Positions 1-39,832 of a stretch of 39,832 bases of DNA are shown one piece after another. The DNA is from an uncultured Lachnospiraceae bacterium (lineage in GTDB: Bacteria > Bacillota > Clostridia > Lachnospirales > Lachnospiraceae), in the NCBI GenBank assembly GCA_949948715.1, contig CATLGW010000023.1:1-39832 (forward strand), read 5' to 3'. The translations under genes were made by a program, and so were the position numbers. The notes below the pieces were generated by a model that was not told the origin of the DNA, did not search any database, and saw only the letters and a list, made by a program, of their open reading frames with translations. Every line of letters begins with the position of its first letter. The stretch's first letter is position 1.

Positions 1-134
1 GACGCTAATGGTCCTAGGAGGTGTCGTCAGACCGATGCCTAATCATTATACAGCTTAAACAATGAGAGGATTAAGTCCCAACTGGTTGTTGGGTACTGAA
101 ACCCTACACTTATATATTAGGAGGAGATGGTTAT

Positions 135-413
135 ATGGCTGGCTCTACTACAAACATCAGTATACGCATGGATTCAGACCTGAAAGCACAGGCTGACAGG
201 CTGTTTGGGGAACTCGGCATGAACCTAACAACGGCATTCAATATTTTTGTCCGCCAATCCCTACGTGAGGGGCGGATTCCTTTTGACATCTCCCTCAATC
301 AGCCCAACAGTGAAACGGTTGCCGCCATGCTGGAGGCAGAAAGGATTGCGAAAGATCCGGCAGTAAAAGGATATACCGATCTGGACAAACTGTTCGCAGA
401 CCTGAAAGCATGA
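135..413 (+). CDS. dinJ: DinJ/RelB-family antitoxin
   Basis: This 92-aa protein matches the RelB/DinJ antitoxin family. The N-terminus (ISIRMDSDLKAQAD, then MNLTTAFNIFVRQSL) is the ribbon-helix-helix DNA-binding and dimerisation fold. The C-terminal tail (about 60-92) would wrap the toxin. The start is set by AGGAGG at 119-124, ten bases upstream. The stop overlaps the next ATG (ATGA at 410-413), the usual coupling in dinJ-yafQ operons, where the antitoxin with its toxin represses the promoter. A short hairpin (CCCAAC/GTTGGG, about 78-95) lies in the leader and may mark the operator. The antitoxin looks intact although its partner is broken, so it may survive as an orphan regulator. Confidence 0.9.
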   Translation: MAGSTTNISIRMDSDLKAQADRLFGELGMNLTTAFNIFVRQSLREGRIPFDISLNQPNSETVAAMLEAERIAKDPAVKGYTDLDKLFADLKA

Positions 414-700
414 AGAATGTAAAATATGCCGTCAAGCTCACCACACAATTCAAGAAAGATTACAAGCTGGCAATAAAGCGTTGACTGGATATTAGGCTGC
501 TGGAGGGCGTGATCGCCGACCTTGCCATGGGGTTCCCCCTCCCGGAGAAAAACAGAGACCACGCCCTGTCCGGAAACTGGGCCGGACACCGTGAGTGCCA
601 TGTGCTGCCCGACTGGCTGCTTATCTACCGTATTGAAGATGATGTTCTGGTATTAACCTTATCCCGGACCGGGTCGCACAGCGATTTATTTGGGAAATGA
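410..700 (+). pseudogene. yafQ: YafQ-type mRNA interferase toxin with an in-frame TGA
   Basis: Reading from the ATG that overlaps the antitoxin stop gives MKNVKYAVKLTTQFKKDYK and so on, a typical YafQ/RelE-superfamily start. TGA at 482-484 replaces codon 25, where the family usually has Gly (KRGLDI). The same frame then continues to 700 with well-conserved toxin sequence, including the GHRECHVLPDWLLIYR core and a final LSRTGSHSDLF that carries the usual catalytic-region residues. Family members cleave mRNA on the ribosome. Total length would be 96 aa, normal for YafQ. A single GGA to TGA change explains everything. An internal GTG at 509 could start a 63-aa fragment, but this would lack the N-terminal helices. 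Loss of toxicity is the likely outcome. Confidence 0.87.
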
Positions 701-702
701 TT

Positions 703-726
703 TTGCTGTTTGCACAGCAACTTTTT
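703..726 (+). terminator. Terminator after the toxin remnant
   Basis: TTGCTGT (703-709) pairs with ACAGCAA (714-720) over a four-base loop and is followed by CTTTTTC. It lies three bases past the toxin stop, where an intrinsic terminator for the dinJ-yafQ transcript is expected. Confidence 0.6.
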
Positions 727-771
727 CATAGGACTAAATCAGCGGAAACCCTTGATTTTACTGGCTCCTTG

Positions 772-909
772 CTAACTTGACACTATATTACCATACGCCC
801 CGGTTCCTGCATTAGGGTACTCCCTCTCCCCTAGAGGCGCCCGGACTCCCTTCCGCAGGTACGTCTTCACCTTCTCCCCAAATAAAAACGGATTGTTCTC
901 CCGCCTGTT
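772..909 (-). pseudogene. Remnant of a second S8 protease C-terminus
   Basis: On the minus strand this stretch reads RENNPFLFGEKVKTYLRKG, then a GEREYPN segment and a stop at 772-774. It aligns with the last 45 or so residues of the protease C-terminal part at 2432-3821 (GNDPFLYGEKVKAYLRKG, then GEREYPN). By eye the DNA match is about 82% over some 88 bases, so it is a diverged paralogue, not a recent copy. No upstream protease sequence is visible; it stops where AT-rich DNA begins at about 910. Tandem Csp-like protease genes are common in this group, so the likely history is a downstream paralogue destroyed when the AT-rich block arrived. Confidence 0.75.
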
Positions 910-1245
910 TTTCCTTGTAGATCCGTTGGCTGGTGTTACATTATTGCTACAATATTAGAGTACCATTATCCCCTTCACAGGATGTTCAATAATGCTATGT
1001 TCATAACTGAAAATCGATCGATCCCTGCAGGATTTGCTTTATTCCAGTTCGGAAGCATATAACAAAATGTAGCTAATGATGTATAATATTCCAACGGCCT
1101 CTCCCACTTTTGTATATTTACTTTCAAATGCAACAGAATCTCTCTGATAAGTATACTGGTTTTCATACCTCTATATTCAAATCTTCCTTACACAGAACTA
1201 CAATAATATCAGCTATTGCATCCTCATGCAAACAATGTGAAATGA
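910..1245. other. AT-rich stretch without a confident gene
   Basis: The base composition drops sharply compared with the flanks. The only reading frame of note is a 63-aa minus-strand ORF (975-1166) with a poorly spaced AGAGGT before its ATG and no recognisable domain. It is probably degraded accessory DNA. Confidence 0.5.
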
Positions 1246-1461
1246 TCAGGAAAATTCACTCCAGCACTTCTCTCTAAACTTCACAAGATTAAATAAACAT
1301 TCCAAAACTTTCTCTGATAAACTATAATTACTGTTTCGTTCCCTTAAATAAGAATTATATTCATCACTCATTTTCTTATATTTTCCTGATTTACACATTG
1401 GCGTCAGATCATAATAATGATCCAATTCCGTAATCAGTTCATTATTTTGTTCTATCCTCAT
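1246..1461 (-). CDS. Small hypothetical protein, possibly a gene fragment
   Basis: The ORF encodes 71 aa rich in charged and aromatic residues (ELDHYYDLTPMCKSGKYKK). I do not recognise a family. No good ribosome binding site precedes the ATG at 1461. The same frame is open without a start codon back to 1557 and reads plausibly as protein there (CVERIIDWYGILTGDAYDRR), which suggests the C-terminal part of a longer gene that lost its start. It lies 30 bp downstream of the Fic-like gene on the same strand and shares its low GC content, so it probably arrived with it. Confidence 0.35.
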   Translation of the reverse strand: MRIEQNNELITELDHYYDLTPMCKSGKYKKMSDEYNSYLRERNSNYSLSEKVLECLFNLVKFREKCWSEFS

Positions 1462-1588
1462 TTTTTTCTCATTTGATATTTGATACCTTCTATCATAAGC
1501 ATCTCCAGTTAAAATACCATACCAATCAATAATCCTTTCAACACAAGCATAATAACATCACAAATCCGGTATTAAATTAATCTGAATA

Positions 1589-2332
1589 TCAAAAATTCTT
1601 CCAACACCGCTCTTTCATAAAACCATATATTACAGCAGTATTTTTCCCCTCATAAAATGCCACGAGAAGTTTCTTGAATTTCGGCACTTCCTTTTCTTGT
1701 ATCATCAGACCCCCCATTCCATGTGCAATCAGATAATGGTTTGCAAAAATCACGGATGCTCTCTTGTTCCCATCTAAAAACACTTGTGTTTTCATACAAT
1801 ACAGGCATAATTCAATCGCAACATCTATTGCCGTCTTTTCCTTTCCGACTATTTCAGTTATTCGCTCCTTTACCACTGATTCCACCGGAAGCGGCGAAAT
1901 ATAACTGGAAGAACCGATTGTGACCGGCCCTCCTCTGATTCTTCCTCCTTCATAAAAAAAACCTTCATTTACAATTTTAGCAATATAGCACAGCATATAA
2001 TAATTCGTTTCGCTTTGGAGCACATCCTGATCCAATATAAATTCCCACACATACTTTAAATTCAAAATCTTTTGCACATCCGTCGCAGATACTCCATTTA
2101 CGATTCCGTTTTCTATGATCTCTTCCGTCTGTGGAAAAGAGGTCGCCACTCCCTCCAAAACTGCCTGATCATAAATATTTGCCTTCCTATTTACTCTGGC
2201 AAATTCCATATTATCTATAACCCTTTTGGAAAGTTCCTTATTCTCATATCCCAACAACGACAACTTTTTATTGATACGTCGAATATTCCTATTCGGTTCC
2301 CTGGCTTCTCTGGCATTCCGTAAAAGCAACAT
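1589..2332 (-). CDS. Fic/Doc-family protein with Gln replacing the motif His
   Basis: The 247-aa protein has a Fic core. Residues about 100-240 contain the active-site loop VFLDGNKRAS in a helical context, and IGSSSYISPLP upstream resembles the flap that positions the target. Fic enzymes transfer AMP or phosphate to target hydroxyls, using the His of HxFx(D/E)GNxR as base. Here that position is Gln183 (KTQVFLDGNKR), so classical catalysis is doubtful, although the Asp-Gly-Asn-Lys-Arg loop is kept. The ATG at 2332 has only a weak, distant AGGGA upstream. The gene is far more AT-rich than the genes around it, which suggests transfer. It may be a toxin-like or phage-defence protein, or an inactive relative. 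Confidence 0.75.
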   Translation of the reverse strand: MLLLRNAREAREPNRNIRRINKKLSLLGYENKELSKRVIDNMEFARVNRKANIYDQAVLEGVATSFPQTEEIIENGIVNGVSATDVQKILNLKYVWEFILDQDVLQSETNYYMLCYIAKIVNEGFFYEGGRIRGGPVTIGSSSYISPLPVESVVKERITEIVGKEKTAIDVAIELCLYCMKTQVFLDGNKRASVIFANHYLIAHGMGGLMIQEKEVPKFKKLLVAFYEGKNTAVIYGFMKERCWKNF

Positions 2333-2340
2333 GTATTATC

Positions 2341-2410
2341 AAAAAGTTCCCTATATTTCAACAACATTTTAGGGAACTTTTTGCAATATATTATTTTAAA
2401 AATTCCCTAA
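2341..2410. promoter_or_regulatory. Inverted TAGGGAA repeats upstream of the Fic-like gene
   Basis: A perfect 13-bp inverted repeat (AAAAAGTTCCCTA at 2341-2353, complement at 2370-2382, 16-base loop) sits just before the Fic-like start. A third related half-site (AATTCCCTAA, 2401-2410) lies upstream. Three copies of one core in the only promoter space suggest an operator for autoregulation. The palindrome could instead act as a terminator for the protease fragment that ends at 2432. Confidence 0.5.
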
Positions 2411-2431
2411 AAAAATACATAATAAAAGTTT

Positions 2432-3821
2432 TCAATCCGGCAGACTCGATCTGACACACAGTGCCCCCCATCCAACCCTATCGTTCGGGTACTCCCTCTC
2501 CCCCCGAAGCGCCCGGGCCCCCTTCCGCAGGTACGCCTTCACCTTCTCCCCATACAGGAACGGATCGTTCCCCCGCACAATCCCCCACTCCATCAACAGA
2601 GCCGCGCTGCCGCTGACAATGGGCGTGGCAAAGGAGGTTCCGGTGAAGGTGGCATATCCGCCATAGACATTGGGAGCCAGCACCCCCACTCCCGGCGCGA
2701 CTAAATCCGGCTTGGTCAATCCCGAGGTGATCACACCCACAGTCCGTTCCCTGTCCGCATATCCCCTTCCCGAGAAATCGACATAACTGTCATAAGTAGT
2801 GTCATAAGCCCCTACCGTCAGCACTTTTGCCGCTGTTGACGGTATCGTCAGTGTCACCTGAGGCGTCGGTCTGTAAAACCTGGTCTGCTCGTTGCGCACC
2901 GCGCTGCTGGGCAGATACAGATAATACCGTCCTGTCACCGTGGTGACGGGCACAATGCGAATCGTCCAAATACCGCTGTTGATATAATTCCGCTCTATGG
3001 GAATCATCTCCAGGTAAATCTCCTGGGCCACCGCATAGGGCGAGGGCTCTCCCCAATACACCAACACCTCCGTCTGCTCCGCCTGCAAAGTATATTTACC
3101 CCCCTCGATAGAAAGGGGCAGCTCCTGCTCCCGCCCTCCCGGGGACCGCAGATAGATCCGATAGACGTCGCTGTAATTTTTCCAGAGCTGTATATTCAGA
3201 GAAGTTTCATACTCTGCCACCGCCAGTTCAATATTCCCGCCCTCCGACACATTCCCCGCCAGGTGTCCTCCCGCACTCCCCTCGTTGCCGCTCCCCACAC
3301 AGATAACGGTTCTGCCGATCTCCGATGCGTTATCCAGATATCTTTCCAACAGCGAGCTCCCGTCATGGGAACCGTAATTGTTTCCGAAGCTTAAATTGAT
3401 GACCAGGGGCAGCCCCAGCTCCTGAGCTTTTCTCAGGGCATAGGCCACCCCCCGCATTATCTCCGTCGTTCTCGGAAACCCCATGGAGTCCGGCACCCCC
3501 AGCTTCACGATCAAAAGCTCCGCCTCGTAGGCCACGCCGCCGTAGGAATTGTTTCTCGTCCGGCTGCCCGCGGCGATTCCCGCTACCGCCGTCCCGTGCC
3601 CGCTCACGTCCCGGCTGGGCAGCAATTCGAACTGCCCCCTGTCGCCGGGCTCCTCCAGAGCCCTGTTGATGGCGTCCTGGTCGAACTCCACCCCCATCCT
3701 AAACCCTTCCGGCTGCTTTCCGCCGGGGGCGGCTTCCGGCATAAGGGTTTGATCCCACAGATACCGGATCCGCGTACTCCCGTCCTCCTTTCGAAAGTCC
3801 CAAAGACGATATTCTATCCCC
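2432..3821 (-). CDS. Csp-like S8 subtilisin protease, C-terminal part of an interrupted gene
   Basis: This is the C-terminal 80% of a subtilase of the type found in several copies in Lachnospiraceae (Csp-like). It contains the His motif SRDVSGHGTAVAGIAAG, the oxyanion-hole Asn in GSGNEGS, a long insert domain and the Ser motif FTGTSFATP. The catalytic Asp region is missing here and lies at 17344-17721. The open frame runs to a GTG at 3859, but 3822-3859 is recombinase-element DNA read out of frame (SGRCICLTG), and true homology begins at the GGGG core (3818-3821) with IEYRLWDFRKEDGSTRIR. Joined at the core, the protein is 588 aa with Asp125, His201 and Ser522. As it stands the fragment cannot be active. 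Known Csp proteins act in spore germination; that role is inferred. Confidence 0.92.
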
Positions 3822-3840
3822 TCTCCTGTCAAACAAATGC
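3818..3840 (-). other. Outer element attachment site, left junction
   Basis: The core GGGG (minus strand, 3821-3818) is shared with the right junction at 17344-17341. On the element side, four bases from the core, lies the arm CTGTCAAACAAATGC (plus strand, 3826-3840). The arm at the other end (17322-17336) matches it in inverted orientation at 11 of 15 positions and equal distance. The arm overlaps the stop codon of the outer recombinase. Confidence 0.85.
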
Positions 3841-4926
3841 ATCTCCCGGAGAAAGCCACTGGATTTCCACATGATCCCTGTCAAACACCCGAATTCGGCC
3901 GATGTACCGGGCGGCATCTTCCTCCGACAGCCTCCCGCCGGCATCCCCTCCTGCCTCAGCCATTCTACGTCTCAGCTCGCCGGTCACCAGCTCCTCCAAA
4001 TCCCCGGCATCCACCTTTTCCACACAGCCCTTCAGACCGCTCACATATCTCTGGTGGCAGTAATAATAGGGCTTCCTCGCCTTACGGCGGCACAGACACC
4101 GCCCGCAGCACCCGCAGAGAATTTTCCCCGCCAAAGGATTAATCTTTCTGACCCGGGATTCTTTGCCGCTTCGTCTCCCGGCCTGTATTTTCTCAAATAC
4201 CTTCCTCTCCACAATAGGCTCGTGGCAGTCGTGAAACACCCGCCACTCCTCCCTGGGCCTGAGACGGTTTCTCCCTCCCACAAAGTCCTTCTCATACTTT
4301 CCGCTGACAACATCCCCCACATAGACCGGATTCCGCAGAATCTGACAGACGGTAGAAGAGCTCCACAGATAAACGCCGCCCTTGGGCGCTCTCGCCCCAT
4401 ACCCCTTTCGAATCTTATATTCCATGGGAGTCATCACCTTTTCTGCGTTAAACAGCCGGGCAATCTGGGCGGAGGTATATCCTTGGCCGGTCAAGTCAAA
4501 TATCCTTCTCACGATCTGCGCCTCGTCCTCCGCCACCGCCAGCCTGTACCGGTCCCTGGGATCCTTCTCATACCCAAAGGGCGTTCTGCCGCTCACATAC
4601 CGGCCCTCTGCCTTTCTCACCCCCAGGGAGGCCCTGACCTTCTGGGACAGGTCCTTGCTGTAGAGGTCATACAGAAGGCTCTTGAAATTCACATCCAATC
4701 CCGCCACGGTTCCCCGATAATCCTCGCTGTCATAGCCGTCGTTCACAGAGATAAATCTCACGCCCAAAAAGGGAAACACCTGCTCCAGATAGGTTCCCAG
4801 GGCAATATAGTCCCGGGCAAACCTGGAAAAATCCTTGACCAGGATACAGTCCAGCTCGGATTGCCTGGCCGCCCGAAGCATCTCCTGCAGACCGGGGCGG
4901 TCAAGATTTGTTCCCGTGAAACCGTC
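3829..4926 (-). CDS. Large serine recombinase, C-terminal part of an interrupted gene
   Basis: This part holds most of the resolvase domain after its start (DGFTGTNLDRPGLQEML, VKDFSRFARDY), the recombinase DNA-binding domain and a zinc ribbon (CGCCGRCLC, then YYYCHQ). The frame is open upstream to 5190, but residues before DDGF do not match the family and lack the catalytic-Ser segment. The missing start lies at 17144-17299. Joining at the shared GAT gives REYIDDGFTGTN and a 417-aa protein with Ser14 in YLRLSKEDG. The stop is eight bases from the outer attachment core, which is tight even for an integrase. The fragment alone should be inactive. Removal of the inner element would restore it. 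Confidence 0.9.
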   Translation of the reverse strand, partial: DGFTGTNLDRPGLQEMLRAARQSELDCILVKDFSRFARDYIALGTYLEQVFPFLGVRFISVNDGYDSEDYRGTVAGLDVNFKSLLYDLYSKDLSQKVRASLGVRKAEGRYVSGRTPFGYEKDPRDRYRLAVAEDEAQIVRRIFDLTGQGYTSAQIARLFNAEKVMTPMEYKIRKGYGARAPKGGVYLWSSSTVCQILRNPVYVGDVVSGKYEKDFVGGRNRLRPREEWRVFHDCHEPIVERKVFEKIQAGRRSGKESRVRKINPLAGKILCGCCGRCLCRRKARKPYYYCHQRYVSGLKGCVEKVDAGDLEELVTGELRRRMAEAGGDAGGRLSEEDAARYIGRIRVFDRDHVEIQWLSPGDAFV

Positions 4927-4954
4927 ATCTATGTAGACGCCGTCTTTGATACAA
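4927..4954 (-). other. Inner element attachment site, left junction
   Basis: The shared core GAT is at 4929-4927 (minus strand). Exactly 15 bases inside the element lies TTTGATACAA (plus, 4945-4954). The identical sequence in inverted orientation lies 15 bases from the core at the other end (17120-17129). A symmetric attP of about 52 bp, with a GA central dinucleotide, fits large serine recombinases. Confidence 0.87.
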
Positions 4955-5047
4955 TCTGCCCTCTGCGTTGGCTCCCTTCTGTCCGCCGCAGCCTGAAGGT
5001 CAATCGTGGGCCCCCGGATGAAAGTAATAGAATTATTTCCGCGCTCA

Positions 5048-5056
5048 TGATATAAT
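5048..5056 (+). promoter_or_regulatory. Extended -10 promoter for the first cargo gene
   Basis: TGATATAAT at 5048-5056 is an extended -10 element (TGnTATAAT) without a good -35. It lies about 78 bp before the start at 5134 and inside the inner element, so this cargo gene brings its own promoter. Confidence 0.5.
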
Positions 5057-5133
5057 AAAAACATATTTACGGCAGAAAACGGCCGGATGGCTATCTTGAT
5101 TCTGCTAACGCGCAATCTCGGGAGGCAAGGAAG

Positions 5134-6105
5134 ATGGACGTATATTATAACGGAAACGGCAATATCTGGGGCCGCGGCAGTCAAAAGCATCGGCTGTCCC
5201 CCTTCCCTGTGGGCAGATCCTTTCTGTGGGGAGACCAGAAAATTCTGCTTCCTGCGGTCTATGTGGGCCGGGAGGGAGCCGTCCTGGACATATGCGCGGA
5301 AATATCCACACAGGAGATGTCGCTTTTTCTGAAAAAATGGAATCGGGAAAGAAGGCTCTCTCTCAGCTCCCAGGAGGATTACGAGCAGATTGATGCGGAC
5401 AATCCCGGCAGCCGGGAGTTTGAGATTAATTTGCGCCTGAACGGCGTGCCTTTGACCCGCCGCATGAGCAGCAGCATGAGATGGTATCCAAAGGGCCTTT
5501 TGCAGGATACGGAGGAGGACTGGGAAAATGACCCGGATGCCGAAAAGATGATGGAAGCCTGCGGCTGCGACAGAAAAAGCTGCTGGAATTTCACCAGAAC
5601 CGTTTACCTGTGGAAGGACGAGGCCGTATTATCCCCCCGGGAAGTGTCCCTGCTGTTAAAGGCGGAGCCCGTCTCCGTCACCGCCGGACATTTCACCACC
5701 ACCCTCAATTGCGGGGACAGAGAAGTGGAAATCATCCATCCGGCCACCAGGGAGAAGTATCTTTTGACGCTGCACGGCTGCGAGCAGGTCAGGCACAGCT
5801 TTTCCGAGATCGGGGAACCGGGGATGCTCTACCCCGAGTACAGTCAGACCCTCCTCTACAGCGTCTCCCCGGAAATAGACCGCAGCCTGCTGCACATCCG
5901 CGACTGCGCGGAGAACGACCCGCCCAGGGCGACGGAAAGGTCAGGGGACGGACCCACGGCAGTTTTCCTGGCCGGCAGGGACCCGGCCCCGGACAGACGG
6001 ATCGCCCACGCCGCCCTCCACTTTGAACCCGCCTCCGAAATCCGCTGGAGAGTGATTTTCAGTGTGAAACCCCGGGAGGACATGGAAATCGGCTTTTCCG
6101 TCTGA
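5134..6105 (+). CDS. Uncharacterised protein (323 aa)
   Basis: I do not recognise a domain. The 323-aa protein has no signal peptide or membrane segment, so it is probably cytosolic. It is rich in Trp, Arg and acidic residues. Features are an N-terminal GRSFLWGDQKILLPAVYVG stretch and a central block resembling an alternation of beta-strands (about 150-230). A GGAGG at 5121-5125 supports the ATG at 5134. It is the first cargo gene inside the left end of the inner element and ends 85 bp before the EFR1 ferredoxin gene on the same strand, so the two may be co-transcribed. Long shadow frames on both strands reflect high GC content, not extra genes. Confidence 0.7.
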   Translation: MDVYYNGNGNIWGRGSQKHRLSPFPVGRSFLWGDQKILLPAVYVGREGAVLDICAEISTQEMSLFLKKWNRERRLSLSSQEDYEQIDADNPGSREFEINLRLNGVPLTRRMSSSMRWYPKGLLQDTEEDWENDPDAEKMMEACGCDRKSCWNFTRTVYLWKDEAVLSPREVSLLLKAEPVSVTAGHFTTTLNCGDREVEIIHPATREKYLLTLHGCEQVRHSFSEIGEPGMLYPEYSQTLLYSVSPEIDRSLLHIRDCAENDPPRATERSGDGPTAVFLAGRDPAPDRRIAHAALHFEPASEIRWRVIFSVKPREDMEIGFSV

Positions 6106-6190
6106 CTGCCTCCCGAAGCCCCAGCGGCATCACCGAACTGATCTATGAGAAAAGAAAACCCAAAACATCGACACAAAAAGGAGCTTTACT

Positions 6191-6955
6191 ATGTCCGTTT
6201 ATAATATCACATTCAGTCCTACCGGAGGAACAAGGAAGGTTTCCGAACTGTTTACGGACGCATTCTGTGACAAATATATCCCCGTCGACCTGTGCGGCCG
6301 AAGCGATGATTTTGCCTCATACGTCTTTTGCCCGGAGGATATCTGCGTGATCTCGGTTCCCTCCTACGGCGGAAGGGTACCCGCCCCCGCCCTGGCGCGG
6401 CTACGCCGGATGAGGGGAAACGGTGCGGCAGCAATCCTGATCGCGGTGTACGGAAACAGGGCATACGAGGATACCCTTGCGGAAATGCAGGACGCTCTCA
6501 CCGAGGCGGAATTTTTGTGCATTGCCGGGGTGGCCGCCGTCGCCGAGCATTCCATAATGCGCCAGTTTGCCGCCGGTCGTCCCGACAGACAGGATGCGGA
6601 AGAGCTGGCGGGCTTCGCCCGTACCCTCCGCTCCCGGCTAAAGTCGGGCCAGCCGGGAGCTCCCCTACATTTACCGGGGAACCGCCCTTACCGGGAGTAC
6701 GGGGGCGTGCCCATGAAGCCCCAGGGGGGAAAGGCCTGCACACAATGCGGGCTCTGCGCGGAGCAATGCCCCGTGGAGGCAATCGATGCCGCTGATCCCG
6801 CAAAGACCGATACCTCCCGCTGCATCTCCTGTATGCGCTGCGTGACCCTCTGCCCGCAAAAAGCCCGCGGCGTAAGCAAAGCGCTCCTCACCGCGGGCAG
6901 CCTGAAGCTGAAAAAGCATTGCAGCGGACATAAGAAAAACGAATTGTTCTTATAA
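6191..6955 (+). CDS. EFR1-family flavodoxin-ferredoxin protein
   Basis: The 254-aa protein has a flavodoxin-like N-terminus. ITFSPTGGTRKVSELF is the phosphate-binding loop for FMN, followed by the SVPSYGGRVP loop. Near the C-terminus are two [4Fe-4S] motifs, CTQCGLCAEQCP and CISCMRCVTLCP (about 185-225). Such EFR1 proteins are thought to pass electrons between FMN and iron-sulfur clusters in the cytosol of anaerobes; specific partners are unknown. A strong AAAAAGGAG at 6175-6182 sets the start. The 3' end overlaps the convergent ECF gene by six bases, leaving no room for a separate terminator. Confidence 0.9.
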   Translation: MSVYNITFSPTGGTRKVSELFTDAFCDKYIPVDLCGRSDDFASYVFCPEDICVISVPSYGGRVPAPALARLRRMRGNGAAAILIAVYGNRAYEDTLAEMQDALTEAEFLCIAGVAAVAEHSIMRQFAAGRPDRQDAEELAGFARTLRSRLKSGQPGAPLHLPGNRPYREYGGVPMKPQGGKACTQCGLCAEQCPVEAIDAADPAKTDTSRCISCMRCVTLCPQKARGVSKALLTAGSLKLKKHCSGHKKNELFL

Positions 6956-7537
6956 TCTGGTGCCTTGAACCGTCTCCGTTTTCTCCGTCCTTTGGCCAAA
7001 CCGCACCAGCCCGGTGCGGTTCAGAGCCACCATGACAGCCGGTATCACAATCAACTGGAGGATAATTCCGGGAATTGCGTTAAGGAACGCGCCCGCCATA
7101 AACATCTGCCAGGTGAATCTTCCGCCCTTCACGCCCAGCAGAACCATCTGGACAATTCCCCAAACGACGCGCCCCGAGAGCATGGCAAGAATCAGACTGC
7201 GATACAGAGCGATCACACAATGCCAGCGGGAACGGGAATAGATCAGCCCCACCGTCAGTCCGTAGGCGGCCAGCTCGAAAGCCATGGCGATTCCCGTGGG
7301 AAAAAGCCGCGGCATACCGAACACAAAGTACCTCAAAACAGGCAGCGTAAATCCCACTGCCAGCCCGTACTGCCAGCCGCAGATCAGGCCGCACAAAATT
7401 ACGGGGATATGCATGGGCAGGAGCATACTGCCAAACTGAGGTATCTGTCCCGTAATAAAGGGCAGCACCATCCCCATAGCCATAAACATGGCGGATAAAG
7501 TTATATTGAGAATATATGTATGCTTTTTATCATTCAT
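6950..7537 (-). CDS. ECF transporter S component
   Basis: The 195-aa protein has about six hydrophobic segments and the S-component signature near the start (LSAMFMAMGMVLPFITG, then LPMHIPVILCGLICGW). S components bind a vitamin or related micronutrient in the membrane and dock onto the shared EcfAAT energising module, which is not encoded here, so it would use a module from elsewhere in the genome. The substrate cannot be read from the sequence, and no riboswitch is evident upstream. A sigma-A promoter lies 33-61 bp before the start. The C-terminal tail after the last helix (FGQRTEKTETVQGTRL) is cytosolic and variable. Confidence 0.85.
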   Translation of the reverse strand: MNDKKHTYILNITLSAMFMAMGMVLPFITGQIPQFGSMLLPMHIPVILCGLICGWQYGLAVGFTLPVLRYFVFGMPRLFPTGIAMAFELAAYGLTVGLIYSRSRWHCVIALYRSLILAMLSGRVVWGIVQMVLLGVKGGRFTWQMFMAGAFLNAIPGIILQLIVIPAVMVALNRTGLVRFGQRTEKTETVQGTRL

Positions 7538-7569
7538 TTTTGCACCTTCCCACTGTTTATTTCACCAAC

Positions 7570-7598
7570 AGTTTAACAAACCTCACCTCCTTTGTCAA
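7570..7598 (-). promoter_or_regulatory. Sigma-A promoter for the ECF S-component gene
   Basis: On the minus strand TTGACA (7598-7593) and TAAACT (7575-7570) are separated by exactly 17 bases. The AGGAGGTGAGG inside the spacer is a coincidental ribosome-binding-site-like sequence. Confidence 0.65.
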
Positions 7599-7720
7599 TT
7601 CCGCCCCAACCCTGGTTCTTCCTGCCTGAAATCTGCGCCGGCCTGCCGGCAATCACCGTAACAGCGCCGGCCCGGGCCGCCGCCTTACCTACAAGATACG
7701 GAACAATCGGCGGAAAAGAT

Positions 7721-7749
7721 TTGTTATTCTGCGCTAAAAATGATATAAT
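7721..7749 (+). promoter_or_regulatory. Sigma-A promoter for the MATE exporter
   Basis: TTGTTA (7721-7726), a 17-base spacer and a perfect TATAAT (7744-7749) lie 35 bp before the start codon. It is divergent from the ECF promoter and about 120 bp from it. Confidence 0.75.
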
Positions 7750-7783
7750 AATTATATTATGCAAAAATTCAGGGAGGAGCGCA

Positions 7784-9163
7784 ATGGAAAACGCAGAGAA
7801 GACAGAGCTGTTTGAGCAAACCCCCATCCCCAGGGCGGTTATGACCCTGGCGATCCCCACCATATTAAGTTCTCTTGTTATGGTCATCTACAATCTGGCA
7901 GACACCTACTTTGTGGGCATTCTGAACGACCCGGTGCAAAACGCCGCCGTAACCCTTGCGGCCCCGGTGCTGTTAGCCTTCAATGCGGTGAACAATCTCT
8001 TCGGTGTGGGTTCCTCCAGTATGATGAGCAGAGGGCTGGGGGCGAAGGATTACGATACGGTATACACCAGCTCCGCCATCGGCTTTTACTGCGCTTTGAT
8101 CAGCGGCATTTTGTTCTCCACCTTCTACTCGGTCTTTCATGCTCCCCTCCTGACTATGCTGGGGGCGGACGAGGGCACGGTGGCGGCCACGGGGGAATAC
8201 CTGAAATGGACCGTCAGCTTCGGCGCGGCGCCCGCCATCCTGAATGTGGTCATGGCCTATCTGGTGCGGGCGGAGGGTTCCTCCCTCCACGCCAGCCTGG
8301 GGACCATGAGCGGCTGCTTTCTGAACATCCTCCTGGACCCCATATTTATTCTGCCCTGGGGACTTGGTATGGGAGCGGCGGGGGCCGGGCTGGCCACCTT
8401 CCTGTCCAACTGCGCGGCCTGCCTGTATTTCTTCGTCCTGCTGTTCATAAAACGGGGACGCACCTATGTCTGCATACGCCCTTCCATGTTCCGCTTTAAG
8501 AGGCCCATCGCGCTTGGCGTCCTGGCCGTAGGGGTCCCCGCCGCCATCCAGAATCTGCTGAATGTGACGGGTATGACCGTGCTGAACAACTTCACGGCCT
8601 CCTTCGGCGCCGACGCGGTGGCCGCCATGGGAATCTCCCAGAAGATCAACATGGTTCCCATGCAGGTAGCTTTCGGACTGTCCCAGGGAATTATGCCCTT
8701 AATCAGCTACAACTACGCCAGCGGGAACGTGCCCCGTATGAAAAAGACCCTTACCTTTACGGTAAAAATCAACCTGTCCTTCATGTTTACGCTGTCCCTG
8801 TGCTGTTTCCTGGGTGCGGGCTTCCTCATTTCCCTCTTTATGAAGAACCCGGCCATCGTGGCCTACGGAACCCGGTTCCTGCGGGGCCTGTGCCTGGGAA
8901 TGCCCTTCCTGTGCATGGATTTCCTGGCGGTGGGGGTATTCCAGGCCTGCGGCATGGGCAGAAAGTCGCTGGTTTTCGCAATCCTGCGAAAGATTATCCT
9001 GGAGATACCGGCGCTCTTTATCCTGAACAGCCTGTTCCCGCTGTACGGTCTGGCCTACGCCCAGTTTGCCGCCGAGTTTATTCTGGCTGCCGCGGCGGTG
9101 TTGGTACTGCTTCGTATGTTCCGGAAGCTGGAACGTCAGCATGGGGACTCCAGAGCAAATTGA
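7784..9163 (+). CDS. MATE-family multidrug/sodium antiporter
   Basis: The 459-aa protein has twelve predicted membrane helices in two related halves, as is normal for MATE exporters. The first half holds IPTILSSLVMVIYNLADTYFVG and the second begins near PAAIQNLLNVTGMTVLNNF. The family exports cationic drugs or metabolites in exchange for sodium or protons; the substrate is unknown here. The ATG at 7784 follows GGGAGGAG (7772-7779) and a good promoter. The frame is open further upstream, but that stretch contains the promoter and cannot be coding. The next transporter gene starts 58 bp after the stop, on the same strand, so the two probably form an operon. Confidence 0.92.
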   Translation: MENAEKTELFEQTPIPRAVMTLAIPTILSSLVMVIYNLADTYFVGILNDPVQNAAVTLAAPVLLAFNAVNNLFGVGSSSMMSRGLGAKDYDTVYTSSAIGFYCALISGILFSTFYSVFHAPLLTMLGADEGTVAATGEYLKWTVSFGAAPAILNVVMAYLVRAEGSSLHASLGTMSGCFLNILLDPIFILPWGLGMGAAGAGLATFLSNCAACLYFFVLLFIKRGRTYVCIRPSMFRFKRPIALGVLAVGVPAAIQNLLNVTGMTVLNNFTASFGADAVAAMGISQKINMVPMQVAFGLSQGIMPLISYNYASGNVPRMKKTLTFTVKINLSFMFTLSLCCFLGAGFLISLFMKNPAIVAYGTRFLRGLCLGMPFLCMDFLAVGVFQACGMGRKSLVFAILRKIILEIPALFILNSLFPLYGLAYAQFAAEFILAAAAVLVLLRMFRKLERQHGDSRAN

Positions 9164-9221
9164 CACTGCATACATTTATGAAAGGAGAAAGGGCTGCTGC
9201 TCCCGACAGCCCGCAAAGGAA

Positions 9222-10583
9222 ATGGAAAGAGAAAAACTAGGCTCACGAACAGGATTTATCCTGCTCTCCGCAGGCTGCGCCATCGGCATCGGCAATGTGT
9301 GGCGCTTCCCCTACATCACCGGCCTGTACGGGGGAGGGGTGTTTGTCCTCCTCTATCTGTTCTTTCTAATCGCCATGGGCGTTCCCGTGATGACCATGGA
9401 GTTTGCCGTGGGACGTGCCAGTCAGAAGAGCATTATCAAGAGCTTTCAGGCTCTGGAAAAACCCGGACAGAAATGGCATTTAAACGGATGCCTGGGCATG
9501 ATCGGGAATTACCTTCTGATGATGTTCTACACCACCGTGACAGGATGGATGCTGTACTATTTCTACCAGATGATGACGGGTAAATTCCAGGGCAAGGACA
9601 CGGAACAGGTGGGAGAAATGTTCCAGGATATGCTGTCCAGCCCGCTGATTCTCACCGGGGCCATGGTAATCATTGTGGTGGCCGGTATACTCATCTGCTC
9701 CATCGGACTGCAAAAAGGGGTAGAGCGGATCACCAAGATCATGATGAGCCTTCTGTTAGTCATTATCATCATTCTGGCAGTGCATAGCTGCACCCTGGAG
9801 GGCGGCCGGGAGGGTTTGAAATTCTATCTGCTGCCGGACTTTGAACGGACGAAGGAGGTGGGAATCTGGGCCACCGTAAACGCCGCCATGAATCAGGCCT
9901 TCTTCACTCTCAGCCTGGGCATCGGAGCCATGGGAATTTTCGGCAGTTACATTGACAAAAAGCGAAGCCTGCTGGGAGAATCGGTGAATATCGCCATTCT
10001 GGACACCTTCGTGGCCTTCGTGTCCGGCCTGATCATCTTCCCAAGCTGCTTCGCCTTCGGCATCAGTCCGGCCCAGGGCCCCAAGCTGATCTTTGTGACC
10101 CTGCCCAACGTGTTTAACGGAATGGCCGGGGGACGGATCTGGGGAACCCTCTTCTTCATCTTTATGACCTTTGCGGCCTTTTCTACGATTTTGGCCGTGT
10201 TTGAGAACATTATCTCCTGCTGTATGGATCTGTTCCACTGGGGCCGGAAAAAGGCCTGCCTGATCAACCTGGCAGCCATCACCCTCCTGTCTCTGCCCTG
10301 CGCCCTTGGCTTTAACCTGCTCTCCGGCTTTCAGCCCATGGGAGAGGGAAGCACGGTTTTGGATTTGGAGGATTTCCTGGTGAGTAATGTGATTTTGCCC
10401 ATCGGCTCCCTGTGCTACCTTCTGTTCTGTGTCACCCGCTTCGGCTGGGGCTTTCATAATTACAGGGAGGAGGCCAACACCGGGTCGGGCCTGAAGCTGC
10501 CCCGCTTTATCAGATTTTATGTGACCTATATCCTGCCCCTTTTGCTTCTGTTTATGATTGTAAAAGGCCTCATTCCCGCATAA
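9222..10583 (+). CDS. Neurotransmitter:sodium symporter (NSS) family transporter
   Basis: The 453-aa protein begins with the NSS/LeuT signature (GSRTGFILLSAGCAIGIGNVWRFPYI), where unwound helix 1 binds sodium and substrate. About eleven hydrophobic segments follow, as is common in bacterial NSS proteins. Family members import amino acids with sodium; the substrate here is not identifiable. The frame is open to 9066, inside the MATE gene, but homology starts at the ATG at 9222. The AAAGGA before it is very close to the ATG, so translation may depend on the MATE gene upstream. The gene ends shortly before a hairpin at 10601-10646. Confidence 0.92.
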   Translation: MEREKLGSRTGFILLSAGCAIGIGNVWRFPYITGLYGGGVFVLLYLFFLIAMGVPVMTMEFAVGRASQKSIIKSFQALEKPGQKWHLNGCLGMIGNYLLMMFYTTVTGWMLYYFYQMMTGKFQGKDTEQVGEMFQDMLSSPLILTGAMVIIVVAGILICSIGLQKGVERITKIMMSLLLVIIIILAVHSCTLEGGREGLKFYLLPDFERTKEVGIWATVNAAMNQAFFTLSLGIGAMGIFGSYIDKKRSLLGESVNIAILDTFVAFVSGLIIFPSCFAFGISPAQGPKLIFVTLPNVFNGMAGGRIWGTLFFIFMTFAAFSTILAVFENIISCCMDLFHWGRKKACLINLAAITLLSLPCALGFNLLSGFQPMGEGSTVLDLEDFLVSNVILPIGSLCYLLFCVTRFGWGFHNYREEANTGSGLKLPRFIRFYVTYILPLLLLFMIVKGLIPA

Positions 10584-10600
10584 AAATCCGAAAACAAAAC

Positions 10601-10646
10601 AGGGAGACATGAAACGGCTGCTTCCTATGCCGTCTTATGTCTCCCT
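10601..10646 (-). terminator. Intrinsic terminator between convergent NSS and chemoreceptor genes
   Basis: AGGGAGACAT (10601-10610) pairs perfectly with ATGTCTCCCT (10637-10646), with an inner ACGGC/GCCGT stem. On the minus strand it is followed by GTTTTGTTTT, so it best serves the chemoreceptor transcript. It may also stop the NSS transcript from the other side. Confidence 0.75.
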
Positions 10647-10764
10647 TCCAGGATCTGTCCCCAATACCTTTTCATATAAATACTGCTTCCTGAACCCGAG
10701 AATAAATCAAACCAATATGTCTAGCAACGCATTGCAGATAAGTTACCGATCAAACGACTGTCCT

Positions 10765-12465
10765 CTACTTTTTCAATGTAAACTGTCCCACCAACTGCTC
10801 CAGACTTGTGGACTGGGCAGACAATTCCTCGCTGGTGGCAGAGGTCTCCTGGGCCGCTGCGGAGTTGTTCTGTATCACCTCTGCAATCTGCTCGACGCCG
10901 GCCTCCAACTGCTTCATGGCTTCCGCCTGGGAGACTGACAATGTGCTGATTTCATTTGTGGATTGCGCCAGTGTATTGATCCCCTCGATAATAGCTTCGA
11001 TTGCGTCCGTTGTCCTGGCCGTAATCTCATTCCCCCGCTCGATCTCCTGAATGGAATTCTCGATCAGGCTCTTGGTGTTGACAGCCGATGTGGCGCTGTC
11101 TGCCGCCAGCTTTCCGATCTGGTCCGCAACCACCGCGAAGCCCTTTCCTGCCTCGCCTGCTCTGGCCGCTTCAATGGAAGCGTTGAGGGACAAAAGGTTG
11201 GTCTGGGACGCGATATCCTCAATGGCGGTGATAATATTTACAATCTCCTTGGAGGTCGTATTGATTCTCTCCATGGCCTGATTCAGGAGACGGATATCCT
11301 CATTGCTCTTTTCCGCCTCGCCCCTGAACACCTCGGCGTCATGATGGGAGCGCTCCGCTTTCTCCGAACTGTGAACGATATTCTCCGTAATATTCTGTAT
11401 GGTAGCCGTCAGCTCTTCCACGGCAGCCGCCTGGTTGGTGGCTCCCTCCGCCAGCGCCTGAGCGCTCTCGGCCATCTGGCCCGCTCCCAGGGAGACCTGC
11501 TCTGAGGATTCCTGAATGGTGCCCATGGCAACACTCAGGGAGGCAATAATTTTCTCAATGGCAACCGCCAGGGCATGAAAATCGCCTCTGAAATCCACAT
11601 CGGTGGAAATATTGAAGTTGCCCTCCGCAATCTCGCCCAGCCCCCTGGAAAGCTCCGCAATATATGTTTTTATCATGCGGGCAGCCTCCAGGAAGGCATC
11701 GGTCATCTCACCGATCTCATCCGGGTACATCTTATCCAGCTCAATATTCAAATCTCCCCTTGCAAGCTGTACGGAAGCGTCGCGAACCTTGACGATAGGC
11801 TCCGCAAACAGTCTGGCCACAAACCTGGCAAACCGCACGGAAATCAAGAAGGAGACGATGACCACAGCCACCACCACTCCCAGGATTATCATAACGATCA
11901 ACTGCACATTGCGGGAAATTCGATTGCCCACCTCCACATTCAGGTCAATCAGGCCCTCCACCGCGTCCGTCAGCCTTCTGAGCGCCGGCTTGCCCTCCGC
12001 CATCAAAAGATCCACAGCCTCGTCGTTCTTATTCTGCTCCGCCAAATCCTCCACCCGGGAAAATATTTCGCGATATTCCGGCAGAGTTTCGTTGATTGTC
12101 CGCACATACTCCAGCTCCTGGGCTGAGGTGCAATGCGCTTTCATAACCTCCAGAGCCGCGTCCGTCTTCGCGCGCACCTCCGCCAGCTCAGCAGCCGCAG
12201 CCTGCAGCTCCGCCTCATCCGTCAATAGAATCAACTCTCTGATCATGGCCGGTTCCTTGTTCAAATAAGTACTGAATATCCCGATCTCCCCCTGAGAGAA
12301 ACCGTTTTCCACCAGCACGGTGCTGTAACTGGCATTGGTGAAAATCAACGCTAAAATTCCCAGAATGCCCGAGATGCTGGCAAGCATCACCACCAGCGTA
12401 AAACAGTATCTCAGCTTCTTTTCCACCTTCATGCTCTTTATTTTCTCAATCATATTTTTACCCAT
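10765..12465 (-). CDS. Methyl-accepting chemotaxis protein
   Basis: The 566-aa protein has a short cytoplasmic start, a first membrane helix (about 22-44), an extracytoplasmic four-helix-bundle sensor (about 45-185), a second helix (about 188-210), a HAMP domain (about 212-265) and a long coiled-coil signalling domain. The hairpin tip [20 protein letters not shown], which binds CheA and CheW, is intact. The ligand is unknown. The start could be the ATG at 12465 or the one at 12453; ACAGGGAAGA favours the first. No other chemotaxis gene is in the window. It is unusual cargo for a recombinase element. A second Na-linked transporter convergent to it is probably coincidental. Confidence 0.93.
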
Positions 12466-12567
12466 TCTTCCCTGTTATATCTCTATAACATACCCGACAG
12501 CCTCGTCCTGGGTAGCTTAAACACAACACTATATTCTCATGTCAAGGTGCTAGGAAATCCTGTTACA

Positions 12568-12596
12568 ATTATAGCATTTCTCCGATCAAAAAGCAA
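12568..12596 (-). promoter_or_regulatory. Sigma-A-like promoter for the chemoreceptor gene
   Basis: On the minus strand TTGCTT (12596-12591), a 17-base spacer and a perfect TATAAT (12573-12568) lie about 100 bp before the start. In the rest of the 220-bp space between the divergent genes I see no clear promoter for the plus-strand SpoIID-like gene, which would fit an alternative sigma factor. Confidence 0.6.
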
Positions 12597-12685
12597 GGGC
12601 AGCGCTCCCGGGCGCGGATCCCGGTAACTGATTCCCCACTCCCACATATTAATAGAATATAAACAAAAAGGAGAGTACTCTCAAT

Positions 12686-14503
12686 ATGGCAATCGGTTAT
12701 CTAACAGTGCAGGCCCGGACAGCCCAGGAGGCGGTTCCCTTGAGCGGCGTACAGGTAAGCATTTTGAACGAGCAGGGAACACCGGTATATGAGCTTGTCA
12801 CGGACGAGAGCGGCGACACCCAGACCGTCCCTCTGGAGACCAAGGATAAAAGTCTTTCCCAAAACCGCTTTTTTACGGGTAATCCCTATCTGAGCTACCA
12901 TGTGCTGGCTCAGGCGGAGGGCTTTAACTCCCTCTACGTCACCTATATCCCCATTTTAGACGGCGAGACCGCCGTTCTGCCCCTGTCTATGGTACCCATG
13001 CAGGAAAGACAGGCGGTGCCCGGACAGGAGGAGATCACCGTGGGGGCTCCTGCCGCGGCCATGCGTGTGTCCCGGGAACAAGAGGGACCTGTGGGGAGTC
13101 CCTATGTGCTGCGCCAGGTGGTGATCCCCAATCCCATAACGGTGCATTTGGGTTCCCCCTCCTCCTCCGCACAGAATGTACAGATATCCTTTCCCGATTA
13201 TATCAAAAATGTGGCCAGCAGCGAGATTTACTCCACCTGGCCCGACGCGTCCCTGCGGGCAAACATCTACGCCATGATCACTTTTGCCCTGAACCGGGTT
13301 TACACCGAATGGTACAAAAATAAGGGCTACAGCTTCGACATCACCAACAGTACCGCCTATGACCAGGCGTTCATCTACGGGCGTCCCATCTACGAGTCCA
13401 TAAGCAGGATCGTGGACGAGATCTTCAACCAGTATGTCCGCAGACAGGGCCAGATTGCACCCTACTTTACCTCCTTCTGCAACGGCTCCACCACAACCTG
13501 CCCGGGGCTGTCCCAGTGGGGCACGGTCACCCTGGCGAACCAGGGACTGACTCCCTTGCAGATTCTGCGCTCCTATTATCCAAGCGACGTGGAGATCGCG
13601 GAAACCAACATTATCACGGGCAGTTTAAGCTCCTACCCCGGAACGCCCCTGCGGGTGGGCAGCGTGGGCCTGGATGTCCAGACCATTCAGACCTATTTAA
13701 ACCGGATCCGGCAAAACTATCCCGCCATACCGGCCATCACCGACGGGGCGGGCCTGTTTCAGGACAGCACCAGGGCCGCGGTGACCAAGTTCCAAAGCCT
13801 GTTCCAGCTCACTCCCGACGGTGTGGTGGGAAGATCCACCTGGTACAAAATCTCCGCCCTCTACACCGCCGTGACCAGGCTTGCCGAACTGGACAGCGAG
13901 GGCGTATCCCTGGGAATCGGCACCGTTCCCCCCGGCAGCGTGCTGCGGCAGGGCTCCAGAGGGCAGGACGTGATCACTCTGCAATATCTATTGGATGTCA
14001 TATCCGAGTATTATCCCGGTGTACCCGCCCCCACCCAGGACGGCATCTTCGGCAGCGGTACGAGACAGTCCGTTATCGCCTTCCAGCAGGCCAAGGGCTT
14101 AAATCCCGACGGCATTGTGGGCTCCCTCACATGGCAGGCGCTGTACGACACCTATCTGGGCATCCATGAGAACGTGCCTGTTCCCGGCCCGGGAACGGAC
14201 ACCGTGGAATATGTGGTGCGGCCCGGAGACAGTCTGTGGCTCATCGCTCAGAAATACCACACCACCGTGGATACCCTGAAGAGCCTGAACGGCCTCACCA
14301 GCGATCTATTAAATATCGGCCAGGTGCTCCGGGTTCCCGCCGGCCAAGGCCCCTCCTATATCGAATACACCGTCCGTTCGGGAGATACCCTGTGGCTGCT
14401 CTCTCAAAGATACAACACCACCGTGAGCGCTATCAAGAATCTCAACGGCCTCACCAGCGACATCCTGAATATCGGCCAGGTGCTCCGGATCCCCATCGGC
14501 TAA
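12686..14503 (+). CDS. SpoIID-like protein with two peptidoglycan-binding and two LysM domains
   Basis: The 605-aa protein starts with a carboxypeptidase-regulatory-like beta fold (about 1-110). A segment resembling SpoIID/LytB follows (about 165-315; RANIYAMITFALNRVYTEW, then FTSFCNGSTTTCPGLSQWG). Next are two PG_binding_1 repeats (about 325-395 and 415-490; the second reads DGIFGSGTRQSVIAFQQAKG) and two LysM repeats (about 510-555 and 560-604; YVVRPGDSLWLIAQKYHT). There is no signal peptide, as in many spore-coat or mother-cell proteins. SpoIID enzymes are lytic transglycosylases that drive engulfment; activity here is unproven. AAAAAGGAGAG sets the start. The stop overlaps the convergent recombinase stop. 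Confidence 0.85.
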   Translation: MAIGYLTVQARTAQEAVPLSGVQVSILNEQGTPVYELVTDESGDTQTVPLETKDKSLSQNRFFTGNPYLSYHVLAQAEGFNSLYVTYIPILDGETAVLPLSMVPMQERQAVPGQEEITVGAPAAAMRVSREQEGPVGSPYVLRQVVIPNPITVHLGSPSSSAQNVQISFPDYIKNVASSEIYSTWPDASLRANIYAMITFALNRVYTEWYKNKGYSFDITNSTAYDQAFIYGRPIYESISRIVDEIFNQYVRRQGQIAPYFTSFCNGSTTTCPGLSQWGTVTLANQGLTPLQILRSYYPSDVEIAETNIITGSLSSYPGTPLRVGSVGLDVQTIQTYLNRIRQNYPAIPAITDGAGLFQDSTRAAVTKFQSLFQLTPDGVVGRSTWYKISALYTAVTRLAELDSEGVSLGIGTVPPGSVLRQGSRGQDVITLQYLLDVISEYYPGVPAPTQDGIFGSGTRQSVIAFQQAKGLNPDGIVGSLTWQALYDTYLGIHENVPVPGPGTDTVEYVVRPGDSLWLIAQKYHTTVDTLKSLNGLTSDLLNIGQVLRVPAGQGPSYIEYTVRSGDTLWLLSQRYNTTVSAIKNLNGLTSDILNIGQVLRIPIG

Positions 14504-15879
14504 ACCTGCGTTCGGATTTCCGTCCCGTTCCGGAACAGAAATCGGATATCCTCCCGGCCGTAGACAGTGACCTCCTCCACCAGGCTGCGCCAGCCCTCCT
14601 CGTCAAAGGCGGCAAAGGGGCCAGGGCCTTCCTCCTCTCCCCCCTTGACATGGTCTTCCCCCTCCCCCATGCCATACAGGAGAGAGAGCTCCCGGAGGGC
14701 TCTGCGCGCATCCTCCTCCCATCCCTCCTTCCTGAGAAGGAGATTTTCCGCCCTCACAAAAAGCCGCTTCAGGGCTTCCTCCTCCAGACAGGGGGCAGCG
14801 CAGCGCAGCTCTGGGTCATGCCTGCTGCCACACTGCCACACTCTGCGCCTGTAGCGGTCGTTGGAATGCCACACTTTGGGGCCGTACCAATTTCCGCACT
14901 CTCCGCACTTTATTTTTCCGGCCAGAACCCCCACGCTGCTCACACGCCCCCTGCCCGCCTTTCTGCGGGCCAACAGCCCCTGAACCGCGTCAAAGACTTC
15001 CGGGGAAACAATGGCCTCGTGGCTGCCCTCCACATAATATTGGGGCACCTCCCCTGTGTTTACTTTTTTCTTTTTCGTCAAAAAGTCTACGGTATACACC
15101 TTCTGCAGCAGAGCGTCGCCCTTATATTTTTCGTTGGAAAGAATGCTTCTCACCGTCCGGTGGGCCCACACAGATCCCCCGCCCGGAGCCGGTATTCCCT
15201 CCTTTGTCAGCCCCTTGGCAATGCCCCAGGGGGACTGCCCCTGCAGGAACAGACCGTAAATCCTGCGCACTACGGCGGCCTGGCCCTCATCGACCACAAG
15301 CCCTCCGTCCGCCCCTCTCTCAAACCCCAGAAAGCGCTTAAAGGGCACGGTGGCCCTGCCGTCCGCAAACCTCTTACGCTGTCCCCAGGTACAGTTTTCA
15401 GAGATGGACCGGCTCTCCTCCTGGGCCAGGGAGGACATGATGGTCAATAACAGCTCCCCCCTGCCGTCAAAGGTCCAGATGTTTTCTTTCTCAAAAAAGC
15501 ACTCCACCCCCCGCTCCTTCAGCTTCCGTATGGTAGTCAGACTGTCCACCGTGTTTCTGGCAAATCGGGAGACGGATTTGGTGAGAATCAGGTCCATACG
15601 TCCCTCCATGGCGTCCGCCACCATGCGGTTAAATCCCTCCCTGTGCCTGGTGCTGCAGCCCGATATGCCCTCGTCCGCGTACACCCCCACGAATTCCCAG
15701 TCCCCTCTCCCCTGAATATAACGGGTGTAATAATCCACCTGGGCCTCGTAGCTGCTCTGCTGCTCCTCGTGGTCGGTGGAAACCCGGGCATAGGCGGCCA
15801 CCCTGCGTCTGGGCCGATCCCCCTCCTCTCCCCGGTTCGCTTTCCCCACAGCAGGAATCAAAATTACATTTTTTGCCAT
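14500..15879 (-). CDS. Large serine recombinase of the inner element (459 aa)
   Basis: The protein has the full large-serine-recombinase layout: resolvase domain with catalytic Ser34 in AAYARVSTDHEEQ (about 25-175), recombinase domain (about 195-300), zinc ribbon (CGECGNWYG, then VWQC) and a C-terminal helical region. It acts on short attachment sites through a phosphoserine intermediate. The frame is open to 16134, but the ATG at 15879 (MAKNVILIP) is preceded by GGGGAGGGGG and fits family starts. It overlaps the 311-aa recombinase by 16 bp, so the two are translationally coupled. It looks fully intact and is the best candidate to excise the inner element. Confidence 0.93.
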   Translation of the reverse strand: MAKNVILIPAVGKANRGEEGDRPRRRVAAYARVSTDHEEQQSSYEAQVDYYTRYIQGRGDWEFVGVYADEGISGCSTRHREGFNRMVADAMEGRMDLILTKSVSRFARNTVDSLTTIRKLKERGVECFFEKENIWTFDGRGELLLTIMSSLAQEESRSISENCTWGQRKRFADGRATVPFKRFLGFERGADGGLVVDEGQAAVVRRIYGLFLQGQSPWGIAKGLTKEGIPAPGGGSVWAHRTVRSILSNEKYKGDALLQKVYTVDFLTKKKKVNTGEVPQYYVEGSHEAIVSPEVFDAVQGLLARRKAGRGRVSSVGVLAGKIKCGECGNWYGPKVWHSNDRYRRRVWQCGSRHDPELRCAAPCLEEEALKRLFVRAENLLLRKEGWEEDARRALRELSLLYGMGEGEDHVKGGEEEGPGPFAAFDEEGWRSLVEEVTVYGREDIRFLFRNGTEIRTQV

Positions 15880-16799
15880 ATCCCCCTCCCCGGATCCCCG
15901 GTTTCGGACAGTTCCTTCCCGAATCTCTCCTGCGCCCGGGCGAAGTCCTCCCGGCTTACTATGGGGGCGTGATCGTCCCGCACATAATATTGGGGCAGGT
16001 TCCCTCTGTTGGGAAGCCTGCGTCGGCTGACGGGATCCTGCACATAGCATTTCTGATACCTTCGGTCTCCCACATACAGTTCGTTCTGCAGAATATATCT
16101 GAGGCCGCTGCCGGAAAACCCGCAGCCTCTCCACGTCACGGCCCCCGCCTCGTTCAGTTCCCGACGGATCTCTCCCACCGGGGCGCCGGAAAGAAACCGG
16201 GCAAAGATCCGCCTTACGATTTCCGCCTCCCCGGGCAGGATCTCATATTTCTCCCCCACACAGCGATACCCCAGCACACGCTTGTTTTTCACCCGGATAT
16301 CCCCGGACTGATACCTTTCCCGTATGCCCCATTTTATATTTTCCGAGAGAGAACGGCTCTCCTCCTGGGCGAAGGAGGCCAGAAGGGAGAGCATCAGTTC
16401 CCCGTCTCCGGAGAGAGAGTCGATCTTCTCCCTCTCAAACCAGACCCCCACGCCGAGCTCTCTCAGCCGTCTCACCGTGGAGAGCAAATCCACCGTATTT
16501 CTGGCAAATCTCGAGATACTCTTGGTCAGCACCAGATCGATCCGGCCCGCCTCGCAGTCCTCCAGCAGCCTCCCGAATCCGTCCCGTCCTCTGACGGCGG
16601 CGCCGCTGATCCCAAAATCCTCATATATTCCCGCGTATTCCCACTCCTGACAGGCCCGAATCCGCTCCCTATAATAATCCGCCTGCGCCCGCAGGGAATG
16701 CTCCGGTCGGGCAAAGGCCCGGGACACCCGGACATAGGCCGCCACCCGCCTTCTCTCACCCGGCTCCCGCCCCTTCTTCTCAATCACACGGATTTTCAA
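15864..16799 (-). CDS. Serine recombinase without zinc ribbon (311 aa)
   Basis: The protein has an intact resolvase domain with catalytic Ser26 (VAAYVRVSRAFARPEHS) and the TKSISRFARNTVD motif, then a recombinase DNA-binding domain. It ends at about 311 aa, lacking the zinc ribbon and coiled coil seen in its neighbour. Paired short and long recombinases suggest a two-subunit system or a directionality role, by analogy with other tandem recombinases; this is inference. Its ATG overlaps the stop of the 83-aa gene (ATGA, 16796-16799), and its end overlaps the 459-aa gene, giving a tight three-gene operon. Confidence 0.92.
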   Translation of the reverse strand: MKIRVIEKKGREPGERRRVAAYVRVSRAFARPEHSLRAQADYYRERIRACQEWEYAGIYEDFGISGAAVRGRDGFGRLLEDCEAGRIDLVLTKSISRFARNTVDLLSTVRRLRELGVGVWFEREKIDSLSGDGELMLSLLASFAQEESRSLSENIKWGIRERYQSGDIRVKNKRVLGYRCVGEKYEILPGEAEIVRRIFARFLSGAPVGEIRRELNEAGAVTWRGCGFSGSGLRYILQNELYVGDRRYQKCYVQDPVSRRRLPNRGNLPQYYVRDDHAPIVSREDFARAQERFGKELSETGDPGRGIWQKM

Positions 16800-17047
16800 G
16801 GATACTCACACCTCCCCCTCCCGTCCAAAGCCTTCTCCCTCAAAGCTTTCTCCTTCAAGGCCTTCCCCTCCAGAAGCATTCCCAGTGTGGGCCTGTATTT
16901 AGATAACAGATGATTTTTTATCTCCTCATATCCCTCTTCCGCGTAAATCCCCTGATCCCTTTTTCTCCTCACGTCGGCAAGACACAGCAGATACAAAAGC
17001 TCCGCCCGAAACTCCCCCGGGTCCATACGCCAGGACTTCTGCCCCAT
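16796..17047 (-). CDS. Small recombinase-operon protein (83 aa), SHOCT-like
   Basis: This short helical protein contains RRKRDQGIYAEEGYEEIKNHLL, which resembles a SHOCT-like motif (a short amphipathic segment with a conserved Glu-Glu-Tyr/Phe pattern), and then a Lys/Glu-rich tail. The ATG at 17047 follows GGTGGGGG and suits the domain better than the open frame to 17128. It is the first gene of the recombinase operon, about 100 bp from the right inner junction, and is coupled to the next gene by ATGA. A recombination directionality or accessory factor is a reasonable guess, given position alone. Confidence 0.7.
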   Translation of the reverse strand: MGQKSWRMDPGEFRAELLYLLCLADVRRKRDQGIYAEEGYEEIKNHLLSKYRPTLGMLLEGKALKEKALREKALDGRGRCEYP

Positions 17048-17119
17048 ATCCCCCACCTCAGTACCTCCGCCCGGCCTTTGCCACATTCTATGTGCCCGAA
17101 GCTTGTCACTATGCCCATT

Positions 17120-17146
17120 TTGTATCAAATCAGGGATTTATCTATC
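17120..17146 (-). other. Inner element attachment site, right junction
   Basis: The core GAT is at 17146-17144 (minus strand). Fifteen bases inside the element lies TTTGATACAA (minus, 17129-17120), a perfect inverted partner of the arm at 4945-4954. Bases just beyond the core on the host side read CGGGAGTACATT, coding for Arg-Glu-Tyr-Ile of the split recombinase. Confidence 0.87.
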
Positions 17147-17299
17147 AATGTACTCCCGAAGAACGCACCCCGGAAAATGCTCCTCCGCATACTGTGAAAG
17201 TAGAAGCCTCTGCAGGGAGATGCTGCCGCTCTCCGCCCCATGTCTGCCGTCCTCCTTGGACAGGCGCAGATACATTGCCGCTCGATAATTTGTGTTCAT
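17144..17299 (-). CDS. Large serine recombinase, N-terminal part of an interrupted gene
   Basis: These 52 codons encode the start of a serine recombinase, with Tyr10-Leu-Arg-Leu-Ser14 as the catalytic motif (AAMYLRLSKEDG), then GSISLQRLLL and REYID. After Asp52 the frame enters the inner element and stops within two codons (AGA TAA). It is missed by ordinary gene calling because it is so short. GGGAGGT, seven bases before the ATG at 17299, is an excellent ribosome binding site and overlaps the stop codon of the truncated protease, so translation of the two should be coupled. The remaining 365 residues are at 3829-4926. Confidence 0.9.
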
Positions 17300-17304
17300 C
17301 CCTT

Positions 17305-17721
17305 TTACCTCCCTCCCAATGGCATCTGCACAACAGCCTCCCCCGAATCAATTACCGCCACCAGCACTCCTCTCCCGCCAAGCAGCGGCTCCTGCCGCAT
17401 CACCTGCTGCAGACAGGAGGTGTCGGCGGGCGCCACCTGGTAAAAGAACCGCTTGGGCATCTCCACATATTCAATCTCCTCCACCTGGGCCATCCGGTTT
17501 ACCATTCCCTCCGGAACGGTCAGAATGGCATAGCCGGCAATCAGATATTCCACCTGTATCCCCAGACTGCCAAGGCTCTCCAGACTGCCGTGATACTTTA
17601 CAATCAATTCCCAGGTTCGCTCCCTGCTGTCATATCCCACATTCAGGCTCTCCGTTCTTTCTCTGACAGCCTCCGGCGTCTCCAGCGCCAAAGCCAGCAA
17701 ATCCTCAAATTTTTGACTCAT
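17305..17721 (-). CDS. Csp-like S8 subtilisin protease, N-terminal part of an interrupted gene
   Basis: This part carries the propeptide-like domain (about 1-95; MSQKFEDLLALALETPEAV, then YLIAGYAILTVPEGMV) and the start of the catalytic domain with the Asp motif GVLVAVIDSG (Asp125, Gly127). Homology ends at the GGGG core (17344-17341), and the next twelve codons (EAVVQMPLGGR) come from the element before a TAA at 17305-17307. ATG at 17721 is preferred over the one at 17733, which lies inside a hairpin arm. The product as it stands has no His or Ser and cannot be active. Joined to 2432-3820 it forms a normal-length 588-aa protease. Confidence 0.92.
   Translation of the reverse strand: MSQKFEDLLALALETPEAVRERTESLNVGYDSRERTWELIVKYHGSLESLGSLGIQVEYLIAGYAILTVPEGMVNRMAQVEEIEYVEMPKRFFYQVAPADTSCLQQVMRQEPLLGGRGVLVAVIDSGEAVVQMPLGGR
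17322..17344 (-). other. Outer element attachment site, right junction
   Basis: The core GGGG is at 17344-17341 (minus strand). The arm CTGTTGTGCAGATGC (minus, 17336-17322) lies four bases from the core, the same distance as its inverted partner at 3826-3840. Confidence 0.85.
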
Positions 17722-17723
17722 AA

Positions 17724-17772
17724 AAACCCCCATATATATGCCCTTATAACATATATATGGGGGTTTCCTCCT
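17724..17772 (-). promoter_or_regulatory. AGGAGG separated from the protease start by a 17-bp hairpin
   Basis: On the minus strand AGGAGG (17772-17767) directly abuts AAACCCCCATATATATG (17766-17750 region). After a nine-base loop its exact complement follows and ends two bases before the ATG at 17721. Folding the hairpin would bring the ribosome binding site next to the start. The unfolded spacing (about 45 bases) would be too long. This resembles structured initiation regions described in phage T4. Confidence 0.75.
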
Positions 17773-17806
17773 ATGGTGCGGCTTTTGTTCCGCAATATAT
17801 TTGCAT

Positions 17807-17842
17807 CTATCTGCTCCCGATCTTTCCCTTCCCTCTGTCCAT
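17807..17842 (-). CDS. Possible 11-aa leader peptide (MDRGKGKIGSR)
   Basis: A strong AAGGAGGT precedes an ATG at 17842, giving an 11-codon, very basic reading frame between the aminopeptidase stop and the protease leader hairpin. A short coding frame with such a good ribosome binding site could be a leader peptide or chance. Nothing else supports it. Confidence 0.25.
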   Translation of the reverse strand: MDRGKGKIGSR

Positions 17843-17862
17843 ACCGACCTCCTTCTTCGCTC

Positions 17863-19158
17863 TCACTCCGTGAAAAATTCTTTTAAGGCCTTTATGCAGT
17901 ATAGGGTATCCTTCACCCCGGCGGTTTCCGCCGCGGAGTGCATGGCAAGCTGAGGCAGGCCGATATCCACCGACGACACGGATACATGAGCCGTGGAGAT
18001 ATTGCCCAGAGTGGAGCCCCCCGCCTGATCGGAACGGTTGGAATAAGTCTGGCAGGGCACTCCCGCGCGCCTGCAGATATCTCTCATCCTGGCGGCGGAA
18101 ACCCCGTCCGTGGTATACTTCTGGCCCCCGTGAAATTTGATTACGATTCCGCCGTTTAAATAAGGACGGTTGGTGGGATCGGCCTTCTCCGGATGATTGG
18201 GATGCACCCCGTGAGCGTTGTCTGCGGAAATCAGAAAACTCCCCGCGAGCAGACGCAGGAATCCCTCCCGGTCCGCGCCCAGACACCCGGCAATTCGCTC
18301 CAGCACATCCTCCAGGAAGGTGGAATCCGCCCCCTGTCCGGTGCCGCTTCCCACCTCCTCGTTGTCAAACACTGCGCACACATTGATATAGCCCCGGGGA
18401 ATGCTCTCCCCGAAGGCCCTGGCCGCCGCGTAGACACACTGCAGATCATCCAGTCTGGGGGACAGGACATACTCACCCCTCTCCCCAAGAATACGTCCCT
18501 TCTCCCGGACATAAAGAAACAAATCCTGCCCCAAAATATCCTCCGGCGCTGCCCCGGCCGCCTCCGCCGCCAGGCGAAGAAGCCCGTTACTGCCCCGGCC
18601 CTCAAAGGTCTCTGCAAAGAGAGGAGGCATATCCGTCTGGGGATTGTACTCCACCCCCTTATTCATCTCCCGGTTCATGTGGATGGCCAGATTGGGAATA
18701 ACCAACAGGTCCCTGTCTATATTTACCAGCCTGGTCACAATCCTGCCCTCCGAATCTCCCACCGCCACACGCCCGGCTACGGACAGGGCCCTGTCCATCC
18801 AGGAGGACAGGATCATCCCGCCGTACTTCTCCGTGTTCAGCCGAACATACCTGTCCTGCGCGGTCATCTCCGGATTCTCCTTCACCTTAAAAGAAGGGGA
18901 ATCGCTGTGGGCGGCCGCCAGGTGAAAGCCCCCGGCCTCCCCCTCCGGCAGACGAAACCCAATGAGAGAGGAATCGTTTCTCACCGTAAAATACCCCCGT
19001 CCGGGTATGAGCTCCCAGGGCTGTCCCTCCGAAAGCTGTTGAAATCCCTCCCCCAAAAGCATCCGTCTGACATTGTCCACCGCATGGAAGCAGCTTGGGC
19101 TATCCTCGATAAACCGCAGCATCTCCTCGGCGCAATCCCGATATTCCTTCACGCACAT
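17863..19158 (-). CDS. apeB: M18-family aspartyl-type aminopeptidase
   Basis: The 431-aa protein carries the M18 metal and catalytic motifs in order: AAAHSDSPSFKVK (His and Asp ligands), SPRLDDLQ, DNEEVGSGTGQGADS (base Glu and metal ligand), DNAHGVHPNHPEK and LAMHSAAETAG (final His). M18 enzymes are cytosolic dodecameric zinc enzymes that remove N-terminal, often acidic, residues from peptides. The frame is open to 19257, but the ATG at 19158 (MCVKEYRDCAEEML) follows AAGGGATG and fits family starts. It is 20 bp downstream of the DJ-1/PfpI gene on the same strand, so the two form an operon. Confidence 0.93.
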   Translation of the reverse strand: MCVKEYRDCAEEMLRFIEDSPSCFHAVDNVRRMLLGEGFQQLSEGQPWELIPGRGYFTVRNDSSLIGFRLPEGEAGGFHLAAAHSDSPSFKVKENPEMTAQDRYVRLNTEKYGGMILSSWMDRALSVAGRVAVGDSEGRIVTRLVNIDRDLLVIPNLAIHMNREMNKGVEYNPQTDMPPLFAETFEGRGSNGLLRLAAEAAGAAPEDILGQDLFLYVREKGRILGERGEYVLSPRLDDLQCVYAAARAFGESIPRGYINVCAVFDNEEVGSGTGQGADSTFLEDVLERIAGCLGADREGFLRLLAGSFLISADNAHGVHPNHPEKADPTNRPYLNGGIVIKFHGGQKYTTDGVSAARMRDICRRAGVPCQTYSNRSDQAGGSTLGNISTAHVSVSSVDIGLPQLAMHSAAETAGVKDTLYCIKALKEFFTE

Positions 19159-19177
19159 ATCACATCCCTTCCGCCGC

Positions 19178-19729
19178 CTACCTGCGGTATACGATGGCAT
19201 CCGCCATCTCCCGGGCCGCCTCCTTGCCCGCAAGCTCGCTAACAATGGCCAGGGCAAAGTCGATAGCGGTGCCCATCCCCCGGGAGGTGATCACATGCCC
19301 GGAGATCTCCACCGGGTCCTCCGTGACCTGGGCGCCCTCCAAATGGCTCTCAAAGGTGGGATAACAGCAGGCTCTTCTGCCCTTCAAATATCCTCTGTGA
19401 CCAAATATGCTGGGAGCCGCGCAGAGAGCCGCAATATATTTTCCCGCCTCATAAAAAGCGTCCACCCGTTTCATCAGTCCCTGATGGTTCTCCAGACCCT
19501 GGGTTCCCTTTTTGCCCCCGGGCAGCACCAGCATATCATACTGCTCAAAATCCGCCTCCTGAAAGAGCATATCCATCCTCACCGGGATATCGTGAGCTCC
19601 CCTCACCTCCACTGCGTCGTCCACCGACACCATGTCCACGGAAATTCCGCACCTGCGGCAGATATCCACCACCGTCAGCGCCTCGATCTCCTCATACCCC
19701 TCCGAAAAAAACACGGCAATTTTACTCAT
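19178..19729 (-). CDS. DJ-1/PfpI-family protein
   Basis: The protein (183 aa from the ATG at 19729, 187 aa from a GTG at 19741) has the DJ-1/PfpI fold. FFSEGYEEIEALTVVDICRR carries the conserved Glu, and AALCAAPSIFG carries the nucleophilic-elbow Cys, followed by TSRGMGTAIDFAL. Relatives include bacterial YajL and ThiJ-like proteins, linked to stress and to glyoxal or protein repair; the exact reaction is unknown here. AAGGAAAGGATG precedes the start. The promoter at 19947-19975 gives a long, repeat-filled 5' leader. Downstream, apeB follows after 20 bp. Confidence 0.9.
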   Translation of the reverse strand: MSKIAVFFSEGYEEIEALTVVDICRRCGISVDMVSVDDAVEVRGAHDIPVRMDMLFQEADFEQYDMLVLPGGKKGTQGLENHQGLMKRVDAFYEAGKYIAALCAAPSIFGHRGYLKGRRACCYPTFESHLEGAQVTEDPVEISGHVITSRGMGTAIDFALAIVSELAGKEAAREMADAIVYRR

Positions 19730-19759
19730 TTCAATCAACACATCCTTTCCTTATTTTAA

Positions 19760-19932
19760 GTTCCGCATCTGCCCTCCCAGTCCCATACCTGACAGAACAA
19801 TTTCCGTCTGTAGGGCATAGACGGACATTGTTCTGGGTACTGTTCGGGCAGATGCTGTAGATATAGTTCCGCTTCTGCCCTCCCAGCCCCATGCCTGACA
19901 GAACAATTTCCGTCTGTAGGGCATAGACGGAC
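19760..19932 (-). repeat. Two 67-bp palindromic repeats in the DJ-1 operon leader
   Basis: Copies at 19760-19826 and 19866-19932 (period 106 bp) differ at only a few positions. Each contains CCGTCT, a nine-base loop and AGACGG. Copy 1 is extended by CAGAACAAT/ATTGTTCTG and GCATCTGCCC/GGGCAGATGC into a nested hairpin of about 88 bases (19766-19853). Reading frames through the two copies differ, so they are not coding. They lie between a promoter and the start of the operon, so they are transcribed. Confidence 0.75.
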
Positions 19933-19946
19933 TTGTATTATTTTCC

Positions 19947-19975
19947 AGTATACACATTTTACCGGAATATTTCAA
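19947..19975 (-). promoter_or_regulatory. Sigma-A promoter for the DJ-1/aminopeptidase operon
   Basis: On the minus strand TTGAAA (19975-19970), 17 bases and TATACT (19952-19947) place the start of transcription just upstream of the two palindromic repeats. Confidence 0.7.
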
Positions 19976-19982
19976 TTAATAC

Positions 19983-20011
19983 TTGGCTTTGTCCAAAACC
20001 CGTGGTAAAAT
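19983..20011 (+). promoter_or_regulatory. Sigma-A-like promoter for the CYTH gene
   Basis: TTGGCT (19983-19988), a 17-base spacer and TAAAAT (20006-20011) lie 52 bp before the CYTH start. It is divergent from the DJ-1 promoter, whose -35 is only seven bases away, so the two may be co-regulated. Confidence 0.6.
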
Positions 20012-20063
20012 ACTGTTGAATGTCCACAATATTTGTAGATTTAAAAAGCAGCAAGAGGTTAAC

Positions 20064-20573
20064 ATGGAAATTGAACGCAAATTTATCTTAAAGTCACTGC
20101 CTGAAAATTTACAAAAGTACCCTTTCCACCGGATCGAGCAGGCCTATCTGTGCATCGACCCTGTGGTTCGTGTGCGCAGACAGGACGAGGAATACTATCT
20201 GACCTATAAGGGCTCAGGCATGATGGCCAGGGAGGAGAGCAATCTCCCCCTGAATAAACAGGCCTATTACCACCTCCTGCTGAAGGCGGACGGAAATGTG
20301 ATCTCCAAGAAACGCTATCTGATCCCGTTAGAGCACCCTGCGGTCAAGGAGGGGTACCCTATTCCCCCCAGAGATTACTGCCTCACCGTGGAACTGGATG
20401 TCTTTGATCCCCCCTTCGCCCCCCTGGTGCTGGCGGAGGTGGAGTTTGGAAGCAGGGAGGCTGCGGAAGCCTTCGCTCCCCCCGACTGGTTCGGCGAGGA
20501 GGTCACCTACCGCAAGGAATACCACAATTCCTACATGGCCATGAGCGATGTGGAGATGCCGGACCCCGATTAA
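20064..20573 (+). CDS. CYTH-domain protein
   Basis: The 169-aa protein begins MEIERKF, the ExExK signature of the CYTH (triphosphate tunnel metalloenzyme) fold, followed by paired basic and acidic strand residues (VRVRRQD, YYLTYKGSG, TVELDVF, AEVEFGS). Such proteins bind triphosphates and metal inside a beta barrel. Bacterial members hydrolyse inorganic triphosphate or, less often, make cAMP. The function here is not fixed by sequence. AAGAGG precedes the ATG at 20064. It is a lone plus-strand gene, ending at a terminator that overlaps the malQ stop. Confidence 0.87.
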   Translation: MEIERKFILKSLPENLQKYPFHRIEQAYLCIDPVVRVRRQDEEYYLTYKGSGMMAREESNLPLNKQAYYHLLLKADGNVISKKRYLIPLEHPAVKEGYPIPPRDYCLTVELDVFDPPFAPLVLAEVEFGSREAAEAFAPPDWFGEEVTYRKEYHNSYMAMSDVEMPDPD

Positions 20574-20579
20574 ACGCAC

Positions 20580-20604
20580 ACGGAAGGATGTCAAATCCTT
20601 CCGT
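20580..20604 (+). terminator. Hairpin between convergent CYTH and malQ genes
   Basis: ACGGAAGGAT (20580-20589) pairs perfectly with ATCCTTCCGT (20595-20604) over a five-base loop. A weak T-rich stretch follows on the plus strand. The stem includes the malQ stop codon. Confidence 0.65.
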
Positions 20605-22075
20605 ATAATTTTGCCGTTTTTTTAATTTTTGCCGCAAGCTCCTTAGACAGCGCCCTCTCGTCCATACGCCATCTCCAATTGATTCCCAGGGTGGAGGGCA
20701 CGTTGATGCGCGCCTCGCTTCCCAGCTCCAGATAATCCTGTATGGGGATGATGGCCGTATCCGCACAGCTTCCCAGAGCAGCCCGAACGCAGGCCCAGGG
20801 CAGCTCGCGCTTGCTCTCCACTCCCAGATATTGCATGGCAAACCTCGCGTCCTTTGCGGACAGCCCCCTCACCCAGCCCAGGGTTGTGTCGTTGTCGTGG
20901 GTGCCGGTGTAGACCACGGCGTTTTTCTCATAATTGTGGGGCAGATATTCGCTGTCCTGCCATGCCTCAAAGGCAAACTGCAGAATTTTCATGCCGGGAT
21001 ACCCGGTCTTCTTCACCAGCTTCACCACGCTGTCCGTGAGAAAACCCAAATCCTCCGCAATCACAGGCTTTTTCCCCACGGTCTTCTTGAGAGTTCCAAA
21101 GAGCTCATAGCCCGGCCCCTTCTCCCAATGTCCGTTCTCGGCGGTCTCATCCCCGTAGGGTACGAACCAGTATGCGTCAAATCCTCGGAAATGATCGATT
21201 CTCACAATATCGTACAGCTCATAGCAGTAGGCGATCCTCTGAATCCACCACTTATATTCCGTCTTTCTGTGATACTTCCAATCGTACAGGGGATTACCCC
21301 ACAACTGTCCCGTGACGGCAAACACATCCGGAGGGCAGCCGGCCACTCCGATGGGCTTTCCCTCCTCATCCAACAAAAACAGCCTGGGATTCGCCCAGGT
21401 ATCCGCGCTGTCAAAGGCCACATAGATGGGGATATCCCCCACGATCTCAATCCCTTTTTTGTTGGCATAGCCCTTTAAGGCGCTCCACTGCTCCCAAAAC
21501 AGATATTGCTGAAAACGGTAGAAGTCAATCTCCGCCTCCAGCTTCTCCCTGTATCTGGCCAGCGCCTTCTTCTTGCGAAGCCTGATATCCTCATCCCACT
21601 CCAGAAAACAGACGCCACCGAAGAAATCCTTCACCGCCATAAAAAGGGCATAATCCTCCAGCCAGTACCGGTTTCTCTCCACAAAGTCAAGATATTTTGC
21701 CCGATTACCCAGCCCCCTCTCCATGGCCCTTCCCCAGGCCTTCTTCAGAGCCTTAAAGCGGGAGAAATAGATCTTCTCATAGTCTATATCATGGGGGTCA
21801 TCCCCAAAATCATAGGAGTCGCACTCTTCCCTTGTCAGATATCCCTTCCTGATCAAAAGCTCCAGATCAATATAGTAGGGATTCCCCGCAAAGGTGGAGA
21901 AAGACTGGTAGGGCGAATCTCCATACCCCGTGGGCCCCAGGGGAAGAATCTGCCACAGTCTCTGCCCCGACCGCACCAGAAAATCTACAAAGTCATAGCT
22001 GGCCTTTCCGAATGTCCCGATTCCGTAGCGGGACGGGATAGCGGATATGGGCATCAAAATACCCGATCTTCTCAT
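20591..22075 (-). CDS. malQ: 4-alpha-glucanotransferase
   Basis: The 494-aa protein is a GH77 amylomaltase of standard bacterial length. Typical motifs are SPYQSFSTFAGNPYYIDL, GCPPDVFAVTGQLWGNPLYDW, VRIDHFRGFDAYW (nucleophile Asp), AEDLGFLTDSV (acid/base Glu) and YTGTHDNDTT (transition-state Asp). It transfers glucan segments between maltodextrins in the cytosol, in starch or glycogen use. The ATG at 22075 follows AAGGTGA. The diguanylate cyclase gene lies 25 bp upstream on the same strand, so the two may share a transcript, though no functional link is apparent. Confidence 0.95.
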   Translation of the reverse strand: MRRSGILMPISAIPSRYGIGTFGKASYDFVDFLVRSGQRLWQILPLGPTGYGDSPYQSFSTFAGNPYYIDLELLIRKGYLTREECDSYDFGDDPHDIDYEKIYFSRFKALKKAWGRAMERGLGNRAKYLDFVERNRYWLEDYALFMAVKDFFGGVCFLEWDEDIRLRKKKALARYREKLEAEIDFYRFQQYLFWEQWSALKGYANKKGIEIVGDIPIYVAFDSADTWANPRLFLLDEEGKPIGVAGCPPDVFAVTGQLWGNPLYDWKYHRKTEYKWWIQRIAYCYELYDIVRIDHFRGFDAYWFVPYGDETAENGHWEKGPGYELFGTLKKTVGKKPVIAEDLGFLTDSVVKLVKKTGYPGMKILQFAFEAWQDSEYLPHNYEKNAVVYTGTHDNDTTLGWVRGLSAKDARFAMQYLGVESKRELPWACVRAALGSCADTAIIPIQDYLELGSEARINVPSTLGINWRWRMDERALSKELAAKIKKTAKLYGRI

Positions 22076-22100
22076 ATACTGTCACCTTCCTGTCGCAATT

Positions 22101-23744
22101 CTAACGAATTTCCCCTCCGCCGTTCTTCTGCTTCATGGAAAATTTCTCATTGTACATCATTTTGTCCGCCCGCCTGGCCGTGTCGTCGATATTGTAGTCT
22201 ATCCGCCTGTCGTAGGATTCATACCCGCAGGCGATCTGCATGAACACCCCCTGACCGGAGGCATTGAAACGATCCACCTGCTCTTTCAGACGGCCCACCA
22301 GGAGCTTACACTTTTTGAGCGTGCTGTTCTTTAAAAGCACGCAGAATTCATCCCCTCCCATGCGATAGCAGTCCCCTTCCTCGCCGAAGATATTTCGGAT
22401 GATCTCGGCGCTGGATTTGATATAGAGATCCCCCTTCTCATGGCCCAGGGTGTCGTTGCACTTTTTCAGATCATTCAGATCGAAGACCACCACAATACAG
22501 TGATCCGGATCAAACTCAGGATTGTCCACAAACGCCGCATAGGCCGTTCTGTTATAGAGTCCCGTGAGCTGGTCGTGATAGGCCATCCGCTCGAAACTCT
22601 TGGCCCGCATACCGATGGCCATAAGCTGCTTTGCCTCCCGGATAGACGCCACTCCCAGGACAACAATGTAGATCAGGAAGCCTAACATTCCCAGCACTCC
22701 CACTGTTTTTCCCCCGGTGACATAAAAAATCAGAAGATCCAGTCCAAAGCCCGCAAAACAGAAGCCCATGCAGAGCACAGTCCTCTTAAGCCGCACGTTC
22801 CAGCCCGTGGACCGCAGCTCCCGTACCGTCATACAGAAACAGACTCCCATGAGGAAAACCATCTGTATATGCGTCAGAAACAGGGTCTGGCGCAGATCCG
22901 CCACCCCTGCAAGCTGCAGGATCAATACCGCGGCAATCTCTATAAGGCTGGAAAAACAGGGGATATACCAGACCGGACTCTCCCCGTTTTGATAGTGCTC
23001 CTTGATAAAGAGAGCAAAGGGAACGCTGGCCATAAGCAGCGCAAAAAAAGGAATACTTGATATCACCGGATGCAGGGGCAGCAGCGCCTTCACCGTCTCG
23101 GTATCCGCAAACTTCCACGCCCCCAGGTGAATTGCAAAAATCCCCAGCATCGCCAGGCTGCGGTCTATCTCGGAATTGTTGCGGTTGTATATCGTGTATC
23201 CTATGAAGACAAAGCCGATGACTATGGTGGCAATGGCAAAAAATATGGTCCAGAAATCCTTGCGCAGCAAATCTGCCGATATATCGTACTTGGAGCCGAA
23301 ATAAAAATCCGGCACCGCGTCAATAGCGCTCTTGTAGACAGGAATCAGTTCTATCTTTAGGGTCTTACCGTTGTCCTCATCCAAAAACTTGAGCTGATTC
23401 CAGACACAGCCCGGCGTACTCCCGAAAAGATTCTCTCTGTCCGGCCTCATACTATAGACGCATTCCTCATCCAGATATACTTCCACATTCTGGTGTCTGG
23501 AATAGAACATCAATGTGCGGTAATCCGCCGCCACACCCTCCACCGTCCAGGTATAGCGCTGCCTGACCCCCATGGGCGCACCGTCGTCCTCCACGCTCTC
23601 CGCGGTACATTGCTCCACAGTCTCATAGCCTCCGCCCGTCCTCTGATTCTTTAGGGAAAGGGAGAAGGCAAACGCTATGTAGCACTGCAGCAGCACCGTA
23701 AACAGAAGCGCCGCCAGATAAACCATCTGCACTGTTTTTTTCAT
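22101..23744 (-). CDS. Membrane GGDEF diguanylate cyclase
   Basis: The 547-aa protein has an N-terminal membrane helix (about 5-28), an extracytoplasmic sensor of about 140 residues, seven further hydrophobic segments (about 175-375) and a C-terminal GGDEF domain (about 400-540). This order resembles 7TMR-DISM receptors. The active-site RMGGDEF is intact, so it probably makes cyclic di-GMP. The RxxD inhibitory site expected a few residues upstream is absent (GEEGDCYRMGGDEF). ATG at 23744 is preferred over the open frame to 23867, because AAGGAAAA precedes it and a terminator lies at 23802-23837, inside the longer frame. Confidence 0.9.
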   Translation of the reverse strand: MKKTVQMVYLAALLFTVLLQCYIAFAFSLSLKNQRTGGGYETVEQCTAESVEDDGAPMGVRQRYTWTVEGVAADYRTLMFYSRHQNVEVYLDEECVYSMRPDRENLFGSTPGCVWNQLKFLDEDNGKTLKIELIPVYKSAIDAVPDFYFGSKYDISADLLRKDFWTIFFAIATIVIGFVFIGYTIYNRNNSEIDRSLAMLGIFAIHLGAWKFADTETVKALLPLHPVISSIPFFALLMASVPFALFIKEHYQNGESPVWYIPCFSSLIEIAAVLILQLAGVADLRQTLFLTHIQMVFLMGVCFCMTVRELRSTGWNVRLKRTVLCMGFCFAGFGLDLLIFYVTGGKTVGVLGMLGFLIYIVVLGVASIREAKQLMAIGMRAKSFERMAYHDQLTGLYNRTAYAAFVDNPEFDPDHCIVVVFDLNDLKKCNDTLGHEKGDLYIKSSAEIIRNIFGEEGDCYRMGGDEFCVLLKNSTLKKCKLLVGRLKEQVDRFNASGQGVFMQIACGYESYDRRIDYNIDDTARRADKMMYNEKFSMKQKNGGGEIR

Positions 23745-23801
23745 CCGTATTTTCCTTAAGCCACTGCAGCTCTTCCTTTCTGTTCCGACGGCCAAATCCC
23801 A

Positions 23802-23837
23802 AAGCGCAAGGCAGATAAGTTCATCTGTCTTGCGCTT
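23802..23837 (-). terminator. Terminator after the CaCA antiporter gene
   Basis: AAGCGCAAGGCAGAT (23802-23816) pairs with ATCTGTCTTGCGCTT (23823-23837) over a six-base loop, with one G-U pair. It separates the antiporter gene from the diguanylate cyclase gene. The T-tract is weak. Confidence 0.65.
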
Positions 23838-23871
23838 ATTATAGCACTCTCCCGCACTTTCATGCAACCTG

Positions 23872-24810
23872 TTATTGTATCAGGTATACAAAATATCCCC
23901 CATAGCAAAGCAGCATAACCGCCCCTGCCGCTCTGCCCAGCCTTCTTTTCGGCAACACGAAGACAAGCAGGAGGAGCATCGCCCCCACAGCCGCCAGACT
24001 GTCCGCAAAAAAACCTGAACTGTAGGCCACCGGGGTAATCAGGGCCGTGGTTCCCACCACAAACAGAATGTTAAAGATATTGCTGCCCACAATATTTCCC
24101 ACGGCAATGTCCGCCTTTCCCTTCAGAGCCGCCGTGACGCTGGTCACCAGCTCCGGCAGGGAGGTGCCGAAGGCCACGATGGTCAGGCCGATCAGCCGCT
24201 CGCTCATGCCGAATATCTTCGCCAGAGCAGTGGCCGCATCCACCGTGACGTCGCTTCCCCATACGATCAGCACCGCCCCCGCGGCAATCATCAGCAGCAT
24301 TTTCCACACGGACTCGTCCTTCCCGGCCTTGGCCGTCTCCTCCGTATCTCCGCCGTGCTTTGCGCTCCACAGAAGGTACAGCAGATAGATCACCATGCCC
24401 CCCCACAGAACCACGCCCTCCGCCCGGCTGACGGAATTGTCGCAGAGCCCCTGAACCGCCAACAGCCCTGTCACCAGTATGGTAAAGGGAATCTCATAGC
24501 ACACGGTGGAACGCTGCACCGGAATGGCGCGGATCACGGCGGTAAGCCCCAGAATCACAAGGACATTCATTATGTTGCTGCCCAGCACATTTCCTATGGT
24601 GATATCGGCGCTGCCCTTAAATGCCGCCGATATGCTCACCGCCGCCTCCGGCAGAGAAGTTCCCATGGCCACAATGGTCAGACCGATGACAAGCTGTGGA
24701 ATCCCGAAACGGTCCGCCACCTTGGAAGCCCCCTCCACAAACCAGTCAGCCCCCTTGATCAGCATAATAAAACCCAATACCAACAAAAACAATTGTAATA
24801 CGATTTGCAT
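23872..24810 (-). CDS. CaCA-family cation antiporter (YrbG type)
   Basis: The 312-aa protein has ten predicted membrane helices and both alpha repeats of the Ca/cation antiporter superfamily: GLTIVAMGTSLPEAAVS with GNVLGSNIMN in the first half and GLTIVAFGTSLPELVTS with GNIVGSNIFN in the second. The conserved Glu of each repeat coordinates the ion. Members exchange calcium or other divalent ions for sodium or protons. The probable Mn riboswitch upstream suggests manganese export here, which is inference. GAGGCGGAA precedes the ATG at 24810. Confidence 0.93.
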   Translation of the reverse strand: MQIVLQLFLLVLGFIMLIKGADWFVEGASKVADRFGIPQLVIGLTIVAMGTSLPEAAVSISAAFKGSADITIGNVLGSNIMNVLVILGLTAVIRAIPVQRSTVCYEIPFTILVTGLLAVQGLCDNSVSRAEGVVLWGGMVIYLLYLLWSAKHGGDTEETAKAGKDESVWKMLLMIAAGAVLIVWGSDVTVDAATALAKIFGMSERLIGLTIVAFGTSLPELVTSVTAALKGKADIAVGNIVGSNIFNILFVVGTTALITPVAYSSGFFADSLAAVGAMLLLLVFVLPKRRLGRAAGAVMLLCYGGYFVYLIQ

Positions 24811-24854
24811 TTCCGCCTCCGCTTCATTTAAACTCTTCGCCTCCCTGGGACTAT

Positions 24855-24890
24855 AAAAAAGACTTTCAGCACATCGGTGCTAAAAGTCTT
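24855..24890 (-). terminator. Riboswitch expression-platform terminator
   Basis: On the minus strand AAGACTTTTAGCAC pairs with GTGCTGAAAGTCTT and is followed by TTTTAT, a strong intrinsic terminator 45 bp before the antiporter start. Its 5' arm shares CTTTTAGC with aptamer stem P1, so the two structures exclude each other. Confidence 0.85.
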
Positions 24891-24984
24891 GTTCTCTCAT
24901 CGTCTCATGAAAGCGCACAACCACGGCGTCTCTAAAGGTCTGCCGGGGTATGTTGATTGTACGTAACAACTACTCCCTTTTAAC
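24879..24984 (-). ncRNA. Probable yybP-ykoY manganese riboswitch
   Basis: The 106-nt leader on the minus strand begins with GTTAAAAG, which pairs along its whole length with CTTTTAGC at the far end (P1). Just inside P1 lies AAGGGAGTAGT, resembling the conserved yybP-ykoY 5' loop, and near the 3' end a stem CTTTCAT/ATGAGAG closes the loop GAGACG, giving the family's CATGAGAC signature. Ligand binding should hold P1 and block the terminator, turning the gene on. This class senses Mn(II) and commonly controls cation exporters, which fits the CaCA gene. A covariance-model search would settle it. Confidence 0.75.
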
Positions 24985-24992
24985 TTGTCCTC

Positions 24993-25021
24993 AACTTAAC
25001 ACATTTCAGCAAATATGTCAA
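24993..25021 (-). promoter_or_regulatory. Sigma-A promoter for the riboswitch and antiporter
   Basis: On the minus strand TTGACA (25021-25016), 17 bases and TAAGTT (24998-24993) would start transcription at about 24986, right at the first base of aptamer stem P1. Confidence 0.75.
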
Positions 25022-25067
25022 GCTCCTGTAAAAGAAAATTCCCCGGCAGCCTGTGTACCAAACAGGA

Positions 25068-25763
25068 TTACTCGTCGAATCCCATCATAATGTCATCTAC
25101 CTCATCCCAGTCCGTGTCGCTGATAATACCGTCATTCCCGTTGTAATCCACCTTGTAGAGCTTGGTGATAGCGGTGGAAACAGGCTGTGCAGCCTCAGCG
25201 TACTGCTCGGCAATCTTCACGATATCCTCCGTGTACTGCTTCTCCAGGCTGTTCAGACGCTCCTCCGAATCCGTAGCTCCGCTCTGGGCAGCCTCCTGAA
25301 CCTTGGTCCACTCATCGTTAAAGGTGGTAACCGCTGTGTTGTAGTCATCGGAAATCAGATCCAGGAAATCCGTGGGGTACAATGCCAGCTCCACCTGTCC
25401 CATTCCGGTCTGCTTGTCAACGGTAATCTCAGAGATTTCCCACTTAACCTTCCCCATCACGGTCTTGCCCACATTGGTCAGTCTCTCGATCACATCCTCG
25501 GTCTGGCACTCCTCGGCGATCTCGCAGAGGTTCATCATATAGTAGGCAAAGTATGTAACCTCGGAATCGTACAGCTCTTTGCCGCTGTCCTCGGAAGCGT
25601 ACTCGGCGTAATTGTCAACCTTTCCGTAATAGCTTGCCTCCATAGCAGCATTGACAAAGCCCGCGCTCTTGTCCTGAATCGTGTTGCCCCCGGTGGGCAG
25701 TGCGCATGCCGTAAACTGCAGACACACAATGGCGCTCAACATCAGTGTCAATAATTTCTTCAT
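25068..25763 (-). CDS. Putative lipoprotein, DUF5105-like
   Basis: The 231-aa protein starts with a basic, hydrophobic signal (MKKLLTLMLSAIVCLQ) and a lipobox FTAC, so Cys20 should be lipidated and the protein held on the outer face of the membrane. The mature part is acidic and helical, with pairs of short amphipathic segments, resembling DUF5105-type lipoproteins of Firmicutes; I am not certain of the family. AGGAGG at 25773-25778 sets the ATG at 25763; the open frame further upstream crosses a tRNA gene. No neighbour suggests a role. Confidence 0.75.
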   Translation of the reverse strand: MKKLLTLMLSAIVCLQFTACALPTGGNTIQDKSAGFVNAAMEASYYGKVDNYAEYASEDSGKELYDSEVTYFAYYMMNLCEIAEECQTEDVIERLTNVGKTVMGKVKWEISEITVDKQTGMGQVELALYPTDFLDLISDDYNTAVTTFNDEWTKVQEAAQSGATDSEERLNSLEKQYTEDIVKIAEQYAEAAQPVSTAITKLYKVDYNGNDGIISDTDWDEVDDIMMGFDE

Positions 25764-25860
25764 TTTCTTCTTCCTCCTGCATTTACATAGAAATAATGAC
25801 TTAATAAGTTGAATGTAACTGTCACCTGGCGAACCTCCCTGAAGGGAACCGCTCCGCCAC

Positions 25861-25942
25861 TGCGGATAGTGGGACTTGAACCCATACATCTCTCGATACA
25901 GGAACCTAAATCCTGCGCGTCTGCCAATTCCGCCATATCCGC
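25861..25942 (-). tRNA. tRNA-Leu(TAG)
   Basis: The minus strand folds as a tRNA: acceptor GCGGATA/TATCCGC, D-arm with GGCAGACGC, anticodon stem CAGGA/TCCTG with loop TTTAGGT (anticodon TAG), a long variable arm as expected for Leu, and TTCAAGT in the T-loop. One A-C mismatch closes the T-stem. CCA is not encoded. Confidence 0.93.
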
Positions 25943-26018
25943 CCGCCTCTCCACCGTCGTCTCCGCGCTTCCCACAGACACGGAAAGCACGGAAAACGAG
26001 AAGAATGCACTGTGTTTA

Positions 26019-26048
26019 ATTATATCCCTTTGCCCCCTGTTTTGTCAA
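26019..26048 (-). promoter_or_regulatory. Sigma-A promoter for tRNA-Leu
   Basis: On the minus strand TTGACA (26048-26043), an 18-base spacer and TATAAT (26024-26019) are both perfect hexamers. They lie about 77 bp before the mature tRNA. No terminator for the GH35 gene is visible in this gap. Confidence 0.75.
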
Positions 26049-26070
26049 TAGGGGAGCCGAAAACAAAGAC

Positions 26071-28149
26071 TCACAGCGAGACCCGCTCCGGGAACTCCCT
26101 GTAAAAATCCTCCCGCAGCTCGGACACTGCCAGATAGCATTCCTTTCCCCACAAAAGTCGGGCCGGAATCCTCCAGGGCTTTCCGTAATAATAATCGTCG
26201 GCAATCAGTTTGCCGTCGCCGTAGATCTGGGCCACATCCCCCGTGTAGGCAATCTGCACAAATCCCTCCGGCCCGCTGACTGCCAGTCTGCTCCAGCACA
26301 CTCTCCGCTCACCGCCTATATGAAGCTCCTTCTCATACGGCGAGTAAAGGGGCTGTTCCTCCAGGGGCGTCAGAGTCAAAACCGCCGGCAGAGTCTCACA
26401 ACCTCCCCGGAAGCATTCAAATCCGCTTCCCGTCCACTTCCGGTAAGCAAACACGCCTCCCGCCACAGCCAAAATCTCCCCGTCTCTCTCATAGAGGTCG
26501 CAGTCCTCCCCCACATAGAGCTCTCCGCCCAATCTGCGGGCATATCTGGCCTGATCCCAGGACAGTGTCACCACCCGGAGCTTCCCCACCTTGAAAGCGG
26601 AATCAAAGCCCGCCACAGGGGCAGCCTCCTCTCCCTCCGCGAAACGGTAGACGGCATTCACTCCGGGAATTTGGGCAAAAAACACCGTATCACCACATCT
26701 GCAGAGAGGCTGGGCCGTGGCCCACGCCAGCTCTTCCTCCCCCAGGCGGATGCCAAAGGGCATATAGAAAGCCACATCCCCCCTCACAGAGATAGCCGGA
26801 AACCGCACGCTGCCCGTGTCAATGACCACATCCTCCCGATCCTCAATGCGCCCCAATCTCTGATAGTGATTTACAAACACAAATCCGCTGCGGCCGTCTG
26901 TGCGCATACAGTAGCGCAGAGAACGCTCATCCCCAGGCAAAACTCTCTCCACGCTGTTCACCGCCTCCATGGGGGCCAGGATTTCCCCGAAATCCTGCGC
27001 AAACAGATGCAGGAGATTCAAGAGCCGATACTGCTCTCTGACCTCGCCGTACTCGGACAGAGGGGCCTGAAAGTCGTAAGACAGGATGGGGTAATCGTTG
27101 GGATACCCGGTTTCTCTGGTCTCATTGAAGGTGGACAACTTTCCCAGGGGATTGGTCCCGCCGTGATACATATAGTAGCCGATCAGATTGTTCCCCACGC
27201 CCAGCTTTACCAAAGACAGCACATAGGCATCCATTCCCGTCACAATGGGTCTGCGGTGGTGGGTGGGCTCCAGACCCGGACCCAGCTCACAGGTTGCGAA
27301 GGGATACTCCTCATAGGGCAGACGCCAGCCGTCCTCATCCACCGCCTTGATCAGATCTGCCCCCACAGCAGCATCGTTGCGCTTCTTTTCAAACACATAA
27401 TGCTCCGACAGAGGAAGTATGTCCTGATGCTCCGCCCAGGGAGCGTCGGGATAGGCACTGAAAACAGGTAGCACCTCCTTCAGTGGAATCTTGGCCCCAT
27501 AGCTGCTGTTCCAACCCGTCACCGTGTACAGAGGTACGTCGTATCCGATTTCCTGGGCCAGCCTCTTAAGCCGCAGCAGATGCTCCGCTCTGTCCGTCAG
27601 CTCATTCTCCAGTTGAACCGCAATGATATTACCCCCGTCCCTGTAAAAAAGCCCCTTCACCTGTTCGTAGATTTTCTCAAACCAAATCCTCACAAACGCC
27701 AGATAACCGGGATTATTGTCCCGAAGCTCAAATTCCTTGCGAAGCAGCCAATCCGGGAACCCCCCGTTCCTGCACTCCCCATGGGCCCAGGGCCCAATCC
27801 GCAGCACCATATCCAGCCCCGCCTTGGCAGTCAGCTCCACGAAGGCGCGGATATCCCTGTCTTTCGTAAAATCAAACTCTCCTTCCGTCTCCTCATGGTG
27901 CAACCAAAACAGATAGCTGGCCACAGTGGTGATTCCCCCCGCTTTCATCTTGCAGAGCTCATCATACCATTTTTCCCTCGGACAGCGGGAGAAATGAAAC
28001 TCTCCCATCACACCGATCCATGGTTTGCCGTCGCGCTCCAGATACAGACTCGTGACGTCAATCCTTCCTCCCTGGGGATTGCCTCCTCCCAGCCGTAAAT
28101 GCCCTCTCTTAACCGGGGTCGGTTCATATTCCTCAAACTGATATACCAT
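26071..28149 (-). CDS. GH35 beta-galactosidase
   Basis: The 692-aa protein has an N-terminal GH35 TIM barrel. Motifs are GEFHFSRCPREKWYDEL, RIGPWAHGECRNGGFPDWLL, VQLENEL (acid/base Glu) and FATCELGPGLEPT (probable nucleophile Glu), followed by beta-rich C-terminal domains. GH35 enzymes release beta-linked galactose from oligosaccharides and glycans. There is no signal peptide, so it acts in the cytosol. ATG at 28149 (MVYQFEEYEPTPV) is chosen because GGAGGGAG lies six bases upstream; the ATG at 28188 lacks a binding site. A good promoter is just upstream. No transporter or regulator for its substrate is adjacent. Confidence 0.92.
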   Translation of the reverse strand: MVYQFEEYEPTPVKRGHLRLGGGNPQGGRIDVTSLYLERDGKPWIGVMGEFHFSRCPREKWYDELCKMKAGGITTVASYLFWLHHEETEGEFDFTKDRDIRAFVELTAKAGLDMVLRIGPWAHGECRNGGFPDWLLRKEFELRDNNPGYLAFVRIWFEKIYEQVKGLFYRDGGNIIAVQLENELTDRAEHLLRLKRLAQEIGYDVPLYTVTGWNSSYGAKIPLKEVLPVFSAYPDAPWAEHQDILPLSEHYVFEKKRNDAAVGADLIKAVDEDGWRLPYEEYPFATCELGPGLEPTHHRRPIVTGMDAYVLSLVKLGVGNNLIGYYMYHGGTNPLGKLSTFNETRETGYPNDYPILSYDFQAPLSEYGEVREQYRLLNLLHLFAQDFGEILAPMEAVNSVERVLPGDERSLRYCMRTDGRSGFVFVNHYQRLGRIEDREDVVIDTGSVRFPAISVRGDVAFYMPFGIRLGEEELAWATAQPLCRCGDTVFFAQIPGVNAVYRFAEGEEAAPVAGFDSAFKVGKLRVVTLSWDQARYARRLGGELYVGEDCDLYERDGEILAVAGGVFAYRKWTGSGFECFRGGCETLPAVLTLTPLEEQPLYSPYEKELHIGGERRVCWSRLAVSGPEGFVQIAYTGDVAQIYGDGKLIADDYYYGKPWRIPARLLWGKECYLAVSELREDFYREFPERVSL

Positions 28150-28201
28150 TCTGCTCCCTCCAACGACATACATTCCGTCTCTATCCATAATTGTAATTAT
28201 T

Positions 28202-28231
28202 AGTATACCCAGCGGTTCGCCGTACTGTCAA
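28202..28231 (-). promoter_or_regulatory. Sigma-A promoter for the GH35 gene
   Basis: On the minus strand TTGACA (28231-28226), an 18-base spacer and TATACT (28207-28202) lie about 50 bp before the GH35 start. Confidence 0.72.
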
Positions 28232-28254
28232 GGCTAATAAAAATTATGCTCCGA

Positions 28255-28293
28255 CAAAAAACACCGGGCGGCACAGGGCCACCCGATGTTTTT
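28255..28293 (-). terminator. Terminator after the giant surface-protein gene
   Basis: ACACCGGGCGGC (28261-28272) pairs with GGCCACCCGATGT, allowing G-U pairs. The hairpin is flanked by A-rich and T-rich tracts on both sides, so it may work in both directions. It isolates the GH35 gene from the surface-protein gene. Confidence 0.8.
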
Positions 28294-28366
28294 CGACCTT
28301 ATTCTTTTAGTCGTTCATTCATTGCAAAGTTCTCTATGATTCTAAATGTTTCAAAAGCTTATCCCT

Positions 28367-31300
28367 TTATTCCGGCTTTCTGCGGTTTCTTCTCACAACG
28401 ATTGTGCCCATACCGGCCACAGCCGCAGCCAAAACAATGAACCAAACCGTACCGTTCATGTAATCGCCAGTCTGAACCGCGGAAGTCACCACATTCTCGC
28501 CTTCCTCCTCGTCGTCATCGGAATCACTGTCCTCTGAAGGCGTTTCGGGATCCGTAGGTCTGGTAGGATCGCTGGGATCCGTAGGCTTTGTGGGATCGCT
28601 GGGATCCGTAGGCCTGCTGGGATCACTGGGATCCGTAGGCTTTGTGGGATCGCTGGGATCCGTAGGCTTTGTGGGATCGCTGGGATCCGTAGGATTGCTG
28701 GGATCGCTGGGATCCGTAGGATTGCTGGGATCCGTAGGATTGCTGGGATCACTGGGATCCGTAGGCTTCTCTCCGGTCTCCGTATCCTTGTACGCAATCG
28801 CGTAGGTGGAGTATTTGCCGGACCTGAATGTCAGGGTTCCTGTCTCCTTGTCATACAAGGCGGGCAGCATCTCGCAAACTCCCTCGTGCTCACGCACAAT
28901 AGTATATTCTCTGGAGATCTTCTCATCCGTATTGATCAGAGACCCGGGGATTTTGATTGTAATCTCCAGCTCGGAAGCCCCCAGATCGGTCAACGGCTTC
29001 TCGGCAACCGTCGCTCCGTTCTTCACCAGCGTCACCTTCAGCGTAATGTCAACATACTGGCCTACCGTGTAGCCCGGAGCGCTCTCCTCAATCTGAGCCT
29101 CCACCTCGGGCGTCACCGAATCGGACATATCCCTGATGGTCAGGGATACCTGACAGTCCGCACCTGTGTTGATCTGTTTAATTTCGTCCGTGGACAAAAT
29201 GCCTTTATTCACATCGGTTAAAATCTTTCTGAGCTCGTCGGCATCGGTAGTCAGCGTAGTCTCGGGAGCCTTCTCGTCCTTATCCACACTGGGGATCACC
29301 TCGCCGGGCTTCATCTTTGCCAGCTCTCCAAAAATATAGTTCCCGATCTGTATTCCCAGGTATTCCTTGTAGTGATTGTGATCCACATACCAGCTCTGCA
29401 CCATCTCAAGAACCGATTTAAATGCAGTGTTATTTGCCGCATTGTACGCGTTCACATCATCCATAGTAAGGGTATTCATCCAATCCTGACCCCACTGGCC
29501 CAGTTCGATGATATTGAGGCCTTCCTCCTCGGCAATCTGTCTCAGCTCGTTGTTTCTCGCGCCGTCGCCGCGGCTGTTAGTAAACTTGCCGGTAGCCTTA
29601 TCAAAGTTCTGGCTTTCCCTGTCACCCACAGGGCCGTCGGGTGTCGCCGTCACAATGACGGGAATTCCGCCTCTCTGAAGGATACCCTCCACATAGTAGT
29701 ACTTCATCAGCGTGTAATAGGAAGCAGGCTCCTTATCCTCGGAGTTGATTCCCATATTCACGGTCACATAATCGCCGGGGCAGACAGACAGCAACACAGC
29801 CTCCACTCTCGCCTGATTATAATAGCTCACAGAGTTGCGGCCCGCCATACCATGGTTCTCAAACCCGCCGAACACTTCGGGAATCGTCACCTTACCGCCC
29901 GTCGCACAGTCTCCCCAGGACATCGCACCGTTTGCCGTATTCCTGGTTGTGGAGTCTCCGATGGCATATACCGTGGGCTTCGCCTGCTTATCCTTCGCCG
30001 GCATCTGAGATATTTCAACGGTCTTTACGGATGCCCCCGCAGGGAAGGTCAGATCCAGCACACCGTCGCAAACCGCCACATTGAAGAACTCTCCCGTCTT
30101 GGCAATTCCGGTCACCGCAGGCACGGACTCAACCACCTCGGAGGTAATCGTCTCCGCAGAGGTATCCACCTTCACCACATAGTTTCCGTTGGGAACCTTC
30201 GCCTTAAACCTGAAAGCCTGCGCTCCCGTCACATTGTCGCCATTCACGGTCAGTCCCTCTGTTCCGCCGAAGCCATAACCCAGCTTGTCGGTATACAGAG
30301 TATCCGTCACCTGAGTGAAGCCATCCGCCGGATCCTGGGAACCAAAGGCAAAGGACATACCGTGAATGTTCACTTTCACTCTCGCAGAGAGCCCTTCCCC
30401 GTTGACAGCCTTCACATACACCACTGCCGGAGAAGCTCCCGCCTCCACCGTGAGCATACCGTTTTCAAAGGTCACGCCCCGTACGGTGGTCTCGGTCACT
30501 CCGTCTTTTCCCAACAGGGAATAGGTAATCGCACCGCCGTCAATGGCATTGCCGGAACCGTCACGGGTTTCCGCCACAAATCTGGACACAACCGCAGCTT
30601 CTCCCATAAAGGGAATGGTTACGGAGGTGGTGGACTGCTTAAACGCCACCACATTGGAGGATGTGGTCAGTCGGATTTCCTTCTCGGCCCTCTTTCCATC
30701 CTTTGTGGCATACACAGTCACAGTACCGGACGCGCCGGCACTTACCGTCAGCTTCGCTGTCTGAGGTCCGGTAGAGACGATCTCCACATTGGGATACTCC
30801 TCGGCCAGGGACCAGGTCACAGGTCCGGTCATCTTGATGCCTTCAACACTGGTCAAAACTGCGGAAAAATCTACCTTTGCCGCCGCCTCGCCCGTTCCCG
30901 GAACTCTTACCACATCCTCGGCGGATCCCACCGTGAGAGTGGACAGAGTCGGCTTGTATGCCTCAAACTTCTGCAATTGCAAAGGTCCCGGCCATGGCTT
31001 CGTAAAGAAGCAGAAGTACTTCTGGACGCTGTCGCCGTTGGCCATATCAATGTCCTCGATCCGGCCAACCTCAGCTCCCTTATTATCGTAAACCGTCACA
31101 GATGCCTTGTCAATGCTGGGATCCGCGGATACCACATAGCGATACCACTCATTGGCATTGATACCGGGAATGCTCTCTTCACCCATGGTCAGGGCTCCCG
31201 ATGCATAGGTGGCACTCCACTCCGGATTAGGGGCCTTATTGTTCGGCGTATCGGCATACACGCCAAACGCCATACCTGAGGGCAGCTTCGCCGTAAAATC

Positions 31301-34300
31301 AATCACATACTGACTGGTCTGATCCGTCCACTGATACACAGCTATCGTAGAACTGCTGGCATCCTTGCTGGCTGCAAACTCCAGGTACTTGACTCCCTCT
31401 GCGTCCTTCCCCAGTGTCAGGGTTCTCGTATTGTTGGAGCCATAGATACTCCAGTTATTCAGGACCAGATCCTGATCCTTCACTCCCGTTGCAATACCCT
31501 GATAATTCACCAGAGACTCCGGATATTCGTTCATATCTGCCGGATAACCCGCCGCAGGAGCCAACTGATTGGGATTTGCGGCCGCGGTGCCGATCACCGC
31601 AAAGGGCGTTCTGAGCGTTATGATCTCATCCCCGTAGGAGATCTTCGCCTGGACATAACCTCGGTAATTGGACACACCGTTTCTCACATTGAAGTAGGCC
31701 GTAACTCCGTCAGGAGCCGTTCCCTCGGTTCCCGCGCCCGTTCCCTCCTCCTTGGTGAGGGAAATATAACCGTCCTCGGTGTCCAGTCCGGCCACAGACC
31801 ATTCTACCTTCACCTTGTCGTCCAGATTGCCGCCCAGGCTGCCGTAAGGCTTTACGGTGATGGGCAGATGCACCGGCGCGTTCTCCGCAGGCTGATTGAT
31901 CAGCTTATTCAGCGGTACCGAAAACTCTGCCTTGGCAAGAGTCTCTTCTTCCACCTCGCCGAATACGTCGTCCTCCGTCGCTCCGCGGACCATAACACTG
32001 TCGATCTTTATCACAGGGCTGTATCTTCCCGCCAGCATATAGAGGCCGGCCACATTTCCCTCCCCGTCGTAGGGAGTAATCACCTTATCTGCAATCAAAC
32101 CGGTCTTGTTCCCGTCGATGGTGGTAGAAACCAGCTTCTGCGTCTTATCCACATACAGTACATAGTGGCACCATTCGCCGGAGGGAATCGTCACATTGTT
32201 TTTCCCATAGAGGGTGTATGTGGTGCCGCTGTTCCCTCCATTGACCAGCCTGATCAAATAGCCGCTTTCCGCGCCATTGTTTACATTACCGCCAACATAT
32301 TTGAAATCCGTGCCCTTCACAGCAAGGGTGGTGGCATCCTTGTTTCCGGGCGTTATAGCGGCATCAAATTCCACCACATAGGAATCGACGCTGGAAACAT
32401 CCAGATCAGTGAAATCCATATAGACGCCGCGGCTGTTTGTTCCGCCGTCTCCGGTAAATACCAGATATTTTCCGTCCGTATTGGAATCGTCACTCTTTAT
32501 GGACAGCTTATCCTGAGCATTGGGGCTGATGGCCACATCCTCCGCCTTGGTAACGTCGGTAAATTCCTCGGAATACCAAGGAGTTCCCGCAGCACTCTCC
32601 TCCCACTTTGCAAACAGGGTCATGTCTCCGTTCACCACATCGTTCTCAAAATCCCAAGCTGTAGTACATTCCGCCTCGGTGTACCAGCCTGCAAAGGTAT
32701 ACCCCAGCGCTCTGGGAGGCTTAGGCTCCGTCACCTTTCCGCCCTTGAGCACCGCCGCCGCCTTGACGCTGCTCCCGCGGCCGTTGTTGTCAAAGGTCAC
32801 CTTCGCCACATTCTCTGCAGTCTGTCCGGTTGCGGAACAGCAGATGATATTGTCCTCCAAATCCGTAAACGTATATACATAGTCAGCATCTACGATATTC
32901 TGATACCCGTTCTCATACAGGAAACCAGCCACTAAGGATGCCCACTTGTGAGCCGCGTTGTACTTGGAGTGCAATCTGTCGTCCACATTGTAATCCGCAT
33001 TCAGTATACTGATTACGGATTCCAGACTGGCATCCGCTCCGTAATTCTCCACCAGGAAATCATAGCTCATCTTGGAAAGATCCGCATATGTAGTGCTGGT
33101 AGCCGCAGCCACGTCTGCCATATAGGAAGTCCACTGCACGGATTCCTTGTAGTCGTGCTGGGAAGCATTGGGGGAAATCAAAATCACATCCAGGCCCTTT
33201 GCCTTTGCCTCAGTGACCATGGTCGTCACTGCGGTCTTCATAATTTCTTCCGTATCATAGGTCCTGTCGTTGTAGCCGCTTTCCAGCAGAAGGATGTCTC
33301 CGCTCTGGGCGCTCTCGCGTATCTGAGAAAACGCCGTAGCTTCCAGCCCCTTTGCCGTGATACCGCTGTTTGCAAGATTCACCACATCGACACTGTCATT
33401 GAAGTAATGGGAAATCACCTGGCCCCAGCCCGTCTGAACATTGGTGTTCTCAGGACTTCCTCCGTTATAATAGGTCGCCACCAGGGAATCGCCCAGCACA
33501 TATACCTTCCTCACCCTGTCAACAATCTCCGGCGACTTCACCGCCTCGATCTCGATCTTCATTTCACTTGCGGTATGTCCGCTGGAGTAATCCGCAGTGG
33601 CGATCTTTGCGCTTGCCCCTGTGAGGACAATATCATGCACCGCCATAAAGTTCGGCGTAGAGCCGTGCTGCAGAATATTGTTTACCAGCATCTGATTGTT
33701 CAAATATACGTCGCAGCGCTGGCCGGAGGTATTCTTAACAATGAAATTGTAGGTTCCCTCCGGAAGTCCCAGCTCATAGCCGCCCTTGCCGAGTTCTCCG
33801 GGAGCTCCCGCATTGTAATAGTAGACGGGAGCAATCTCAACCTTGTCCGCACCCGTGGTATCCACGCTGGCAGGCAGGGTCGTCACCGTCGTCTGGTTTA
33901 CCAGTACGCCGTCCTTTGCGGTAGTGATCTGGTATCCCTTGATCTTGCTGCCGGTGATCAGCTCGGCAGGATTGATCGCTGTGGAATTACCCGTTGCATC
34001 CATCACAATATAAGGCTTCGCATCCACAGGGGGCTGGGGATCCACGGAAGACTCCTCCGCCTCGGTAATAAGGATGTCCTTCACCACGGTTGCATTTTGG
34101 CTTCTGTACAGACCATACTGTATAGCCTTCAAGGTTGCCGCTGCCGCCGTAAGAGGTAACGCCTGTGTTGTGGTCGTGCCATCGGAAATGGTGACCGTAT
34201 TCTTATCCTGGTCAATGGTAAAGGTAAGCTCCAGAGAAGATGCCTTGCCATCCGTAACCAAAAGCTTTTCGCCGGCTGCATACGCGCCCTTGTCTCCACT

Positions 34301-36175
34301 CTGGTTCAGATTAGCGTTCAGGGATCCCCTACCAGCCCAACCATAAATCTCGTAGACATTCGCAGCGACATCCCGCTGATACTGTACTCCGGCCAAAATC
34401 CCGCCGTCGGAAACAAACGCCAAAGTAGATTGCGCATTTTGTTCACCTGCAGAGTTCGAATCATAAGGCGCAGTCGCATACTCAATATTTAATGTCACAT
34501 CGGCAAGCTTCGGAAGCGTTACCTCCTGCGCCAGATTCTTACTCGCGCCCCTTGTGCCTGCAGGGATACTCCAGTTGAGAGACTCATAATAAACGACATT
34601 GCTGTTAGCGATATCAATGGTCGCTTTTCCCTCTGCACTCACTCCGTTTGCCGTTACCTTTGCAACTACGTCAAATTTAGCAATCGTGTCATCCGTATGA
34701 AACGCTGACGTTACGGAGACAACGCCATCTTTTACTGTAACGCCCTCGGCCGGCGTGGTCGTTCCCTCGGGATAAACGCTCCACTCCGCAGTATAATCTC
34801 CCGCAGCCATATCGGCGCCATGCTGGTCCTGTACGGAAAGGGTGAATGCCGAGGTCGTTGCGGCATCCGATCCCTTGGAAGCGGTAATAAAGCCCTGACC
34901 GCCCTCCACCGTCACCGTCTTGGGTTCTGCGTCATATACCGCAGATGTCAAAGTCAATTCAACAGTCTGGGCTGCAGAAGCCACCGTGATGGAGGCTGAA
35001 GCACCCGCTCCGGCATCAAATCCCGCCTTGGAAGCCTCCGCAGTGTACGTTCCCGCGGGAAGCGCAAACAGAGCTTTTCCGTCTGCGTCGGTCTCCATGG
35101 CATATCCTCCCACCTTAACCGTCGCTCCGGCCAAAACCTCTCCGTCGCTTTTAACCACAACGGTGGTAGCCGCCGTCTGCTCAACCCTCAGATTGTCAAA
35201 CTGTGCTTCCGTTCCCGGATCCAAAAATGTCAATCCGCCGAATCCGGCTCCGGTTGTGTCCGCATAATCAGATACGGAGGATGAAACAAAATTTCCATCC
35301 ATATCCGTGATAACTAAATAACGCTTACTGTTAGCCGCGTCAATAATCACCTGCATATGCTGCTCTTCGGCAATAGCAGGAACTAAAAATCCATTACTCC
35401 ACTTTTGCCAATTTGCATCATATGCCGCAATATCTGCAGGACTTACAACTCTGAACTGTATAGCGGAACGGATATCTGCGCTCAGTTTCAAGAGCAGACC
35501 TGTACTCTTTAAGGATGCGATATCCGGCTCACTGCCAGAGGTATAATTAAAAAGAACCTGAATTCCTCTTAAAGCAGCCAGAGAACCGGTGGTCGCCTTG
35601 ACAATCTGCACACATTTTCCACCGGATACTTCTGCTATATTTGCAGCAGTGTTATTATTATCTCCGGCTTTAAAAGTCAGTTTATCGCCCAATGCAGCGG
35701 AAACCGTAGGGGATCCCTTTACAGGATTCGCCTGGACAATCGTCTTCGTCTCATAGCCGTCAAAATTCTCGTCTATGTACACCTTAGCCTCAGTGCCGTC
35801 GTCCGCAATCGCCATAACCCCATCCGTGGAGCCGCTCATTGCATAGTCGGCAGTCTCACCGCTTTCGCCGCCAAGCGCTGCATCACCCGCGCCCGCTTCA
35901 CCAGGCGCCGCAGGGGCGTCCTCTGCGGGTGCCGTCCCCTCAGGCACTGCACCGTCCGTTTCCTCTCCGCCCGAAACCGGCGTCTCGTCGGGGGCGGGAT
36001 TGTCCGCTTCGTTTGTTCCATCGGACGTAGGATCAGCGCCGTCTGTGAGCAATGTTCCGACCGTTTCCGCGGAAGCCGCGCCGGCGGTGGAAGCAATGCC
36101 CATACCCCCCCGTGGCAGCGGGGTCAGAAGCATGCTGAAGCTAAGCACAATGGATAAAATACTTTTGCCTAACAT
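28367..36175 (-). CDS. Giant wall-anchored protein with two SGNH esterase domains
   Basis: The 2602-aa protein has an N-terminal signal peptide (about 1-35) and a Pro/Glu/Ala-rich linker. Next come a regulatory-like beta repeat (about 338-410) and a first SGNH hydrolase (about 888-1080; LGDSLVA, LLESGYND, DRLHSKY). An InlB-type repeat (about 1125-1195; AGWYTEAECTTAWDF) and Ig-like domains follow. A second SGNH hydrolase spans about 2065-2270 (IGDSTTRN, NHGMAGRNS, VNMGINSED, DHNHYKEYLG), resembling CE12 acetylesterases. A Pro-Thr-Asp-Pro-Ser repeat (about 2468-2540) and a sorting-like tail (VQTGD, hydrophobic helix, RRNRRK) end it. Both Ser-Gly-Asn-His sets look complete. It probably deacetylates plant or mucin glycans at the cell surface. 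AGGAGG sets the start. Confidence 0.9.
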   Translation of the reverse strand: MLGKSILSIVLSFSMLLTPLPRGGMGIASTAGAASAETVGTLLTDGADPTSDGTNEADNPAPDETPVSGGEETDGAVPEGTAPAEDAPAAPGEAGAGDAALGGESGETADYAMSGSTDGVMAIADDGTEAKVYIDENFDGYETKTIVQANPVKGSPTVSAALGDKLTFKAGDNNNTAANIAEVSGGKCVQIVKATTGSLAALRGIQVLFNYTSGSEPDIASLKSTGLLLKLSADIRSAIQFRVVSPADIAAYDANWQKWSNGFLVPAIAEEQHMQVIIDAANSKRYLVITDMDGNFVSSSVSDYADTTGAGFGGLTFLDPGTEAQFDNLRVEQTAATTVVVKSDGEVLAGATVKVGGYAMETDADGKALFALPAGTYTAEASKAGFDAGAGASASITVASAAQTVELTLTSAVYDAEPKTVTVEGGQGFITASKGSDAATTSAFTLSVQDQHGADMAAGDYTAEWSVYPEGTTTPAEGVTVKDGVVSVTSAFHTDDTIAKFDVVAKVTANGVSAEGKATIDIANSNVVYYESLNWSIPAGTRGASKNLAQEVTLPKLADVTLNIEYATAPYDSNSAGEQNAQSTLAFVSDGGILAGVQYQRDVAANVYEIYGWAGRGSLNANLNQSGDKGAYAAGEKLLVTDGKASSLELTFTIDQDKNTVTISDGTTTTQALPLTAAAATLKAIQYGLYRSQNATVVKDILITEAEESSVDPQPPVDAKPYIVMDATGNSTAINPAELITGSKIKGYQITTAKDGVLVNQTTVTTLPASVDTTGADKVEIAPVYYYNAGAPGELGKGGYELGLPEGTYNFIVKNTSGQRCDVYLNNQMLVNNILQHGSTPNFMAVHDIVLTGASAKIATADYSSGHTASEMKIEIEAVKSPEIVDRVRKVYVLGDSLVATYYNGGSPENTNVQTGWGQVISHYFNDSVDVVNLANSGITAKGLEATAFSQIRESAQSGDILLLESGYNDRTYDTEEIMKTAVTTMVTEAKAKGLDVILISPNASQHDYKESVQWTSYMADVAAATSTTYADLSKMSYDFLVENYGADASLESVISILNADYNVDDRLHSKYNAAHKWASLVAGFLYENGYQNIVDADYVYTFTDLEDNIICCSATGQTAENVAKVTFDNNGRGSSVKAAAVLKGGKVTEPKPPRALGYTFAGWYTEAECTTAWDFENDVVNGDMTLFAKWEESAAGTPWYSEEFTDVTKAEDVAISPNAQDKLSIKSDDSNTDGKYLVFTGDGGTNSRGVYMDFTDLDVSSVDSYVVEFDAAITPGNKDATTLAVKGTDFKYVGGNVNNGAESGYLIRLVNGGNSGTTYTLYGKNNVTIPSGEWCHYVLYVDKTQKLVSTTIDGNKTGLIADKVITPYDGEGNVAGLYMLAGRYSPVIKIDSVMVRGATEDDVFGEVEEETLAKAEFSVPLNKLINQPAENAPVHLPITVKPYGSLGGNLDDKVKVEWSVAGLDTEDGYISLTKEEGTGAGTEGTAPDGVTAYFNVRNGVSNYRGYVQAKISYGDEIITLRTPFAVIGTAAANPNQLAPAAGYPADMNEYPESLVNYQGIATGVKDQDLVLNNWSIYGSNNTRTLTLGKDAEGVKYLEFAASKDASSSTIAVYQWTDQTSQYVIDFTAKLPSGMAFGVYADTPNNKAPNPEWSATYASGALTMGEESIPGINANEWYRYVVSADPSIDKASVTVYDNKGAEVGRIEDIDMANGDSVQKYFCFFTKPWPGPLQLQKFEAYKPTLSTLTVGSAEDVVRVPGTGEAAAKVDFSAVLTSVEGIKMTGPVTWSLAEEYPNVEIVSTGPQTAKLTVSAGASGTVTVYATKDGKRAEKEIRLTTSSNVVAFKQSTTSVTIPFMGEAAVVSRFVAETRDGSGNAIDGGAITYSLLGKDGVTETTVRGVTFENGMLTVEAGASPAVVYVKAVNGEGLSARVKVNIHGMSFAFGSQDPADGFTQVTDTLYTDKLGYGFGGTEGLTVNGDNVTGAQAFRFKAKVPNGNYVVKVDTSAETITSEVVESVPAVTGIAKTGEFFNVAVCDGVLDLTFPAGASVKTVEISQMPAKDKQAKPTVYAIGDSTTRNTANGAMSWGDCATGGKVTIPEVFGGFENHGMAGRNSVSYYNQARVEAVLLSVCPGDYVTVNMGINSEDKEPASYYTLMKYYYVEGILQRGGIPVIVTATPDGPVGDRESQNFDKATGKFTNSRGDGARNNELRQIAEEEGLNIIELGQWGQDWMNTLTMDDVNAYNAANNTAFKSVLEMVQSWYVDHNHYKEYLGIQIGNYIFGELAKMKPGEVIPSVDKDEKAPETTLTTDADELRKILTDVNKGILSTDEIKQINTGADCQVSLTIRDMSDSVTPEVEAQIEESAPGYTVGQYVDITLKVTLVKNGATVAEKPLTDLGASELEITIKIPGSLINTDEKISREYTIVREHEGVCEMLPALYDKETGTLTFRSGKYSTYAIAYKDTETGEKPTDPSDPSNPTDPSNPTDPSDPSNPTDPSDPTKPTDPSDPTKPTDPSDPSRPTDPSDPTKPTDPSDPTRPTDPETPSEDSDSDDDEEEGENVVTSAVQTGDYMNGTVWFIVLAAAVAGMGTIVVRRNRRKPE
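28560..28770 (-). repeat. 24/18-bp coding repeat for a Pro-Thr-Asp-Pro-Ser spacer
   Basis: Near-identical units such as GGGATCCGTAGG(C/A) recur about ten times and encode alternating PTDPSDP(T/S)(K/R/N). The array forms the wall-spanning stalk just before the sorting signal. Copy number is likely to vary by slippage. Confidence 0.85.
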
Positions 36176-36511
36176 AATTTTTCCTCCTCATTTTTGTGCA
36201 TTTTTATGAAAAATGCCATATATGTTTATTTTACTTTTATTCATATTTTGTGTCAAGCCCTTACCCCCCGTTTTTTATACTGTTTTCAACCATAAATTGC
36301 GCAAATCAGACCATGCTTTTGTTAAAAGCACCGATAAACCCGGTCATATTCATTTTTCTTCCTGATTTTCCAGTAGTCAGACAATTCCCCTTTTCTGAAA
36401 CAAAAAATTTTACAAAATTCCCAAACTCATCTGTTTTTGTCTGGAAAAAAGTGGTAAATTTGAACTATAGCTGCTGTTTTCGGATGAAAAATCACAGAAG
36501 AAACAAGAATA
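36176..36511. other. Intergenic region upstream of the giant and sigma-factor genes
   Basis: This AT-rich 336-bp space holds the start regions of both divergent genes. A perfect 8-bp inverted repeat (GCATTTTT/AAAAATGC, about 36198-36216) lies in the leader of the giant gene, just behind its AGGAGG. I find no clear sigma-A promoter, which would fit control by the neighbouring sigma factor. Confidence 0.45.
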
Positions 36512-37009
36512 ATGGATAAAAACAATAAGCTGACTCCCGAGGAAGAGTTTCTGATCTACGAGGCATACCGCGATTATCATAAGGATCTGTACCTGTATGT
36601 GACATCCCACTCCAAATATTCCCTCGCGGCGGAGGATATCATATCAGAGACCTTTGCCCTGGCCTGCGAGAAAATCGAAACCTTCAAAAAGCACACCAAC
36701 AAAAAGGCATGGCTCTTTCGCACCGCCCACTTCAAAATACTGGAACTGAGACGCCGATTGCGGCAGGCAGATCTGATCTACACGGAAAATATGACAAAGG
36801 AGCCGGCAGACCCGTCCACACCTTATACCGACAAAGAACTGAACCTGACGGTCCGAGACATACTGACTTCGGAGGAATACCTGCTCTTTCGGCGCTATTT
36901 TCTGTGGGGATACTCCCTCAAGGAGACCGCCGCCCTGGAAAATGTATCCGAAGGGTATTTGTCCGTAAAGCTGAGCCGTCTGCGCAGGAAGCTGCGGGAT
37001 GCTCTTTAA
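36512..37009 (+). CDS. ECF-type RNA polymerase sigma factor
   Basis: The 165-aa protein has sigma region 2 (about 20-90; LYLYVTSHSKYSLAAEDII, then TFKKHTNKKAWLFRTAHF, which melts the -10) and region 4 (about 110-165; LKETAALENVSEGYLSVKL, a helix-turn-helix for the -35). The short length without region 3 marks an ECF-type factor. No anti-sigma gene follows; a gap and a tRNA operon lie downstream. It is divergent from the giant surface-protein gene and may control it, which is inference from position. The ATG at 36512 has only a weak AGAAGAAACAAG upstream. Confidence 0.85.
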   Translation: MDKNNKLTPEEEFLIYEAYRDYHKDLYLYVTSHSKYSLAAEDIISETFALACEKIETFKKHTNKKAWLFRTAHFKILELRRRLRQADLIYTENMTKEPADPSTPYTDKELNLTVRDILTSEEYLLFRRYFLWGYSLKETAALENVSEGYLSVKLSRLRRKLRDAL

Positions 37010-37110
37010 TTTTATCACAATGGGGAAAGCGTCGGACAGCAAACCTGCAGAGCACTCTGCCAAAAGGACTGTTCTGCCCGGCCCCCGCCTACCCCCGGAA
37101 ACAAATAAAT

Positions 37111-37150
37111 AAACCCCGGAAAGCCTTCCCAAACTGGCTTTACGGGGTTT
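37111..37150 (-). terminator. Terminator of the tRNA operon
   Basis: AAACCCCG...AAGCC pairs with GGCTTTACGGGGTTT, giving a two-part stem. On the minus strand it is followed by ATTTATTTG, and it lies nine bases past tRNA-Lys, so it ends the tRNA transcript. Confidence 0.8.
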
Positions 37151-37158
37151 CGTATCCA

Positions 37159-37231
37159 TGAGACATCCGGGATTCGAACCCGGGACAACTTGATTAAAAG
37201 TCAAGTGCTCTACCGACTGAGCTAATATCCC
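37159..37231 (-). tRNA. tRNA-Lys(TTT)
   Basis: The minus strand folds with acceptor GGGATAT/ATGTCTC, a standard D-arm, anticodon stem CTTGA/TCAAG with loop CTTTTAA (anticodon TTT) and the T-loop TTCGAAT. The discriminator is A and CCA is not encoded. It is the last gene of the tRNA operon. Confidence 0.95.
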
Positions 37232-37237
37232 ATTAAG

Positions 37238-37309
37238 CAGGGCTAGCTGGATTCGAACCAGCGTATGCAGCAGTCAAAGTGCTGTGCCTTACCGCTTGGC
37301 GATAGCCCT
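37238..37309 (-). tRNA. tRNA-Gln(TTG)
   Basis: The minus strand folds with a perfect acceptor AGGGCTA/TAGCCCT, the short Gln-type D-arm GCCAAGCGGTAAGGC, anticodon stem CAGCA/TGCTG with loop CTTTGAC (anticodon TTG) and TTCGAAT in the T-loop. The discriminator is G. Confidence 0.95.
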
Positions 37310-37365
37310 AAAAGTATGACACCAAACGTGCAACCGGCTGCTGACACATATCTGCAGCACACAAA

Positions 37366-37440
37366 GGTGGATAAAGGGATTCGAACCCTTGGCCTCCAGA
37401 GCCACAATCTGGCGCGCTAACCAACTGCGCTATACCCACC
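37366..37440 (-). tRNA. tRNA-His(GTG)
   Basis: The minus strand folds with acceptor GTGGGTA/TATCCAC plus the extra 5' G (G-1) facing C73 that is diagnostic of tRNA-His. The anticodon loop ATTGTGG gives anticodon GTG. Confidence 0.95.
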
Positions 37441-37480
37441 ATATAAGGGATAAGTCCTGATACATCAGAACTCTTCCCGA

Positions 37481-37554
<74 letters not shown>

Positions 37555-37585
37555 ACTCCCGATTCGACAAACTTTCAATCAAACC

Positions 37586-37624
37586 GACGAAGAATATTGT
37601 AACTGATTCTTCGCCGGTTGTCAA
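37586..37624 (-). promoter_or_regulatory. tRNA-operon promoter overlapping the phosphofructokinase terminator
   Basis: On the minus strand TTGACA (37624-37619), 17 bases and TACAAT (37601-37596) form a good promoter. The same bases hold an inverted repeat (CCG-x-CGAAGAAT and complement, ten-base loop) just past the phosphofructokinase stop, with TTTGATT after it. The hairpin may terminate that transcript while the duplex DNA serves as the tRNA promoter. Confidence 0.65.
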
Positions 37625-37639
37625 CACTTTGTTTAAATT

Positions 37640-38869
37640 TTATACCAAATCGATCACCAGGTGCCTGGGCTGCCCTGTGATCATCACAGGAGTGAGCTCT
37701 GCCTGAATCAGCGGCTTGATATAATTCACAAGCTGCTGGCTCACATTGGTGCCCTCCTCCGTAATCCATTCCAGGGGAACCTTTTTCTCCACATTGGCTA
37801 TCTCGTGCACATCATAGAGATCGGTGGTGCAGATGTAAGGATCGCTGGATACGCGCTTCAAAATAATCATCTTACCCGTCTCCCCGTCGAAAGCAGCTTT
37901 CACCGCGGAGCCGCCCACCTGATAGGCCTCGGTGATATCCACGCGGGAGGTCAGATGGCCCGCGCATCTTTGAAGGGTGGAAAGCTCGATGGCTCTGGAC
38001 TTGCAGCCGTATCTCTCGCTGATCAGATCCGCCAGATATTTGGCCGTGCCGCTGAGCTGCTTATGCCCGAAGGAGTCCACATACTCCGTGTGGTCGGTGA
38101 GCTCAAACACATACTTGTCATCCTCCGTCTTGATGCCCTCGGATACGGCTACCACCACATTTTTCTTAGTCTCAAGAAGCTTTCCCACCCGGTCTGCAAA
38201 ATCATCCACATGGAAGGGCAGCTCAGGCAGATAGAGCAGATCCACACCCTCGCAGTCCTCGCATTTTGCCAGCGCCGCCGCCCCCGTGAGCCAGCCCGCG
38301 TTGCGCCCCATAATCTCGATAACAGTGACCTGCTTGAAATCGTACACCAGCCCGTCCCGGATTAACTCCTTGGTGGCGGAGGCAATGTACTTTGCCGCGC
38401 TGCCAAAGCCGGGGGTGTGATCCGTAACCGCCAGATCGTTGTCGATGGTCTTCGGCACACCCATAAATCGGATGGGACTGTCAATCTGCACGGCGTAATC
38501 CGTCAGCTTCTTGATAGTGTCCATGGAGTCATTGCCTCCGATATAGAAGAAAGCCGTGATCTCATACTCGTTGAGAATCTCAAATATTTTGTCATAAACC
38601 GCCTTGTCGTCGCTGATTTCCGGGAGCTTATATCTGCAGGAGCCCAAAAAGGCGGAGGGAGTTCTCTTTAACAGCTCCAAATCCAGTTCCGTGCGGATTT
38701 TCTCGCTCAGATCCACAATATTTTTCTCCAGAAAACCGTGAATGCCGTGCCTCATGCCATACACTCTGTCGGCTCCCAGATCCTTCGCGGTCTTAAACAC
38801 CCCCGCAAGGCTGGAATTGATTACGGCGGTAGGTCCGCCGGATTGTCCTACGATCACATTCTTTGCCAT
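37640..38869 (-). CDS. pfp: PPi-type 6-phosphofructokinase
   Basis: The 409-aa protein has the phosphofructokinase fold. The donor-site GQSGGPTAVINSS lies at the start, YIGGNDSMDT carries Asp where ATP enzymes have Gly, and PKTIDNDLAVTDHTPGFGSA carries Lys where ATP enzymes have Gly. The Asp and Lys are the known marks of pyrophosphate as phosphoryl donor. IEIMGRNAGWLTG binds the sugar phosphate. The enzyme interconverts fructose 6-phosphate and fructose 1,6-bisphosphate in the cytosol, reversibly. GGGAGGT precedes the ATG. It has its own promoter and is transcribed towards the tRNA operon. Confidence 0.93.
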   Translation of the reverse strand: MAKNVIVGQSGGPTAVINSSLAGVFKTAKDLGADRVYGMRHGIHGFLEKNIVDLSEKIRTELDLELLKRTPSAFLGSCRYKLPEISDDKAVYDKIFEILNEYEITAFFYIGGNDSMDTIKKLTDYAVQIDSPIRFMGVPKTIDNDLAVTDHTPGFGSAAKYIASATKELIRDGLVYDFKQVTVIEIMGRNAGWLTGAAALAKCEDCEGVDLLYLPELPFHVDDFADRVGKLLETKKNVVVAVSEGIKTEDDKYVFELTDHTEYVDSFGHKQLSGTAKYLADLISERYGCKSRAIELSTLQRCAGHLTSRVDITEAYQVGGSAVKAAFDGETGKMIILKRVSSDPYICTTDLYDVHEIANVEKKVPLEWITEEGTNVSQQLVNYIKPLIQAELTPVMITGQPRHLVIDLV

Positions 38870-38919
38870 ATGTACCTCCCAAGAATTAGATTGTCCACTA
38901 TATGATTATGAACAAGTCC

Positions 38920-38948
38920 AGTATAACATACTCCGGCAATTTGCACAA
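38920..38948 (-). promoter_or_regulatory. Promoter for the phosphofructokinase gene
   Basis: On the minus strand TTGTGC (38948-38943), 17 bases and TATACT (38925-38920) lie about 50 bp before the start codon. The adjacent DUF362 gene ends 28 bp upstream without an obvious terminator. Confidence 0.6.
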
Positions 38949-38976
38949 CAAATTAAAGAAAGAACCGAAAATTTTG

Positions 38977-39832
38977 TCACACCTCCACAAGTTCATACTC
39001 CCTGGAACCAAAGCCCAATGCTGCTGCCGCCTCCACGGTATGCACGCCGTTTTTGGATTCTATGCGCTCCAGCAGATGATCCCTGCCGGGGTCGTCGGAG
39101 GCGTACACCAGATCCAGGCAGGCCTGGTCGATGGCAACCGGGTCAAGTCCCGCCAAAATGCCGATGTCCTTCATGCAGGGATCCTCCGCCACCGCGCAGC
39201 AGTCGCAGTCCACAGACATATTTTTCATCACATTGATATACGCCAGATTGCCCTTCAAATATTCCACCACTGACATGGCTGCGTCCGCCATGGACTCCAG
39301 GAAGGAATCATGGTCCGAGGTCCAGAACGCATTCATATCTCCCACACCGTGAATATACCCCTTTCCATAGGAGGACGCCACACCGATGGAAAGCTGCTTA
39401 ATGGCCCCGCCGAAGCCTCCCATGGGATGTCCCTTAAAATGGGACAGTACCAGCATGGAGTCGTAGTCCGCCAAATTCTTTCCCACAAAATTCTTCTGAA
39501 TGCGCTTTCCCCGGGGAATGGCCAGCTCCAGATCCGGCCCCTCCCCGTCCAGCAGGTCCACCGTGAAATGCTGGCTCCAGCCGTGCTTTTTAAGGGTCTC
39601 CAAATGTTTTTTTGTGGTATTGCGTGAGCCCTCATAGGCCGTGTTGCACTCCACCACCGTGCCGCCCACATATTCCACCATGGGTTTCCAGAATTCCGGC
39701 TTCAGGAAATTCTGATTTCCCTCCTCGCCGGAATGCAGCTTCACGGCCACCTTGCCCGTCAGCTCCTTTCCCGTCATCCTGTACAGCTCCACCACCTTCT
39801 CGGGCGTAATTTCTCTGGAAAAAAATACCTTT
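38977..39832 (-). CDS. DUF362-family protein, partial at the window edge
   Basis: The visible 285 residues match DUF362 proteins common in Clostridia: VAVKLHSGEEGNQNFLKPEF, SHFKGHPMGGFGGAIKQLSIG, and a Cys cluster DCDCCAVAEDPCMKDIG that could hold a metal or iron-sulfur cluster. The function is unknown; some relatives are linked to iron-sulfur proteins. Coding continues in frame past 39795 to the edge (SREITPEKVVELY), so the true start lies outside the window. Internal GTG codons are not the start. Confidence 0.87.
   Translation of the reverse strand, partial: KVFFSREITPEKVVELYRMTGKELTGKVAVKLHSGEEGNQNFLKPEFWKPMVEYVGGTVVECNTAYEGSRNTTKKHLETLKKHGWSQHFTVDLLDGEGPDLELAIPRGKRIQKNFVGKNLADYDSMLVLSHFKGHPMGGFGGAIKQLSIGVASSYGKGYIHGVGDMNAFWTSDHDSFLESMADAAMSVVEYLKGNLAYINVMKNMSVDCDCCAVAEDPCMKDIGILAGLDPVAIDQACLDLVYASDDPGRDHLLERIESKNGVHTVEAAAALGFGSREYELVEV

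Follow-up and report, generated by a model that had tools for sequence, protein, structure and literature searches.

In this uncultured Lachnospiraceae bacterium, a small gin-like element interrupts a csp-type germination protease gene, and the large serine recombinase gene of that element is split in turn by a second insertion of 12.2 kb. The analysed stretch, hereafter the window, covers 39,832 nucleotides of a MAG that is 66.7% complete. Our reading, which we regard as probable, is that the inner insertion is an element targeting recombinase genes, nested in an element intervening in csp, and that restoring csp would need two ordered excisions, the inner one first. The nested, two-level insertion claimed in the preliminary description was recovered in full: both splits and both pairs of junctions are present in the sequence, the pieces fit with zero gap, and the outer and inner types both recur elsewhere. 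The order of excision is what we infer from this arrangement.

Judging from junctions and reading frames, the outer level is real. The N piece of the protease gene (17305-17733, minus strand) encodes the prodomain (PF18425 CspB_prodomain, E=2.1e-31) and the catalytic Asp motif VAVIDSG, and it is cut at the outer crossover, past this motif. The C piece (2432-3838, minus strand; PF00082, E=1.1e-31) is open to its stop codon and carries the His motif SGHGTAVAG and the Ser motif GTSFATP; the CspBA model NF040809 matches it with E=1.1e-102, under the curated cut-off. The core GG of the outer attL (17342-17343, minus strand) was assigned from restoration of the frame in the join and comparison with relatives, and that of the outer attR (3819-3820, minus strand) from the joined flanks and the same comparison. 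The joined flanks read RGVLVAVIDSGIEYRLWDFR, as does the uncut site of the relative L105, and the predicted empty outer site is GATTCGGGGATAG. The outer element has a net length of 1,306 bp and a single gene. Two features of gin/skin-type elements were found in it: precise excision would restore the frame of the split germination gene, and the element has its own site-specific recombinase gene, present but split.

Comparison with relatives indicates that the outer element is a member of a widespread family of csp-splitting elements. A recombinase gene followed by the csp C piece was found in 38 of 80 named loci, in 23 of which csp resumes at query residues 126-129, and the csp N piece stops at residue 128 in seven loci. 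A csp match spanning the insertion site without interruption was counted by hand in at least 59 of 138 genus genomes, among the matches listed. Relatives seen whole at the outer position have three recombinases (L098 and L100) or two (L090). The continuous recombinase that the preliminary description expected at the same csp site in related genomes does exist, for example in L054/L097, L053/L095, L098 and L100, where it occupies the same csp codon. For the csp C piece, comparison of the split copy in G100 with that of G069, which is uncut at this site, gave a dN/dS of ~0.10 at a dS of 0.49, which points to constraint.

The outer recombinase is encoded by an N piece of 52 codons (17144-17299, minus strand) and a C piece of 365 codons (3829-4926, minus strand), the stop codon of which is 8 nt from the outer crossover. 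A segment of 12,217 bp interrupts the gene at the conserved Y-I-D|D-G motif. As had been proposed, the short start at 17299-17144 supplies the catalytic Ser14, which is carried there in a YLRLS motif, and the join gives an enzyme of 417 aa (52 + 365 codons). The joined enzyme has the domains of a large serine recombinase, that is, Resolvase with the nucleophilic Ser, Recombinase and Zn ribbon, split between two reading frames rather than in a continuous one; Recombinase, Zn ribbon and most of Resolvase are on the C piece, and Ser14 was placed on the N piece by alignment. When the two pieces were aligned as separate rows with ten relatives, they met at neighbouring columns, and in each of the seven best N-piece matches the residue at which the N piece ends directly precedes the one at which the C piece starts (52/53, 51/52, 55/56, 61/62, 53/54, 57/58 and 60/61). 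Neither comparison revealed missing or duplicated residues at the join. Of 80 relative loci, 74 have a recombinase that is unbroken at the split position; three others are cut by a contig end, and three have one that is not continuous there. All seven best matches belong to the csp-proximal recombinase class, and an origin of the N piece from another recombinase of a triple set was therefore rejected. An intact gene with an alternative start in the inner segment was also excluded: the frame is open to 5190 and has no catalytic serine there, and the N terminus of relatives aligns to the distant N piece.

The ends of the inner segment form a second pair of junctions. The inner attL, TACATTGA|TAGATAAATCCCTGA-TTTGATACAA (17120-17152, minus strand; core GA at 17145-17146), and the inner attR, TTGTATCAAA-GACGGCGTCTACATAGA|TGACGG (4922-4954, minus strand; core GA at 4928-4929), combine into TTGTATCAAA-15-GA-15-TTTGATACAA. 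This is the symmetric 52-bp attP described previously, in which each arm is 15 bp away from GA, as we propose for a recombinase-gene-targeting element, and the predicted empty inner site is TACATTGATGACGG. An exact site of this form occurred in none of 60 Markov-simulated windows and in two stretches of viral contigs, L154, where a homologous recombinase gene adjoins it, and L153, where no such gene was found within 3.2 kb. Altogether, three uncut attP copies beside related recombinase genes were found, one with exact arms (L154) and two with one mismatch in one arm (L081 and L082).

Junctions and phylogeny together indicate that the inner element belongs to a clade whose insertions recur in serine recombinase genes. 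Of 397 family genomes, seven contain the inner attR pattern and none contains its reversed control, and all seven matches continue D-D-G-[FY]-[ST]-G. Additionally, 11 of 12 viral contigs have an inner-type junction in a serine recombinase gene at the same motif, with a near-full homologue of the inner recombinase R2 in seven and a partial one in four. The insertion motif in the recurrent targets is Y-x-D|x-G of serine recombinase genes. Thirteen of the 14 recombinases from inner-type junction loci group with the window's R2 in one clade (16 R2 proteins including that of the window; support 99/97). R2 thus falls in the clade that sits in serine recombinase genes, as proposed for a targeting element, a placement to be taken with caution for the window's row, which has a long branch (0.81). 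A search based solely on the R2 protein gave 14 loci at ≥72% identity, of which nine could be classified, all nine as serine recombinase genes; R2 relatives at ~60% identity are located at a Mg-chelatase-type (comM) gene.

Recombinase genes of csp elements contain inner elements in the window, L225, L233, L235, L237 and L259. In L235 and L237 (Bacterium D16-51), both ends are visible, the interrupted recombinase gene is a different one from that of the window, and the cargo also differs. The inner element of L237 spans about 8,307-13,487 of contig RAYE01000042.1, with the csp pieces at about 7,552 and 16,404. Inner relatives were found in recombinase genes without csp nearby as well. Some nested loci look decayed from their sequence: the csp-proximal recombinase of L235 is cut short (residues 1-255), with csp resuming 78 bp on, and the csp C piece of L233 is a short ORF. 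An exact-arm search for the partner attL gave matches in 10 of 12 genomes, and those reading a recombinase N terminus were in the window and one other (L300, G402); for most other genomes bearing an inner attR, no partner attL was detected. The inner attL found in L074 had no partner attR within the stretches retrieved. The half-site pattern without the target was uninformative, occurring in at least 120 stretches.

The inner segment is headed by a recombinase module on the minus strand, consisting of a SHOCT-type small ORF (16796-17128; PF20612, E=5.8e-6; true start uncertain) and two serine recombinases recognized by domain search and comparison with relatives, R1 (15864-16799, 311 aa) and R2 (14500-15876, 458 aa; also placed by the tree). 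Compared with 520-522 aa in L310 and L271, R1 is missing the Zn-ribbon part, one of the three domains of a large serine recombinase (Resolvase, Recombinase and Zn ribbon). R2, compared with 525 aa, has all three, and its coiled-coil part is shortened relative to relatives.

The cargo includes a gene for a SpoIID-like/peptidoglycan-binding/LysM protein (12686-14503, plus strand; domain search). Of 138 genus genomes, 59 have this gene (E<=1e-100), which is at most widely kept in the genus. Since the copy within the inner segment is the genome's sole strong match to this gene, loss of the circle could be costly. The remaining genes encode a methyl-accepting chemotaxis protein (10765-12465, minus strand; family-model search), a sodium-dependent transporter (9066-10583, plus strand; NF037979 above cut-off), a MATE-family transporter (7592-9163, plus strand; TIGR00797, the general family model, above cut-off, with specific models far under their own cut-offs), a membrane protein (6950-7537, minus strand; no family in model searches), a 4Fe-4S ferredoxin-domain protein (6191-6955, plus strand; domain search) and a protein of no assigned family (5134-6105, plus strand; 13 of 138 genus genomes). 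The ORF starts of both transporters are uncertain, and the membrane protein is presumably an ECF-type substrate component. A protein 64% identical to it adjoins the homologue of the 12686-14503 gene in 2 of 10 relatives examined; neighbours vary among relatives, which rules out the cargo as a conserved block. A prophage was likewise discounted, as a PHROGs scan of the 10 inner ORFs gave no portal, terminase or capsid match. In that scan R1 and R2 matched integrases, the 12686-14503 product gave endolysin-type hits to LysM and peptidoglycan-binding families, including one classed under head and packaging, and the chemotaxis protein had one tape-measure match (E=0.00099).

In the proposed sequence of events, the SHOCT-R1-R2 module would have integrated a circle via the 52-bp attP with crossover at GA, and removal of the inner element would rebuild the outer recombinase. 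Crossover at GG by the rebuilt enzyme would then release the outer element of 1.3 kb and restore csp; by analogy with gin and gerE, the most plausible setting is the mother cell during sporulation. Because the only gene of the outer element is the one split by the inner element, inner excision would likely be a prerequisite for restoring the protease. The loss of the Zn-ribbon part from R1 and of part of the coiled coil from R2 argues against activity here, as does the presence of the widely kept 12686-14503 gene in the inner segment; deletion of the coiled coil is reported to abolish recombination by phiC31 integrase and to impair LI recombination (PMC10754689).

The same losses favour a reading to which we give slightly less than an even chance, namely that both insertions occurred as described and are now frozen, with the inner and perhaps the outer recombinases dead, csp and the outer recombinase gene reduced to pseudogenes, and no excision. 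The long R2 branch, the widely kept gene in the cargo and the decayed appearance of L233 and L235 point the same way. However, every piece is open with no stop or frameshift, the branch length of the csp C piece resembles that of uncut copies, window pairs gave a dN/dS of 0.12-0.21 with dS near saturation, and in R1, R2 and the two outer pieces pN is well under pS. An unlikely alternative is that the inner insertion serves as a lock: by interrupting the outer recombinase it would prevent the loss of the outer element, and with it its own loss, and it would be retained for this effect regardless of any later excision. The six csp elements with an inner element in a recombinase gene are consistent with such a service, but inner relatives are also found without csp, and target choice alone is therefore no argument for it. 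That the 12.2-kb interval is host chromosome brought in by rearrangement or misassembly is very improbable: its widely kept gene and the matching neighbour in two relatives would fit, whereas the mirror half-sites with identical spacing at both ends, relatives of the adjoining recombinase module with the same attP uncut, matching att junctions of a kind that misassembly does not produce, and the same kind of insertion with other cargo in L235 and L237 speak against it.

Beyond the nested-element reading, we tentatively suggest, with considerable doubt, that a clade with paired serine recombinases targets the catalytic-motif codons of other elements' recombinase genes as hyperparasites and that, within csp elements, it may form a two-key lock in which rebuilding the protease during sporulation requires two excisions in a set order.

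The closest known system is gin of Bacillus cereus ATCC10987, which has three serine recombinases and from which gerE is rebuilt in sporulation (PMC5595907). As reported there, gin is likewise a non-phage element with serine recombinases that splits a sporulation-related gene in frame, and three recombinases also occur in the outer-element relatives L098 and L100. Unlike gin, the element here targets a csp germination protease gene, is net 1.3 kb with one recombinase, has a predicted excision, and hosts a second element in its recombinase gene. The csp operon of C. difficile is reported to depend on sigma-E (PMC3789822). Site-specific elements likewise lie in sporulation genes in the cases of skin (sigK), SPbeta (spsM) and yin (yabG), and their excision has been shown or proposed to rebuild the host gene; these elements are prophage-like, unlike the one here, and the available text of these sources describes no nesting inside a recombinase (PMC5025042, PMC4191935, PMC10747680). 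Elements that carry large serine recombinases and integrate at specific targets, the Mg-chelatase gene among them, use the same enzyme family, whereas the R2 clade sits in serine recombinase genes, a target not mentioned in the available text of that source (PMC10083194). R1 and R2 resemble the cassette chromosome recombinases CcrA/CcrB in being paired serine recombinases, although the target here is not the SCC site; the CcrB model matches R1 (E=1.7e-35, 122.7 bits) and R2 (E=7.7e-34, 117.2 bits), with scores far under the 900 bits set as its curated cut-off.

Should excision really follow this order, development would here involve a DNA rearrangement in two steps, the second depending on the first for the production of its enzyme; we found no description of such a case in the literature searched. 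Function aside, a recombinase clade targeting the catalytic codons of other recombinases would explain the repeated stacking of elements and would make the landing site predictable in many mobile elements. Gene callers would often miss both halves of such a seemingly dead recombinase. Moreover, the outer family makes clear that split germination genes are common in gut Lachnospiraceae, and the absence of csp from their genomes is therefore no proof of lost function.

The window is a single contig from a 2.29-Mb MAG that is 66.7% complete. A csp-type protease gene on its minus strand starts at 17733 with a CspB prodomain and breaks after VLVAVIDSG, and its C piece, a Peptidase_S8 sequence, runs from 3838 (LTGEGIEYR) and stays open to 2432. 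Between the two pieces lies a large serine recombinase gene that is itself split into an N piece of 52 codons (17299-17144, minus strand) and a C piece of 365 codons (4926-3829, minus strand). These two pieces were aligned as separate rows with ten relatives, and each was also searched on its own against 31 recombinase ORFs. They met with zero gap and zero overlap in all seven of the best N-piece matches, all of which belong to the class adjoining the csp C piece; the preliminary description of one outer recombinase gene in two exactly joining pieces was thereby confirmed. Outer-type recombinases without the coiled-coil stretch were seen in at least three genomes (window 3829-4926 and the relatives' loci L029 and L013).

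A single scan of named genomes confirmed 584 relatives of the outer recombinase, of which 80 were kept. In 38 of these 80 loci, a csp C piece lay at most 3.2 kb downstream of the recombinase and started at query residue 93-129 (126-129 in 23 of the 38). The csp N piece stops and the C piece resumes at one common codon in the relatives, and a csp match across the empty outer site was found in at least 59 of 138 genus genomes (hand count among the matches listed, paralogues pooled). The outer element of the window, 1,306 bp net, was the smallest seen whole, with 42 nt between one crossover and the recombinase start codon and 8 nt between the stop codon and the other crossover; other outer-type elements carry two (locus L090) or three recombinases (L098 and L100). 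The same anatomy is seen in gin of B. cereus, which splits gerE; GirC and GirX rebuild gerE during sporulation (PMC5595907).

Several further interruptions of csp genes were observed. A second csp-type gene of the same genome (L090:6583-12031, G000:C1) is interrupted at the same D-[ST]-G|I codon; its pieces flank two recombinases and a 97-aa ORF. One csp gene in L095 (G161; 8458-8955 and 19119-20000) has two interruptions: the first is at the usual codon, the second some 170 residues later, and a further recombinase lies between. In other genomes, recombinase sets split csp at a third site close to the C terminus, at about residue 419 of the C piece in the window (L105:100-246 and 396-5160; also L033, L104 and L102). 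Additionally, a small ORF of 89-97 aa with a DIGGI motif directly precedes the first recombinase of csp elements (L235:736-1005, L090:7050-7343) and is a possible accessory or directionality factor. In the low-GC left flank of the window, an ORF at 1589-2332 (minus strand) appeared by eye to be of Fic/DOC type, with no NCBIfam match. A remnant resembling a csp C-piece end (FLFGEKVKTYLRKGVRAP...EREYPNA) was seen by eye at window positions 800-920 (minus strand).

The terminal half-sites of the 12,217-bp inner segment combine to TTGTATCAAA and TTTGATACAA, each 15 bases from a central GA. This agrees with the inner site initially proposed, and no site of this form occurred in 60 Markov-simulated windows. 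Uncut inner-type sites directly follow R2 homologues in L154, with exact arms, and in L081 and L082, from genomes of the same genus as the window, with one mismatch in one arm. The recombinase module lies at the 17144 end in the order SHOCT-like gene, R1, R2. R1 has 311 aa versus 520-522 in relatives and is without the Zn-ribbon part; R2 has 458 aa versus 525, its coiled coil being partly lost. Five of the seven cargo ORFs match transporter, ferredoxin, chemotaxis and cell-wall-type families, and the other two (5134-6105 and 6950-7537) each matched no family model in two profile scans. A homologue of 6950-7537 lies close to a homologue of cargo gene 12686-14503 in two of ten relatives examined.

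Searches of the open-access literature yielded no description of csp-splitting recombinase elements or of elements targeting recombinase genes, and the passages covered of a large survey of such recombinases (PMC10083194) mention no such target. Among the 80 outer recombinase loci, three were not continuous at the split point: L225 and L233 carry the same attR as the window at the same codon, and L238 carries a degenerate attR. L255, which ends at the contig end, is also att-like there. A search of 397 family genomes for attR followed by GAYGAYGG, a pattern that itself fixes D-D-G only, matched seven, and the reversed control matched none; the serine recombinase motif [FY]-[ST]-G came next in all seven, two of which (G501 and G526) are cut short soon afterwards. 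In viral contigs, the serine recombinase continues past attR in 11 of 12 matches (exception L447), and these 11 have R2-like sequence upstream, near full length in seven and partial in four. The recombinase genes split by such junctions represent several subfamilies. Both inner ends are visible in L235 and L237, where inserts of 5,444 and 5,181 bp, with cargo unlike that of the window, interrupt the recombinase gene that comes first in a csp element; the pieces joined with zero gap in 8/8 and 7/8 best comparisons with intact relatives, respectively.

In a 28-row R2 tree, 13 of 14 recombinase-targeting rows and three uncut-attP rows formed one group (support 99/97), with comM targeters, hsdM targeters and L450 outside. 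The window R2 falls inside this group, and its exact position is unsure because of its long branch and skewed composition. Independently of att sites, a viral scan with the R2 protein alone gave 80 loci, and 14 of them reach an identity of at least 72% with L271 R2. Of these 14, nine were classifiable and all nine targets were serine recombinase genes, in L458 an R2-like gene; L460 is in reversed orientation (by eye). The two tests overlap in part, since several of the nine are viral contigs that the att pattern had already matched. Of the 66 loci with lower similarity, the classified minority had hsdM, methyltransferase-type or comM-type targets (partly by eye). The R2 clade very probably prefers serine recombinase genes. 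L459 (3688) and L461 (9720), both among the nine, lie at another conserved stretch of these genes, H|E-A/P-I, which the same wider element group uses as its second target.

The two-level insertion history of the window is almost certain. Most likely, an inner circle integrated via attP and attB at GA, in the codon for the Asp of Y-I-D. That ordered excision is still live in this organism is somewhat less likely than not. Counting against it are the shortened R1 and R2, a cargo gene (12686-14503) that occurs in 59 of 138 genus genomes, a csp-proximal recombinase cut short in L235 and a csp ORF that is short in L233. Between G100, split at the csp site, and G069, uncut there but with an interruption farther downstream, dS of the csp C part was 0.49 and dN 0.047, a ratio of about 0.10 averaged over both lineages and pre-insertion time, as expected if the split gene still did its work. 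In C. difficile, the csp operon needs sigma-E (PMC3789822). The explanation as a whole, a nested insertion by a clade that targets recombinase genes, such that restoring csp would need two ordered excisions, is likely. With the inner element excised, the outer recombinase gene would be whole again, and its product could then cut out the outer element at GG and restore csp; if both steps work, the anatomy would force this order.
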